Source of the DNA: Daejeonella sp.
GTDB lineage: Bacteria; Bacteroidota; Bacteroidia; Sphingobacteriales; Sphingobacteriaceae
Assembly (NCBI RefSeq): GCF_030684675.1
Contig: NZ_JAUXXZ010000031.1
Coordinates: 1-64,000 of the forward strand
Direction: 5' to 3'
DNA: 64,000 nt
Both the position numbers and the translations under genes were made by a program. Positions 1-64,000 of the stretch are shown here, in pieces (within the stretch, counting starts at the first letter, position 1; the number at the start of each line of letters is the position of its first letter). The notes under the pieces were generated by a model that worked only from the letters and a program-made list of their open reading frames with translations, searched no databases and had not been told where the DNA came from.

Positions 1-102
1 TACGCAAATGAGGAGACTATTCAAAAATATATAAATGAACAAGGCCAAGAAAAGACTGCTTATAAGAAGTTTCATAGGGCACAATTACGGTTATTCGAAT
101 AA
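1..102 (+). CDS. C-terminal fragment of a protein cut by the window edge (…YANEETIQKYINEQGQEKTAYKKFHRAQLRLFE*), possibly an IS200/IS605- or RAYT-type Y1 transposase
   Basis: Open frame 1 from base 1 to TAA 100-102; the YINEQG…LRLF ending is reminiscent of Bacteroidota Y1 transposase C-termini; a hairpin follows immediately at 110-130. Confidence 0.35.
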   Translation, partial: YANEETIQKYINEQGQEKTAYKKFHRAQLRLFE

Positions 103-109
103 CGCGATA

Positions 110-130
110 CCTCGAAGCTCTGCTTCGGGG
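110..130. repeat. Hairpin CCTCGAAGC-TCT-GCTTCGGGG (REP-like or terminator-like)
   Basis: 9-bp stem with one G-T wobble, 3-nt loop, read directly from the sequence. Confidence 0.6.
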
Positions 131-290
131 TCATTCATTTCTATATTATTTGCTTTTATTATTTGTAGTTTGGATTAGGTATTTGGGGACAGAATGGGGA
201 TATTTAATAAAGGGATATAAAAAATCCAAACCTTGCTATTTTGGTGGTTTGGGAGGGTTTATAGCTTGTATAATAAGTTAGCGGTAATTT

Positions 291-587
291 ATGACGAACA
301 AGAGAAACATAATATTTATACTCATACTGACAATTAGTTTAGCAGTCTTATTACCTGTAATTTTCAGAGAAAAAACAGAAGGCTTTAACCAAACCCTAAA
401 TATTATTGGGACATTGATTAGTTCAATAGCTGGGTTTTTGACTTTGCTAATTGCAATTATTCTGTTCAATAAATTTGGAATTGAAACCCCTTTATTACAA
501 AAGAATACAGATGTAGTTTTTTCATTTCTGGAGGAATTTAAAAGACAAGTTTTCAAATTCAAGGAAAAAGTTTCGGGTTCTTTATAA
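291..587 (+). CDS. Small membrane protein (two TM segments); may be the 5' half of a frameshifted gene together with 590-958
   Basis: ORF with hydrophobic segments IIFILILTISLAVLLPVIF and IIGTLISSIAGFLTLLIAIIL. Confidence 0.55.
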   Translation: MTNKRNIIFILILTISLAVLLPVIFREKTEGFNQTLNIIGTLISSIAGFLTLLIAIILFNKFGIETPLLQKNTDVVFSFLEEFKRQVFKFKEKVSGSL

Positions 588-589
588 GA

Positions 590-958
590 ATGCAAGACCA
601 ACATCATAAATATTTTGAAGATTGGTACAGTCAGAAATTGCTTTTCTCAACTGAATATTTTTCGGGACTTGATAGACTTATGAAAATATCCGAAAGTCCT
701 TTTATGCCTAAAAGTATTTATAGAAAAGTGGACAAACTAAGGTATCATGTACTTGTCATGGATGTGAAGGACGAAGACCTTGATAATTATGCAACTGTTC
801 AAGTTTCAGGTCAATCTCTAATAGAAGCCAAATTTGGACGATTTAACCATCAAGACATGACAATTTTTGAATTTCTAAACATTATTGACGACTTAAAGAC
901 TGAAATTAAAAGTTGGATTAGCAAACACTCTAATTATTCGCCTGACTTAAATATTTAA
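590..958 (+). CDS. Hypothetical protein, possibly the C-terminal half of the preceding gene
   Basis: ORF begins 3 nt after the previous stop in a different frame; no hydrophobic segment. Confidence 0.5.
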   Translation: MQDQHHKYFEDWYSQKLLFSTEYFSGLDRLMKISESPFMPKSIYRKVDKLRYHVLVMDVKDEDLDNYATVQVSGQSLIEAKFGRFNHQDMTIFEFLNIIDDLKTEIKSWISKHSNYSPDLNI

Positions 959-1032
959 ACTACCGCTAATACGGACCACTTTCCGTATAGTTTCCAGCGA
1001 TTACGAAAATTGATTTTTTAGCACAACATTAT

Positions 1033-1070
1033 TAAACTCATCGGATGACTTGAGTCATCCGATGAGTTTA
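1033..1070. terminator. Perfect 18-bp inverted repeat TAAACTCATCGGATGACT-TG-AGTCATCCGATGAGTTTA
   Basis: Exact palindrome read from the sequence; lies between 590-958 and 1294-2244. Confidence 0.6.
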
Positions 1071-1293
1071 ATGGTGATAATGAATGGTTGTTATACATTT
1101 TACTTAAATCAAGCGAATCATATAAACTCCAAAAATTACAGTTCAGACAATTAGAAATATACTGGAATCCTATGACAATCATCTAGCCTGCTTCCATCTT
1201 TTTCAACATATTTTATTTTCCGAATGGGGCTTTTTTCTTTTTGCGGGTCATTTATTTGTTTAATCGTTAAAAAAGAGAATTATAATTCCATTC

Positions 1294-2244
1294 ATGAAAA
1301 ACCGGACTGATTTTGGTTTAAACCGGAGAACATTTTTAAGTACCAGCGGCCTCGGACTTTTAGGGGCTTCCATGTCGGGTGTTTTATGTAATGTTCCTTC
1401 GAAAGAAGAAACTGAAAAGGCTGCCAATACCTTTCAGAAAGATGGCTGGAAAGCCATTATGGAATCGGCAAAGAAATATCCCAAGCTTGATGCTCATAAT
1501 CATGTCTGGTCGGGCAGTAATGCAGCCCAGGTAGATGAAAGTTGCGAGGCGCTGGGTATTACAAAAGCAGCCTGCTCTATACCGGGAGGGAAGACTGTAG
1601 CAGAAATTCGTGCCAATAATGATATTATCATTCAGGCAATGAAATCGCATCCCAAAAAGATCATGGGACAATGTTATATCAATCCTTTATTCAAAAAAGA
1701 AGCTTTGGATGAGATCGACCGTTGCGTTGATAATGGTATGGTGATGCTTGGCGAACTTTATGATGCGGTTAAAATTTCTGATCCGCTGTATTATCCAATC
1801 GTTGAGCGTTGTATCAAACATAAAATCCCATTGATGCTTCATGGCGTGACCACACTCGGAAACTGGCGCCCTGGATATTTACCAACTAATCCCCCCAATT
1901 CCTCTGTTCCTGAAGATTTTGTTGAAATAGCGAACCGCTATCCAGAAGCCATGATCATTTGTGGTCATATTGGTGGGGGTGGTAACTGGGAATACATGTG
2001 CCGGATTTTAAAGAAGGCTCCAACCTTATTTCTGGATACGAGCGGCAGTGTTAGTGATGAAGGTATGATCGATATGGCGGTTAAATATATTGGCGCAGAT
2101 CGTTTGTTATTTGCTACAGATATGAACTATGAAACTGGTGTCGGTAAAATTATATGGGCTGATCTGAGTGAGGCCGACAGGAAAAAGATCTTCTTCGAAA
2201 ACTTTAACAATTTATTGAGAAAGGCGGGTAATCATGCTGGTTGA
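1294..2244 (+). CDS. Amidohydrolase-2-family metal-dependent hydrolase with Tat-like signal
   Basis: NRRTFLSTSGLGLLGASMSG signal; LDAHNHVW, ICGHIGG and LLFATDMNYE motifs typical of the amidohydrolase_2 TIM barrel. Confidence 0.75.
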   Translation: MKNRTDFGLNRRTFLSTSGLGLLGASMSGVLCNVPSKEETEKAANTFQKDGWKAIMESAKKYPKLDAHNHVWSGSNAAQVDESCEALGITKAACSIPGGKTVAEIRANNDIIIQAMKSHPKKIMGQCYINPLFKKEALDEIDRCVDNGMVMLGELYDAVKISDPLYYPIVERCIKHKIPLMLHGVTTLGNWRPGYLPTNPPNSSVPEDFVEIANRYPEAMIICGHIGGGGNWEYMCRILKKAPTLFLDTSGSVSDEGMIDMAVKYIGADRLLFATDMNYETGVGKIIWADLSEADRKKIFFENFNNLLRKAGNHAG

Positions 2245-3058
2245 TATCAATGCATTCGTTGGTCACTGGCCATACCGGAACTTAAGAGGGAATAACCTCA
2301 AAGACCTGTTGAAACGTATGAATACTTATGGGGTGGATAAAGCACTAGTATCCAATCTCAATGGGATTTTTTATGTAGATGGACAAATTGCAAATGAAGA
2401 GTTATTTGCTGAACTGAACTCCGATGCTTCATTTAAAGATCGCTTTATTCTGTTTGCTACCATTAATCCGATTCTTCCCTGGTGGAGGGATGCTTTGGAA
2501 ACCTGCCATAAAGAGTTTGGAATGAAAGGGATCCGGATCTTTCCACATTATCATCATTACAAGCTGACTGATGAGGCTTGTATTGAAATGGTTAAAGCTG
2601 CCAGAGATCTGGGTATGCCGGTTTCAATCCCACTCCGTATGACTGATTTGAGAGAACGGTCCTGGCTGGATGTGGACAAGGCAATCAATTATAATGATGT
2701 TGCTGCTTTGGTAAGTAAAGTGCCTGATGCAAAATATATGATTCTTGAAGCCCGGATCACTGACGGACAGGAACCCACTACAGCTGAGTCTGTTAAAATA
2801 CTTAAGGCTGCTGATGTCCTTTTCGACACGTCAAGAGGCAGTGGAGTGGTCGTAAAAGGCCCGAATAGTGAAAGTTTAACTTATTTACTTGAGAATTTTG
2901 GAGTTGATAAACTGGCCTTTGGAACGGAGACTCCTTTTGTGGATTATACCTCCCCGTTTTTAAGACTCGGAGCTTTTAAAGCTATCAACGAGACTGAAAA
3001 GGAAAAGGTATGGTCGGGGAATGCGATGAGAATGCTATCCCGCAGTAGCGGGACTTAA
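2234..3058 (+). CDS. Amidohydrolase-2-family protein, overlapping the upstream gene
   Basis: MLVDINAFVGHWPYRNLRG… and KLAFGTETPFVDYTSPFLRL; start overlaps the upstream stop by 11 bp. Confidence 0.7.
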   Translation: MLVDINAFVGHWPYRNLRGNNLKDLLKRMNTYGVDKALVSNLNGIFYVDGQIANEELFAELNSDASFKDRFILFATINPILPWWRDALETCHKEFGMKGIRIFPHYHHYKLTDEACIEMVKAARDLGMPVSIPLRMTDLRERSWLDVDKAINYNDVAALVSKVPDAKYMILEARITDGQEPTTAESVKILKAADVLFDTSRGSGVVVKGPNSESLTYLLENFGVDKLAFGTETPFVDYTSPFLRLGAFKAINETEKEKVWSGNAMRMLSRSSGT

Positions 3059-3112
3059 AAGTATTATCCCGCAGTAGCGTGACATAAATATAAACATCCC
3101 GCAGAAGCGGAA
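3037..3112. repeat. Three tandem copies of an ATCCCGCAGTAGCGGGAC-type hairpin unit (period 29-30 bp)
   Basis: Copies begin at 3037, 3066 and 3096; TCCCGC-AGTA-GCGGGA stem is perfect in copy 1 and degenerate in copies 2-3. Confidence 0.75.
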
Positions 3113-3134
3113 AATAAAAATAAATTATATTCAA

Positions 3135-6100
3135 ATGAAGAAACAATTCCTTTTACAAATGCTTTCCATTTGCATGATTCTTAATCTTGCTTATGCTCAA
3201 AACCCCGGCAGGACTCCCTACACTTTGTTCAACGACTTTGAAACCGGTGAGCTTTTTGCCTGGGAAACTTATCCCTATGCTCAGGATATAGCCTTTGATG
3301 CGCTGTATTTTGCAGTAAAGTCCCCGACTTATAAAGATAGCAAGTATGCACTTGCTCGTCCGTTTAAAGCCCATGATGTCAATGAGTTATATCAGGGATT
3401 TACAAAACGTTTAAATCTTTATACGATTTCGGACACCAGGGTGAAAGCTGCGGTATATTTTCAGGGAGATCGTAATCCTGAATCGCTTGAACTTTCATTA
3501 GGAACTTTCGAAGGCAAGCGTTATTTCCACAAGATCAATAATCCAAAGGCAAATTCCTGGTTAGAACTGGATCTACCGATCTCAGCATTTAAGCTGGATG
3601 GCAAGTCCCTTGGTGCTAATGAGCATATTCAGGTGATCACTTTGAAGGGATCATACCCGATTGTGAATTATCTGTTGACCTATACTATTCTGATGGATGA
3701 TTTCAGCATCAATGGTGAGCGCGACAGACAATTTATAGCTACTACACCCAGCTCTACTAATCTGGATATGTTCGATGTGACGATCTTGAATAAGCACTTT
3801 TTTTATGGTGACAATATCAGTCTTAAAGTTGCACCCGAAGGAAATGTAAGTCTGAAACAGGTTACGGGCACATTGGTAGACAGCAAAGGAAAAATTGTTA
3901 AGGATAATATCTCATTCAGCCGCAGTGGTAATGAATGGGCAAATACAGCTATTTATAAACTTTCAGAAAAGGATGCCCGTGGTCAGTGGGAGATCCGTCT
4001 GAAAGGCGAGGATAATCAGGGCGGATCAGTAAACTGGGCTATACGCTTTCTGATGCCGGGTAAACAGGTCAATGGTCACCCGAGGCTATATTTCTCTGCT
4101 GAGGAGCTTAAAAACCGTCTGGCAAATGAAAAATCGCCTGTTGCTAAAAAGATTCTTGATAATGCTCTTGCTCATAAAGATTTCATGAAAGTGAATGTTG
4201 ATGCAATCAATGAAGGAAGGGATCTTACTGCCGAGAACCTTGTTGGTGGTCCGCATTCAAAAACTTCAGTGGGTTTCAATTCCTATGCACTTTGGAATAA
4301 TCCTAATTCGACTCTTGGAAATGTAATTGAGGAAGGTAGCTTCCAGTACACTTTTAAAGGTGATCGTGCTGCGGGTGAGCAGGCTAAAAAAGCTTTACTT
4401 AAACTTTGCTCATTTAAAAAATGGAATGCCGACTGGATGCTTGAACGTAAGTTCTGGACTTATTATCCGGTAGGTTATACGATCAAGCCTGTAGCTTATG
4501 GTTATGATATGCTTTACGATCTGCTTTCTGAATCAGAGCGTGCATTTGTACGGACTGCCATTATGGAAAAAGGTTTGAAAATGTTCCACCGCGATATGGT
4601 TGAAATGAATCGTATGCCTTCTAACCAGACCAACCACATTGCAGTATTAGCAGGTGGTATGGGTTTAGCTGCTACCGCTATTTATGGTGATGATCCCTCA
4701 AATCCAAATTTGGAACCATACATTTCTGGTATCCTCACCAAAACTAAAACCTTTATCGACCGGACTTATTATGAGGATGGTAGTTATGGTGAGCCAAAAA
4801 GTGGCTATATGAATATGGCGAGCAGGGATATGGGTGAATTGCTTCCGGCTTTGGAACGTAATTTTGGAGTTGATTATTCTACAACCACCAGTTTTAAAGA
4901 TTTTTACAAATACCTCATTCAGGCGAGCTATTCAAATGGTTTGATGCAGGATTATGGTGATGGTGGCGGAGCAAAAGGATCAAAAGTTGATATTGGCGGA
5001 CAGATTCACTCCTGGTGGTTGGTAAACCGTACAAAAAATCCATTCCTCTATAATTATGTAAAACCATTCTGGGAATCCGGAAAAGGAGGTTATTTGAGTT
5101 ATGTATGGTACAGGGATGATATTACTCCGGTATCGAGAGAAACATTGCCCCCATCTAAATTCTTTACCGCACAAGGGATGGTGATGCGTTCCGGTTGGGA
5201 TGATGCATCCATGGTATTGAGTACCCGTGTTGGGCCAAACTCCAATCATTATCATTATGATCAGGGAAGTTTTCAGATCATGAAAAATGGTGAAACGTTA
5301 CTTACTGATCCTGCATACGGTCCATTGGGCTATTATGCAAACCTTGAATATCTGAGCTATCACGTTCAGGCGAATGCTCATAACGTAATGCTTGTTGATC
5401 ATGATCCTGAAAGTCAGGCACCTGCTCATTACGATAATGGTATAAAAGCGCTGACCGAATGGCCAAGAGTAAAGCATTTATTCAATGGTAAAGATGCTGA
5501 TGGAATGGAGAGTGACTTGAGTTCAGTGTACAAGGGTAAACTTGAAAACTATTCACGTACCTTACTTTACACCAAGACTGGACCTATTTTCCTGTTTGAT
5601 GAAGTTAAAAGCAAATCACCTAAAGGACATGTTTACGATTGGTTGTTTCATGCCCCTCCGGGAGAGAATAATGCAACTGCGATCACTTATGATAAAGGAC
5701 GTATGGTAATCGATCGCCCTAATGCAAAATTAACTATGGATGTTGTTAGTCCGGAGATTGATGCCTCAAAGATCTATGATAAAGGTGTTGGAAAAGTATT
5801 CTATGAGTCATTCCTTGATCTTGCAAGTAAACCAGATCTGAATCAGGTTAATTTCCTTGCAGTTATTTTACCGGAATCTAAACCAGCTGCAGGAGCTGCT
5901 CCGGTAACCACAAAAATGGAAGCTCCGGGATGGATCGGTGCTAAAATGGTACATGCTAATGGTTCGGATATCGGTTTCTTCAGAACCGGAACAGAAAATG
6001 GGGTTGCAGCTGGTTTTACAACCGATGCAAAACGATTTACTGCCAGCTATGATAAATCAGGTGCTCTTCAGAAAATTTACTATGAAGGAAGCTCGATTTC

Positions 6101-6344
6101 CGGTAATGGTTTGTCTCTTATTGCTGATGTTGGTACAAGAGGTACTATGGCATTAGTTTCTACTGGTATTGATGCCGAAATCAAATCCTGGAAAGGTTGT
6201 TCTCTGAAAATTATGGTATCCGGAAAACCGGCTTCTGTTCAGGTTAACGGACAGACTATAAAAGACTGGACTTTTGACGCAGGTACTAATACTGTTGCAG
6301 TGAAATTACCGGCTGGAACAGTTTCATTAAAAATCAACAAATAA
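3135..6344 (+). CDS. Secreted heparinase II/III-family polysaccharide lyase-like protein
   Basis: Signal peptide MKKQFLLQMLSICMILNLAYAQ; ~1070 aa; NHYHYDQGSFQIMKNGETLLTDPAYG region typical of the heparinase II/III C-terminal domain. Confidence 0.8.
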   Translation: MKKQFLLQMLSICMILNLAYAQNPGRTPYTLFNDFETGELFAWETYPYAQDIAFDALYFAVKSPTYKDSKYALARPFKAHDVNELYQGFTKRLNLYTISDTRVKAAVYFQGDRNPESLELSLGTFEGKRYFHKINNPKANSWLELDLPISAFKLDGKSLGANEHIQVITLKGSYPIVNYLLTYTILMDDFSINGERDRQFIATTPSSTNLDMFDVTILNKHFFYGDNISLKVAPEGNVSLKQVTGTLVDSKGKIVKDNISFSRSGNEWANTAIYKLSEKDARGQWEIRLKGEDNQGGSVNWAIRFLMPGKQVNGHPRLYFSAEELKNRLANEKSPVAKKILDNALAHKDFMKVNVDAINEGRDLTAENLVGGPHSKTSVGFNSYALWNNPNSTLGNVIEEGSFQYTFKGDRAAGEQAKKALLKLCSFKKWNADWMLERKFWTYYPVGYTIKPVAYGYDMLYDLLSESERAFVRTAIMEKGLKMFHRDMVEMNRMPSNQTNHIAVLAGGMGLAATAIYGDDPSNPNLEPYISGILTKTKTFIDRTYYEDGSYGEPKSGYMNMASRDMGELLPALERNFGVDYSTTTSFKDFYKYLIQASYSNGLMQDYGDGGGAKGSKVDIGGQIHSWWLVNRTKNPFLYNYVKPFWESGKGGYLSYVWYRDDITPVSRETLPPSKFFTAQGMVMRSGWDDASMVLSTRVGPNSNHYHYDQGSFQIMKNGETLLTDPAYGPLGYYANLEYLSYHVQANAHNVMLVDHDPESQAPAHYDNGIKALTEWPRVKHLFNGKDADGMESDLSSVYKGKLENYSRTLLYTKTGPIFLFDEVKSKSPKGHVYDWLFHAPPGENNATAITYDKGRMVIDRPNAKLTMDVVSPEIDASKIYDKGVGKVFYESFLDLASKPDLNQVNFLAVILPESKPAAGAAPVTTKMEAPGWIGAKMVHANGSDIGFFRTGTENGVAAGFTTDAKRFTASYDKSGALQKIYYEGSSISGNGLSLIADVGTRGTMALVSTGIDAEIKSWKGCSLKIMVSGKPASVQVNGQTIKDWTFDAGTNTVAVKLPAGTVSLKINK

Positions 6345-6390
6345 GGGTTTTGTTTTCTGTTTAAAAGAAATCAATTTTCCTCCAATTTTA

Positions 6391-6433
6391 AATATTCCGG
6401 ATCTTCATCTAATGATGGAGGTCCGGTATTTTT
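6391..6433 (+). terminator. Intrinsic terminator after the heparinase-like gene
   Basis: AATATTCCGGATCTTCATC-taat-GATGGAGGTCCGGTATTTTT: long imperfect stem plus T-run. Confidence 0.65.
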
Positions 6434-6479
6434 GTTAATGGGTAATTTAAATAACGTGAGGGAGATTTAAGGTTAATGG

Positions 6480-6623
6480 AACCACATAGAAACATAGAGT
6501 TTGTAGCTGTTAAAGAAATGAACTATGTGTACTATGTGGTTAAAAATTAAAAAACCACATAGAAACATAGAGTTTATAGCTGTTAAAGAAATGATCTATG
6601 TGTACTATGTGGTTAAAAATTAA
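6480..6623. repeat. Two tandem ~70-bp palindromic repeats (AACCACATAG…CTATGTGGTT), period 73 bp
   Basis: Two near-identical copies read directly; each flanked by AACCACATAG / CTATGTGGTT inverted arms. Confidence 0.85.
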
Positions 6624-6634
6624 GGATTTATACT

Positions 6635-8863
6635 ATGACACTAAAACCCATTTTCAGAATTGTCTTAATTGCTATATCAAGCCTTGCCGGAATCATGGAG
6701 GGTCTTTCTGCAGATTTTGAGAATTCTTACACAAAAGGATCATTTAAATCGGATACCCTTAAATCTAAAGTTGAAACCTGGACGGCAGCAGAGTTATGGG
6801 CTAAATCTGTTTCTCAGAATCTAAAACTGGAAGGTAATTCGATTGTGCTTGAAGATAATCTTCTGATAGAAAATGATGCTGTTACCTTAGGTTCTATACG
6901 TTCAGAAGCTTGGGATACACTGTCTAAAGGCCGTATTATCAGGAAAATTCTTGAATTACCGGTATTGCCTGCTAAGAATGCATGGATTAGTATGCTCATT
7001 TACCCTATGCTTCCTGCTGAACCAATGAGTGGTGGAAAGCTTGAATTTAGGGTTAACGGGAATAAGCCAATTGTTTATGAACTACGTCACTTCTGGACTT
7101 CTGTTCCGGTTCCGGTATCCTATTTAAAAAAGGGAAGAAATTTTATTGAGCTTAAGGTGCACAATCAGAATGAAAAATTCAGGATTCCAATGGCTTTGAG
7201 TTCGATTATTCGTAATGTCATCGGACAGCCTTCTTCATTCACAGGTAACAGTGAGCGGAGTATTGATAATGGAAAAACCTGGAAGTATGCAGGTAGCTCG
7301 TCCAATATAGCCGAATATCCAATCCGTCTAAAGGTGCAGGCTTATGCCAAAAAGGCCTGGCTGCAAACTCCGGTCATTAATCTTGCTGATAAAGCCTTAG
7401 AAGGAGTGATGTATTTTCCTGTTGCTTTGGAAGCTGTAGAGATCAAGCCCCGCATTTTAAATGCAGAAGGCTCAAAATGGCAAACGCGGATAAGAAGCGG
7501 AAATACGCATCTGCCTGAAGCAGGAGGGTGGACAGCCTGGCAGAATTTTGAGGGTTCAACTTTGCCAGTAGGGAATAATCATCGTTTCATTCAACTTGAA
7601 TATAGTATTGATCCGGGTATTGGAAACAGTACGCCCAAAATTACGGGACTGGATTTGAAAAGTGCATGGCGTAGCAATTCAAAAGGCGCAGGTATTTTTA
7701 TAACTGAGGTAAAGAATTACCCTATAATCAGGTCTTCCTTTGATTTTGTTCATGAGAACCCTGCCTTGCCTGAACTTCAGGAATTCAGGAAGCAATTTAA
7801 ACTTGACCAGGTAGTAGAGGGTGCAACAACAGAAAGGGAAAAGATTAAACTTTTGCGGGCATGGACAGCTGCAAATTGGGATTGGTTTCTTCCAAATTCT
7901 GAATTTGAAGATTTGCTGAGCTGGGATGCGAGTAAAATACTCAGCGGTCCTGCGGCGCCAGGAAATTTGTCTAAAAAGGGAGGGAATTGCCTGCATTATG
8001 CAATTGTTTTCGCTCAAGCTTGCCAGAGTTTTGGTATCCCTGCCAGGATTGTAAATACAAATTATGCAATCTGGGGTGGTCATGAACTGGTTGAAGTATG
8101 GTCGCGGGATTATCAAAAGTGGATCATGGCAGACCCTAATTTTGATACCATGTTCTACGATAAAAAAACAGGAATCCCTCTAAATATTCTGGAGTTGCAT
8201 GATTTATTTCTTAAGACCTATTATCAGGGTGGGGAAATTATTGACAGGGATAAATGGTCATTTGAAGATCGCGACAGGCGTGCAAACCGAATTGATCCCA
8301 AAGATCTTCCAATTGCTATGGAAGCAGGAGGGAAGGCTTTTTCAGGTAAAATTAACAAGGATTATGTCTGGTGGAAGGTGACTTTTAATGAAGCCAATCC
8401 CGGATATTCCGGTGGTTATGGGTTTTATAATACTGCTGAAGTCCGCTGGCTACCCCGTAGCAACTGGTTGAGTCAGAAATCCCCTTTGCCGGTAACTCAT
8501 GGAAGAACCCATTGGGGTTGGGATGGGTATTATGCCTGGACAGATGCACAAACTCCCGAAACTCCTGAGCATCGATTTTATGTCCGCAGACCTTCAGACA
8601 TTTACGGCAGCCTGTTCCAGGTAGATTTTGCTGCACATTATATACAGAATGGGGAAATTCAATTTGATCTGGCAACTGATTCCCCGGGCTTTGATCATTT
8701 TAATATTGTGGTAAATGGGGTTCAGAGTCCAGTAAAGGCAAAGGAAAGCACAGTCAGACTGAGTCCGGGTATGAATGCAATTGAAGTTTATGTGGTTGAT
8801 GTTATGGGCAATTCCGGTACAAAAAGCAGGATTAAAATTAATTATATCCCTGTCGCCGGATAA
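6635..8863 (+). CDS. Secreted transglutaminase-like protein
   Basis: KKGGNCLHYAIVFAQACQSFGIPARIV…GGHELVEVWSRDYQKWIMADPNFD gives a Cys-His-Asp transglutaminase-like core; N-terminal signal-like segment. Confidence 0.75.
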   Translation: MTLKPIFRIVLIAISSLAGIMEGLSADFENSYTKGSFKSDTLKSKVETWTAAELWAKSVSQNLKLEGNSIVLEDNLLIENDAVTLGSIRSEAWDTLSKGRIIRKILELPVLPAKNAWISMLIYPMLPAEPMSGGKLEFRVNGNKPIVYELRHFWTSVPVPVSYLKKGRNFIELKVHNQNEKFRIPMALSSIIRNVIGQPSSFTGNSERSIDNGKTWKYAGSSSNIAEYPIRLKVQAYAKKAWLQTPVINLADKALEGVMYFPVALEAVEIKPRILNAEGSKWQTRIRSGNTHLPEAGGWTAWQNFEGSTLPVGNNHRFIQLEYSIDPGIGNSTPKITGLDLKSAWRSNSKGAGIFITEVKNYPIIRSSFDFVHENPALPELQEFRKQFKLDQVVEGATTEREKIKLLRAWTAANWDWFLPNSEFEDLLSWDASKILSGPAAPGNLSKKGGNCLHYAIVFAQACQSFGIPARIVNTNYAIWGGHELVEVWSRDYQKWIMADPNFDTMFYDKKTGIPLNILELHDLFLKTYYQGGEIIDRDKWSFEDRDRRANRIDPKDLPIAMEAGGKAFSGKINKDYVWWKVTFNEANPGYSGGYGFYNTAEVRWLPRSNWLSQKSPLPVTHGRTHWGWDGYYAWTDAQTPETPEHRFYVRRPSDIYGSLFQVDFAAHYIQNGEIQFDLATDSPGFDHFNIVVNGVQSPVKAKESTVRLSPGMNAIEVYVVDVMGNSGTKSRIKINYIPVAG

Positions 8864-9020
8864 TAATTTTCGGTTCCCTTAAATCAGATTTATTTTGCAA
8901 CAGGGTAGGACATTTCCGCTTTCCGGAGTCCTAAAATATAGGATACTTCTGTTCTGGATAAACAGAGGTAATATTTATGAGATTAGTGTTAAACTCAATT
9001 ATTTTTTACTAAAATTACCC

Positions 9021-9042
9021 CGGGGCTAGATCCCCGATTTTT
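9021..9042 (+). terminator. Terminator or attenuator-like hairpin CGGGG-CTAGAT-CCCCG-ATTTTT just upstream of nagA
   Basis: 5-bp GC stem followed by T5; ends 19 nt before the nagA ATG. Confidence 0.5.
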
Positions 9043-9060
9043 ATAGAATACAATTCAATT

Positions 9061-10248
9061 ATGGAAAAAACACTTAAAATATACAATGGTAAAATATTAA
9101 CCCCTTATCGCATCATCAGCGGTACTGTGGTTGTTGTTGACGGGAAGATAAAGGAAGTTGGGGAAGGAAATATTGAGGTTCCCGGTGCAGTTGAAATTGA
9201 TGCAAAGGGTAATTATATTGCTCCCGGATTTATTGATATCCATGTTCACGGAGGTGGTGGCCATGATTTCATGGATGGATCGGAAGAAGCTTTCCTGAAG
9301 ATTGCCGAGACTCATGCCAAATATGGAACAACCGGTCTGATGCCGACTACCCTGACCAGTGAACTGGATGAGCTTTACAATACCCTCGACTTATACAAAA
9401 AAGCAGATAAAAAGAATAAAATGGGTGCTCAGTTTCTTGGAATGCACCTTGAAGGACCCTATTTTGCGATGTCTCAACGTGGTGCACAGGATCCGAGATA
9501 TATTCGAAATCCTGATCCTAAGGAGTATATGGAAATTTTGTCGCGCTCCAATGATATCAAAAGATGGAGTGCTGCGCCTGAATTGAAAGGTGCAATTGAA
9601 TTTGGAAACCATCTTCGTTCTAAAGGCATCCTGGTGGCCATGGCGCATACCGATGCTATTTATGAGGAGGCTCTGGAGGCTTTTGAGGCTGGATTTACAT
9701 TAGGTACACACTTTTACTCCTGCATGTCGGGAGTTAGCCGTAGAAATTGTTTCAGATATGCAGGCGTGATTGAAACCGCTTATCTTCTCGATGAGATGGA
9801 TGTAGAGATCATTGCTGATGGTATTCACCTTCCGGCACCATTATTAAAGCTGATCTATAAGATTAAAGGCCCGGACCGCATTGCTTTGATTACTGATTCT
9901 ATGCGGGCTGCAGGTATGCCTCCTGGAGATAGCATCCTTGGAAGCAAGCACAACGGATTAAAGGTCCTCGTTGAAGATGGCGTGGCCAAACTGCTCGATC
10001 GTACTTCTTTTGCCGGTAGTGTCGCAACCTGCGACCGTCTGGTGAGGAATATGGTTAATATGGCCGAGGTGCCATTGCTTGAAGCAGTTAAAATGGCATC
10101 ACTTACACCAGCAAATATTTTGGGATTGGGAGCCAGTAAAGGTTCATTGATTTGTGGCAAGGATGCAGATATTGTCATTTTTGATTCAAATATCAATGTC
10201 AGTACCACGATTGTGCAGGGAAGAATTGTTTATAATAAATTAGATTAA
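9061..10248 (+). CDS. nagA: N-acetylglucosamine-6-phosphate deacetylase
   Basis: APGFIDIHVHGGGGHDFMDG, MHLEGPYF, MAHTDA, ALITDSMRAAGMPPG motifs. Confidence 0.9.
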   Translation: MEKTLKIYNGKILTPYRIISGTVVVVDGKIKEVGEGNIEVPGAVEIDAKGNYIAPGFIDIHVHGGGGHDFMDGSEEAFLKIAETHAKYGTTGLMPTTLTSELDELYNTLDLYKKADKKNKMGAQFLGMHLEGPYFAMSQRGAQDPRYIRNPDPKEYMEILSRSNDIKRWSAAPELKGAIEFGNHLRSKGILVAMAHTDAIYEEALEAFEAGFTLGTHFYSCMSGVSRRNCFRYAGVIETAYLLDEMDVEIIADGIHLPAPLLKLIYKIKGPDRIALITDSMRAAGMPPGDSILGSKHNGLKVLVEDGVAKLLDRTSFAGSVATCDRLVRNMVNMAEVPLLEAVKMASLTPANILGLGASKGSLICGKDADIVIFDSNINVSTTIVQGRIVYNKLD

Positions 10249-10261
10249 TACGAATACAATT

Positions 10262-11014
10262 ATGAGAGAGATTAAAAAGGATAAATTACAGGTTAATATA
10301 TACGCCGGAAGACCTGAATTAGGTGCTGCAGCTGCAGAAACTCTGACGGCCAGAATTGCTGAATTACTAAAGACGAAAGAGCAGGTAAACATCATTTTCG
10401 CTTCTGCTCCTTCACAAAATGAATTTCTTGCCGAATTGCTGAAAAAGGATATCCAATGGGAGAAGATCAATGCTTTCCACATGGATGAGTATATCGGTTT
10501 GCATCCGGATGCACCACAGGGTTTCGGTAATTTCCTCAAAGACAGACTGTTTAGTCATGTGACTTGTCATACTGTTAATTATCTGAATGGAAATACAGAT
10601 CCTCAGGAAGAGTGCAAAAGATATTCAGACCTTTTAATTAAATATCCGACAGATATCGTTTGTTTAGGGATAGGTGAAAATACCCATCTGGCATTTAATG
10701 ATCCGCATGTTGCCGATTTTAATGATCCATTAATTGTTAAGGTTGTTGATCTTGATCAGGATTGCCGGGTTCAACAGGTAAATGATGGCTGTTTTAGCGC
10801 GATTGATGAGGTTCCTACCCATGCTCTTACGATCACCATGCCTGCATTATTCAAATCAACTTATGCTATTGCTATTGTACCGGGTAAGTTTAAGGCAAAT
10901 GCTATTGATCACACCATCAACAGCGAGATTAGTGAGAAATACCCTTCAACAATACTCAGAAGGCACAACAATGCAATCTTATTTATTGATGAAGACAGTG
11001 CATCCAAATTGTAA
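10262..11014 (+). CDS. nagB: Glucosamine-6-phosphate deaminase/isomerase family
   Basis: FHMDEYIGLHPDAPQGFGNFL and VCLGIGENTHLAFNDPHVADF motifs. Confidence 0.85.
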   Translation: MREIKKDKLQVNIYAGRPELGAAAAETLTARIAELLKTKEQVNIIFASAPSQNEFLAELLKKDIQWEKINAFHMDEYIGLHPDAPQGFGNFLKDRLFSHVTCHTVNYLNGNTDPQEECKRYSDLLIKYPTDIVCLGIGENTHLAFNDPHVADFNDPLIVKVVDLDQDCRVQQVNDGCFSAIDEVPTHALTITMPALFKSTYAIAIVPGKFKANAIDHTINSEISEKYPSTILRRHNNAILFIDEDSASKL

Positions 11015-11087
11015 TTATTAAGGTAGAACGATTAAAATATTATATTTAAGAATTGGGGCTTTAAATCCGGAAATTAAAATAGAAAAT

Positions 11088-12407
11088 ATGAGTAGTAATA
11101 AAACAGTATCAGTAGGATCATTAAGTCAGCGGGATACCATCACAGGCATGGTGATTATCGCATTCATGTTTTTCATGTTTGGATTCACATCCTGGATCAA
11201 TGCGATCTTAATCCCATATTTTAAGATTTCATTTGAGCTTTCACACGTTCAGTCTTATTTGGTAACCTTCGCATTTTATATTTCCTATTTGTTATTTTCT
11301 GTTCCGGCATCTTACCTGCTCAAAAATGTAGGTTTCAAGAAAGGGATGATGATCGGTTTCTGGATCATGTCGACAGGAGCATTTCTTTTTGTTCCGGCTG
11401 CAATTACGATGACCTATGAATTGTTCTTATTGGGCTTATTTTCAATTGGAGCCGGTTTGGCATTACTCCAGTCGGCCGCGAATCCCTACATCACCATTTT
11501 AGGGCCTACAGAGCGTGCTGCTCAGCGATTCAGTATTATGGGTATCTGTAATAAGGGTGCCGGTATTCTGGCGCCATTGTTATTTGCTGCTGTAATCTTC
11601 AAAGCCACGGATAGTGCGATGCTGGATAATATCAGCTCCATGTCTCAGGCTGAAAAGGATGCTGTTTTTCATGAACTTATCCAAAGGGTAATTATTCCCT
11701 ATGCATGTGTAGGAACCTTTCTTTTTCTGATTGGACTGTTTATTCGTTATTCACCACTTCCTGAAATTGATACTGAGCATGAAAGCGAAGAACTGGCTCA
11801 GGCAAACTCCTCAAAAAGCAGTATTATGCAGTTCCCACACCTTGTTTTAGGAGCTTTTGCGATATTTCTGCATGTAGGAACCCAGGTAATTTCAATTGAT
11901 ACGGTAATCAGTTATGCGGCAACAATGAACCTCAATCTGATTGAAGCCAAGGTTTTCCCTTCTTATACCCTTACTGCTCAGATTTGTGCTTATCTGGTTG
12001 GTATATTCTTTATTCCGAAATTTATGTCGCAGTTAACGGCATTGAAGGCAAGTACCATATTTGGTGCAATTCTGACCCTGATGATTATCTACGCAAAAGG
12101 GGATGTTACTTTCCTTGGACATACCAATGATATTTCTCTATGGTTTGTCGTGATGCTTGGTCTGGCTAATTCATTAGTTTGGGCGGGGATCTGGCCTTTG
12201 GCATTAGATGGTTTAGGCCGTTTTACTAAAGTCGGAGCATCATTGATGGTCATGGGATTAGCAGGTAATGCAATACTCCCACTTATTTACGGATATTTCG
12301 TAGATGTATGGGATGCCCGTAATGCATACTGGGTTTTAATGCCATGTTATTTGTATCTGATTTTCTATGCATTCAGAGGCTATCGTTTACGCAAATGGAC
12401 CAGCTAA
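11088..12407 (+). CDS. Sugar MFS transporter (FucP/NagP-like)
   Basis: 12-TM-like profile; FFMFGFTSWINAILIPYFK…LLQSAANPYITILGP motifs; adjacent to nagAB. Confidence 0.8.
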   Translation: MSSNKTVSVGSLSQRDTITGMVIIAFMFFMFGFTSWINAILIPYFKISFELSHVQSYLVTFAFYISYLLFSVPASYLLKNVGFKKGMMIGFWIMSTGAFLFVPAAITMTYELFLLGLFSIGAGLALLQSAANPYITILGPTERAAQRFSIMGICNKGAGILAPLLFAAVIFKATDSAMLDNISSMSQAEKDAVFHELIQRVIIPYACVGTFLFLIGLFIRYSPLPEIDTEHESEELAQANSSKSSIMQFPHLVLGAFAIFLHVGTQVISIDTVISYAATMNLNLIEAKVFPSYTLTAQICAYLVGIFFIPKFMSQLTALKASTIFGAILTLMIIYAKGDVTFLGHTNDISLWFVVMLGLANSLVWAGIWPLALDGLGRFTKVGASLMVMGLAGNAILPLIYGYFVDVWDARNAYWVLMPCYLYLIFYAFRGYRLRKWTS

Positions 12408-12529
12408 TTCTAAATACTGTTGATTTCAATGAATAAGCAGGTATTGTAAGCAATTCTTTTGCCGATCATTTTAATTGATGATGTCTTAAATTAAGCAATA
12501 ATAAATTTTCTTATCATAATCTAATACCA

Positions 12530-15500
12530 ATGAATCATTTACGAAATGTATTTGCTCTGGGAGCAGTTTTTTCTGCAGCTTTTGCCAATGCCCAACTAGC
12601 TCCACCAGTCATATCCAACCCTAATGTTGTTCTTGAACCATGGTCCTATACCGAAAACTTCGAGGATCGTGAATTAGGAGCATGGGCATCATACCCTCAC
12701 TGGCAGGATATTGCCTATAATCAGGACTTTCGCCCTAATGAAATTGTTCCCGGCGATCCTAATATTTCGGTGGTTCAGAAGGTTCGTGCTTTTACCAATG
12801 TGGATGCTTATGCCGGTGCACAGAAATTGCTCGATATGTATCTTGTTCCCGGTGCAAGTGTAAAATTTAGATATTATCTGAAGTCAAATACTCCTTCAGA
12901 ATATTATAAGGTCAGGTTTGCTGCAGGTGATCTTGGCAAGCTGGATTATACGATCAATAATCCCGAACGGAATAAGTGGGTGACAGCTACTGTAAGTTTT
13001 AATGAACTTGTGTCTGAGAATCCGAAGATTTCAGGTAAAGATAAAGTCAAAATTTATGCCTTAGCTTTTATTACTAAATTCCCCTCAGCAGATCCGGATA
13101 TGCCGATCTATTTTGGAATTGATGACATTTCCTTTACTGCCGCCCGTGAATCAACTTTTCAATTTAGTACTCCGGAAATGTTTAAATTACCTGAGTATGC
13201 CCAGTATATTCCAAAAAAGCATTATGCCGCCGGAGATGATTTCAATTTGAGCGGTAAATGGCCACTGGATGCGAAAAATGTTAACCTTGAAATTGTTTCA
13301 TTTACAGATCAGTCTAAATCTTTTTTTAAGGGCGATTTAACTAAGTCGGGTACTGATTGGTCGCTTAAACCTTTAAAGCTTAGCTTTCCCGAAGGACTTT
13401 ATATCGGAAAAATAAAGGCTTTGGATGGTGCTAAGGAATTGGCTCATACAGAATTCACGATTCATATCGCACCTCAGAACATGGCTGGAAAACACCCCCG
13501 CTTATTGTTTGATGCTGAAAAGAAGAAAGAACTGGATGTTAAAATTAAGCAGCCTGAGTATAAGAAAGTATATGATGATATCCTTAAGAATGCAAAAGTA
13601 CAGCGTGACAAGATTCCGGTAAGCAGTCTGATTTTTGATTTGGACCAGTTTCCAAAAGAGGACTGGCTTCCAACCTGGTCGGCCTGGGGCGATAAAATTT
13701 ATCATACCGGCGAAGCCCTTCGTTTAAATGCCAGAGCTTATGCTTTTCATGGGGATAAGGAAGCTGGTACTTATGTTAAAGATGTTCTGGTTAAGATAGC
13801 CGGCTGGCCAAACTGGACGCATCCATGGCAAACTAATCGCGGTCGTTACAGTGAGCATCGCACAGGTAGCTGGGCACATCGGGTTGCTGAGGCTTATGAC
13901 CTGACCTATGATGTAATGACACCTGCTGAGAGTAGTGTTATCCGTAAAGCGATTATGGCAAATATCGTTGATGGTGCTCACCGTACCTATGTTTACAATG
14001 ATGATATTACTGCCGCTACATCAAACTGGCTCGCAATGATTTTAGGTGGATCATTAATGAATATGGCTGCTGTTTATGCAGACGGGCCAGAAACTGAAAA
14101 CCTGGAGCCATATTTTACCGGTGGTTTGATAAAATATTACCGATTTATTAATCGTGTGATAGATCAGAAGGATGGTGCCTGGGGTGAAGGATATGGATAC
14201 AACAGCTATTCATTCTCCAATATGGCATACAGCCTTCCTTCACTCAATAATGTATTTAAGATCGATCTTACTGCACCTTTAGTTGGAAGTTACAATGAAT
14301 TTATCTGGGGCGGATTGATCAAAGACAAGCTTTGGTTTGAATACGGTGATTCAGGAGGTGCAATGGTGCCTGCAACATTCTGGAGCTTTCTGCTTGAAAA
14401 AAGAAGAGAACCACGTTTAAGCTGGTTTTATAATTACATGAAAACTCAGGAGAATTATGAGGATGTAATTTTCAATACCAAAAATATTCCTGAGGATAGT
14501 CCTTTTGATGAGAATCCGGTAAAGGTTTTCCGAGAGATAGGAACTACGGTATTCAAAAGCGGTTGGGAAAAGGATGATTTTTCATTCGTAATGCGTACCG
14601 GTGCATTCTATAACCACCAGCACATTGATCAGGGAAGTATCTGGTTAGCTGATAAGGGGGTTTTGTTCATTGAAGAACGTCACCTCAAAAATTCTACTTA
14701 TTATGATGATCCGATCTATCAGTCAAAACTGATTCAGCCGGTCGCACATTCAACCATACTTATCGATGGAAATGAGCAGAGTCAGCGTACCGGAGACCAC
14801 CTTTATCATGCACCTGGTTTTGATGATCATGCTTATATTGCTAATTTCCTGGATGGGAAAGATGCCGCATTTTCTTCCGGTAATATCGGACGTATTTATT
14901 TCGATAAAGTAAAAGATTTGAGCCGGAATGTATTGTTTATCAAGCCACGCACCCTTTTAATGCTGGATACGGCTATTCCTTCTGAGAAGGATGCGAAAGT
15001 AACCCTGCTTTATCAGACTGCAGAACTTGAGCATATCAAGGCTGGAAAAGATGTTTCAAATATCACAAAGGGAGGCGTGACGCTTAATTTCATGCACCTT
15101 GCACCGAAGGTTGTTGAAACAGAAGCAGAGGAAACTCCGCATTATCTGTACACCTTACAGCGTGTGCGTCATTTGAAGAAGGAAGGCATGTTAAAGGTAT
15201 CTGCCAGTACTACAAACAGAGAGCCGCTTGTAATTGCAAATCTTATAACTACTGATGGAAGCAATGGTGTTTCTGAAGTGATTACAGAAGAAGGTGATGG
15301 ATTTGTGAGTGGTGTGGCATCCGGTAAGAAGTTTGCTTTCAGCACAAAGCCGGGTAAAGTTTATCAAACTGGTGGAATAGAGACTGATGCAGCTTCGATG
15401 ACCTGGAGCAGCGACAGATATTTTGTTGCACTGGCAACAAGTTTCAGTAATAAAAGTGCTTCAAAAGCACTAAATTCATCAGAAGTTTTAACTTTCGAAT

Positions 15501-15682
15501 GGTCGGCTGATGGTATTAAATATGCTGTAGGAAAAACTGCAAAACTGAGTATTTCTTCCGCATCAAAACCGAAATCTGTACTTTTGAATGGCAAGGCAAC
15601 CCGTAATTTTACTTATGATATTTCTAAGAAGCAGGTATCATTGGAAGTGCAGGCGGGAGAGGGAGTGATTAAGGTTAATTGA
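12530..15682 (+). CDS. Second secreted heparinase II/III-family polysaccharide lyase-like protein
   Basis: Signal peptide; same architecture as 3135-6344; GAFYNHQHIDQGSIWLADKGVLFIEE region. Confidence 0.8.
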   Translation: MNHLRNVFALGAVFSAAFANAQLAPPVISNPNVVLEPWSYTENFEDRELGAWASYPHWQDIAYNQDFRPNEIVPGDPNISVVQKVRAFTNVDAYAGAQKLLDMYLVPGASVKFRYYLKSNTPSEYYKVRFAAGDLGKLDYTINNPERNKWVTATVSFNELVSENPKISGKDKVKIYALAFITKFPSADPDMPIYFGIDDISFTAARESTFQFSTPEMFKLPEYAQYIPKKHYAAGDDFNLSGKWPLDAKNVNLEIVSFTDQSKSFFKGDLTKSGTDWSLKPLKLSFPEGLYIGKIKALDGAKELAHTEFTIHIAPQNMAGKHPRLLFDAEKKKELDVKIKQPEYKKVYDDILKNAKVQRDKIPVSSLIFDLDQFPKEDWLPTWSAWGDKIYHTGEALRLNARAYAFHGDKEAGTYVKDVLVKIAGWPNWTHPWQTNRGRYSEHRTGSWAHRVAEAYDLTYDVMTPAESSVIRKAIMANIVDGAHRTYVYNDDITAATSNWLAMILGGSLMNMAAVYADGPETENLEPYFTGGLIKYYRFINRVIDQKDGAWGEGYGYNSYSFSNMAYSLPSLNNVFKIDLTAPLVGSYNEFIWGGLIKDKLWFEYGDSGGAMVPATFWSFLLEKRREPRLSWFYNYMKTQENYEDVIFNTKNIPEDSPFDENPVKVFREIGTTVFKSGWEKDDFSFVMRTGAFYNHQHIDQGSIWLADKGVLFIEERHLKNSTYYDDPIYQSKLIQPVAHSTILIDGNEQSQRTGDHLYHAPGFDDHAYIANFLDGKDAAFSSGNIGRIYFDKVKDLSRNVLFIKPRTLLMLDTAIPSEKDAKVTLLYQTAELEHIKAGKDVSNITKGGVTLNFMHLAPKVVETEAEETPHYLYTLQRVRHLKKEGMLKVSASTTNREPLVIANLITTDGSNGVSEVITEEGDGFVSGVASGKKFAFSTKPGKVYQTGGIETDAASMTWSSDRYFVALATSFSNKSASKALNSSEVLTFEWSADGIKYAVGKTAKLSISSASKPKSVLLNGKATRNFTYDISKKQVSLEVQAGEGVIKVN

Positions 15683-16230
15683 ATTGAGTATAGAGTATAG
15701 AGTATTGAGATTGAATCCGGGTTCATTTTAAGTAGCAAGAACCAAGAACCAAGATTCAAGACTTATTCTTGTTCATTTGAAAATTGTGCTCGAGGATTTT
15801 AGCTATTACTAAGTCATTTAATTTTTAGGATAAATTACAGACAACTGGCAACTGGCAACAGACAACTGAACTAAGACTTAATCCTGGTTCAATTGAAATT
15901 TGGTTTTCAGACTTACGAATTTACATAGGCATCATGCAAGATAAATTCGTCAGTCGCTTGTTAATATAACAGTATCAAGAGCCAAGTATCAAGACTTAAT
16001 CCGCGTTCATTTGAAATTTGTGTTTTGGAAGAATAATAGACAATGAACCAGGATTATTGTCCCCCTTTGGAGGGGGGCGGGTAAGGTTTGAGCGATTGCA
16101 GGGGGAGGATTTCGAGAATCAGGTATCAAGAACGAGGAATCAAGATTGAAACCTAGTTCATTTTAAATTTGTGCTCAAGGATATTAACTAATAGTAATTC
16201 ATTTGACAATAACGATAAATTACTAACAAC
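15683..16230. repeat. Degenerate intergenic repeat array (units resembling CAAGACTTAATCCTGGTTCATTTGAAATTTGTGCTCAAGGAT)
   Basis: About five divergent unit copies around 15711, 15758, 15874, 15992 and 16143; larger ~80-bp duplicate at 15770-15850 and 16157-16235. Confidence 0.65.
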
Positions 16231-16261
16231 TAACCAACCAACTACTAACAAACTAATACAA

Positions 16262-17077
16262 ATGGAAGAATTCTCATTAAAAGGCAAAGTAATCATAGTA
16301 ACAGGAGGCACAGGCATACTTGGCGATTCATTTATTAAGGGAATAGTCAAAGCCGGTGGTGCAGTAGGGATTTTAGGCAGAAATAAGGATGTTGCCAATG
16401 GGCGTGCAGATGCAATCAACAAGAACGGTGGTCGTGCAGTCGCTCTCATTGCAGATGCAATGGATGAGGGTCAATTGATTGATGCCAAAAATAAGGTATT
16501 AGATGCTTTTGGACGGATTGATGGACTGGTAAACGGAGCAGGTGGTAATCAGCCGCATGGTGTACTTTTGCCTGGTGATGATATCTTTAAGATGAATTTA
16601 GATGGGATGAAGCGCGTGATGGATCTGAACACCTGGGGTACCCTGATTCCGACCCAGATCTTTGGTGAAGCAATGGTTAATTCTGTTGAGAAGGGTAGTA
16701 TCGTGAATATTTCATCTATGAATTCGAAGCGTGCAATTACCCGGGTTTTGGGTTATAATATGGGTAAGGCAGCGGTCGATTGTTATAATCAATGGTTTGC
16801 TGTAGAATTAGCAAATCGTTATGGTGATCGTATTCGCATGAATGCACTGGCACCTGGTTTCTTTCTTACTGAGCAAAACAGAAATTTATTAACTAATCCT
16901 GATGGAACATTTACCGACAGGGGCGAAAAGGTGATCAGAAATACTCCGTTTAAGCGGTTTGGTCATCCGGATGAATTGCAGGGCGCACTGGTATGGCTAT
17001 TAAGTGATGCCTCTAAATTTGTTACCGGTTCTATGGTATGTGTTGATGGTGGGTTCTCAATTTTTGCTGGAGTTTAA
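16262..17077 (+). CDS. SDR-family oxidoreductase, probable fructuronate reductase/D-mannonate oxidoreductase
   Basis: [14 protein letters not shown] Rossmann motif, YNMGKAAVD active site; stop overlaps the uxuA start; upstream-extended start at 16169 lies in the repeat. Confidence 0.75.
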
Positions 17078-18273
17078 TGAATACAAATAATAAAATAGAC
17101 GGATCCTGCGCAATGCAGCAAACCATGCGATGGTATGGCCCGAATGATCCTGTAAGTCTTTCGGATATTCGTCAGGCTGGTTGTACCGGAATTGTATCGG
17201 CATTACACCATATTCCAAACGGAGAGGTTTGGCCTATTGAGGATATTAAAAAAAGACAAAAGGAAGTCGCTGATGCCGGCATGATATGGAGCGTGGTTGA
17301 AAGTGTTCCTGTTCATGAAAATATTAAGACCCAAATCGGTCCATTTCTGAAACATATAGATAATTACAAACAAAGTATCCGCAATTTATCTTCCTGTGGG
17401 ATCAGGTGCATTACCTATAATTTTATGCCGGTTCTCGATTGGACCAGAACTGATCTGGCCTATACCATGGAGGATGGATCGAAAGCCCTGCGTTTTGAAA
17501 AAGCAGCGTTCATTGCCTTTGATTTGTTCATTTTAAGGCGTCCAGGGGCTGAATCTGATTATACCGAAGAAGAAATAAGTCGCGCGAAAGTTCGGTTTGA
17601 CGGAATGAATGATGAAGAGAAGCACTTGCTGACAAGAAACATCATTGCCGGTTTACCGGGCAGTGAAGAGAGTTTTACCATCGAGCAATTCCAGCAGGCT
17701 TTGGATACCTATAAGGGCATTAATGCTGATCGTCTTCGCCAGAATCTGATCTATTTTCTAAGCGAAATTATTCCTGTTGCACATGAGAGTGGAGTAAAAA
17801 TGGTCATTCATCCCGATGATCCGCCTTATGGAATACTTGGATTACCAAGGGTTGTGAGCACTGCTGCAGATTTTAAAGCCCTGATTACTGCTATTCCTTC
17901 ATTGTCTAACGGACTTTGTTTCTGTACAGGTTCTTTTGGTGTGAGGGCTGATAATGATTTAGCAGCCATGGTAGAACAATTTGCCGATCATATCAACTTT
18001 ATACATTTAAGAAGTACCCGCCGCAATGAGTGGGGTGATTTTTATGAGGATAACCATTTGGATGGTAATGTAGATATGTATGCGGTTGTTAAGCAATTGG
18101 TAAAGATATCCCATGCAAGAAATGTTTCCATTCCAATGCGCCCTGATCACGGACACCAGATGCTCGATGATCTGAAGAAGAAAACCAACCCTGGTTATTC
18201 AGCAATTGGCCGCCTCCGCGGATTGGCAGAGTTGAGGGGACTGGAATATGGGATTATTAGGAGTGAGATGTGA
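17077..18273 (+). CDS. uxuA: Mannonate dehydratase
   Basis: [36 protein letters not shown] and [12 protein letters not shown] motifs. Confidence 0.9.
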
Positions 18274-18508
18274 GATATGAGATTTGAGATTCATCCTTAA
18301 TTCTCTATTTTTTATTTTCCATCTCATAACTATTGAATTTCAGAATCCAGTTTCAATTTTTTGCTTTCTGACAATGGATTTATATAAAATCAGTCAGATT
18401 GAACTAAGATTTCTTTGTGGATTCCCGGCACTTTGTGCTTTATCTTTTTTATCATATTATTTTAATTAAAATTTATTCATGAAAAGCACATTTAAGGGCT
18501 ATTGAAAT

Positions 18509-19075
18509 ATGAATGATAATACTTCAGATACAAACATTTGGAATGTTGACGCAAAGGAGTTTGAAGTAGTATTCAAGTTTCATTACGTGAAGTTAACCCT
18601 CTATGCGAATAGATTTTTAAATGATATCGATATTTCTAAAGAGATAGCTTCCGATTCATTAACTTTTCTTTGGGAAAAACGGGAATCACTATCTTTTACA
18701 ACTTCGGTCACTGCCTATTTATATAAAATGGTTCAGAATAAGTGTATGAACCGTATTAAGCATAAACGAATAGAGAATGAATATGTGAACTATATGATCA
18801 GGAATAAACTTATTGATGAAATTCCAGAGCATGACACAAATCCATACCATGAAAAGGAACTTGCAGAGCAGATCAGACAAGCAATAGATACTCTTCCTGA
18901 AAAATGTAAGCTTGTATTTGAGATGAGCCGTTTCGAGTATCTAAAAAATAAAGAAATCGCTGAAAGGTTAAACATTTCCCAAAATACAGTTGAGCGACAC
19001 ATCACCATAGCGCTTGAAAAGCTTAGAAAAAGTTTAGGATATACGATTGGTATTATACTTTCCATGCTTATGTAA
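18509..19075 (+). CDS. ECF RNA polymerase sigma factor (FecI-like)
   Basis: Region 4 AERLNISQNTVERHITIALEKLRKSL; precedes FecR and SusC. Confidence 0.85.
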   Translation: MNDNTSDTNIWNVDAKEFEVVFKFHYVKLTLYANRFLNDIDISKEIASDSLTFLWEKRESLSFTTSVTAYLYKMVQNKCMNRIKHKRIENEYVNYMIRNKLIDEIPEHDTNPYHEKELAEQIRQAIDTLPEKCKLVFEMSRFEYLKNKEIAERLNISQNTVERHITIALEKLRKSLGYTIGIILSMLM

Positions 19076-19190
19076 TAAATGCTTCTCCACTTCTAAAAAA
19101 TTCAGAATTCATTTGGATTATAAAAACTTAACAAAAATTTAACGTGTATTGGGGGTATAGGTATAAATAGTTGTCTTTAAATCTAGAAGC

Positions 19191-20258
19191 ATGAAAGAAA
19201 TAGACAAAGTTTTAATAACAAAATATGTAACCAGGCAAGCCAATGAAGAAGAGATTGCTATGGCAAAATATTTGATTAGCAGCAGTAAAGTTCATGAAGA
19301 ATTCTATTTACAGCTTTATGAAACATGGCAAAGGTCCATTTATTATAAAATAGGTTTTATAGATTCTGAACAGGCTTATTCAGATTTTCTTGACAAATCT
19401 ACTGTAAGGAAAATGGGCACTATATTCAGATTGAAATACTTAACCATCGCAGCATCTTTTTTAATTATTTGTGGTGTGGCTTTTTATTTTTACAAGGCAT
19501 ACAGGCCTGATAAGGTACATACCATTACCGAAATCAATGTTCCAAAAGGGGCTATGCGCAAGATAGTTTTGCCGGATGGAACAAAAGTAACTATCAATGC
19601 AGGAAGTACCTTGAAATTTGAATCCGACTTTGGTAAAGGAACTCGAACTGTTCACTTAAATGGAGAAGCATATTTTGATATCTCGAAAAGCAAAATCCCA
19701 TTCATAGTAAATGCAAATAATTATACTATTCGTGATATAGGAACCATTTTTAATGTGAAAGCATATCCTGATGATCTCTCTTTTGAAACAATGGTTATTG
19801 AAGGAGAGGTTCAGGTTGAAGGCAAATTGTCAATAGACTCAGATAAGTCACAAATGATCTCTGTGAAACAGCAGCAGGTACTCAAATTAAATTATTCATC
19901 CTCTCTAAATCATGTTATTCAACCCGACAAGGATTTTTCTGAGATAATTGAGGTTAAGGTCCAGAAAATAAGCCCCGCCCAGGTTGAAGTCTATACAGGA
20001 TGGACTGAGGATCTACTTGTTTTTGAAGGAATTACTTTTCAAGAAATAACCAGAATAATGGAAAGAAGATATGATGTTGAAATCATTGTGGACAATTCAG
20101 AAGTAAAAAATCTAAAGTATACCGGAAGTTTCAAGAATATAGATGATATCGATAAGGCACTAAAGATAATGAAGGAAACTACTGATATAGCCTATGAAAA
20201 GCAAGGCAGAATAATCAAGATTCGAAAAGGTATTAATTTTAAAAGCCAAAGCCTATGA
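19191..20258 (+). CDS. FecR-family anti-sigma factor
   Basis: Single TM; VPKGAMRKIVLPDGTKVTINAGSTLKFESDF…LNGEAYFDISK FecR motif. Confidence 0.9.
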   Translation: MKEIDKVLITKYVTRQANEEEIAMAKYLISSSKVHEEFYLQLYETWQRSIYYKIGFIDSEQAYSDFLDKSTVRKMGTIFRLKYLTIAASFLIICGVAFYFYKAYRPDKVHTITEINVPKGAMRKIVLPDGTKVTINAGSTLKFESDFGKGTRTVHLNGEAYFDISKSKIPFIVNANNYTIRDIGTIFNVKAYPDDLSFETMVIEGEVQVEGKLSIDSDKSQMISVKQQQVLKLNYSSSLNHVIQPDKDFSEIIEVKVQKISPAQVEVYTGWTEDLLVFEGITFQEITRIMERRYDVEIIVDNSEVKNLKYTGSFKNIDDIDKALKIMKETTDIAYEKQGRIIKIRKGINFKSQSL

Positions 20259-20280
20259 TTTAAAATCAAACATAAAAAAA

Positions 20281-20323
20281 ACCGAAAGTGCGCTAACACT
20301 TTCGGTAAAAGAGCAATAGCTAA
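20281..20323 (+). promoter_or_regulatory. Pre-susC leader hairpin ACCGAAAGTG-CGCTAA-CACTTTCGGT followed by TAGCTAA
   Basis: Perfect 10-bp stem, 6-nt loop; no downstream T-tract; matches the architecture at 44650-44689. Confidence 0.6.
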
Positions 20324-20370
20324 TACCCAATGCTTTGGGAAGCCAGTATTAACTAAAAACATACAAAATT

Positions 20371-23300
20371 ATGAAAATTCTTTATCAAAATGCAGGATTC
20401 GTCTGTCTAATGCGGCGAAAAATTATCAGGACAATGAAACTAATAGCATTATTTACCTTAGCCGCCATTTTTCAGCTCCGTGCCGAGGTTCATTCTCAGT
20501 CCTTCAATTTTAATGAGACGAATACCACTGTTAAACAAATGTTTAAACAGATTGAAAAGAATAGCAAGTATTCCATTTTCTATCGTTTGGATCAGGTTAA
20601 TCTTGATCAAAAAATTGATGTTGTAATAAATAGTGGGACCATTGAAAATGTAATGGGTCAGGTCTTAAGAAACCAACCACTAACTTTTGAAGTTGTTGAT
20701 CAGGTTGTCGTGGTAAAATTGATCAATAATAATTTGTTGGATATTAAAGCAATTGTAAAAGGGCAGGTAATTGATTCTAAAGGAGAAACTTTACCAGGGG
20801 TTAGTGTTCGGGTCAAGGGAACCGCAGTTGGTACTACAACAGATGCTCTTGGTAACTATACACTGGACGCCCCGGATAACAGTGCATTGATATTTACCTA
20901 TATCGGATATGTAACACAAGAAATTCCTGTTAGTGGAAGGGCGAGTATTAATGTTACATTGTTTGAAGACCGTCAGACTCTATCAGAAGTTGTTGTAACT
21001 GCATTTGGTGTTACAAAAGCCAAACGGGGATTAGGGTATGCAGTTCAAGAAGTTCGTGGCGAGGAATTTACAGAGGGCCGAATGAATAATGTAGCCAGTG
21101 CATTAACGGGTAAAATTGCCGGTGTTGATGCAACCCAGGTAAACTCCGGTCCTGGAAGTTCAAGTCGGGTTATTATACGGGGTAACACCTCTTTAAATGG
21201 TAATCAGCAGCCCTTATATATAGTAGATGGGATGCCGATTAATAATACAAATCGGGGAGCTGCTACAAATGCACAAGGCCTGAATGTTGACCGTGGAGAT
21301 GGCATTTCAAGTATGAATCCTGATGATATAGCCACCATCTCTGTGTTGAAAGGCGGTGCTGCTGCAGCCTTGTACGGTAGCCAAGCTGCTAATGGAGTTA
21401 TCCTAATAACAACGAAAAAGGGTTTTTCTCAAAAAGGAGTTGGTATTGAAGTAAGCTCTGATGCAAATTTCGGCGCTCCATCTGTTTTCCCAAATTTTCA
21501 ATATGAATATGGCTCAGGGAACGATGGTGTAAAACCTGCAACTGTAGCCGCTGCATTGAGTGCAGGCCGTATTTCTTTTGGTGCAAAAATGGATGGATCT
21601 ATGGTGATGCAGTTTGATGGTGTAGCTCGGCCATATTCTCCTGTTTATGTTAAACAGAATATTTTGAGTTATTACCAAACAAGCCAGAACATATCCAATA
21701 CTGTTGCTTTCAATGCAGGTAATCAAAACATGCAAATGAGATTATCTGTAAGTGACCTGCGTTCAAAGGATAATCAACCTAATTCTAAATTCAACAGAAA
21801 AACTGTGAACGTAAATGTTCAGGCTAAAATGGGTAAAAACGATTTTATAAAAATTGAATCAGGTGTTCAGTATAATATTGTTGAGGGGATAAACAGACCC
21901 AATGTAGGTTATGCCGAAAGTGCAGCCTGGCCAGTTTATCTCGCTGCCAGCACGGTTGATATAAGGAATTTCAGAGGTCAGGATCCTGCCAGACCGGGAA
22001 TTAATATCGCAACCGGCAATGAGCTAATATGGAATCCGGTTCTTCAGGCAACTAACCCATATTTTACTGCCTATCAAATGGGAAACGACGATGATCAACA
22101 GCGCTTAATTGGTAGGGCCAGTGTTCAGGTTAATATTCTTCCAAAGCTTTTCATTAAAGGAACCGTTGCAAGAGATTTCAGTTATTATACAGAATCAAAT
22201 TATGTACCCAAGGGTCATGGATTTAGACCTCTTGGATATTTTAATTCTTCAACCGATCAGACTAATAAAACAAATTTCCAGGCTATAGTCAACTATAATA
22301 CCAAGGTTCTTTCAGAGAAAATCGGTATTAATCTGATGGCAGGTGGAAACAGTGAAAAAAGCTATGCTCAAATGAATACGGCGAATGGTACAGAGTGGGT
22401 TGTACCTAATTTTTATAGTGTTTCAAACCTTGTTAACAGAGAACTGGTAAACGTCGGACAAGGATCTGAAGGGATAAATTCTCTTTTTGGAGAAGCTAAT
22501 ATTGACTATAAAAATGTTCTTTATTTAACGATTACCGGAAGACAAGATTGGTTTTCTGTTTTAAATCGAGGCTTTAATTCTATTTTTTATCCTTCTGTAG
22601 GAGGTGGATTAATTCTTTCTGATGTGATTAAACTTCCTAAGTTTTTTAATTATGCCAAACTTCGTTCTTCATGGGCTCAGGTAGGTAGTGCAACAGTTGG
22701 CGCAGGCAGTATAAATCGTACATATGCACTTAATTCTGTCAATGCAGACGGTCTTCCTGTTTTGAGTACACCCAATGATTTACAAAATCCAAATATTCGG
22801 CCTGTTACAGTGACGACACTTGAAGGTGGTTTCGAAGTTCAAATGCTCGATAGCCGGATGGGATTGGATGTGAATTATTATTCAAGAAGAACTACTAATG
22901 ATATACTTTCACCACCAATATCCCAAACCACCGGGTATTCTGCCGGGAGACAAAATATGGGGCTAATTACAAACAAAGGCTGGGAGATAAGCTTGAATGG
23001 TTCTCCAATAAGGAAGGATAATTTTAGTTGGGATATCAATTATAACTTCGGGTATAATCAAAGTAAAATTGTAGAGCTCGCTGAAGGAATTTCGATATTA
23101 TCTCTAGGAACTGGAATTGGTGGTACAAACATGATTAATGCAGTTGGTCTTCCATATTCTACATTACGTTCTTTTGTAATGAAGAGAAATGAAAATGGAA
23201 TGTTGATCTATAATAAAGCAACCGGATATGAAGAAAGGATTGAGCAGGATATGGGTGTTGGAAATCCTCCATATCTTATGGGAATAGGGAATAATTTCAG

Positions 23301-23802
23301 ATATAAAGCTTTTTCACTGACAGTTGATTTTGATTCAAAATTTGGTGCTGTAGGTTATAGTAACCTTATTCAATATGCAACTAGATTTGGCAGCACTCCA
23401 TTGACCCTGCCAGGAAGAGAATCGGGTTTGACTGTCAGCGGAGTTGATGCAACTGGGGCACCATATACAAAAGTATGGTCAGTTGTTGATCTGGACACCT
23501 ACTATAATAATTTTGGAAGTGCATATCCTGGACAGTTTGTATATAAAACAGATTTTGTCAAGTTGCGTAGAGTTGTCTTTAAGTATAATTTCCCTCCCAA
23601 TATTCTGAAATACATTAGGGTTCAGGGCGCTTCCTTAGGTATTACGGGATTAAATCTGGCAACACTTTATCAGGATAAGCGTATTAAGGAAGCAGGTGTA
23701 GATCCCGAAATGCAATCAACTGTAGGGAATGCACAAGGTACTCAGGGAGTTGCCGGACCCAGAACCAGAAATATCGGATTTAACCTTAATGTAAGATTCT
23801 AA
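20371..23802 (+). CDS. SusC/RagA-family TonB-linked outer-membrane protein with STN domain
   Basis: STN region, carboxypeptidase-like GQVIDSKGETLPGVSVRVKGTAVGTTTDALGNY, plug motif, C-terminal NIGFNLNVRF. Confidence 0.95.
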   Translation: MKILYQNAGFVCLMRRKIIRTMKLIALFTLAAIFQLRAEVHSQSFNFNETNTTVKQMFKQIEKNSKYSIFYRLDQVNLDQKIDVVINSGTIENVMGQVLRNQPLTFEVVDQVVVVKLINNNLLDIKAIVKGQVIDSKGETLPGVSVRVKGTAVGTTTDALGNYTLDAPDNSALIFTYIGYVTQEIPVSGRASINVTLFEDRQTLSEVVVTAFGVTKAKRGLGYAVQEVRGEEFTEGRMNNVASALTGKIAGVDATQVNSGPGSSSRVIIRGNTSLNGNQQPLYIVDGMPINNTNRGAATNAQGLNVDRGDGISSMNPDDIATISVLKGGAAAALYGSQAANGVILITTKKGFSQKGVGIEVSSDANFGAPSVFPNFQYEYGSGNDGVKPATVAAALSAGRISFGAKMDGSMVMQFDGVARPYSPVYVKQNILSYYQTSQNISNTVAFNAGNQNMQMRLSVSDLRSKDNQPNSKFNRKTVNVNVQAKMGKNDFIKIESGVQYNIVEGINRPNVGYAESAAWPVYLAASTVDIRNFRGQDPARPGINIATGNELIWNPVLQATNPYFTAYQMGNDDDQQRLIGRASVQVNILPKLFIKGTVARDFSYYTESNYVPKGHGFRPLGYFNSSTDQTNKTNFQAIVNYNTKVLSEKIGINLMAGGNSEKSYAQMNTANGTEWVVPNFYSVSNLVNRELVNVGQGSEGINSLFGEANIDYKNVLYLTITGRQDWFSVLNRGFNSIFYPSVGGGLILSDVIKLPKFFNYAKLRSSWAQVGSATVGAGSINRTYALNSVNADGLPVLSTPNDLQNPNIRPVTVTTLEGGFEVQMLDSRMGLDVNYYSRRTTNDILSPPISQTTGYSAGRQNMGLITNKGWEISLNGSPIRKDNFSWDINYNFGYNQSKIVELAEGISILSLGTGIGGTNMINAVGLPYSTLRSFVMKRNENGMLIYNKATGYEERIEQDMGVGNPPYLMGIGNNFRYKAFSLTVDFDSKFGAVGYSNLIQYATRFGSTPLTLPGRESGLTVSGVDATGAPYTKVWSVVDLDTYYNNFGSAYPGQFVYKTDFVKLRRVVFKYNFPPNILKYIRVQGASLGITGLNLATLYQDKRIKEAGVDPEMQSTVGNAQGTQGVAGPRTRNIGFNLNVRF

Positions 23803-23819
23803 ACCATAATTCAAATAAG

Positions 23820-25421
23820 ATGAAAATATTATATAAAAGGATGGTATGCGTGTCTATAGCCGTTATCATATTGTTCACATTCCAGTCTTGTAATGACGAG
23901 AAATTAACGGATATGAATAAAAATCCCAATGTAATTGAATATGTCATTCCTGATTACACTTTTACAGCAGCTATACATAATAGTATTCCGGGACAGAGTT
24001 ACAGGGCATTAGGTGGTGGATTACAATATTTTGCTGTCTACAGGGAAGTAAATGGATCAGGTGATAAGTTTTATGATTTTGGGGGTACAGCAGGTAGTTT
24101 TGATGTGTATAATAATCAGTGGAACAGGCTTTTACAGCTTAAAGAAGAAATACCTGGTCCGGAAAATGTAAACAAAAGGGCGGCAATAGAAATTCTGAGG
24201 ATACTTGCAGTCCATCCGGTAACAGATGTGATAGGGGACATGCCATATACTGAAGCAATGAAAGGCTTAACTATTCTCAAACCTAAATATGATACCCAGA
24301 AAAGTATCTATACAGCAATGTTAAACGAGCTTGATATTGCTTTGAAATCAATGGATTTGAGTAAGCAAAATGTATTTGGTAATGCTGATCCTTACTTTAA
24401 GGGGGACATCACCAAATGGAAAAAATTTGGTTACACCTTAATGATGCGTCTGGGAATGCGATTATCTAATATTGAGCCAGCTACCGCGAAATTATGGGTT
24501 GAGAAGGCCGCAGCGGAAGGTGTTATGACTGCATCTACAGATATTGCTTACCGTAAATTTGCAAATATTACAGGGCAGACTAATCCAAGAGTTGATGGTT
24601 TGATTGCAGGTGATTTTGTTACTCCTGGTGGTGACAATGTATTTGGAGGAAAATGGTCGGCAAAATTTATCGATCATTTGAAGAATACTCAGGATCCACG
24701 TTTGCCAATAATTTCAGTAGTGTGGGTACCTTCCGGGAATACTTATACAGCAGACAATTCCGTTGCAAAACAGAGGGGTATGGTAAACGGAAGTCTAAAC
24801 ACCAAGCCTACAGATTTTGATACTTATTCAGAGCCTTCCTTACTTTATCTTCACCGTGGATCACCAATTATTACTATGGGGCCTGCAGAAGCATATTTTC
24901 TTTTGGCCGAAGGAGCGCTAAGAGGTTGGAATGTCGGTACAACAGCAAAAGCTGCATATGACAATGGTGTTCGTGCAGCAATGGCTCAATGGGCTTTATG
25001 GCCAACAGTTGCCCCGCATTCCGGTGTAATTTCTGGTGCCGCAGTCGATACATATTTAGCAAACAATCCATATTTAATAAGTGGGACATTTGAAAATCAA
25101 CTTGAGCAGATTTCAACTCAGAAATGGGTATCAATGTTAGGCGATGATTTTGAAATTTTTTCAAATTGGCGTCGTACAAAATTTCCTGTTTTTAATTATA
25201 AAAACTGGAAACTTCCAAATGGCACCCTTTCCTACTATCCTGGAAATGTTACCGGTGGAAAGATGTGGAGGAGGTTCTCAATACCTATTGCAGAGAAAAC
25301 TTTAAACCCTGTTAATTATTTTGAAGCTATTAAGAGACAAAACTTTTCAGAAGATCAGATAGACTTATTACAAGGAAGAATGTGGTGGGATGTAGGCCCG
25401 GGGACAGGTCAGGTTAATTGA
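23820..25421 (+). CDS. SusD/RagB-like outer-membrane lipoprotein
   Basis: Lipobox LFTFQSCND; follows SusC; SusD-like helical pattern. Confidence 0.88.
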   Translation: MKILYKRMVCVSIAVIILFTFQSCNDEKLTDMNKNPNVIEYVIPDYTFTAAIHNSIPGQSYRALGGGLQYFAVYREVNGSGDKFYDFGGTAGSFDVYNNQWNRLLQLKEEIPGPENVNKRAAIEILRILAVHPVTDVIGDMPYTEAMKGLTILKPKYDTQKSIYTAMLNELDIALKSMDLSKQNVFGNADPYFKGDITKWKKFGYTLMMRLGMRLSNIEPATAKLWVEKAAAEGVMTASTDIAYRKFANITGQTNPRVDGLIAGDFVTPGGDNVFGGKWSAKFIDHLKNTQDPRLPIISVVWVPSGNTYTADNSVAKQRGMVNGSLNTKPTDFDTYSEPSLLYLHRGSPIITMGPAEAYFLLAEGALRGWNVGTTAKAAYDNGVRAAMAQWALWPTVAPHSGVISGAAVDTYLANNPYLISGTFENQLEQISTQKWVSMLGDDFEIFSNWRRTKFPVFNYKNWKLPNGTLSYYPGNVTGGKMWRRFSIPIAEKTLNPVNYFEAIKRQNFSEDQIDLLQGRMWWDVGPGTGQVN

Positions 25422-25446
25422 TAAAACTAAAATAAATATTCATAAT

Positions 25447-26685
25447 ATGAAACGTAGAGATCTAATAAAATACCTGTCATTAGCACCTCTTTCAGGAGCT
25501 GTTGTAGGTTCAGGGATACCATTTAGTGCAAATGCTGCAACTATTACAAAACCTAAACGCGACCTGATTAATGAATTGGGAATTAGAAGATTCATTAATG
25601 CTTCTGGACCTTATACTGCGATATCTGCATCTCTGATGCATGATGAAGTAATGGAAGCTATTAATAGTTCTTCTAAAGGCTTTGTTATGTATGGAGAGGT
25701 ACAGGATAAGGTTGGAGCAAAAATTGCAGCTATTTGCCATTCAGAAGCAGCTATGGTAACAGCTGGTTGCTCCTCTGCCTTATTATTAGGTACAGCAGCA
25801 GCGCTTACCGGTATGGACAAGAAAAAAGTAGCCCAACTGCCAGATGTCGAAAATTTTGACAAGAACGAAGTGATAGTTCAAAAAAGTCATAATTACGGCT
25901 ATATCCATGTGCTTAATAATACCGGAATTAAGAAGGTATTAATCGATACTCCTGAGGAGTTGGAGAAAGCGATCAGTAGCAAAACTGCACTGATGTATTT
26001 TTTGAATGATCATACTCCTGACGGTAAAATCAAGCATCAGGAATGGTTGGCTGTAGCAAAAAAGCATAATATTCCTACCATTATTGATATAGCTGCAGAT
26101 GTTCCTCCGGTCGAAAATCTTTGGAAGTTCAATGATATGGGCTTTGATATGGTATGTGTTTCAGGTGGAAAAGCAATCAGGGGACCTCAAAGCACGGGTA
26201 TTCTTATGGGTAGAAAACACCTGGTAGCCGCCGCCCGTTTAAGTGCACCTCCTGATAACCAAAATATTGGCCGGGGGATGAAGGTAAATAAAGAAGAAAT
26301 TTTTGGACTATATGCGGCTTTGGAAAGATATGTAAATCAGGATCATGATAAAGAATGGAAGACATGGGAAAGCCAGGTGGCAGTTATTGACAATGCTGTG
26401 AAAAAGATTAAGGGGGTAACAACTGAAATTGTCATTCCTCCAATTCACAACCGTACACCAAATCTTAGTATTTCCTGGGAATCTGCTTCAATCAATTTGA
26501 CAACCAAACAAATGACCGAAAAATTGCGGGAAGGTAATCCATCCATTGAAGTAGGAATTCGCAGCGCTTCAGTACCAAGTCAGAGCGGGGCTCTTAATAT
26601 TACGGTATGGATGCTGCAACCCGGAGAAGAGAAAATTGTAGCCAAACGAATTCAGGAAGAGCTACTTAAGGCTTCTGTTAGCTGA
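25447..26685 (+). CDS. SelA-like fold-type I PLP enzyme (D-glucosaminate-6-phosphate ammonia-lyase-like) with Tat signal
   Basis: MKRRDLIKYLSLAPLSGAVVGSG signal; MVCVSGGKAIRGPQSTGILMGRK Schiff-base Lys region. Confidence 0.75.
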   Translation: MKRRDLIKYLSLAPLSGAVVGSGIPFSANAATITKPKRDLINELGIRRFINASGPYTAISASLMHDEVMEAINSSSKGFVMYGEVQDKVGAKIAAICHSEAAMVTAGCSSALLLGTAAALTGMDKKKVAQLPDVENFDKNEVIVQKSHNYGYIHVLNNTGIKKVLIDTPEELEKAISSKTALMYFLNDHTPDGKIKHQEWLAVAKKHNIPTIIDIAADVPPVENLWKFNDMGFDMVCVSGGKAIRGPQSTGILMGRKHLVAAARLSAPPDNQNIGRGMKVNKEEIFGLYAALERYVNQDHDKEWKTWESQVAVIDNAVKKIKGVTTEIVIPPIHNRTPNLSISWESASINLTTKQMTEKLREGNPSIEVGIRSASVPSQSGALNITVWMLQPGEEKIVAKRIQEELLKASVS

Positions 26686-26724
26686 TGTATATTAAAGCCT
26701 TGAATTTTTAAGAAAACTGAATAT

Positions 26725-27987
26725 ATGAGAAGAATTTCCTTCATGTTAATTTTCGGATTTATTCTTCTGACATGTTATGCTCAGGCTCAAACCTATGGTA
26801 TTCTTATAAAGGGTGGACATGTAATTGATGCTAAAAATAACATCAATGAAGTAATGGATATTGCAATTCATGATGGTAAAATTGCAAAAGTGGCAAAGAA
26901 TATAGATGTCACCAAGGGGATGCAAATTGTTAATGCAAAGGGCATGTATGTTACTCCCGGCCTGATTGATCTGCATACCCATGTTTTTGCTGGTACTGAA
27001 AATGGTTCCTATAGTAACGGGAATGCTGCATTATCCCCTGATGGATTTACCTTTCGTTCAGGAGTAACAACGGTAGTGGATGCAGGTGGGGCAGGCTGGA
27101 AATCGTTCGACACCTTTAAGAGAAATATCATCGACAAGTCGCAGACCAGAGTATTGTCTTTTCTAAATATCGTAGGGATGGGAATGCGTGGTGGTAACTA
27201 TGAAATGGATCTGGATGATATGGATCCTCAAAAAACTGCGGAAAAGGCAATGGCCAATAAGGAATACATTGTTGGGTTTAAACATGCTCATTTTCTTAGA
27301 GCCGATTGGAGACCCATACAAAAAATTGTAGAAGCCGGAACAATTGCCAATATGCCAGTGATCATAGATTTGGGTGGGAATGAATTACCCGGAGGCAAAG
27401 TACTTCTTGATGATCTTTTTTTTAAGTTATTACGGCCTGGTGATATTTATACCCACACGTTTACCGAAATAGCCAGAAGAGATCCCATTGTAGATCCCCA
27501 AACCAGACAACTAAAGTCATATATCATTCCAGCTCAGAATAAGGGAATTCTGTTTGATGTTGGATTTGGAGGTTCCAGCTTTAATTTCAATCAGGCAAGG
27601 CCAGCTCTTAAGGCCGGATTTTTTCCAAACACAATGGGTTCCGATCTCCATATTGGTAGTATGAATGGTGGGATGAAAAATCAGTTAAATGTTTTATCCA
27701 TTTTTCTCTCGATGGGTATGGATGTTCCAGGGGTGATTGCACGCAGCACCTGGGCACCTGCCGGGGCTATTAAACGCGAAGAACTTGGTCACCTTTCAGA
27801 AGGAGCCATAGCTGATGTTGCAATTTTAAGTTTGCAGAAAGGCAGTTTTGGCTTTAAAGATGTCGCAGGCAACAGGCAGGAGGGTACACAAAAGCTTGAA
27901 TGTGAAATGACCATAAAAGGAGGAAGAATTGTTTACGAGTTGAACGCTATTTCTGAACCCATTTTACTTAATCCAAACAGTAGATAG
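26725..27987 (+). CDS. Exported amidohydrolase/deacetylase-family metallohydrolase (paralogue 1)
   Basis: Signal peptide; GLIDLHTHVFAG, VGFKHAHF, TMGSDLHIGSMNGG. Confidence 0.8.
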   Translation: MRRISFMLIFGFILLTCYAQAQTYGILIKGGHVIDAKNNINEVMDIAIHDGKIAKVAKNIDVTKGMQIVNAKGMYVTPGLIDLHTHVFAGTENGSYSNGNAALSPDGFTFRSGVTTVVDAGGAGWKSFDTFKRNIIDKSQTRVLSFLNIVGMGMRGGNYEMDLDDMDPQKTAEKAMANKEYIVGFKHAHFLRADWRPIQKIVEAGTIANMPVIIDLGGNELPGGKVLLDDLFFKLLRPGDIYTHTFTEIARRDPIVDPQTRQLKSYIIPAQNKGILFDVGFGGSSFNFNQARPALKAGFFPNTMGSDLHIGSMNGGMKNQLNVLSIFLSMGMDVPGVIARSTWAPAGAIKREELGHLSEGAIADVAILSLQKGSFGFKDVAGNRQEGTQKLECEMTIKGGRIVYELNAISEPILLNPNSR

Positions 27988-28073
27988 AATTTGAATTCAG
28001 GACAATTTAACGCTGATATTTTTTACTATTTAATTTATAAATCAGGTATTTTTTAATCTTAATAATCAAAACT

Positions 28074-29345
28074 ATGCGAAAAATTTCTCTATTTTTTCTA
28101 TCTGTACTATGTCTCTTAGATTCTTATACTCAAGCACAGGTAACAGCTCCGATTTATAATATAATCCTCAAAGGAGGTCATGTGATCGATGCCAAAAACA
28201 ACATCGATGAAATAATGGATGTGGCAATACAAGATGGCAAAATTGCTAAGGTTGCAAAGGATATTAATCCTGTTCTGGGAAAACAGATTGTAAATGCAAT
28301 GGGGATGTTTGTTTCTCCCGGATTGATTGATTTGCATACACATGTTTTTTATGGTACTGAGCCAAATCATGCTTACAGTAATGGAAGTAATTCTGTAATG
28401 CCGGATGGTTATACATTTCGGGTAGGAGTTACGACTGTAGTTGATTGTGGAAGTGCAGGGTGGAAGTCATTTCCTACATTTAAGAAAAATGTAATTGACA
28501 GGTCGCAAACGAGAGTGTTGTCTTTCCTGAATATTGTTGGTGAAGGCATGAGAGGCCGTGATGATTTTGAGCAGGATATTAGTGATATGGATCCTAAAAT
28601 GTCAGCTAAAACTGCTCTGGAAAATAAGGACTATGTTGTGGGATTCAAACATGCACATTTTGCCAAACCCGACTGGACTCCTATTAAAAAAGTTGTAGAA
28701 GCGGGTACATTGGCTAATATGCCTGTTATCATTGATTTGGGAGGAAGCGAGCTGCCTGGCGGTAAAGTTCTTCTTGATGATTTATTTTTCAAGTTATTAC
28801 GCCCCGGAGATATATATACCCATACTTTCACCGACATAGCAAGAAGAGATCAGATTGTAGATCCGAAAACCAAACAATTAAAGTCTTATGTCATACCAGC
28901 ACAAAAGAGAGGAATTGTGTTTGATGTTGGATTCGGTGGAGCTGCTTTTGACTTTGGTCAGGCTATTCCAGCTATTAAAGCTGGATTTTATCCAAACACA
29001 ATGAGTACTGATCTTCATACCGGTAGCATGAACAGTGCAATGAAAGATATGCTAAATGTTTTATCTACGTTTCTGGCTTTAGGTATGGATGTTCAGGGAG
29101 TTATTGCCCGCAGTACCTGGGCACCTGCGCAAGTTATAAAACGTGAAGAACTTGGGAATCTTTCTGTTGGATCGGTAGCTGATATTGCTGTTTTAGGTTT
29201 GCGAGAAGGAAAGTTTAGTTTTAGAGATGTGGCGAATAAAAGACAGGAAGGCACAAAGAGATTTGAATGTGAAATGACTATCAGAGCCGGAAAAATAGTT
29301 TATGACCTGAATGCAATCGGTGGTGATATTGCTAAAGGGAAGTAA
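28074..29345 (+). CDS. Exported amidohydrolase/deacetylase-family metallohydrolase (paralogue 2)
   Basis: Signal peptide; GLIDLHTHVFYG, VGFKHAHF, TMSTDLHTGSMN. Confidence 0.8.
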   Translation: MRKISLFFLSVLCLLDSYTQAQVTAPIYNIILKGGHVIDAKNNIDEIMDVAIQDGKIAKVAKDINPVLGKQIVNAMGMFVSPGLIDLHTHVFYGTEPNHAYSNGSNSVMPDGYTFRVGVTTVVDCGSAGWKSFPTFKKNVIDRSQTRVLSFLNIVGEGMRGRDDFEQDISDMDPKMSAKTALENKDYVVGFKHAHFAKPDWTPIKKVVEAGTLANMPVIIDLGGSELPGGKVLLDDLFFKLLRPGDIYTHTFTDIARRDQIVDPKTKQLKSYVIPAQKRGIVFDVGFGGAAFDFGQAIPAIKAGFYPNTMSTDLHTGSMNSAMKDMLNVLSTFLALGMDVQGVIARSTWAPAQVIKREELGNLSVGSVADIAVLGLREGKFSFRDVANKRQEGTKRFECEMTIRAGKIVYDLNAIGGDIAKGK

Positions 29346-29403
29346 AATTATTAAGTCTAAAATCACTTAATGTTTAATTTGAATTAATTTAAAATATTGA
29401 ATT

Positions 29404-30636
29404 ATGAAAAAAGTATTCCTCCTGTTTTTTTATGTATTGATGCTAACAGGATTTGTCCATGCTCAAACCAGATATGACATTCTTATCCGGGGTGGGCATG
29501 TTATAGACAAAAAAAATAAAATCAATGAATTAATGGATGTTGCCATCCAGAATGGCAAGATTGCTGCAATAGCAAAAAATATCAATCCAGGGTTGGCTAT
29601 CCAGGTTGTAGATGCCAAAGGAATGTATGTTAGTCCTGGATTTATTGATTTACATACCCATGTTTTTGCGGGAACTGAAGTCAATCGTGCATTAAGCAAT
29701 GGGGATACAGCTGTGGCACCAGATGGATTTACCTTTCGTTCTGGTGTAACAACTGTGGTTGATTGTGGTGATGCCGGATGGAAATCCTTCCCAACATTTA
29801 AGAGAAATATAATCGACAAGTCCAAGACCAGGGTTTTGTCATTTTTAAATATAGTAGGTGAGGGAATGAGAGGACGTGCGGATTATGAACAAGATATTAA
29901 CGATATGGATGCTAAAATGGCAGCTAATACTGCTCTTGAATACAAGGATTACATTGTTGGTTTTAAGCTTGCACACTTCAATACATTTTCATGGGTACCT
30001 GTTCAGCGGGTTGTTGAAGCAGGCAAGCTGGCTGATATGCCTGTTATTATAGATTTAGGGTATAGACTTCCACTTGAAGAGTTGTTTTTTAAGTACTTGC
30101 GCCCCGGAGATATTTATACTCATGTTTTTACAGAAGCTGCTAGAAGAGAGCCTGTTACGGACATTAAAACAAAGCAATTAAGGCCGTTTATTATTCCGGC
30201 ACAGAAGCGAGGAATTTTGTTTGATGTTGGATTCGGGGGGGCTAGTTTTAACTTCAATCAGGCTATAATAGCCATTAAGTCCGGATTTCTTCCAAACACA
30301 ATCAGTACCGATCTTCATACAGGTAGTATGAACGCAGGAATGAAAGATCAGGTTAATGTATTATCAACACTCCTTGCTATTGGTATGGATATACCATCAG
30401 TTATTGCCCGCAGTACCTGGGCGCCGGCACAGGCTATCAAACGTGAGGAACTGGGTAACCTTTCTGTGGGGGCAATTGCAGACGTCACTGTTTTGTCTAT
30501 CCGGACAGGTAAATTCGGTTTTAGAGATGCCGATGGTAACAGGATAGAAGGAAAGCAAAGACTTGAATGTGAAATGACCATCAAGGGCGGAAAAGTAGTT
30601 TATGAACTTAATTCGATTACTGCAAACAATCCCTAA
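29404..30636 (+). CDS. Exported amidohydrolase/deacetylase-family metallohydrolase (paralogue 3, divergent loop)
   Basis: Signal peptide; GFIDLHTHVFAG, VGFKLAHF, TISTDLHTGSMN; lacks the GGxELPGGKVLLDD segment of paralogues 1-2. Confidence 0.8.
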   Translation: MKKVFLLFFYVLMLTGFVHAQTRYDILIRGGHVIDKKNKINELMDVAIQNGKIAAIAKNINPGLAIQVVDAKGMYVSPGFIDLHTHVFAGTEVNRALSNGDTAVAPDGFTFRSGVTTVVDCGDAGWKSFPTFKRNIIDKSKTRVLSFLNIVGEGMRGRADYEQDINDMDAKMAANTALEYKDYIVGFKLAHFNTFSWVPVQRVVEAGKLADMPVIIDLGYRLPLEELFFKYLRPGDIYTHVFTEAARREPVTDIKTKQLRPFIIPAQKRGILFDVGFGGASFNFNQAIIAIKSGFLPNTISTDLHTGSMNAGMKDQVNVLSTLLAIGMDIPSVIARSTWAPAQAIKREELGNLSVGAIADVTVLSIRTGKFGFRDADGNRIEGKQRLECEMTIKGGKVVYELNSITANNP

Positions 30637-30910
30637 AATTCTGATGCAGATTTAGTCCTGCTTCTTTAAAAGGTTTTGCCGCGGTTCTCACACCTGTAAA
30701 ATAATCATGTGAAAGGTTTTCACCTTAGGATAAATCTGAAAAGCAAAGAACTGGACTATGGCTTGATTATCAGAAATGATCCATGGAAATAAATAAAAAA
30801 TCAAGCTTACACATATTATCAATCAAGCTGTAAAAGCTTATATAAACATAAATGTCCTGGTAAATATTCCGGTTGATAATTATGGTAAACCGTAATCCTT
30901 TAATAAAATT

Positions 30911-32176
30911 ATGAAACGCGTAGTATCACATCTTTCTTTTCAAGTATTGGTTTCTATTATTATCGGCGTCCTGGTTGGTTTGAATTATCCTGGCTTTGCC
31001 CCAACAGCAAAATTGATCAGCCAAACCTTTATCAATATGATAAGTATGCTCATAGCACCAATCATTTTTTTTACTATAGTACTTGGTATTGCTCAAATGG
31101 GTGATATGAAAAAGGTTGGAAGAGTTGGGGGCAAGGCACTTATTTATTTTGAACTTGTAACTACTTTAGCCATTGTTATTGGATTATTGGTAGCAAATAT
31201 ATTTCAGCCTGGAAAAGGATTTGATCTTTCGGCGGTAAATATAGATGGTTCGAAAATTAAGACTTATCAGGACAGTGCCGATAACATCAATTGGGGTGAC
31301 TTCTTATCTCATATTGTCACTAAAAATATTTTCGAGTCCTTCGCAAAAGGTGACATACTGCAAATATTGTTTTTTGCAGTACTTTTCGGGTTTGGTTTGA
31401 GCAGAATGGGCTCATCAGGAACCTCACTTATAAATACATTTGAAAAATTGTCTAAAGTGTTTTTTAATATCATGAAGGTAATCATGATGCTGGCACCCTT
31501 TGGTGCATTTGGCGGCATGGCATACACTATTGGAACTTATGGGCTGGAGACTTTATATCCATTGGGTAAATTAATGCTCGCTGTATATCTGACCATGGCT
31601 TTATTTATTTTTGGTGTTCTGAATCTCATCTGCTATGCATATAAATTTAGTTTATGGCAATATCTTAAATACATCCGTCAGGAAATAGTCATTGTATTGG
31701 GAACTTCTTCTTCGGAATCCGTTCTTCCCAGTATGATGCTGAAGATGGAAAGGCTGGGCTGCTCAAAATCAGTTGTCGGATTGGTTATTCCTACAGGCTA
31801 TTCTTTCAATCAGGACGGCACATCTATTTACCTTTCTATGGCTGTGATTTTTTTATCTCAGGTTTTTAATGTCAATCTCTCAATTGGACAACAAATTACA
31901 ATAATTGGTGTCTTAATGATTACCTCAAAAGGAGTGGCCGGCGTTACCGGAACAGGATTTATTGTATTGGCATCCTCATTGGCTGCTTTAAAAATTCTGC
32001 CCGTAGAAAGTATTGCAATACTATTAGGTGTAGATAGGTTCATGTCTGAAGCAAGATCTATCACGAATATGATCGGTAATGGAATAGCTGCAATTGTGAT
32101 AGCCAAAAGTGAAAATGAGTTCGATGAAAAGGAATACAATAAGAATATCAGATCAGAAATGGCTGACATAATTTAA
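30911..32176 (+). CDS. Dicarboxylate/amino acid:cation symporter (DAACS/DctA-GltP family)
   Basis: LGTSSSESVLPSMMLKMERLGCSKSVVGLVIPTGYSFNQDGTSIYLSMAVIFLSQ signature. Confidence 0.92.
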   Translation: MKRVVSHLSFQVLVSIIIGVLVGLNYPGFAPTAKLISQTFINMISMLIAPIIFFTIVLGIAQMGDMKKVGRVGGKALIYFELVTTLAIVIGLLVANIFQPGKGFDLSAVNIDGSKIKTYQDSADNINWGDFLSHIVTKNIFESFAKGDILQILFFAVLFGFGLSRMGSSGTSLINTFEKLSKVFFNIMKVIMMLAPFGAFGGMAYTIGTYGLETLYPLGKLMLAVYLTMALFIFGVLNLICYAYKFSLWQYLKYIRQEIVIVLGTSSSESVLPSMMLKMERLGCSKSVVGLVIPTGYSFNQDGTSIYLSMAVIFLSQVFNVNLSIGQQITIIGVLMITSKGVAGVTGTGFIVLASSLAALKILPVESIAILLGVDRFMSEARSITNMIGNGIAAIVIAKSENEFDEKEYNKNIRSEMADII

Positions 32177-32245
32177 CATTAGCAGGATTAAAGTTCTTTA
32201 ACAAACCAAGATTAATTGATAAATTAAATTTTAAAACAAATAAGC

Positions 32246-32719
32246 ATGAATAATTTAACTCCGGATGAAAATTTTGCTCAAATAGGTTTGAGCTTACCTC
32301 CAACCCCACAGCCTATTGGTGTTTATATTACTTTTCTCATTGTTGGTCAATTTCTATATGTTTCGGGTCATGGACCTATTCAAAATGACGGGACTCTTAC
32401 TAAGGGGAAAGTTGGGCAGGATCTGGATCTGGATGAGGGGAAATTGGCTGCTCAGCAGACAGGTCTCAATATTTTATCTACAATTAGGGCAAACATGGGC
32501 ACTTTCAATAAGATTAAGCGCGTGGTTAAGACCTTAGGAATGGTAAATTGTTTGCCGGATTTTGAAAAACATCCTTATGTAATAAATGGTTGTAGTGAGC
32601 TTTTTGCTAAAGTTTGGGGAACCGATAATGGAATAGGTGTTCGAAGTGCAGTTGGATTCAACTCTTTACCCAATAATAAGCCTGTTGAGATTGAAGTTAT
32701 CTTTGAACTAGAATCTTAA
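32246..32719 (+). CDS. RidA-family protein
   Basis: FLIVGQFLYVSGHGPIQNDG…GIGVRSAVGFNSLPNNKPVEIEVIFEL pattern. Confidence 0.8.
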   Translation: MNNLTPDENFAQIGLSLPPTPQPIGVYITFLIVGQFLYVSGHGPIQNDGTLTKGKVGQDLDLDEGKLAAQQTGLNILSTIRANMGTFNKIKRVVKTLGMVNCLPDFEKHPYVINGCSELFAKVWGTDNGIGVRSAVGFNSLPNNKPVEIEVIFELES

Positions 32720-32884
32720 TTTAAAAGGACCTTTGTTGCCTTAATTTCGTAATCAATTGTCTGCCAGTTATCTTATTGGTCATAGTTAACTAATTTATTG
32801 GAATGGATTCCTTATTAATGAATTAGCTCTGGTTAAAGTTTATTTTTACAGAATATATAATGATATTGTTTGTAAAAATTACAT

Positions 32885-33868
32885 ATGCCACAATTTAGAC
32901 AGCCCCGACTTTCAAAACAAGCCAAAAATCACTTTCAAAAAGTAAAGGATCTGATTAAGTACTGCTCTTATGACCAACCTTATGACAGTAGTGATGTTAT
33001 TTGGCTTTATGGTCAAAAGCGCGGCCTGGTTGATTTGTTAAATACGTATAAAATCCCCGCAATTTACCATGCTGATATTGCTGCCAATTTGGTTTGTAAA
33101 AGTTGTGGAAATAATGAATTTAATTTAAAATCTTTTGTTGGAACAGAAGATGACAAAAACAATCAAATTCATGTGAAACTAGTTGAGGCGGACAGAAAAT
33201 TCAAAAAGAAGATTATTGATCTCCAGGAATATATTAAATTTTACCCCTCATTGGTTTTGGATAACCCTCTCGCCAGAAAAATTCAAAAGGAAATTGAAAG
33301 TCAGACCTTGCCAATCTGCATTTTAGATAATTTTTATTGTTTTAGAAGTAGAATTGTTGGAGACGCAAAAGTCTTTAATAGTGTAGATTTAGGGGCTCCA
33401 GAGGTTGGAATAGCAAGAATAGGCAGATATAATCATCCAGGTCAAAGTGTGCTGTATGTTTCAGAAAGTCGTGATTGTTCTGTTGCAGAAATATTGGATG
33501 ATTATCATCAGCCAGCCTTAATATGGGTTCAGAAATACCATATTGATGGGATTGACAATATACTCGATCTTAAAATTGATTGGGGAGGATTTTTAAATTT
33601 CGAAAGTATCTTATTTACTGCTCTGCTTAATAATAATGTGTTAGAACGTAGGATGTCAAGAGATAATTCGACCTGGAAACCTGGCTACCTGCTGACCAAT
33701 TTTATTGCAGATTGTGCTAAAAAAGCAAAATACAACGGCATAAGATACAACTCCAGTAAATACAGTGATTCAAATATTGTCTTATTCGATCCTAAACATA
33801 AATCAATAGAGGCCGTAGATAAACCGGATATATTTATTCACGATCCCAAACCACCTGTAGTATCCTGA
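32885..33868 (+). CDS. RES-domain protein with N-terminal extension containing CxxC
   Basis: FYCFRSRIVGDAKVF, HPGQSVLYVSESRDCSVAEIL, YNSSKYSDSNIVLFDP = RES-like Arg/Glu/Ser blocks; LVCKSCG upstream. Confidence 0.7.
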   Translation: MPQFRQPRLSKQAKNHFQKVKDLIKYCSYDQPYDSSDVIWLYGQKRGLVDLLNTYKIPAIYHADIAANLVCKSCGNNEFNLKSFVGTEDDKNNQIHVKLVEADRKFKKKIIDLQEYIKFYPSLVLDNPLARKIQKEIESQTLPICILDNFYCFRSRIVGDAKVFNSVDLGAPEVGIARIGRYNHPGQSVLYVSESRDCSVAEILDDYHQPALIWVQKYHIDGIDNILDLKIDWGGFLNFESILFTALLNNNVLERRMSRDNSTWKPGYLLTNFIADCAKKAKYNGIRYNSSKYSDSNIVLFDPKHKSIEAVDKPDIFIHDPKPPVVS

Positions 33869-34186
33869 TTTTAGAAAAATGAATCCGCTGATCAAAACCA
33901 ATATCAATTTTCGATTTAATTTTGTTTTAAAGTCAATGCTCAACTAGGTTAACATAGATACCAGTATTATTAGTAGATACCCTAAATCTTAATTCGGTTT
34001 AATATCAATACCTCGATATTTTTGATTCAGATAGAGTTTTATTTGCATCAGCCTGTCCATGGGTATTGAGAATCATGGTCATCCATACTTGGGCAACTAT
34101 TATGAAAATCCTGGTTTTTAACAGGTCACCTAAAATTCAAAAAAATTATTTTATTTAAAAGCCTTAAATTTTTATAATATTTAACT

Positions 34187-35278
34187 ATGCATCTCTCCTC
34201 GCGATTCATTTGTCTTCTTTTTTTGCTCCTGTTTTACGCGGGTTTTTCAAATGCCCAGAATAAGCGAAAATTTAAGATCTTTCAGTTTCCTGCAAATATG
34301 ATCCCAAGTATTGATGGTAAAGCTGAAGATTGGAAAATGGTTGATGCTTCTTACAATATTGGTATAGATCAATTATGGGATGACAGGGATGATAGTATCC
34401 GGCATCGATTTGCTGATCCTAAAAACCTCGACGTTAATGTAAAGGTTGGTTGGGTTAAAGGCATGAACAGACTGTATTTTCTCTATGAAGCCTATGATAA
34501 TTACTGGGACTTTTCACTAAAAGATTTACATAATGATATATTCGAGGTGGTGGTAGACGGTGATCAGTCTGGTGGACCATTTATCAGTTCTTTTCATCCG
34601 AATAAAGTACTGAATCAAATGGATACCTATTTTTCATACCATGGTGTACATGCTCAGAACTATCATATTTTCACACCGGCTAAAGAAAAAGATTGGGCAA
34701 TGGTTTGGGGAAGCCAACCCTGGATTAAAGATTTACCCTATGCCAATGCTGCCTATAATTACAATTTCAAACCAGGTGAGTCAGGACGCTTGACTCTTGA
34801 GTTTTGGATTACCCCTTTTGATTATGCCGGACCAGAAGGTGTTAGCAGAGCGGTTGAATCAGTTTTAACAGAGAATAAAGAAATTGGCCTTGGCTGGGCA
34901 GTGCTTGATTATGACGATGTAAAGGTACCCAGGTACAATGGATTTTGGAATCTCAGTAAAGTGAGGGAGATGTATGGTAATGCATCTTACTTGCTTCCAT
35001 TTCGTTTAATGCCTTTAGAGAAAAAGTATCAGAAGCCAATAGATGCTAAATGGTCATTTGTTATTACAGATATGAATCGTCGGATGGTTTCTTTTACTGA
35101 TGAGTCGTATGGTGAAATTTCGTCATGGAATTGGGATTTTGGTGATGGTGAGAGCTCAGATCAACAACACCCCGTGCATTTTTATTCAAAACCCGGGCTC
35201 TTCGTGGTGACTTTATCAATCAATGGTCCGGCTGGTACTTCACGTTTATCAAAAGTCTGGGATGTAGCCATTAAATAA
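34187..35278 (+). CDS. Secreted protein with CBM9/DOMON-like N-terminal region and C-terminal PKD domain
   Basis: Signal peptide; SIDGKAEDWKMVDASYNIG; SSWNWDFGDGESSDQQHPVHFYSKPGLFVVTLSI. Confidence 0.7.
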   Translation: MHLSSRFICLLFLLLFYAGFSNAQNKRKFKIFQFPANMIPSIDGKAEDWKMVDASYNIGIDQLWDDRDDSIRHRFADPKNLDVNVKVGWVKGMNRLYFLYEAYDNYWDFSLKDLHNDIFEVVVDGDQSGGPFISSFHPNKVLNQMDTYFSYHGVHAQNYHIFTPAKEKDWAMVWGSQPWIKDLPYANAAYNYNFKPGESGRLTLEFWITPFDYAGPEGVSRAVESVLTENKEIGLGWAVLDYDDVKVPRYNGFWNLSKVREMYGNASYLLPFRLMPLEKKYQKPIDAKWSFVITDMNRRMVSFTDESYGEISSWNWDFGDGESSDQQHPVHFYSKPGLFVVTLSINGPAGTSRLSKVWDVAIK

Positions 35279-35439
35279 ATTAATATTATACCTGTTCGAT
35301 CATTATGCAGTAATAATCTGGTTAACAGGCTTTTTTCAGAAATTATGTTCATGATTTCGTAAAATAACATTAGTTGTTGATCAGAATTTAATGAATTTTT
35401 ATTCTTTATACAATGAAGCATTGTAGTCGCCATATAAAA

Positions 35440-37620
35440 ATGATCAATCTGAAACAATTCTCTCTTTCCTTCATCATTATTCTTACTCTCTTTTGTGTTT
35501 CCTGTAACGATGCTAACCATAAAAGCGAATGGGATGTTTACGGTGGAAGCAAGGAACGTATTCAGTATTCAGAGCTTGATGTAATAGATACTTCCAATGT
35601 GGCTAATTTACAACTGGCCTGGATTTACCATACTAAAGATGCAGAACCAGGCAGTCAGATTCAGGCAAACCCGCTCATCGTTGATGGAGTACTTTATGGC
35701 GTTTCAGCTAAATTAAAGCTGTTCGCTGCGGATGCATTGACTGGTAAGGAAAAATGGGTATTTAATCCAGTCGATTCAATGATGGTGGATATTCAGGGCA
35801 GACAAAGTTATGGAATGAATGCCTGCCGCGGGATTGCACTTTATAAAGGTAAAAACAAAGAACATCTGCTTTATTATACTGTAGGTTCTTCCTTATTCTG
35901 CATAAACAGTGCCACAGGTAAACCGGTACTTTCTTTTGGGAATAAGGGTCGAATCCCACTTCACGATGGCCTTGACCTGGACAGGGATTTATCAAATTTA
36001 AGAGTCACAGCAACTTCACCGGGAGTAATTTATAAGGATCTTATCATCATCGGAACCAGTTTGTCGGAGGAAGAGGAATCTGCTCCGGGTCATATCAGGG
36101 CATATGATGTTCATACAGGTAAATTGAAATGGATGTTTAGGACAATCCCTGAACCAGGTGATGTTGGATATGATTCCTGGGAAGACCCTGAGGCTCATAA
36201 ATATGTAGGAGGGGCAAATGCCTGGGGCGGACTTAGTTTAGATGAAAAGAGAGGAATGGTTTTTGCCTCAACCGGGGCAGCTGTGCCTGATTTTTATGGA
36301 GGTAAAAGAAAAGGGGACAATCTTTTCTCGAATAGTGTTCTCGCACTCGATGCAGAAACCGGAAAATATATCTGGCATTTTCAGGCTGTTCATCATGATC
36401 TTTGGGATTATGACTTTCCTACATCTCCGATTCTGGTTTCAATAAAAAAAGGTGGCAAAAATATCGATGCCGTAGTACAGGTTAGTAAACAGGGTTTTAT
36501 TTACATGCTTGACAGGGAGACAGGTAAGTCTGTGCATCCGATTCTGGAAAAGCCAGTGCCTGCATCAGATCTTACCGGTGAGCAAACCTCTCCAACCCAG
36601 CCCTTCCCAACAGTGCTTCCTCCTTTTGTGAGACAGGAATTCAAAGAATCTGATCTTAATAATATTATACCTGACTCTTCTTATCAGGATCTGAAAAAGA
36701 GGTTTTTAAGCCATAAATCGGGTAAGATGTTTATTCCACCAAGTGTGGAGGGAACGCTCGTTCTACCCGGACTAACCGGTGGTGCAGAATGGGGCGGTCC
36801 TTCCTATGATCCTTCAAGCGGTTTGCTTTACATCAACGCTACTGAAATGCCCTGGGTTGTAACCATGATAGATACTTTGGTGGAAAAGCTTCCAAAATCC
36901 AATCAAACTAATTTACAGGCAGGTATAAGTATCTACGATAAGAGTTGCAAGGGTTGTCATGGTGCTGATCTTAAAGGTTCAGGTAATTTTCCTTCATTAA
37001 TCAATCTTCAAAAGAAGTATACTGAGGTCAAATTCAAAGATCTCGTATCGTCCGGACAAAGAATGATGCCAGCCTTCAAGCATTTTAGTGAAGAAGATAA
37101 AACCGCTCTGGCATCCTATTTATTGAATATTGAATCAAAACAAAAGATGATTTTTACTCAGGTAACTAAGTTAAGTCATCCTTTCTATCGTTCGCCTTAT
37201 CGTTTTGGTGGATATAAACAGTTTTTGACTAAAGAAGGTTATCCGGGAATTAAGCCACCATGGGGTACTTTAAGCGCCATAGAGCTTAGCACCGGCCGCT
37301 TAGTTTGGAAAAACACATTGGGTGACTACCCTGAATTAAAGGCGAAAGGTATTCATTCCGGTACAGAGAATTGGGGAGGGTCGGTGGTAACTGCGGGCGG
37401 ACTGGTATTTATCGCTGCTGCAAGGGATGAGAAATTCAGGGCATTCAATAAAGCCACAGGTAAACTCTTATTTGAAACGAATTTGCCTGCAGCAGGATAT
37501 GCAACGCCATCTGTTTATAGTGTGAATGGTAAACAATTTGTGGTAATCGCATGCGGTGGAGGAAGAATGAGAACTAAATCGGCTGATACGTATGTTGCTT
37601 TCTCGCTTCCCGATAAATAA
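35440..37620 (+). CDS. PQQ-dependent dehydrogenase lipoprotein with internal cytochrome c motif
   Basis: Lipobox LFCVSCND; repeated propeller motifs (ALDAETGKYIWHFQ, AIELSTGRLVWKN); KSCKGCHG haem-binding motif. Start at 35440 preferred over 35413. Confidence 0.82.
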   Translation: MINLKQFSLSFIIILTLFCVSCNDANHKSEWDVYGGSKERIQYSELDVIDTSNVANLQLAWIYHTKDAEPGSQIQANPLIVDGVLYGVSAKLKLFAADALTGKEKWVFNPVDSMMVDIQGRQSYGMNACRGIALYKGKNKEHLLYYTVGSSLFCINSATGKPVLSFGNKGRIPLHDGLDLDRDLSNLRVTATSPGVIYKDLIIIGTSLSEEEESAPGHIRAYDVHTGKLKWMFRTIPEPGDVGYDSWEDPEAHKYVGGANAWGGLSLDEKRGMVFASTGAAVPDFYGGKRKGDNLFSNSVLALDAETGKYIWHFQAVHHDLWDYDFPTSPILVSIKKGGKNIDAVVQVSKQGFIYMLDRETGKSVHPILEKPVPASDLTGEQTSPTQPFPTVLPPFVRQEFKESDLNNIIPDSSYQDLKKRFLSHKSGKMFIPPSVEGTLVLPGLTGGAEWGGPSYDPSSGLLYINATEMPWVVTMIDTLVEKLPKSNQTNLQAGISIYDKSCKGCHGADLKGSGNFPSLINLQKKYTEVKFKDLVSSGQRMMPAFKHFSEEDKTALASYLLNIESKQKMIFTQVTKLSHPFYRSPYRFGGYKQFLTKEGYPGIKPPWGTLSAIELSTGRLVWKNTLGDYPELKAKGIHSGTENWGGSVVTAGGLVFIAAARDEKFRAFNKATGKLLFETNLPAAGYATPSVYSVNGKQFVVIACGGGRMRTKSADTYVAFSLPDK

Positions 37621-37663
37621 AAATATCTGAATAGAAAAATTTCAATTCTTAAAAAAAAACAAA

Positions 37664-38953
37664 ATGGAAAGATCAACCTTTTTAAAATCTCTGGCTGGAG
37701 TGGGTGTGGGTACTTTGGGACTCAGTGCCTTAAGTTCATGTAAAACCGGAGACACTGCTTCCTCTGTTAATCCGGATGTGATGCCTGCCCATATATCGGG
37801 AGCTGCATTGGATTTCAGTAAGATCAGGGAAGATTTCCCCCGCACCAGGGAGGAAGTCTATATGGATAATGCATCAACCCACCCAATTAATATTTATACG
37901 GCTGCAGCTTTGCATCGCTATGCTGAATGGGCTAAGAATGATGTGGGTGAGCCCTGGTGGCCAAAATGGTCAGAGACCCGTCAGGAATGTAAGGATAGCT
38001 TTGCGAAACTGATTAATGCAGATCCGGATGAAATCGCTTTTGCAAGGACTACTGTCGAAGCCGAGAATAATATACTGAATGGGATGGATTTAAAAGGGGG
38101 TAATGTTGTGACAACAGATCTTCATTATGCGCCAAGTTTATATGGTTACAAGATGCGTGAGCAACGAGAGGGACTGGAATTGAGAATCATTAAACATAAT
38201 GACTGGAAGTTTGATGTGAAGGATTTTGAAGGTGTGATCGATAAGAACACCAAATTAGTGGCTATCACGCTCGTTTCAAATGTGAATGGTTTTCTGATTA
38301 AAGACGTTCGGGCAATTGCTGATCTGGCTCATGCCAATGGAGCATTGCTTTATGTGGATATTATTCAGGGTGTAGGTGCTGTGCCGGTGGATGTAAAAGC
38401 CATGGGAATTGATATGGCTGCCTGTTCTACCTTCAAATGGTTGATGGGTAGTAAAGGTTTTGGGTTTATGTACGTCCGTAAAGATTTGCAGGACACCCGG
38501 GTTCTACCAACGCAACACCATGGAAGCTTAAATTTCAATTATGGCGAATGGACAGATAACCCGGATTCAGCATTGGGCGAATTTGATTTCAAACCTACTA
38601 CAGGTCCGGCAATGTATGAGGTTAGCTACCCCTCTTATGAAGGAGTATCCTGTGCCATCACCTCGATGAAATATATACACACTTTAGGGGTTGAAAATAT
38701 CCGGAACCATGTTCGTACCCTAACAAGCCGTCTGGCAATAGAAATGCCAAAGATTGGTTATCCTATGATCACACCTGAGGGCAATGAAAGTCCAATTATT
38801 GTTTTCAAAGCTAAAGATCCGGATGAGGCAATGAAAAAGCTTCGTGCAGCCAAGATTAATGTGGCCATGCGTTTTGGAAATAAATTAAGACTCTCTCCAT
38901 CAATTTATAACAATCAAGCGGATATCGATCGTATTTTGGATACACTTTCCTAA
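37664..38953 (+). CDS. Class-V aminotransferase/isopenicillin-N-epimerase-like PLP enzyme with lipoprotein or Tat-like signal
   Basis: MERSTFLKSLAGVGVGTLGLSALSSC signal; DMAACSTFKWLMGSKGFGFMYVRK Lys region. Confidence 0.8.
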   Translation: MERSTFLKSLAGVGVGTLGLSALSSCKTGDTASSVNPDVMPAHISGAALDFSKIREDFPRTREEVYMDNASTHPINIYTAAALHRYAEWAKNDVGEPWWPKWSETRQECKDSFAKLINADPDEIAFARTTVEAENNILNGMDLKGGNVVTTDLHYAPSLYGYKMREQREGLELRIIKHNDWKFDVKDFEGVIDKNTKLVAITLVSNVNGFLIKDVRAIADLAHANGALLYVDIIQGVGAVPVDVKAMGIDMAACSTFKWLMGSKGFGFMYVRKDLQDTRVLPTQHHGSLNFNYGEWTDNPDSALGEFDFKPTTGPAMYEVSYPSYEGVSCAITSMKYIHTLGVENIRNHVRTLTSRLAIEMPKIGYPMITPEGNESPIIVFKAKDPDEAMKKLRAAKINVAMRFGNKLRLSPSIYNNQADIDRILDTLS

Positions 38954-39000
38954 AACAGGTAGGCTGTTCATTAAGAGTGGGGAATTGAATTAAAGCAGGA

Positions 39001-39089
39001 TGTCATCCCGACACAGGAGGGAACTTAGCGATTATGGATTAAATTTCGACTCCAATAAGCGAAGTTCCTTCACTTCGTTCTGGATGACA
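39001..39089. repeat. ~89-bp nested palindromic element (TGTCATCC…GGATGACA with GGAACTT…AAGTTCC inside)
   Basis: Two nested inverted repeats at 39001-39008/39082-39089 and 39020-39026/39062-39068. Confidence 0.7.
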
Positions 39090-39492
39090 GGCTGGAAGGC
39101 TGCTCAGCAGGAAATATGTACTTGCCGCACTGTAATCTTGCAACCTGCCCTTCTGCAGTTAAGGGAAATCGATATTGAATTGACAATAAGTCATTTTTTA
39201 AAATAGGTTTACAAATTAAATTTCAGGTCAGAGTTTAGGGAATATAACGATAATTTTCGATGTGAAAATTGCCGTTTTTTTTGGTTGGTAGTCTTAGATA
39301 GGGGACTATCAAGATTTAATTCTGTTTTTAAATTGTGATTTTTACTTTTTATACAACCTCTTTAAACTATAGATTCATATTCTTGTTAAGAATGTAGTCT
39401 AAATTTCCCTTACTTACAGGATTTTAGCATCAATATTTAATTATCTTTGGTGGCTTGCATTCGAAAATGAATGTTTTATATAACTTGTCACA

Positions 39493-41082
39493 ATGAAAAA
39501 TTTCTCTGTAAATAGTATTCGCTATAAGTTTAAAGTAACACTTTTTACAGGTGTTGCTTTTTTTATACTTGCAAATTCAGAATTTGCATGGGCTCAGTCT
39601 CCAAATCCTGGTTCTAAACCCAATATTATCTTTCTTGCAATAGATGATTTGAACGATTGGATTAACCCACCCGGACTGGGAGGATTACCAGGATTAAAAA
39701 CTCCGAATTTCGATCGGTTGAGAAAAATGTCAATGTCTTTTACCAATGCACATATTCCATCGCCTGCCTGTGCACCTTCAAGGGTGTCTATCATGACAGG
39801 TGTTAGTCCGGCAAGATCTGGAGTTACGGGTTGGAAGCATCCTGACTGGCGAAAAGTCCCAGCACTGAGTACTTTGTTAACTATGGAACAATTTTTTAAG
39901 GAAAAAGGTTATAAAACCCTTGCGGGGGGTAAAATCTACCATACCTTATCTCCTCCAAGGTCAACAATAAATCAATCGGAAGGCAAAGGATGGGATTTTT
40001 ATTACCCTGGTTTAAGAATTCCGGTTCCGTTTCAGGTCAGAGCACCTGAGGAAATTATTTCTCCCAAAAATTTTAAAGGCAAACAGCCCGATTATTTTAC
40101 ATGGGGGCCAATTGCACTGGATGATGATTATATGGCCGATTTTCAAATCGCAGAATGGGCAAATTATGAGCTTAGCCAAAAACATGATAAGCCTTTGTTT
40201 TTAGCTGTCGGATTGACTAAACCTCATGATCCATGGGAGGTACCTCAAAAATATTTTGATATGTACCCACTTGCCAATGTGCCTGACCTGCCATTTAAGG
40301 AGGATGATTTAGAGGATTCATTTATCCACGGAAGAAGAGCACTCCATCGCTTTATCACTGATAATAATCAGCTTAAGAAAGTGTTGCAAGCCTACATGGC
40401 TACCATATCATTTACCGATGCAATGCTAGGGAAATTTTTGGATGGGATGGAAAAAACAGGTTACCTGAAAAATTCAATTATTGTAGTTTGGTCGGATCAT
40501 GGAATGCATATGGGCGAAAAGGAAAATTGGGAAAAATTTACGCTTTGGGAGCGTTCTACGAGAGCTCCTCTGTTTATTATGGCACCGGGGGTAACTAAAC
40601 CTGGCTCAACTACCCATGTTCCGGTTTCTATGATGGACATGTTTCCTACGCTTGCTGAACTGGCCGGCGAGAAAATTCCGGAATACTGTGATGGGGAAAG
40701 CTTAGTTCCAATGCTTAAACTGGAGAGATTTGATCATAAACCTGCATTTACAGCTTATTTTATGAATGAGCAGGGTGGCGCAAATTCTGGTGATGGATAC
40801 ACCATCCGCACCAATAAGTATCGTTATATCTATTATCCATTTATTAATCTGGAAGAACTTTATGATCATCAAGTTGATCCAAATGAATGGAATAATATAG
40901 CTTATAAAGCTTCCAGTAAATCAGTGATACAGGAACAAAGAAAACTCTTATTGGATCGGGTGCCGGGATTGTCATGGACTAATGCGGCACCTAAGGGATA
41001 TACCATCGGTAAGGATGGAAGTGTTAAGAAAGATGGCTATGTAAAAATAGCAGATCTTAAAGAGATGAAATGGGGACTTTAA
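39493..41082 (+). CDS. Secreted Cys-type sulfatase, iduronate-2-sulfatase-like
   Basis: Signal peptide; PNIIFLAIDDLNDW; sulfatase signature SPACAPSRVSIMTG; FFKEKGYKTLAGGKIYH. Confidence 0.88.
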   Translation: MKNFSVNSIRYKFKVTLFTGVAFFILANSEFAWAQSPNPGSKPNIIFLAIDDLNDWINPPGLGGLPGLKTPNFDRLRKMSMSFTNAHIPSPACAPSRVSIMTGVSPARSGVTGWKHPDWRKVPALSTLLTMEQFFKEKGYKTLAGGKIYHTLSPPRSTINQSEGKGWDFYYPGLRIPVPFQVRAPEEIISPKNFKGKQPDYFTWGPIALDDDYMADFQIAEWANYELSQKHDKPLFLAVGLTKPHDPWEVPQKYFDMYPLANVPDLPFKEDDLEDSFIHGRRALHRFITDNNQLKKVLQAYMATISFTDAMLGKFLDGMEKTGYLKNSIIVVWSDHGMHMGEKENWEKFTLWERSTRAPLFIMAPGVTKPGSTTHVPVSMMDMFPTLAELAGEKIPEYCDGESLVPMLKLERFDHKPAFTAYFMNEQGGANSGDGYTIRTNKYRYIYYPFINLEELYDHQVDPNEWNNIAYKASSKSVIQEQRKLLLDRVPGLSWTNAAPKGYTIGKDGSVKKDGYVKIADLKEMKWGL

Positions 41083-42218
41083 TGATAAGGGTTTTTAAAA
41101 CATTTTTAGCGAATCAGCTTATTAACACGGCAAAAGTTTGTTTCAGTCTGTTTTTAGGCTTGTTTTGCCTGTTTGTATTTAGTTCATGTAATCAGGAAGC
41201 AAAAACAGGTTCGATCGAGAATAAATCTGTTGGAAAGGGTTCAGTCTATAAGACCCTTGATCAGATTACTTTTAATGGAGATACCTCTAATACCGGAATG
41301 GTTTCAATTCCGGGTGGAGTATTTATGATGGGTGCCGATAATGATCAGGCAGATAAAGATGAGTATCCAAAGCATAAAGTGATTTTAGACCCGTTCTGGA
41401 TCGATCAGCATGAGGTTACGAATGATCAGTTTGCCAAATTCATAGAAAGTACAGGCTATGTAACTACAGCCGAACGCAAACCCGACTGGGAGGAATTGAA
41501 AAAGCAATTGCCACCCGGAACACCAAAGCCAGATGAGTCCTTACTGGTTGCGGCCTCGCTGGTATTCACACCCCAAAAACAGGAGGTTGACCTCAATGAT
41601 TATTCTCAGTGGTGGGCATGGGTTCCAGGAGCCAGTTGGAAGCACCCTGAGGGCCCAGACAGTAATATTGATGGCAAAGGCAATTACCCTGTAATCCATG
41701 TTAGCTGGGACGATGCTATGGCCTATTGCAAGTGGGCAGGAAAACGTTTACCAACTGAGGCCGAATGGGAGTATGCCTCCAGAGGAGGACTGAACAATAA
41801 AATTTATCCCTGGGGTGATGAGCATATTAATAAGGGAAAGGCCAAAGCAAATACTTGGGAGGGGAGCTTTCCATACAAGAATACTGCATTTGATACTTTC
41901 ACAGGTATTGCTCCGGTTAAATCATTTACTCCAAATGGATATGGATTGTATGATATGGCAGGAAACGTGTGGGAATGGTGTCTGGATAAATACCGGAATG
42001 ATTATTACCAGAGTATAAACAATTCCGATGGTATCAAAAATCCTCAGGGTCCGGCAGATAGTTTTGATCCCGATGAACCCTATACTCCTAAGAGGGTATC
42101 AAGAGGAGGCTCTTTTATGTGCAATGAAAGTTATTGTTCCGGGTACCGTGTTGCCCGCCGAATGAAAAGCTCTCCTGACTCTGGTATGAGTAATCTGGGT
42201 TTCAGATGTGCCAAATAA
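41082..42218 (+). CDS. Formylglycine-generating enzyme (SUMF1 family), predicted lipoprotein
   Basis: RVSRGGSFMCNESYCSGYRVARRMKSSPDSGMSNLGFRCA keeps both catalytic Cys of FGE; lipobox LFVFSSCN; start overlaps the sulfatase stop (TAATG). Confidence 0.85.
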   Translation: MIRVFKTFLANQLINTAKVCFSLFLGLFCLFVFSSCNQEAKTGSIENKSVGKGSVYKTLDQITFNGDTSNTGMVSIPGGVFMMGADNDQADKDEYPKHKVILDPFWIDQHEVTNDQFAKFIESTGYVTTAERKPDWEELKKQLPPGTPKPDESLLVAASLVFTPQKQEVDLNDYSQWWAWVPGASWKHPEGPDSNIDGKGNYPVIHVSWDDAMAYCKWAGKRLPTEAEWEYASRGGLNNKIYPWGDEHINKGKAKANTWEGSFPYKNTAFDTFTGIAPVKSFTPNGYGLYDMAGNVWEWCLDKYRNDYYQSINNSDGIKNPQGPADSFDPDEPYTPKRVSRGGSFMCNESYCSGYRVARRMKSSPDSGMSNLGFRCAK

Positions 42219-42240
42219 TCTTTAAAGAAGAATTTTTATA

Positions 42241-42432
42241 ATGAATTCTATGCTGTTCAGGAATATAATAATCGTCCTGATACCGGTCATTTTATTAGCC
42301 ACATCATGCTCAGGTCCTATTTCTGAAAAACAGGCCAATAATGCACCTGCAAGAGTTTTGAAAATTAAGAATTCAGTGCCAAGCTGTTGTTCAAAAAAAC
42401 CATCCCGCTTTTCTGCCAAGCCAAAGCTTTAA
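42241..42432 (+). CDS. Small predicted lipoprotein with CC motif
   Basis: MNSMLFRNIIIVLIPVILLATSCSG lipoprotein signal; mature part contains SVPSCCSKKPSRF; 22 nt after the FGE stop. Confidence 0.6.
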   Translation: MNSMLFRNIIIVLIPVILLATSCSGPISEKQANNAPARVLKIKNSVPSCCSKKPSRFSAKPKL

Positions 42433-42733
42433 TGAAATAGATTTCTTCCTTCATTGATTCATAAGAAATGATCTGCAATTTTGATTTGATTTTGAACTTG
42501 TCAACAGGGATTCTTAAGAAATTATGTATGGTTTTATATTATCATTTTCTGATATTTTTACATCCTTTTATAGGCATTTAATTGTCAGCTCTTAGCTTAG
42601 AAAATACTTCTGATTGTGTCTAAAGGACACTAAGTTTCAGTATCTAAAATATTACCCGGGTAATTTCTTCTGCTTGTTTTTATTTTTCACATTGGATTTT
42701 TATTTATTAATTTCGATTATATTAGTAGTTGAA

Positions 42734-43291
42734 ATGTCTACGTATGCGGTATATTCTGATGGCGAGTTGCTCGATCTTTTAAGGTCAGGGGACAGGTCTG
42801 CATTTGCAGAAATATATAACAGGTACTGGAAGAATGTATTTACCGTTGCATCCAATAAAATTGGACAACTTGAGGAAGCAGAGGAAATCGTTCAGGACAT
42901 TTTTATATCTCTCTGGAACAGAAGGGAAGAAATTGTTATTACCTCAAACCTCAATGCATATCTGTCAGTTTCTGCAAAATACCGTGTCATAAAGATCCTG
43001 GCAAAGAGAAACCAATACAATAAGTACGCTGTTCATAGTCAAAATGTTATTCCGATAACAGCCAATTCAACTGATGATTGGTTCGAGTTTGTGGAATTAA
43101 GATCAAGATTAGAAATTCTGGTCTCTAATCTTCCCGAAAAATGCCGCCTGATATATAAAGCAAGTCGCGAAGATGGTTATTCTCAAAGGCAAATTGCTGA
43201 AGAATTCGGAATTTCTGAGAAAACTGTTGAAGCGCATATCAGTAAAGCTCTGAAGTCTTTAAGAACAGGTTTAGGGCAGCTTTTCCTTTGA
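42734..43291 (+). CDS. ECF RNA polymerase sigma factor
   Basis: DGELLDLLRSGDRSAFAEIYNRYWKNVF; EEFGISEKTVEAHISKALKSLR; start at 42734 preferred over 42614. Confidence 0.88.
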   Translation: MSTYAVYSDGELLDLLRSGDRSAFAEIYNRYWKNVFTVASNKIGQLEEAEEIVQDIFISLWNRREEIVITSNLNAYLSVSAKYRVIKILAKRNQYNKYAVHSQNVIPITANSTDDWFEFVELRSRLEILVSNLPEKCRLIYKASREDGYSQRQIAEEFGISEKTVEAHISKALKSLRTGLGQLFL

Positions 43292-43372
43292 TTCCATTTT
43301 TATCAAAAAATATTTTCATTCCCACTAAGGGATAGGCCAGGGTTGGGGGACTTGTATATAAAGACCCCTTTC

Positions 43373-44623
43373 ATGAAACCTTTAAGTTCAAACGAGCGAT
43401 ATCAGGAATTAGCCGAAAAATGGCTCAATAATACTATAAGTCCTCAGGAGAGCGAGGAGTTTCTTCAATGGTACAATAGCGGGCAGGAGAATGATATCTA
43501 TATTCCCAGAGATTATGCTGAAAGTGATCAGGAGTTAAAAAGAAGAATCTTTGCGGAGATAAACCACAATATTTCTGAGCCTATTCTCTCTCCATCCTAT
43601 AGAATTCAATCATGGTTTGCAGCAGCGGCAGTAATTATAGCTGTTTTCGCTGCGGGCCTTTATTTCTCTTCAGAAACAAAGGAAACCAAACAATATGTTG
43701 CTGATAAATTAATTTCAGAGCCTACAACGGCTTCTCCTATAAGAGGGGTATCTCCGGTTTCTGAAGTTGAAGATCAAAAGCCTGTTGTGGTCATTGATAT
43801 CGAAGCAGGCGAAAATAAGGCAATACTTACACTGGGTGACGGCTCGAAAATTATTTTGGATGATGCAAAGAATGGAATTCTTGCAAATCAGGGTGGAAAT
43901 AGTGTTCTGAAGGCGGCAGAAGGTGAGGTCATCTATTCATTCCTGAGCGAAGTAAAAGATCCACTGACAGTAGATGAACATACTCCGGTTATTTATAATA
44001 CAATAGAAACCCCAAAGGGAGGTAAATTTCAGATTAAGTTACCGGATGGAAGTAAAGTTTGGTTGAATGCTGCCTCTTCACTTCGTTTTCCAACAGTATT
44101 CAATGGGTCCAAAAGGCAGGTTGAACTAAAAGGTGAGGCCTATTTTGAAGTATCACCGGATAAATCAAAAATATTTGAGGTCAATACCAGAAATCAGGTC
44201 GTACAGGTACTTGGAACACATTTTAATATCAATGCATATCTGGATGAACCAACTGTAAATACAACGTTACTGGAGGGTAGCGTAAGGGTCTCTGATCTGC
44301 GGACTAATATTTCTCAATTGCTCAAACCAGGGGAACAATCTCAGTTGAGTGAGCAGATCGAGGTGATAAATTTAAAAAACACCAACGAAGCTGTTGCCTG
44401 GAAAGAAGGTTATTTCCAGTTTGATGACGCGGATATAAAGACAGTCATGAGGCAAATAGAACGCTGGTATGACGTATCGGTCGTTTATGAAGGAGATGTG
44501 CCCAATTATCGCTTTGGTGGTGAAATTGAAAGAAATTTAAGTCTGTTACAAGTACTTAAAGTATTGGAAAAAACAAAAGTTCATTTTCGTTTAGAGGGAA
44601 GGGAGGTTATAGTAATGCGATAA
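43373..44623 (+). CDS. FecR-family anti-sigma factor
   Basis: TPKGGKFQIKLPDGSKVWLNAASSLRFPTVF…LKGEAYFEVSPDKSK; TM segment; start at 43373 preferred. Confidence 0.9.
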   Translation: MKPLSSNERYQELAEKWLNNTISPQESEEFLQWYNSGQENDIYIPRDYAESDQELKRRIFAEINHNISEPILSPSYRIQSWFAAAAVIIAVFAAGLYFSSETKETKQYVADKLISEPTTASPIRGVSPVSEVEDQKPVVVIDIEAGENKAILTLGDGSKIILDDAKNGILANQGGNSVLKAAEGEVIYSFLSEVKDPLTVDEHTPVIYNTIETPKGGKFQIKLPDGSKVWLNAASSLRFPTVFNGSKRQVELKGEAYFEVSPDKSKIFEVNTRNQVVQVLGTHFNINAYLDEPTVNTTLLEGSVRVSDLRTNISQLLKPGEQSQLSEQIEVINLKNTNEAVAWKEGYFQFDDADIKTVMRQIERWYDVSVVYEGDVPNYRFGGEIERNLSLLQVLKVLEKTKVHFRLEGREVIVMR

Positions 44624-44649
44624 AGATCTACGAAAGAACTAAAAAACAA

Positions 44650-44689
44650 ACCAGAAGCGTTGGAGCGCCTCTGGTCATTGTTTAGCTAA
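44650..44689 (+). promoter_or_regulatory. Pre-susC leader hairpin ACCAGAAGCG-TTGGAG-CGCCTCTGGT followed by TAGCTAA
   Basis: 10-bp stem with one mismatch, 6-nt loop, same distance to the susC ORF start as the element at 20281. Confidence 0.6.
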
Positions 44690-44738
44690 AATAAAAATTG
44701 TTGCACAAAGATTATTTATTAACAAAACAAACAAATGT

Positions 44739-47700
44739 ATGAATTCTCTAACTAATAAAGAGTATTGTTTAGACATTACTCGGTCAAAAGTCTGCCATAA
44801 ATCAGACGCCTTAGACCATACAGAGCAACATCAGATTGCTGATAATCTGATAAAAAAGTCGCTTTACAAACAAATCGGACGGATTATGAAACTGACGTTC
44901 ATTTTAATCATGGTTGCACTAATGAATGTCTATTCTAAAGGATATTCACAAAAAGTAACCCTTACGGGTAAACATGCCCCGCTGGAGGAGTTCTTCTCTA
45001 CTATCAAGCAGCAAACGGGCTATGTGTTTTTTTATGACCTGAATCTGTTAAAAACAGCGAAGCCGGTAACCTTAAAAATAGTCGATACCGAATTATCGGA
45101 GGCTTTAGCTATTCTTTTTAATGATCAGCCATTGGATTACAGTATTGAGAATAAAACCATTGTAATCAGTGAGAAATTATCTGCAAAAGATAGAAAATCC
45201 CTGAAGAACATGAGTTTCATGCTTATGGATATCCGTGGTAAAGTTGTGGATTCAAAAGGAGAGACTCTCCCGGGTGTTAGTGTCCGTGTAAAGGGTACAG
45301 CTGTTGGAACAACGACAGATGCTCAGGGTAATTTCGTTTTGAATGCTCCTGATAATGGCACTCTGGTTTTTAGCTATATAGGTTATATAAGCCAGGAAGT
45401 TACTGTTAATAGCAGATCTACCATTAATGTAACTATGGTTGAAGATTCACAAATGCTTGGAGAGGTTGTGGTAACTGCTCTGGGTATCGAAAGATCCTCT
45501 AAATCCTTAAACTATGCTGCACAGACTGTTAAAACAGCTGATCTTAATCAGGCTAAAGAAACAAACCTGATCAATTCATTGGCTGGAAAAGTTGCCGGTG
45601 TAACTATTACCAAGAATGCAACCGGACCGGGTAGTTCTTCTAATGTGGTTTTACGTGGTCAACGCTCTGTATTCGGCAGTAACCAACCTTTATATGTTAT
45701 TGATGGTGTTCCTATGGACAATACTAGTCGTGAGGTAGGTACAGGTGGTACACATGGAAGCCGGGATGGTGGAGATGGTATAGGTATGTTGAATAGTGAT
45801 GATATTGAATCCATGACTATCCTTAAAGGTGCTTCAGCTGCGGCATTATATGGAAGTGCGGGACAAAATGGTGCAATCATTATTACAACCAAAAGAGGAA
45901 AATCAGGTAAGATTACCGTTGATTATACCGGAAATACAACTGTTGATCGCCCATTTATCCTTCCTGAAGTACAGGCAGAGTACGGACAAGGTGCTGGTGG
46001 TGTTTATAATGCAAACTCTGAAACTAGCTGGGGTCCAAAAATTACCGGGCAATCAGTTACTTTATGGAATGGAAAAACTACTTCTCTTCAGGGACAACCT
46101 GATCGTATAAAAGATTTTTATCGTGATGGCTCAAGTTTGACAAATACAATAGGAATTAGTGGTGGTAGTGAGAAAATGCAAACCTATTTTTCATATGGTA
46201 ATAATCAAGCGAAAGGTATTCTTCAAAACCATGTGTTAGACAGACATAATTTTGATTTCAAGATCGATAATAGTATTACCGACAAACTTTCATTCTTCAC
46301 AAAGCTAAGTTATATTGTTGAAGATGTTGATAATAAGCCCTTTACTGGTGAAAGAAATGATGCAACTGGTAGTATATATCATGCTCCGGCTTCCATTCCA
46401 CTGAGTGAAATGCAGAATTACGAATATACTGATGTTTTGGGTAACCTTAGACAAAGCTATTGGCTTCCAGGCTCTATTTACCTGTCGAATCCATACTGGA
46501 AGATGAACAGGCAAGTGTTTTATGAGCAAAAGCGTCGTATGATTGGCCTGTTACAAGCAAAGTATAAGTTTACTAACTGGCTTGATTTTATGGTTCGTGG
46601 TAGTATGGATAGAACTGACGAAAATACTGAGAATATACAGTATAATGATTCCTATGAACTTTCGGGAAATGGGAGCTATTATGAACTTTATTCCGGAAAC
46701 AGAAGGTTTACCAATGTGGATGCATTACTTTCCTTTAAAAGAGACATTACAAAGGATTTTAATTTAACCGGATATCTTGGAGGTTCAATTCAGGAAACCA
46801 AATATGAATCAATTAACACTCTTGCAAATGGTCTGAATAAGCTTGACTTCTTCTTTATGTCTAATGCGAAAAATCCAAGAACTACAAACGTAGTTGGCCA
46901 AACCCCTCAAGTACAGTCTGTGTATGGTACTTCAACCCTGTCATTTAAGGATTACCTTTATCTGGATGTAACTGCCAGAAATGATTGGTCTTCTGCTTTA
47001 CCTAAGGCGAATCAGTCTTATTTCTATCCATCAGTAGGATTGACAGCTATAATAACAGATATGCTCGACTTGCCTAGCTGGATTTCTTATGGCAAGCTCA
47101 GGACTACCTACGCAAAAGCTGGTTTTGGTGGACAGCAATATTTGACAGATAATTATTTTTCTGTAGGGGCTGGTGGCGCCATAAATACTCCTAGTGTTAG
47201 ATCACTCGGGAATTATCAACCGGAAATTACTACTTCATTTGAAGCCGGATTAGACTGGCGATTCTTTACCAACCGGATAGGGCTTGATGTTACTTATTAT
47301 AGATCTAATACTGAAAACCAGTTAATTGCTTTGGCTGTTCCAAATGCTACACTCTTTAGTTCTCAGTATATTAATGCCGGATTGATCAGGAATAGTGGAG
47401 TGGAAATTATGTTAAGCGGTGCGCCAGTTAGAAATCAGAATTTTTCTTGGGACATAATGGCTAACTTCTCTAAAAATGTGAATAAAGTTGTTGAGTTATC
47501 ACCGAGATTAAAAACAGCTGTTTTAGGGGATGACAGACAGGTTCTCGAAACAGTTGAAGAAGGCAAGTCCTTTGGAGAAATGTATATGGCCGAATGGAGT
47601 AAAGATGCACAAGGCAGAAGGTTAGTTAGTCCTGCAGGTGTTCCAATTCTTACCGGGAAAACAGCTTATGCAGGAAATTATAATCCTAATTATATGCTTG

Positions 47701-48206
47701 GTGTCAACAATTCATTTACGTTTAAAAATCTTAACCTCAGTTTCTTATTAGATTACAGAAATGGCGGTACAGTTGTAGCCGGTACTTTAGCTGCAATGGA
47801 TGTGAGTGGTAACTCGAAAAGTTCTCTTCAATATAGAGAAACCGGGATTGTTGTGGATGGTTATACTACAGCCGGTGTAAAAAACACAACATCAATTACT
47901 GCAGAAAGATACTGGCAATCATTAGGTAACAGAACTCCTGCAAAAGACTTTTATGCTTTTTCTGCGACTAACCTTAGGCTAAGAGAGGTGGTATTTGGTT
48001 ACAGAATTCCAAATCAGCTTGTTCAAAAATCAGGATTTATTAAGAATGCCAGATTATCTCTGGTTGGAAGGAATCTGCTATTCTTAAAGAAATATGCGCC
48101 TTACGATCCTGAGATTGCTACTGCAGTGACTAATAGGGGTGGTATGGAATATTCTTCTTTACCTACAACCCGTAATATTGGTCTAAGCCTGAACGCATCA
48201 TTCTAA
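44739..48206 (+). CDS. SusC/RagA-family TonB-linked outer-membrane protein with STN domain
   Basis: STN region, DSKGETLPGVSVRVKGTAVGTTTDAQGNF, plug motif, C-terminal NIGLSLNASF; start may instead be near 44886. Confidence 0.95.
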   Translation: MNSLTNKEYCLDITRSKVCHKSDALDHTEQHQIADNLIKKSLYKQIGRIMKLTFILIMVALMNVYSKGYSQKVTLTGKHAPLEEFFSTIKQQTGYVFFYDLNLLKTAKPVTLKIVDTELSEALAILFNDQPLDYSIENKTIVISEKLSAKDRKSLKNMSFMLMDIRGKVVDSKGETLPGVSVRVKGTAVGTTTDAQGNFVLNAPDNGTLVFSYIGYISQEVTVNSRSTINVTMVEDSQMLGEVVVTALGIERSSKSLNYAAQTVKTADLNQAKETNLINSLAGKVAGVTITKNATGPGSSSNVVLRGQRSVFGSNQPLYVIDGVPMDNTSREVGTGGTHGSRDGGDGIGMLNSDDIESMTILKGASAAALYGSAGQNGAIIITTKRGKSGKITVDYTGNTTVDRPFILPEVQAEYGQGAGGVYNANSETSWGPKITGQSVTLWNGKTTSLQGQPDRIKDFYRDGSSLTNTIGISGGSEKMQTYFSYGNNQAKGILQNHVLDRHNFDFKIDNSITDKLSFFTKLSYIVEDVDNKPFTGERNDATGSIYHAPASIPLSEMQNYEYTDVLGNLRQSYWLPGSIYLSNPYWKMNRQVFYEQKRRMIGLLQAKYKFTNWLDFMVRGSMDRTDENTENIQYNDSYELSGNGSYYELYSGNRRFTNVDALLSFKRDITKDFNLTGYLGGSIQETKYESINTLANGLNKLDFFFMSNAKNPRTTNVVGQTPQVQSVYGTSTLSFKDYLYLDVTARNDWSSALPKANQSYFYPSVGLTAIITDMLDLPSWISYGKLRTTYAKAGFGGQQYLTDNYFSVGAGGAINTPSVRSLGNYQPEITTSFEAGLDWRFFTNRIGLDVTYYRSNTENQLIALAVPNATLFSSQYINAGLIRNSGVEIMLSGAPVRNQNFSWDIMANFSKNVNKVVELSPRLKTAVLGDDRQVLETVEEGKSFGEMYMAEWSKDAQGRRLVSPAGVPILTGKTAYAGNYNPNYMLGVNNSFTFKNLNLSFLLDYRNGGTVVAGTLAAMDVSGNSKSSLQYRETGIVVDGYTTAGVKNTTSITAERYWQSLGNRTPAKDFYAFSATNLRLREVVFGYRIPNQLVQKSGFIKNARLSLVGRNLLFLKKYAPYDPEIATAVTNRGGMEYSSLPTTRNIGLSLNASF

Positions 48207-48258
48207 TAGCTAATTGGCTATTGAATTAAATATTATTATTAACATTAAATTGAATACA

Positions 48259-49821
48259 ATGAAAACTCAAAAATCATTATATAGAAAATGGGCCGTTAGG
48301 TTTCTGCTATTTTTAGCGCCAATCGTAATACTAACTGCCTGTACTAAAAATTTCGATGAAATAAATAAAAAACCAGATGGTTTAAAGGAACTCACTGCAC
48401 CGGATTTACGTAGCTTATTCCCAGGTGCATTAGTTGCCGGAGGTGGTATCGGTTATAACGAAACATCCATGCTCTTGTTTCCTGGAGTATACTCTCAACA
48501 TTTTGCCAGTACTAACACATTTCAGGAGTCTCACAGATATGTTATTGTGCAAAGATGGCAGGACATTTGGCCTGGAACCTATGTAAATGCAATGCCTAAA
48601 TTAGTAAATATTATCGCGGCAACTAAAGGTGGAAAAGAACCTAGCATGAATGCAATTGCCAGAATGTGGAAAGTTTTCTGTTTTATGCGTGTGACTGACG
48701 AATGGGGTCCAGTTCCATATTCTAAAATTGGCAAGGATACCACAGTTGTGAATTATGATGATCAAAAGAGTATTTATTTTGATTTCTTCAAAGAGCTTGA
48801 CGAAGCAACAGCGGATCTGAAAAACAATTTAGCTAAACCTTCATTTGCAACATCAGATCGTATCTATAATGGAGATAATGCAAAATGGTTAAAGTTTGGA
48901 AATACATTACGCCTTCGTTTAGCATTGAGAATTTCGGATGTAGAGCCTGCTAAAGCCAAAGTGGAAGCTGAGAAGGCATTTGCTGCCGGAGTAATGACAG
49001 CGGTTGCAGATGGAGCATATTTTGCAACTAATGCAGATTTTACCAATGGACTAAATAATTTTATGGGTAGAAATGGCTCTCGGATGAGTACCACTATGGA
49101 AAGTTTATTAGTAGGCTATAATGACCCAAGGCTACCTGTATTTTGGAGCCCTGCACTTTCCGATGGTAAGTTCCGTGGTGTAAGAAACGGAATGACCGTT
49201 GCTCAACAAAATTTGCCTGCAAATAGTATTAACAATAATTCAGCAGTTGGTCCGAAGTATGCTCCTGCCACGATGACTACAACTCCACAGGTTGTTTTTT
49301 ATGCCTCTGAGGCATATTTTCTTAGGTCCGAAGGTGCATTGAATGGCTGGAATATGGGTGGAACCGCCAAAGAACTATATGAGATGGGGATTGAAACTTC
49401 ATTGCGTGAGCATGGCATTACCAGTGCGGCAGTTATTTCTGATTATGTTAATGGTACAAGTCTACCTATCGCACCTAATAATCTGTTCCCTACTCCCCCA
49501 TTAACAGATATTCCTGTAAAGTGGGAATCTGCTACTGAAAGACAGCGTGAACAAATCGGAACCCAGAAATGGATTGCTTTATTTCCGGAAGGTCATGAGG
49601 CTTGGGCTAGTATCAGAAGGTCAGGATATCCTAAATTTTATCCTTTGTTGAATTCTCAAAATCCTGATATAACACCGGATAAAATGATCCGGAGAATATC
49701 CTTCCTCGACAGGGAGATCATTGCTAATGGTGTTGCAGTTAAGGCAGCAATTCCATTGTTGGGTGGTGGTCCCGATAACGTGGCTACCCGTTTGTGGTGG
49801 GATAAATCAAAATCAAATTAA
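48259..49821 (+). CDS. SusD/RagB-like outer-membrane lipoprotein
   Basis: Lipobox VILTACTKNFDEINKKPDGL; follows SusC. Confidence 0.9.
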   Translation: MKTQKSLYRKWAVRFLLFLAPIVILTACTKNFDEINKKPDGLKELTAPDLRSLFPGALVAGGGIGYNETSMLLFPGVYSQHFASTNTFQESHRYVIVQRWQDIWPGTYVNAMPKLVNIIAATKGGKEPSMNAIARMWKVFCFMRVTDEWGPVPYSKIGKDTTVVNYDDQKSIYFDFFKELDEATADLKNNLAKPSFATSDRIYNGDNAKWLKFGNTLRLRLALRISDVEPAKAKVEAEKAFAAGVMTAVADGAYFATNADFTNGLNNFMGRNGSRMSTTMESLLVGYNDPRLPVFWSPALSDGKFRGVRNGMTVAQQNLPANSINNNSAVGPKYAPATMTTTPQVVFYASEAYFLRSEGALNGWNMGGTAKELYEMGIETSLREHGITSAAVISDYVNGTSLPIAPNNLFPTPPLTDIPVKWESATERQREQIGTQKWIALFPEGHEAWASIRRSGYPKFYPLLNSQNPDITPDKMIRRISFLDREIIANGVAVKAAIPLLGGGPDNVATRLWWDKSKSN

Positions 49822-49873
49822 GTACCCTTTTAACGGGTTGCTTATTTCTTTAAATGCATCATCATAATACCCC

Positions 49874-49901
49874 GGGCATACCTGCGTAAGCAGGTATGCC
49901 C
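49874..49901. terminator. Perfect 12-bp hairpin GGGCATACCTGC-GTAA-GCAGGTATGCCC
   Basis: Exact inverted repeat with GNRA-type tetraloop, after susD, no T-run. Confidence 0.65.
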
Positions 49902-50052
49902 TAATTTACCCATCAATTGGTATTGATGTTGCTTTGATATTTTTTGTCTGAAAGTCCCCAGATTTTAACAGCGTGGATTTTGATTCATTGTTAGAATTTG
50001 TCAGATGTTCATTTTAAAATTTGATTGCTTATAATCCTGATAATCTCAAATC

Positions 50053-52101
50053 ATGCTAGAATCTAATGAGAACTTTTCTGCCTTAACTGATATGGAGCAT
50101 TCGGGTGGTAGTACTGAAAATGATATCTCTACACTTCCTCGTCAACTTTTTGATGAAAATATATCTTCTGCAAACCTTCAATTGAAACGAAGGAAGTTCT
50201 TAGGCCTGGGATTACTGGGAATGGCTGGTTTTGGATTACCATTTAGAGCAAATGGATTTGATAATAAAATTGTTGAAGAATTTGTAAATGATATTGTTGC
50301 CTCGGAAACTGATTTGTTTAAAAAGCATTCGGATAGTTTTGAGGATAAAATGAAATTGATGCAGAAGGCCTGGGATGAAAAGGATTTCAGGATGGTGCGT
50401 TCCCTAAGTGACTCTATCAGGAATACGGGTATTCAGGCTCAGAATGAATATGAAGATCCGGGTAAGCCTTTGGTCAGTGGGAGTCAGTTTGGGATTGTTG
50501 CAAGCCTTCCGCTAGCCTGGAGAACCTGGGCAAAAGGCTGGAAATATTACAAAACCATTGGTCTTGAAGAAAAGGCCGGAATATCAAGACAAGCTGAACC
50601 GGTAGAAGTTCTGTTAGGCTTCCGTTCTGATCAGGTTAACTCATTGGCACGTGAAATTCGTGTGGTAGAAATTAATAATGGCTTACTAAAAGAAGTTACC
50701 TCCCAGGTTTTTGGAGTTGTGAGAAGAGGAACTGACAGGTTGTGTAAGGTCATGTTTTTGGCTGATAATAATGGGTCTGAAAAACGACAATATTTAGTTT
50801 TCTACGGAAATCCTGATGCTGAATTACCCGAATATACAACAGATCTTGAAGTGAGAGGGGAAGGCTATGATCTTGAAATTGAAAATCAGTATTTTATTGC
50901 CAAACTTTCTAAGCAAACTGGTCAATTGGAGCGGATGCTGATTAAGAGGGAGCATGGTGTTGAATTATATGCCGGTGGTCCGGCTCATGCAGAAACTCCC
51001 TGCATTGACTGGTCCCATGATTACGTTGCTGAAGATTTTTTTATGAAAGTCAGGATTCAGTACTGGGGTGAATGCCCTGATTATGAGATTGTTCGTGGAC
51101 CAATATGTACAATAGTCAGACGCTGGGGCTTTCCACACTCAGCACTTCATCCAATCTATAATCCTTCACGTCTGAATATTAATGTAGAGTATCGATTTTA
51201 TTCAGGATTGCCATACTTCTACAAATCCAGTAAAATGAAGGCTGTAAAAGCGTTTGTTATCCAGACTATGCGGGATGATGAATGGGTTTTCACAGGTCAG
51301 CCTTTTACCGGAAGTTTATGGATTGGAGCTGATGAGAAAGTAAAGTTCGGCGAAGTTGATGAAGCCAATAAAAACAGTGTAAGGGGATTTGGCTACTATA
51401 ATAAAGATTCGAAAGACTCTTTTGTGGGTCTTTATTTAGATCATTCTTCGGAAGTAATACCAGATCTTCTGAATGGTGGTGGTTCCTTGTTTTACTATAA
51501 CTGGCACGGAACAGTATGGGTCCGCCATCCAACCATGGTGGGAATAAAAAACCATACCATACCGGAAGGCGCTATTCTTAAGCAAAAGAACGCTTACGTT
51601 ACGATTGCCTTTACTCAAAAGGATGGGCCAGGCAAAATTGAAGCACTGAGGAAAGAACTATTAAGTCCTATGGACAGTTATTCTTCCGGCTTAACAGCTA
51701 TAGCTTCTGCAAAGGAAAGTAAACGCTCCCTGGCAAGACCTGGTGAAGCCGGGGATAGCCCGATCTCTAAGGCTGTTTTATGGGAGGCATTGAAAAGCTG
51801 TATTGATCAGCAAATGTACATTTCAAATGTAAATCTGGTTGAACTCGGCTACATTTATAATCTTTCTATGGATGATGATGGCGTAGTTAAAGTTCTCATG
51901 ACTATGCCACACAGGGGACGACCATTATCGAGTTTCTTTATCTGGGGTTCCAGTGTAGTACATCGTACAGTTTCAAAAACAATTGTCGGCGCATTAATGG
52001 AAATTCCGGGAGTTCGCAAAGTTGTTGTAGACCAAACCTGGTATCCTGAATGGAATTCCAATCTAATGACCGACGACTGTCGTAAAAAATTAGGAATATG
52101 A
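50053..52101 (+). CDS. Tat-type exported glycan-lyase-like protein fused to C-terminal MIP18/DUF59-like domain (paralogue 1)
   Basis: KRRKFLGLGLLGMAGFGLPF signal; REHGVELYAGGPAHAETPCIDWSHDY; C-terminal VELGYIYNLSMDDDGVVKVLMTMPHRGRPL…IPGVRKVVVDQTWYPEWNSNLMTDDCRKKLGI. Confidence 0.7.
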   Translation: MLESNENFSALTDMEHSGGSTENDISTLPRQLFDENISSANLQLKRRKFLGLGLLGMAGFGLPFRANGFDNKIVEEFVNDIVASETDLFKKHSDSFEDKMKLMQKAWDEKDFRMVRSLSDSIRNTGIQAQNEYEDPGKPLVSGSQFGIVASLPLAWRTWAKGWKYYKTIGLEEKAGISRQAEPVEVLLGFRSDQVNSLAREIRVVEINNGLLKEVTSQVFGVVRRGTDRLCKVMFLADNNGSEKRQYLVFYGNPDAELPEYTTDLEVRGEGYDLEIENQYFIAKLSKQTGQLERMLIKREHGVELYAGGPAHAETPCIDWSHDYVAEDFFMKVRIQYWGECPDYEIVRGPICTIVRRWGFPHSALHPIYNPSRLNINVEYRFYSGLPYFYKSSKMKAVKAFVIQTMRDDEWVFTGQPFTGSLWIGADEKVKFGEVDEANKNSVRGFGYYNKDSKDSFVGLYLDHSSEVIPDLLNGGGSLFYYNWHGTVWVRHPTMVGIKNHTIPEGAILKQKNAYVTIAFTQKDGPGKIEALRKELLSPMDSYSSGLTAIASAKESKRSLARPGEAGDSPISKAVLWEALKSCIDQQMYISNVNLVELGYIYNLSMDDDGVVKVLMTMPHRGRPLSSFFIWGSSVVHRTVSKTIVGALMEIPGVRKVVVDQTWYPEWNSNLMTDDCRKKLGI

Positions 52102-52207
52102 GCAATAAGATACAAATTCAATATTTTGTTCTGGTATTATTAACCTGATATCCGATACGATATACCTTATTTTATGACAATAGTAATTTGAAATATAAAT
52201 TAGAAAA

Positions 52208-54244
52208 ATGAAAACAAATATTCCAAATCAATCCGAAATAAAGATGCTTAATGACTCATTTTCTGAAAAATTAGATGAAGGTTTTTCGCCTTCCAAAGCA
52301 AATGAGAATGAGCTCTCAGCTCAGATTTCGGATCCTATCAAACGAAGAAAATTCCTGGGAATGAGTTTGTTAGGCATTGTTGGTCTGAGTTTGCCCTTTG
52401 GGGCTAGAGCCGAAAATAATTCTGTTGAGGACTTTGTAAAAGGAGTTATAGCTGCAGAAACTGAACTTTATAAGAAGCAGTCGGATACCTTCGAAACAAA
52501 GATAAAATTAATTGAAAAAGCCTGGGCAGAAAAGGATTACCGAATGGTGCGGTCATTAAGTGATTCATTGCGGAATACAGGTATTCAGGCACAAATTGAA
52601 GATGAAGATCCGGGAAAGCCTTTGGTAGGTTCGGGCCAGTTTGGCACTGTTGCAACGCTTCCTGCGGCCTGGAAATCATGGGCGAATGGTTGGAAATATT
52701 ATAAAGTAATTGGTTTAGAAGAAAAAGCAGGTATTAAAAGAAATGCAGAGCCTGTGGAGGTTCTCTTAGCTTTTCAATCTGAACAGGTAACCTCTCTTGC
52801 ACGGGAAATTCGTGTTGCCGAGATCAGTAATGGTCAGATAAAGGAAGTCACTTCTCAGGTTTACGGAGTTGTAAGAAGGGGAGCTGAAAGATTATGTAAA
52901 CTGATGTTTCTTGCTGATAATCAGGGTCGTGAAAAACGCAATTATCTCGTGTTTTTCGGTAATCCGGATGCCGAACTGCCTGAATATACTTCAGATCTTG
53001 AAGTAAGCGGAGAAGGCTATCACTTAAAAATAGAAAATCAATACTTTATTGCCTCACTTTCTAAACAAACTGGTCAATTGGAGCGGATGTTAATTAAAAG
53101 GGAGCATGGGGTTGAATTATATGCAGGAGGTCCCGGACACGGAGAAACTCCTTGTATCGACTGGGCTCACGATTATGTTTCTGAAGATAATTTTATGAAG
53201 GTCAGAATCCAGTACTGGGGTGAATGCCCCGATTATGAAATTGTACGTGGTCCAATCTGTACTATTGTCCGTCGCTGGGGATTCCCGCATTCGGCCCTGC
53301 ATCCTGTCTATAATCCATCCCGTTTAAATATTGACATTGAGTACCGCTTCTATGCCGGACTACCTTTCTTCCACAAGTTTGGTAAAATGAAAGCTGTCAA
53401 GCAATTTGTTTCTACCGCTCTCAGAGATGATGAATGGGTATTTACAGGTCAGCCTTTTACAGGAAGTTTGTGGATGGGAGCTGATGAAAAGTTGAAATTC
53501 GGGGAGATAGATGAAGCAAATAAACACAGTGTTAAGGCCTTCGGATACTACAACAAAGACTCCAAAGATTCATTTGTAGGTTTGTATTTAGAACATTCTG
53601 CAGAAGAAATTCCGACATTTCTTCATGCCGGACATTCCATGCTATATTATAACTGGCATGGAACCACATGGTCACGCTATCCGCTCGAAAGAAATCAAAT
53701 CGTGTCGGTAGGAGCAATTCTGCATCAGAAAAATGCCTATGTAACTATTGGTTTTACCGAAGCTGATGGACCGGCTAAAATTGAAGCATTAAGAAAAGAA
53801 TTATTAAGTCCGCTATCAACCTTTCAGGCTGCATTGCCAACTGGAGTAGCGGCGAAAGAAAATAAGAGGGTTCTTGCAAGAGAAGGTGAAGCACAGAATG
53901 GGCAGATTCCAAAACAGGTTTTGTGGGATGCTTTACGGAATTGTAAAGATCAGCAGTTGTATATCGCAGATGTCAATATTGTTGAGCTGGGATATATTTA
54001 TAATCTTTCAATGGATGATGATGGTGTAGTAAAAGTTTTGATGACAATGCCACATCGAGGCAGACCATTATCGAGTTTCTTTATCTGGGGATCAAGTGTA
54101 GTACATCGTACTGTCTCAAAAACCGTAATGGGAGCACTTACTGAAATTCCGGGTGTTCAAAAAGTTATTGTTGATCAGACCTGGTATCCGGAATGGAATT
54201 CCAATCTCATTTCTGAGGAGGGTCGTAAAAAATTAGGCATATAA
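52208..54244 (+). CDS. Tat-type exported glycan-lyase-like protein fused to C-terminal MIP18/DUF59-like domain (paralogue 2)
   Basis: KRRKFLGMSLLGIVGLSLPFG signal; same two-part architecture; VELGYIYNLSMDDDGVVKVLMTMPHRGRPL. Confidence 0.7.
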   Translation: MKTNIPNQSEIKMLNDSFSEKLDEGFSPSKANENELSAQISDPIKRRKFLGMSLLGIVGLSLPFGARAENNSVEDFVKGVIAAETELYKKQSDTFETKIKLIEKAWAEKDYRMVRSLSDSLRNTGIQAQIEDEDPGKPLVGSGQFGTVATLPAAWKSWANGWKYYKVIGLEEKAGIKRNAEPVEVLLAFQSEQVTSLAREIRVAEISNGQIKEVTSQVYGVVRRGAERLCKLMFLADNQGREKRNYLVFFGNPDAELPEYTSDLEVSGEGYHLKIENQYFIASLSKQTGQLERMLIKREHGVELYAGGPGHGETPCIDWAHDYVSEDNFMKVRIQYWGECPDYEIVRGPICTIVRRWGFPHSALHPVYNPSRLNIDIEYRFYAGLPFFHKFGKMKAVKQFVSTALRDDEWVFTGQPFTGSLWMGADEKLKFGEIDEANKHSVKAFGYYNKDSKDSFVGLYLEHSAEEIPTFLHAGHSMLYYNWHGTTWSRYPLERNQIVSVGAILHQKNAYVTIGFTEADGPAKIEALRKELLSPLSTFQAALPTGVAAKENKRVLAREGEAQNGQIPKQVLWDALRNCKDQQLYIADVNIVELGYIYNLSMDDDGVVKVLMTMPHRGRPLSSFFIWGSSVVHRTVSKTVMGALTEIPGVQKVIVDQTWYPEWNSNLISEEGRKKLGI

Positions 54245-54267
54245 TTTCGAAGAATTAAATTTTTACC

Positions 54268-56268
54268 GTGAAAAAAATTAATCCAGCTAAATCAGAATCA
54301 ATGCTTCAGGAAGCAACCTCAGCAAGACCATATCCGAATGAAACCCGGGATTCGGAAGGAATGAAGCGACGAAAATTTCTTGGTATGGGTTTATTGGGTG
54401 TGGCAGGTCTAAGTTTGCCACTTGCCAATACAGCCAAAGCTAATACCGCCGTTGAGAATTTTGTGGCTGAATCTGTTTCAATCTCAGAGTCTGTCTCCAG
54501 CCAGTCGGATAGTTTCGAGGATAAGATGAAAATGCTTCAGAAGGCCTGGGATAAGAAAGATTATCGTCTGGCCCGGGCATTAACAAATTCGCTTCGAATC
54601 TCTGAAATTCAGGCACAGGCAGATCATGAGGATTTGGGAACTCCTCTGGTTGGAGCAAATCAATTTGGGACTGTTGCTTCACTTCCATCTGCCTGGAAGA
54701 ACTGGGCGAAGGGCTGGTTGTATTATAAAGTTGTGAATCTGGAAGAGAAGGCGGGTATCCAGCGTAAAGCAGAACCTGTAGAGGTTTTGCTGAGTTTTCA
54801 GGCAACTCAGGCTGCCTCACTTGCCCGCGAGGTTCGTGTTGCCGAGATAAAGGATGGAGCATTGACAGAGGTTATATCACAGGTATTTTCAGAAATTAGA
54901 CGAGGAGCTGAAAAGATTTGTAAACTTCTGTTTCTTGCAGATAATCAGGGTAAAGAGAAGCGGACTTACCTCATTTTTTATGGTAATCCGGATGCAGAAC
55001 TGCCCAATTATCAATCGGATCTGAAGGTGACTGGCGAAGGTTATGGTCTGGATATTGAAAACGAATATTTCACCGCTTATCTTTCAAAGCAAACCGGTCA
55101 GCTGGCCAGATTGATTTTGAAACGCGAGCATGGATTAGAGGTCTACTCTGGCGGACAAGGACATGGTGAACCTGCCGGTATCGATTGGGCACATGATTAT
55201 GTGACTGAGGATAATTTTCAAAAAGTGCGGATCTCCCTTTGGGAAGAATGCCCGGATTTTGAAGTTGTCAGAGGTCCTATCTGTACAATCATTCGTCGCT
55301 GGGGAGTACCTTATTCCCCGGTACATCCAATTTTCTCTCCTGCCAGGATGAATATGGATATCGAGTATCGTTTCTATGCCGGTTTACCTTATTTTCACAA
55401 GTTTGGTCATATGTCGGCGCTTAAGACATTTGATATGGTCTATGTAAGAGATGATGAATGGGTAATTACCGGACAATCATTTACTGATATGCTCTGGATG
55501 AATTCTGAAGGTGAGGTGCAATTGGGGCCGGTGCCTGAAGAATCAGCAGAAAAATTATGGGGAGTAGGCTTCTTTAACAAAGACACGAAGGATTCTTTTA
55601 TTGGGCTCTTTCTTGACCATCATACTGATGGATTCCAGGAACCAAGTCATAACGGATCACCGAACTTCTATTACAAATGGCATGGTCAGTTCTGGCAAAG
55701 AATGCCGGTGCCAAAAGGGGTAAAAACAATACCGGAAGGTGCTGTTTTTCATCAAAAGAACGCCTATGTTACCCTTCCTTTTGATACAAAAGATGGTCCC
55801 GCAAAGATCGAAGGATTGAGAAAAGAATTAATGAATCCATTGCATGGTTCTGCAAGTTCGCTTCAAGTGAATGGTCTTGCAAAGGAAAGTCCGGGACGTT
55901 TGGCCAGACTTGCAGAGGCTCAGGATAGCCCGATTTCAAAAGAATTGATCTGGAAGGCTCTTAGAGATGTTAAAGATCCCCAATTCTATAAATCAGATAC
56001 CAGCATAGTAGATCTCGGCTTAGTATATGATGTGACAGTAAGGGGGAGTGTTGTAAAAGTATTAATAGCAATGCCTCATCGGGGCCGCCCGCTTGGGACC
56101 TATTTTGCCTATGGATCTAATGTGGTGCATCCCACTACTTCCAAAAATATTTTAACAGCGGTGTATGAGGTTCCGGGGGTTAAGAAAGTGATCATGGAAC
56201 AGACCTGGTATCCGGGCTGGAGTTCTAATATGCTGACGGATGATGGACGCAAAAAATTGGGTATTTAG
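54268..56268 (+). CDS. Tat-type exported glycan-lyase-like protein fused to C-terminal MIP18/DUF59-like domain (paralogue 3)
   Basis: MKRRKFLGMGLLGVAGLSLPL signal; VDLGLVYDVTVRGSVVKVLIAMPHRGRPL…WYPGWSSNMLTDDGRKKLGI; GTG start or internal ATG at 54361. Confidence 0.7.
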   Translation: MKKINPAKSESMLQEATSARPYPNETRDSEGMKRRKFLGMGLLGVAGLSLPLANTAKANTAVENFVAESVSISESVSSQSDSFEDKMKMLQKAWDKKDYRLARALTNSLRISEIQAQADHEDLGTPLVGANQFGTVASLPSAWKNWAKGWLYYKVVNLEEKAGIQRKAEPVEVLLSFQATQAASLAREVRVAEIKDGALTEVISQVFSEIRRGAEKICKLLFLADNQGKEKRTYLIFYGNPDAELPNYQSDLKVTGEGYGLDIENEYFTAYLSKQTGQLARLILKREHGLEVYSGGQGHGEPAGIDWAHDYVTEDNFQKVRISLWEECPDFEVVRGPICTIIRRWGVPYSPVHPIFSPARMNMDIEYRFYAGLPYFHKFGHMSALKTFDMVYVRDDEWVITGQSFTDMLWMNSEGEVQLGPVPEESAEKLWGVGFFNKDTKDSFIGLFLDHHTDGFQEPSHNGSPNFYYKWHGQFWQRMPVPKGVKTIPEGAVFHQKNAYVTLPFDTKDGPAKIEGLRKELMNPLHGSASSLQVNGLAKESPGRLARLAEAQDSPISKELIWKALRDVKDPQFYKSDTSIVDLGLVYDVTVRGSVVKVLIAMPHRGRPLGTYFAYGSNVVHPTTSKNILTAVYEVPGVKKVIMEQTWYPGWSSNMLTDDGRKKLGI

Positions 56269-56336
56269 AATTGAGATTATATAATTAGTTTATCTAAAAA
56301 GATACTTTTTACTAATGAATATTTGACATAAACAGA

Positions 56337-58376
56337 ATGAACATGAAGAAATTTAATCCAAGCAAGTCTGCATTAAAAATGCATGATAATTCCTCTGAAA
56401 AAGGAATAGGAGAGCTAACAGAAATTACAAAAGCCGGTTCAGAACCGCAGTTCACTGACGGGATGAAACGTCGTAAATTCTTGGGTATGGGTCTTTTAGG
56501 TTTTGCAGGTTTGACCTTACCTTTAAGTTCAAAATCAGAAGCTCAGAATTCTATTGAGAATTTTGTAAAGGAGAGCATTGCACCTTTTGCTGATAAAACA
56601 ACCAGTCAGACTGATAGTATTCAGGAAAAAATTCAATTGCTTCAGGAAGCATTGGGAAAGAATGATTACAGAACAGCCAGAGCCCTTACTAATTCAATCC
56701 GGATATCAGAAATACAATCTCAGGCTGAAGAGGAGGATTTCGGAACCCCTCATGTTGCTGCAAGCCAGTTTGCAACGGTTGAGTCACTTCCTTCAGCCTG
56801 GAAAACCTGGGCTAAAGGCTGGAAATATTATAAGGTTGTAAGTCTGGAAGAAAAAATTGGTACTCCGCGTAAAGCAGAACCGGTTGAAGTTTTGTTGAGT
56901 TTTCAGGCAGCTCAAACTGCATCACTGACGCGTGAAATACGGGTAGCAGAAATTAAAGACGGTGTTTTGACTGAAGTAATTTCTCAGGTGTTCTCCGAGG
57001 TACGAAGAGGGTCAGAAAAGATCTGTAAATTATTATTCCTTGCTGATAATCAGGGTAAGGAAAAGAGACAATACATTGTTTTCTACGGTAATCCGGATGC
57101 AGAATTACCTAACTATCAGTCTGATTTGAAGGTTACCGGTGAAGGCTACGGACTGGATATAGAAAATGAATTTTTTACAGCCATTCTATCCAAACAAACC
57201 GGACAGCTTGCCCGAATGATCTTAAAACGTGAGCATGGCCTGGAGATCTATTCCGGTGGTCAGGGTCATGGCGAACCTGCCGGAATTGATTGGGCTCATG
57301 ATTATGTTTCAGAAGATGGGGTTCAAAAAATGCGCATCTCATTATGGGATGAGTGTCCTGATTTTGAGGTTGTTAAAGGTCCGATATGTACTATTATTCG
57401 TCGCTGGGGATTCCCTTATTCACCCGTACATCCTATATTCTCGCCTGCCAGGATGATCATGGATATAGAGTATCGCTTTTATGCTGGTTTACCTTATTTC
57501 CATAAGTTCGGGCATATGACTGCAGTCAAGCAATTCTCACCTGCAGCTTTAAGAGATGATGAATGGGTAATAACCGGACAGTCATTTACCGATATGTTAT
57601 GGATGGGACCAGATGAAAAATTAAAAACAGGAAATGTTCCTGCAGAGTTAAGTGAGAAATTATGGGGAATTGGTTTCTTCAATAAAGATACCAAGGATTC
57701 ATTCTTCGGATTCTTCCTTGAGCATCATGCAGAAGGTTTAGGGGCTGAATTAGCTCATAATGGATCACCTAATTTACATTATCAATGGCATGGACAAATC
57801 TGGAGCAGATACCCGGTTCCAAAAACAATAAAGACCATCCCTAAAGGAGCAGTATTGCATCAGAAGAATGCCTATGTAACAATACCATTTACCTTGAAGG
57901 ATGATACTGTAAAGATTGAAAACCTGAGACAAGAGCTTCTAAATCCATTGAGCAGATCAGGGTCAATGCTTCCTAATGGAATAATCGCTAAAGAAAGTCC
58001 GCGTCGTTTGGCACGGGCATCCGAAGCTCAGGACAGTCCGATCAATAAAGCATTGCTTTGGGAAGCATTGGGATTGGTAAAAGATCCGCAGCTGTATAAA
58101 TCTGATATCAGTATTGTTGATCTGGGATTGGTTTATGATATAGCGGTTCGTGGTAGTGTGGTAAAAGTAACCCTGGCGATGCCGCACAGAGGCCGGCCAC
58201 TCGGTGCTTATTTCACGCATAGTTCCAACGTGGTTCATTCCAGTGTTTCAAAAACGATGATGGAAGCCCTTTATGCTGTTCCGGGTGTCAAAAAAGTAAT
58301 TATGGAACAAACATGGTATCCTTTATGGAGTGTGAACCTGCTTACAGATACTGGTAGAAAGAAACTGAATCTTTAA
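56337..58376 (+). CDS. Tat-type exported glycan-lyase-like protein fused to C-terminal MIP18/DUF59-like domain (paralogue 4)
   Basis: MKRRKFLGMGLLGFAGLTLPL signal; VDLGLVYDIAVRGSVVKVTLAMPHRGRPL…WYPLWSVNLLTDTGRKKLNL. Confidence 0.7.
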   Translation: MNMKKFNPSKSALKMHDNSSEKGIGELTEITKAGSEPQFTDGMKRRKFLGMGLLGFAGLTLPLSSKSEAQNSIENFVKESIAPFADKTTSQTDSIQEKIQLLQEALGKNDYRTARALTNSIRISEIQSQAEEEDFGTPHVAASQFATVESLPSAWKTWAKGWKYYKVVSLEEKIGTPRKAEPVEVLLSFQAAQTASLTREIRVAEIKDGVLTEVISQVFSEVRRGSEKICKLLFLADNQGKEKRQYIVFYGNPDAELPNYQSDLKVTGEGYGLDIENEFFTAILSKQTGQLARMILKREHGLEIYSGGQGHGEPAGIDWAHDYVSEDGVQKMRISLWDECPDFEVVKGPICTIIRRWGFPYSPVHPIFSPARMIMDIEYRFYAGLPYFHKFGHMTAVKQFSPAALRDDEWVITGQSFTDMLWMGPDEKLKTGNVPAELSEKLWGIGFFNKDTKDSFFGFFLEHHAEGLGAELAHNGSPNLHYQWHGQIWSRYPVPKTIKTIPKGAVLHQKNAYVTIPFTLKDDTVKIENLRQELLNPLSRSGSMLPNGIIAKESPRRLARASEAQDSPINKALLWEALGLVKDPQLYKSDISIVDLGLVYDIAVRGSVVKVTLAMPHRGRPLGAYFTHSSNVVHSSVSKTMMEALYAVPGVKKVIMEQTWYPLWSVNLLTDTGRKKLNL

Positions 58377-58401
58377 AATTTTTGAATAAACCTTTATGTT
58401 T

Positions 58402-58425
58402 AGCCGGCTCATTATTGAGTCGGCT
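58402..58425 (+). terminator. Hairpin AGCCGGCTC-ATTATT-GAGTCGGCT followed by TTCCT
   Basis: 9-bp stem with one G-T wobble, between paralogue 4 and the MFS gene. Confidence 0.6.
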
Positions 58426-58474
58426 TTCCTAAAATGATCCTGTCCATTTTTCTTAGCTTTTAAACCCCTATTCT

Positions 58475-59782
58475 ATGTCTGGCCGAAAAATAAAAAATTA
58501 TCGCTGGCTCATCTTAACCTTATTGGTTTCGGCCACTACAATCAATTACCTTGACAGGCAAATCCTTGGTTTACTAAAACCAACCCTTGAAGTGGAGTTC
58601 ACCTGGTCTGAAACAGATTTTGCTTTTCTGGTAATGGCATTTACTGGTGCTTATGCGGGTGGTTTGATCTCATGGGGATGGTTGATTGACCGGATTGGAA
58701 CCAAACCCGGGTATGTTATTTCAGTTGCGGCATGGAGCATTATGGGCATGCTGCATGCAGCCGCAAGAAGTGTTACTGGCTTTGGGTTAGCCAGGATTGG
58801 TTTAGGTCTGACTGAATCAGGAAATGTACCTGCCGGTATGAAAACGATTGCAGAATGGTTTCCAAAAAAAGAACGAGCATTAGCTACCGGTTTATTTAAT
58901 GCAGGAACCAGTTTTGGTATAATCATAGCCTTGCTTATTGTTCCCTGGATTCTGAGGAATTATGGCTGGCATGAAGTATTCATTATTACCGGATCTGTGG
59001 GTTTTATATGGCTCTTGGTTTGGATATATGTTTATGATGTACCATCGAAACACAAACGCTTAACTGAAGAAGAGTATAACTATATTCATGACGGGCAAAA
59101 ACTCGATTCCGAGGCTGAGGTAGAAGTTGTGAAAATAAAATGGTTCAAACTATTTACATATCCTCAGACCTGGGCATTTATTACAGGCAAGATATTACTT
59201 GATCCCATTTATTGGTTTTTCATGTTTTGGTTGCCATCCTATTTCGCTTCAACTTTCAAGCTGAATATGTCGAATTTGAGCCCTGAATTGATGATAATCT
59301 ATACTATGACCATTTTAGGAAGTGTAGGAGGTGGTTATTTTTCATCCTGGCTAATCAAAAGAGGCTGGCCGACTTTAAAAGCAAGAAAAACTGCACTTTT
59401 TATTTTTGCAATTATGGAATTAACCGTACTTTCCGCTCAGTATGCAACCAATGCATGGATGGTAGTTGGAATCCTCAGTTTTACGCTGGCGATACATCAG
59501 GCCTGGAGTACAAATATATTTACATTGGTTGTTGACCTTTTTCCGAAGCAGGCAGTAAGCTCTGTTACAGGTATAGGTGCGATGTCCGGAGCGGTAGGAG
59601 GTATGCTGTTCCCATTATTCGTTGGATATATTTTGGACAGCTACAAATCTGCGGGGAATTTAATCGGAGGCTATAATCTGCTTTTCATTATTTGCGGATT
59701 GACCTATCTTTTTGCCTGGACGATCATTCATTTATTGACCAGGAAATCAGATACTGTAAGTTTACAGGAATTGGTTGAATAA
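58475..59782 (+). CDS. ExuT-like hexuronate MFS transporter (ACS family)
   Basis: TTINYLDRQILGLLKPTLEVEFTWSETDFAFLVMAFTGAYAGGLISWGWLIDRIGTK; GLTESGNVPAGMKTIAEWFPKKERALATG. Confidence 0.85.
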   Translation: MSGRKIKNYRWLILTLLVSATTINYLDRQILGLLKPTLEVEFTWSETDFAFLVMAFTGAYAGGLISWGWLIDRIGTKPGYVISVAAWSIMGMLHAAARSVTGFGLARIGLGLTESGNVPAGMKTIAEWFPKKERALATGLFNAGTSFGIIIALLIVPWILRNYGWHEVFIITGSVGFIWLLVWIYVYDVPSKHKRLTEEEYNYIHDGQKLDSEAEVEVVKIKWFKLFTYPQTWAFITGKILLDPIYWFFMFWLPSYFASTFKLNMSNLSPELMIIYTMTILGSVGGGYFSSWLIKRGWPTLKARKTALFIFAIMELTVLSAQYATNAWMVVGILSFTLAIHQAWSTNIFTLVVDLFPKQAVSSVTGIGAMSGAVGGMLFPLFVGYILDSYKSAGNLIGGYNLLFIICGLTYLFAWTIIHLLTRKSDTVSLQELVE

Positions 59783-59801
59783 TATTTAGGAAGAAATTGA
59801 A

Positions 59802-59823
59802 ATCCCGCATATGTATGTGGGAT
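59802..59823. terminator. Hairpin ATCCCGCATA-TG-TATGTGGGAT
   Basis: 10-bp stem with one wobble in the MFS-SDR intergenic space. Confidence 0.5.
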
Positions 59824-59846
59824 CATTAAAAACAAATTATTAAGTA

Positions 59847-60593
59847 ATGAAAATTGAATTTAAAGATCAGGTGGGAATTATTACCGGAGCTGCCTCCGGT
59901 TTAGGTCAGGCTATCGCCTTGAACTTATCAAAAAAGGGTGTAAAACTTGCCTTATTTGATAGGGATACAAATGGTTTACAAAAAACAAGGAACCTGTTGG
60001 CAGGGGAGTCAGAAATCTATGTTTTAGATATTACAAATGAAGCAGAAGTTGCAGATTCAATTAACAAAGTAAATGAGCATTTTGGCAGGATTGATATTCT
60101 GGTCAATTGTGCAGGTATTGTTGGAAAAACAAATATCCTTAGTCATGAAGTTGAGGCTGAAAATATGCAATTGGTTCTTAATGTGAATCTGATGGGATCA
60201 TTTTATACCTCTAAATACGCAATACCAAAAATGCTTAAGAATAATTATGGAAGGGTTCTTCACATAGCCTCCATTTCGGGTAAGGAAGGCAATGCCGGAA
60301 TGCTTGCCTATTCTACATCCAAAGCTGCCGTAATTGGTATGACCAAAGTGCAGGGTAAAGAATATGCTGAGACGGGAGTTACTATCAACGCACTTGCACC
60401 TGCAGTAATTCGTACCGCAATGGTTGAATCCCTGCCTGATGAACAGGTGAAATATATGACTGATAAAATTCCGATGAAACGATGCGGGACTTTGGAAGAG
60501 GCGGCATCAACTGCTGCTTTCATCGTATCGCCTGAAGCAAGTTTTTCTACGGCATTTACCTTCGATCTTTCAGGTGGAAGAGCAACTTATTAA
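59847..60593 (+). CDS. SDR-family NAD(P)-dependent oxidoreductase (FabG/KduD-like)
   Basis: VGIITGAASGLGQAIA, ILVNCAGIVG, YSTSKAAVIG motifs. Confidence 0.85.
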   Translation: MKIEFKDQVGIITGAASGLGQAIALNLSKKGVKLALFDRDTNGLQKTRNLLAGESEIYVLDITNEAEVADSINKVNEHFGRIDILVNCAGIVGKTNILSHEVEAENMQLVLNVNLMGSFYTSKYAIPKMLKNNYGRVLHIASISGKEGNAGMLAYSTSKAAVIGMTKVQGKEYAETGVTINALAPAVIRTAMVESLPDEQVKYMTDKIPMKRCGTLEEAASTAAFIVSPEASFSTAFTFDLSGGRATY

Positions 60594-60630
60594 ATTTAAA
60601 CACAAAACAATTAATAAATAGAAAAATACG

Positions 60631-60658
60631 ACAGGATCCCCGGCTCCTGTTATTTTTT
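60631..60658 (+). terminator. Intrinsic terminator-like hairpin ACAGGATCCCCGGCTCCTGT-TATTTTTT
   Basis: Stem plus T6; lies only 17 nt before the next ATG. Confidence 0.55.
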
Positions 60659-60674
60659 CCTAATCTGATAATTT

Positions 60675-61454
60675 ATGTATTGGGATCAACTTACATCCGT
60701 ACAGCTCGCTGCTCTGGATAAACAAACTCCTGTTCTCTTGAACATTGCTGCCATTGAGCAACATGGAGCCCACTTGCCGGTAGCTACAGACAGATTGATT
60801 GGGGAACATTTTTCAAGCCTGCTTAATAATGAAATAGGTGATAAAGTTCTGATTCTGCCAATTGTTGCAGTTGGATGTTCAGATCATCACATGGGCTTTT
60901 GCGGAACTCTTACACTCAGTCATCATACATTTGCGGCTGTTGTGAAAGAAATTATACAATCTGTTTTAAACCATGGATTTTATAATATTATTCTGCTGAA
61001 CAGCCATGGCGGAAATCAGGGCATTATGCAGGTCATTATTGAACAACTTGGATTTGCCAACCCGAATGCTCATATCCTTGGTGCTTCCTGGTGGAATGTA
61101 GCAAAAGAAGAACTACTGAAAATCACAGAAACAGGTCCTGGGGGCACCGGCCATGCTTGCGAATTTGAAACTTCTTTGATGAAGGTTATTGGCCCGCACT
61201 TAGTTCAGGAATCATTGATAAAGCCTGGAGCCAATGTACCGGCATTTCCTTCGGTGGAAGGAGATTTGCTATCCGGCCCCAAAATTTCCTTTTATCGCAC
61301 GATGAAGGAGTTGACTCCCAATGGTGTTTATGGTGATCCAACCAAATCCTCTGCTGAAAAAGGGGTTCGTATTGGTGAATGTGTTACAGCCGCTTTAAAA
61401 CAATTGGTATCAGATATCTATAAACTGAAGGGGAGAAAATACACTAAATCCTGA
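60675..61454 (+). CDS. Creatininase-family protein (creatinine amidohydrolase-like)
   Basis: PVLLNIAAIEQHGAHLPVATDRLIGE; LLNSHGGNQGIMQ; GGTGHACEFETSLM metal-site motifs. Confidence 0.85.
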   Translation: MYWDQLTSVQLAALDKQTPVLLNIAAIEQHGAHLPVATDRLIGEHFSSLLNNEIGDKVLILPIVAVGCSDHHMGFCGTLTLSHHTFAAVVKEIIQSVLNHGFYNIILLNSHGGNQGIMQVIIEQLGFANPNAHILGASWWNVAKEELLKITETGPGGTGHACEFETSLMKVIGPHLVQESLIKPGANVPAFPSVEGDLLSGPKISFYRTMKELTPNGVYGDPTKSSAEKGVRIGECVTAALKQLVSDIYKLKGRKYTKS

Positions 61455-61757
61455 TTGTTAAGCTCCTGATTTAATATTGAATTTTTATAGACCTGAGTTC
61501 GAATCTAAGGAAGGTTAAAAGATAGGGTTATAATTATCCAGATAAGGCTCTGGAGTGTAAATAATTTGATTTAGGAAAGCAATACTTGTGTGTTATAGGC
61601 TAGTTCAGCCCTTTCCTCCGGGGGTAGTTCCGGCAGAAAATCGCGTTCTATTTCAAATTACGAATAGCCGGAAGTTACCTCCTCCGGCAAGGTTTATTTT
61701 ACCCTGAGCTGTTTTTCATTGGGACGGGCAGCCCGGTTCTGTTGGTGTATTCGCGGT

Positions 61758-61900
61758 GACATTATTTAAGGATTACGATCCTGACGAAAGTGATCCTGAC
61801 GAAAGTCAGGATCTCCTCCATTATTAAAAAAATGCATTGTCATTCTGGCGGAAGATTCTGGCGGAAGCCAGAACCTCCTGCCCCTTAAATAATGACATTG
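61758..61900. repeat. Composite palindromic element with ~15-bp terminal inverted repeats and two internal GNRA-loop hairpins
   Basis: TGACATTATTTAAGG…CCTTAAATAATGACA ends; internal GATCCTGAC-GAAA-GTCAGGATC (61792-61813) and TTCTGGC-GGAA-GCCAGAA (61856-61873). Confidence 0.7.
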
Positions 61901-62098
61901 CGCGCGCGCTAGCTAGGATATTTAATAATTCTGCAGCAAAAATATTGCAGAATACGGGAAACCGGGACAGAAGAGGCACAAACCCTGCTTTCTAAACAAG
62001 AGAAAAATCTTCAATTTTAATTTAATCGGTAAGATTTTATGTCGAACTCTCGCTATAAGGTATAGGTCCTTTTTAATATACAAAGGACCTATTTTATA

Positions 62099-63229
62099 TT
62101 ACTCTTCAGATTTATTTTTAAGAGACATCAGTAGGGTATAGGCTCCTTTTGTCACTATTTCTTTGTCAGCAAAGGCAGCACTATTGATCACCTCTGCATA
62201 TTTATTCTCTTTTACACCGGTTTCAACGGCCTTCATCTCAAATTCCGTTCCTCCCTTTTTAACAAATACATAATCCAGACCTTCGAAACTAACAATTGCT
62301 TCTTCCGGAATGGCGAGGGTTTCATGGCTTTTTATTTCGATCTCAGCATTCATATACATTCCGGGTACTAAGGATTTGTTAAAATTTTCAAAATGACAAT
62401 GAACCTCTGCTGTTCGTTCTGTACTGATATCTCCACTGATCAGGCTAATCTCACATGGATACTTTTTATCAGGCTGATTATTGGTATAGGCCATTAATTT
62501 TTGTCCTTTAGAAAGTTTAGCAAGATCCTTTTCAAATATTTTTAAGTTTAAATGTATGTTTGATGGGTCGATAATTTCAAAAAGTATATCCGACGGATTT
62601 ACAAATCGTCCAATATTGACATTCACTTTCGAAACAATACCTCCAATAGGCGAATGCAGAGGAACAGTTCTTGAAATAGTATTCTCAGTAATATTGTTTG
62701 GATTAATATTAATCAGGCGCAGTTTTTGGGCAAGTGAGTTCAGGCTTATAGTTAAAGTACTATAGTCCATCTGAGCCTGCTGAAAGATCTTATCGCTGCT
62801 CGCTTTACTTTGATTTAATTCCCTTTGACGCTCGAGCTCTGCTTTACTAAACACCAGTTTCGATTTGATGGTGAGGTATTCCTGTTGCAGCTGTATGTAT
62901 TGCTGATCCTCCATTATTGCAATGGTTTCGCCTCTTCTAACCTGCATACCGGGTATAAGTCTTGTCGACTTTAAATAGCCGCCCATTGGCATTGATATAG
63001 ATATCATGTTTTGGGGTGGAACATCTATCGTACCACTTGCTTTTAAAACTGAAGCAATACTTCTATTTTCCAGTTTCCCTAAAACGATTCCTGCAGATTT
63101 AAATTGAGCCTCTGTCAGATTCACTATATTTTGGTTTGCATTTGCATCTGCTTTAACCTCTTCCGTAGGACTCTTGGTTCCACAGGCTGTTATTAATAAA
63201 ATAGCAGATAAGATTATAATATTTTTCAT
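62099..63229 (-). CDS. RND-type efflux periplasmic adaptor (HlyD/CusB-like) lipoprotein
   Basis: Lipobox LLITACGT; PQNMISISMPMGGYLKSTRLIPGMQVRRGETIAIMED; GGIVSKVNVNIGRFVNPSDILFEI. Confidence 0.85.
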   Translation of the reverse strand: MKNIIILSAILLITACGTKSPTEEVKADANANQNIVNLTEAQFKSAGIVLGKLENRSIASVLKASGTIDVPPQNMISISMPMGGYLKSTRLIPGMQVRRGETIAIMEDQQYIQLQQEYLTIKSKLVFSKAELERQRELNQSKASSDKIFQQAQMDYSTLTISLNSLAQKLRLININPNNITENTISRTVPLHSPIGGIVSKVNVNIGRFVNPSDILFEIIDPSNIHLNLKIFEKDLAKLSKGQKLMAYTNNQPDKKYPCEISLISGDISTERTAEVHCHFENFNKSLVPGMYMNAEIEIKSHETLAIPEEAIVSFEGLDYVFVKKGGTEFEMKAVETGVKENKYAEVINSAAFADKEIVTKGAYTLLMSLKNKSEE

Positions 63230-63234
63230 TTGAT

Positions 63235-64000
63235 TTATTGTTTTGAGCCTAAATAATTTAAATTAATAATGCTTTCATTTAAAGCCTTTATGATATCCAG
63301 ATAATTATTCCGGATAACTATAGCTTGGTTATTCAGCATTACCCAATCCAGATAATTGATGTCACCGTTTATAAATTGTTTATCAGCCGTTTCACTGATT
63401 GTTTTTGCTTCAGGCAGGGAATTCTTTTCAAAATAATTTGCAGCCTCCAAATAGCTTTCATATTGTGATTGGGCACTTTCATATTGATTTTCAATCGTTT
63501 GAAGCTGATTCTGATATTCATTATCAGCTATCATTTCACGTACTCTTGAAGCATTTACTCTTGCTTTCTGAGCACCGGCAAATATGGGTATCCCAATTCC
63601 GATATGACCCGAATTAAAGCGTTTGGATGGAGAATACAGTGTATTATCTGCACCAGTACCCTGAATACTAGTATTGAAATAGCCTAGACTTAAATCAGGC
63701 AGCATTTTTGATCGCTCCAGAGTGGTATTTGCGGCTGTGATTATCTTCTGCTGATCTGTAATTTTCAATAGGGGATGTTCTTCCAATGCCTGAGATGACA
63801 CCATAACCGGGAGATCAATTCTTAAAGAATTCACTATTGGTTCAAATCGATTCGTAGTGTTTAGAACTAGCTGTAGTTGTAGTTTTGCCAGTTGAATCTC
63901 TTCCTGTAAGGATTTTAATTGCAGAAAGATACCGCCCCGCTGACTTTGCGCCGTTGCTTTCTCTAATACATTGCTCTCACCTGTTTTAAACCTTAAATTG
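63235..64000 (-). CDS. TolC-like outer-membrane efflux protein, N-terminus beyond the window
   Basis: Coiled-coil TolC-like sequence; the frame stays open beyond the listed ATG at 63834 to the window end. Confidence 0.8.
   Translation of the reverse strand, partial: NLRFKTGESNVLEKATAQSQRGGIFLQLKSLQEEIQLAKLQLQLVLNTTNRFEPIVNSLRIDLPVMVSSQALEEHPLLKITDQQKIITAANTTLERSKMLPDLSLGYFNTSIQGTGADNTLYSPSKRFNSGHIGIGIPIFAGAQKARVNASRVREMIADNEYQNQLQTIENQYESAQSQYESYLEAANYFEKNSLPEAKTISETADKQFINGDINYLDWVMLNNQAIVIRNNYLDIIKALNESIINLNYLGSKQ

What the first reader, a model, noticed from the sequence alone, without database searches (positions are those of the whole stretch)
50053..58376. Four tandem Tat-type glycan-lyase-like proteins each carrying a C-terminal MIP18/DUF59-like domain
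Seen: all four ORFs end in ~110 aa of the form [V/I]xLGxxYx(L/V/I)…VVKVxxxMPHRGRPL…A(L/V)xx(I/V)PGVxKVxxxQTWYPxWxxN(L/M)…(R)KKL. Coordinates are ~51766-52101, 53909-54244, 55936-56268 and 58044-58376. Knowledge: the MIP18/DUF59 (SufT/PaaD-like) fold is normally a small cytosolic Fe-S or metal-cluster assembly protein with a DLGLVY motif, a conserved Cys-Pro after the second strand, and a terminal WxPxW…(R)xxLG signature. Inference: finding it as the tail of a large exported protein in a SusCD uronate locus is unexpected and has no obvious precedent known to me. It could be a glycan-binding, dimerisation or metal-binding module.
Basis: partly seen in the sequence, partly recalled or inferred. 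Interest (0 to 1): 0.9.

Follow-up and report, generated by a model that had tools for sequence, protein, structure and literature searches.

The report
Exported proteins with repurposed DUF59 tails
Four neighbouring bacterial genes make exported, probably sugar-handling proteins that end in a domain normally used inside cells to help build iron-sulfur proteins, but here that domain has lost its key residues and kept a new fixed motif, so it has probably been given a new job outside the cytoplasm.

Summary
Four tandem ORFs (50053-58376, +) each have a Tat signal, about 470 aa with no Pfam family, and a C-terminal ~115-aa DUF59/MIP18 domain (NCBIfam E 1e-9 to 3e-13; the tail of an AlphaFold model matches solved DUF59 structures with Foldseek probability 1.00). 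The tail is not a working SufT/PaaD copy. The published motif DPE-X26-31-T-X2/3-C is in 0 of 30 tails and 19 of 21 comparators (21 of 21 in relaxed form). The Cys position is Arg, an ~11-aa loop is inserted, and a new motif MPH[RK]GRP is invariant (30/30). It is as constrained as the main domain (pairwise dN/dS about 0.02-0.05). The fusion was seen only in Daejeonella: 10 of 20 genomes, always with a creatininase-family gene of the same cassette. Two distant homologues of the main domain in another family lack the tail and the Tat motif, so the tail looks like a lineage-specific addition. 'Glycan-lyase-like' is unproven: no PL family matches, only weak super-sandwich fold hints. Most likely the tail is a repurposed binding or dimerisation module of an exported SusCD-locus protein. 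No such architecture was found in the papers searched. New variant of a known domain; function untested.

The parts
50053..52101 (+). Fusion protein 1 (682 aa): Tat signal + unnamed beta-rich domain + DUF59 tail
52208..54244 (+). Fusion protein 2 (678 aa)
54268..56268 (+). Fusion protein 3 (666 aa, GTG start as listed)
56337..58376 (+). Fusion protein 4 (679 aa)
50185..50238 (+). Tat-type signal (RRKFLG + hydrophobic stretch) of protein 1
52340..52393 (+). Tat-type signal of protein 2
54364..54420 (+). Tat-type signal of protein 3
56466..56522 (+). Tat-type signal of protein 4
50293..51714 (+). Main (N-terminal) domain of protein 1, no Pfam family
52445..53857 (+). Main domain of protein 2
54472..55884 (+). 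Main domain of protein 3
56574..57992 (+). Main domain of protein 4
51736..52098 (+). DUF59/MIP18 tail of protein 1
53879..54241 (+). DUF59/MIP18 tail of protein 2
55906..56265 (+). DUF59/MIP18 tail of protein 3
58014..58373 (+). DUF59/MIP18 tail of protein 4
51904..51927 (+). MPHRGRPL motif of protein 1, replacing the canonical TxxxC-P/G
54047..54070 (+). MPHRGRPL motif of protein 2
56071..56094 (+). MPHRGRPL motif of protein 3
58179..58202 (+). MPHRGRPL motif of protein 4
39493..41082 (+). Sulfatase, conserved upstream member of the cassette (L013, L017)
41070..42218 (+). Formylglycine-generating-enzyme-like (SUMF1) protein, conserved upstream
42614..43291 (+). ECF-type sigma factor (identified by reading, no family search run), conserved upstream
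43343..44623 (+). FecR-type anti-sigma factor (identified by reading, no family search run)
44739..48206 (+). SusC-type TonB receptor (identified by reading, no family search run)
48214..49821 (+). SusD-type binding lipoprotein (identified by reading, no family search run)
58475..59782 (+). MFS transporter, best NCBIfam model the D-galactonate/ACS subfamily (below cut-off)
59847..60593 (+). Short-chain dehydrogenase
60675..61454 (+). Creatininase-family hydrolase; co-occurs exactly with the fusion in 20 genomes of the genus

Best explanation
Each protein is a Tat-exported, SusCD-locus protein whose main domain is an unnamed beta-rich family, probably a sugar- or sugar-acid-acting or -binding protein. 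In Daejeonella it acquired a DUF59-fold tail (inferred from distribution). The tail folds in the cytoplasm before Tat export and is carried out with the protein. It no longer serves iron-sulfur assembly: the Cys and DPE motif used for that are gone. In place of the Cys loop it carries an invariant, positively charged MPH[RK]GRP loop plus an insertion. The most likely role is an accessory module that binds an anionic ligand (uronate, sulfated or other acidic sugar) or a partner protein, or that pairs the protein with a second copy (SufT homodimerises). Shown here: fold, export signal type, loss of the motif, invariance of the new motif, purifying selection, genus restriction in the sample, tail-less homologues. 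Inferred: localisation, ligand, dimerisation, substrate.
For: DUF59 fold by family profiles, PDB sequence profile and Foldseek. Motif DPE-X26-31-T-X2/3-C in 0/30 tails against 19/21 comparators; MPH[RK]GRP in 30/30. The Cys is the residue through which Mtb SufT homodimerises and contacts SufS, SufU and clients (PMC9045647). dN/dS of the tail 0.018-0.047 in the 11 orthologue pairs, like the main domain (0.020-0.062) and below the signal/helical region (0.09-0.26). A Tat motif in every sequence with a complete N-terminus and TatC in the genome. The own genome has ordinary Mrp-size and stand-alone DUF59 genes besides. Homologues without tail and without RR motif: L110 606 aa (hhalign 99.8%, E 1.2e-28) and L091 396 aa (97.4%, E 1.1e-11). 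Conserved SusCD - fusions - MFS - SDR - creatininase cassette, present or absent as one unit (10/10 vs 0/10 genomes).
Against: Nothing here shows a ligand, dimer or location. In Mtb SufT the Cys itself is needed for homodimerisation, so its loss speaks against pairing by the known mode. The RR signal could be used for reasons unrelated to the tail, since other proteins of these genomes also carry RR signals (L088 dipeptidase and RidA, PL26 proteins of relatives). AlphaFold models are of low confidence (pLDDT 54 and 60), so surfaces and the position of the new motif could not be inspected. 'Anion-binding' rests only on the charge of the motif.
Confidence: 0.5

Rival explanations
1. The tail acts in the cytoplasm, in cis, before export: it loads a metal or other cofactor into the main domain, which is why Tat is used, and is then carried along.
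For: Tail-bearing forms have Tat-type signals while the two tail-less homologues have no RR motif. DUF59 proteins are maturation factors (PMC4982691, PMC9045647).
Against: The Cys that mediates contact with the Suf machinery is absent in 30/30 tails and the DPE motif is broken. The main domain shows no cofactor motif I recognise, and its relatives manage without the tail.
Confidence: 0.13
2. The tail is a folding or stability cap, or a Tat quality-control element, for the main domain, with no ligand of its own.
For: It is always present, at the extreme C-terminus, strongly constrained, and associated with Tat signals.
Against: The longest invariant run is the polar loop MPH[RK]GRP rather than core strands, which suggests a specific contact; tail-less homologues exist.
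Confidence: 0.17
3. The tail supplies part of an active site: His and Arg of MPHRGRP complete a catalytic pocket for a uronate or sulfated substrate.
For: Invariant H, R and (nearly) R in the loop that in ordinary DUF59 proteins lines the reactive pocket; sulfatase and acid-sugar-type transporter in the cassette.
Against: Homologues without a tail keep a set of invariant residues of the main domain, so its chemistry probably does not need the tail.
Confidence: 0.12
4. The main domain is a polysaccharide lyase (PL26- or PL8-like super-sandwich) and the tail is merely a carbohydrate-binding module. (This is partly compatible with the best explanation.)
For: Weak Foldseek matches to super-sandwich enzymes; hhalign to the periplasmic part of YidC, recalled to be a super-sandwich, 30% against 0.1-0.7% for controls.
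Against: No Pfam match; no profile similarity to PL26 above a shuffled control.
Confidence: 0.2

Closest known systems
DUF59 / FeS_assembly_P (PF01883): SufT, YitW, PaaD, MIP18/CIA2, Mrp N-terminal domain
   Same: Same ~100-aa fold, including the (D/E)LG..Y strand, PGV..V and W.P.W...R..L signatures.
   Different: C-terminal tail of a 680-aa protein with a Tat signal; no reactive Cys, broken DPE, 3-aa and ~11-aa insertions, new MPH[RK]GRP motif.
SufT modular architectures S1-S9 (PMC4982691)
   Same: DUF59 fused to other domains is known (U-type scaffold, Rieske, CysE, PaaJ/acetyl-CoA acetyltransferase, P-loop NTPase, DUF1858, PqqD).
   Different: None of those named partners is this domain, no exported case is described in the passages read, and all homologues kept the Cys.
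Polysaccharide lyase family 26 / PcRGLX (PF19501) and other super-sandwich carbohydrate enzymes
   Same: Beta-rich, similar order of a beta-sandwich followed by a super-sandwich-like region in weak models.
   Different: No sequence or profile similarity.
SusCD polysaccharide utilisation loci of Bacteroidota
   Same: Sigma/anti-sigma, SusC, SusD, exported proteins, transporter, dehydrogenase.
   Different: Contains 1-5 tandem DUF59 fusions and a creatininase-family gene; no recognised GH or PL among the cassette genes scanned.

Membership tests
DUF59/MIP18 fold (PF01883) | Significant similarity over the domain | tested here: met
   PF01883 above cut-off for two of four, profile to TM0487 E 2.8e-11
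DUF59/MIP18 fold (PF01883) | DUF59 three-dimensional fold | tested here: met
   3cq2/2cu6 probability 1.00, TM by target 0.74-0.75, from a low-confidence model made without outside DUF59 rows
SufT/PaaD/MIP18 Fe-S maturation factors | DPE-X26-31-T-X2/3-C with hyper-reactive Cys (PMC9045647) | tested here: not met
   0/30 tails; 19/21 comparators strict, 21/21 relaxed
SufT/PaaD/MIP18 Fe-S maturation factors | NCBIfam equivalog cut-off | tested here: not met
   best 50.1 bits against cut-offs of 108-203
SufT/PaaD/MIP18 Fe-S maturation factors | Cytosolic, linked to suf or paa genes | tested here: not met
   Tat-type signal (location itself not measured); SusCD cassette without suf/paa genes
SufT/PaaD/MIP18 Fe-S maturation factors | Promotes Fe-S protein maturation | not testable with these tools
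   needs a genetic or biochemical assay
Tat substrates | Twin-arginine motif followed by a hydrophobic stretch, TatC in the genome | tested here: met
   export itself not measured
Polysaccharide lyase family 26 / PcRGLX | Sequence or profile similarity to the family | tested here: not met
Polysaccharide lyase family 26 / PcRGLX | Fold | tested here: inconclusive
   E 0.02-0.16, probability 0.09-0.23, low-confidence models
SusCD polysaccharide utilisation locus | Adjacent SusC and SusD genes in conserved synteny | tested here: met
   (conserved in L005, L010, L011, L013, L015, L017; SusC/SusD identity by reading, not by a family search)

The most novel reading that the evidence does not exclude
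A DUF59 domain has been moved out of the cytoplasm and out of iron-sulfur biology: its reactive-Cys loop was rebuilt into an invariant MPH[RK]GRP loop that works extracytoplasmically as a ligand- or partner-binding site in a new class of sugar-utilisation protein.
Probability: 0.45. Interest if true: 0.72.

Novelty: new variant of a known kind. Interest (0 to 1): 0.58.

Why it matters
DUF59 is a very widespread domain whose basic biochemical activity is still debated. A version that carries an export signal, has lost the one strictly conserved Cys, and is nevertheless under strong selection separates what the fold does (bind, pair, present a loop) from what the Cys does (contact the Fe-S machinery). 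It also marks a so far unnamed exported protein family, found with and without the tail and repeatedly near PQQ-dependent dehydrogenases, as a target for function discovery in environmental Bacteroidota.

Tried and rejected
Ordinary SufT/PaaD homologue: rejected by motif loss and export signal. Chance resemblance of the tail: rejected. Vestigial tail: rejected by dN/dS 0.02-0.05 and 30/30 retention. PL26 membership of the main domain: no support. Viral and plasmid relatives of the main domain: none (viral scan; plasmids only E>=5). Two AlphaFold jobs gave low-confidence main-domain models; the better homologues L091 and L110 were found only afterwards. The G1088 hit (E 9e-4) is by reading a neutral-ceramidase-like protein sharing 43 residues and was rejected. 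YidC-like hits were used only as a hint to a super-sandwich fold. Literature: no exported or Cys-less DUF59 described in the papers searched (two apparent hits are DUF5982 and DUF5930).
Full report
Observation. The four ORFs at 50053-52101, 52208-54244, 54268-56268 and 56337-58376 exist as described, lie on the same strand with gaps of 23-106 bp, and the first three are 54-73% identical to the fourth. Each begins with a long leader ending in RRKFLG plus a hydrophobic stretch, and each ends in the reported block. hmmscan puts the block in PF01883 (E 9e-4 to 2.6e-6) and, over most or all of its length, in the NCBIfam SUF_assoc, PaaD and SufT models (E down to 2.8e-13). A profile of the tails finds TM0487, TTHB138 and other solved DUF59 proteins (E 2.8e-11, 2.2e-9). 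The tail of an AlphaFold model, built only from the fusions themselves, matches DUF59 structures at probability 1.00 and TM 0.75 despite low overall confidence. So the DUF59 reading stands.

What differs from a normal DUF59 protein. In work on Mycobacterium tuberculosis SufT the domain is described by DPE-X26-31-T-X2/3-C with a hyper-reactive Cys that mediates dimerisation and contact with SufS, SufU and clients (PMC9045647), and each SufT homologue of a survey of 761 carried the Cys (PMC4982691). Of 21 DUF59 proteins fetched here from the same phylum, 19 fit that motif strictly and 21 in a relaxed form; of 30 tails, none does. The Cys position is Arg, the Glu of DPE is usually Gln, three residues are inserted before the (D/E)LG strand, and ~11 residues after the GRPL. 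The sequence M-P-H-[R/K]-G-R-P is present in all 30, including divergent copies in L088 and L089. Pairwise dN/dS of the tail is 0.018-0.047 in the 11 orthologue comparisons, like the main domain (0.020-0.062) and well below the signal plus helical region (0.09-0.26); dS is near or above 1 in many pairs, so these ratios are approximate.

The main domain. Residues ~80-552 match no Pfam family even at permissive thresholds and no PDB sequence. Relatives were sought in samples of whole genomes of the order, class, phylum and one other family, close to 2000 genome searches in all, with overlap between samples. Full fusions were seen only in Daejeonella and near relatives binned with it. The class and family searches brought two true distant homologues from another Bacteroidota family: a 396-aa lipoprotein-like protein (L091, hhalign 97.4%, E 1.1e-11) and a 606-aa secreted protein (L110, 99.8%, E 1.2e-28). 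Neither has a DUF59 tail nor an RR motif. The simplest reading is that a broader exported family gained the tail, and a Tat-type signal, in one lineage; with two tail-less members this correlation is only suggestive. The fold is unsettled: weak matches to super-sandwich proteins (beta-galactosidase, GH36, PL26, PL8, YidC), none significant, and no profile similarity to PL26. 'Glycan-lyase-like' is therefore a hypothesis, not a result.

Neighbourhood. In the related loci long enough to show it, the order is sulfatase - formylglycine-generating enzyme - sigma - anti-sigma - SusC - SusD - one to five fusions - MFS transporter - SDR - creatininase-family hydrolase (no single locus outside the window shows all of it, and the sigma, anti-sigma, SusC and SusD labels are by reading). 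L015 lacks the creatininase at that place. L011 has a single fusion with a PQQ-dependent dehydrogenase in place of the MFS gene and a PKD protein before the fusion; relatives of those two lie at 35413 and 34187 in the window. The creatininase orthologue (73% identity or more) occurs in exactly the 10 of 20 Daejeonella genomes that carry the fusion (Fisher p 1e-5 if genomes were independent, which they are not). Further fusion copies sit in other SusCD loci of the same genus (L088, L089), and the tail-less homologue L110 also lies near a PQQ dehydrogenase. The MFS transporter resembles the galactonate/ACS subfamily, and the creatininase resembles, weakly, IolN, a hydrolase of an oxidised inositol. 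Together this suggests uptake and oxidation of an acidic or oxidised sugar, but the substrate is not known.

Mechanism. Best supported: an exported, SusCD-linked sugar-acting or sugar-binding protein with a DUF59-fold tail that has left iron-sulfur biology and works as a binding or pairing module through the MPH[RK]GRP loop (confidence 0.5 for the role; about 0.95 for the domain identity). The rivals - cofactor loading before export, a folding cap, a part of an active site - are not excluded. In the order sample (111 genomes) all other listed DUF59 matches are in frames of Mrp size (~354-418 aa) or in stand-alone frames (105-183 aa), though the list was cut at its weak end, and no published exported or Cys-less DUF59 was found. 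The library searched lacks most subscription papers, and the genome samples cover only Bacteroidota relatives, so precedent elsewhere cannot be ruled out.

Noticed in passing
window 34187-35278 and 35413-37620; L011 8828-9934 and 12036-14243; L089 4738-10489; L110 7471-9717: PKD-domain protein and PQQ/cytochrome-c dehydrogenase recur near the fusions and, for the dehydrogenase, near a tail-less homologue.
   Followed up: partly
L110 2624-4444 and 4441-7116: 606-aa homologue of the main domain without tail, overlapping by 4 bp the gene of an 891-aa secreted protein that also has no significant Pfam match; possibly a two-component exported system.
   Followed up: partly
L091 790-1980 / L100 1864-6441: 396-aa lipoprotein homologue of the main domain beside a DHDPS-like protein, an epimerase/dehydrogenase-like protein and an Nramp-like transporter.
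   Followed up: partly
window 37664-38953; L015 20609-21913; L089 3385-4674: Class-V aminotransferase (best NCBIfam hit SufS family, far below cut-off) recurring in these loci; the L089 copy has a lipoprotein-like leader and by reading no desulfurase Cys motif.
   Followed up: no
window 60675-61454: Creatininase-family protein with a weak match (77 bits, cut-off 245) to IolN, 3-dehydro-scyllo-inosose hydrolase; may open an oxidised sugar or cyclitol ring.
   Followed up: partly
window 20371-32719: A second SusCD-type locus with a SelA-like protein, three amidohydrolases, a dicarboxylate symporter and a RidA-like protein, suggestive of peptide or amino-acid derivatives rather than glycans.
   Followed up: no
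window 32885-33868: RES-domain protein (327 aa), larger than typical Res toxins; partner not sought.
   Followed up: no
L088 7745-12007: Two divergent fusions, one with a ~22-aa insertion in the main domain, followed by an M19 dipeptidase with a Tat-like leader and a RidA-like protein.
   Followed up: partly
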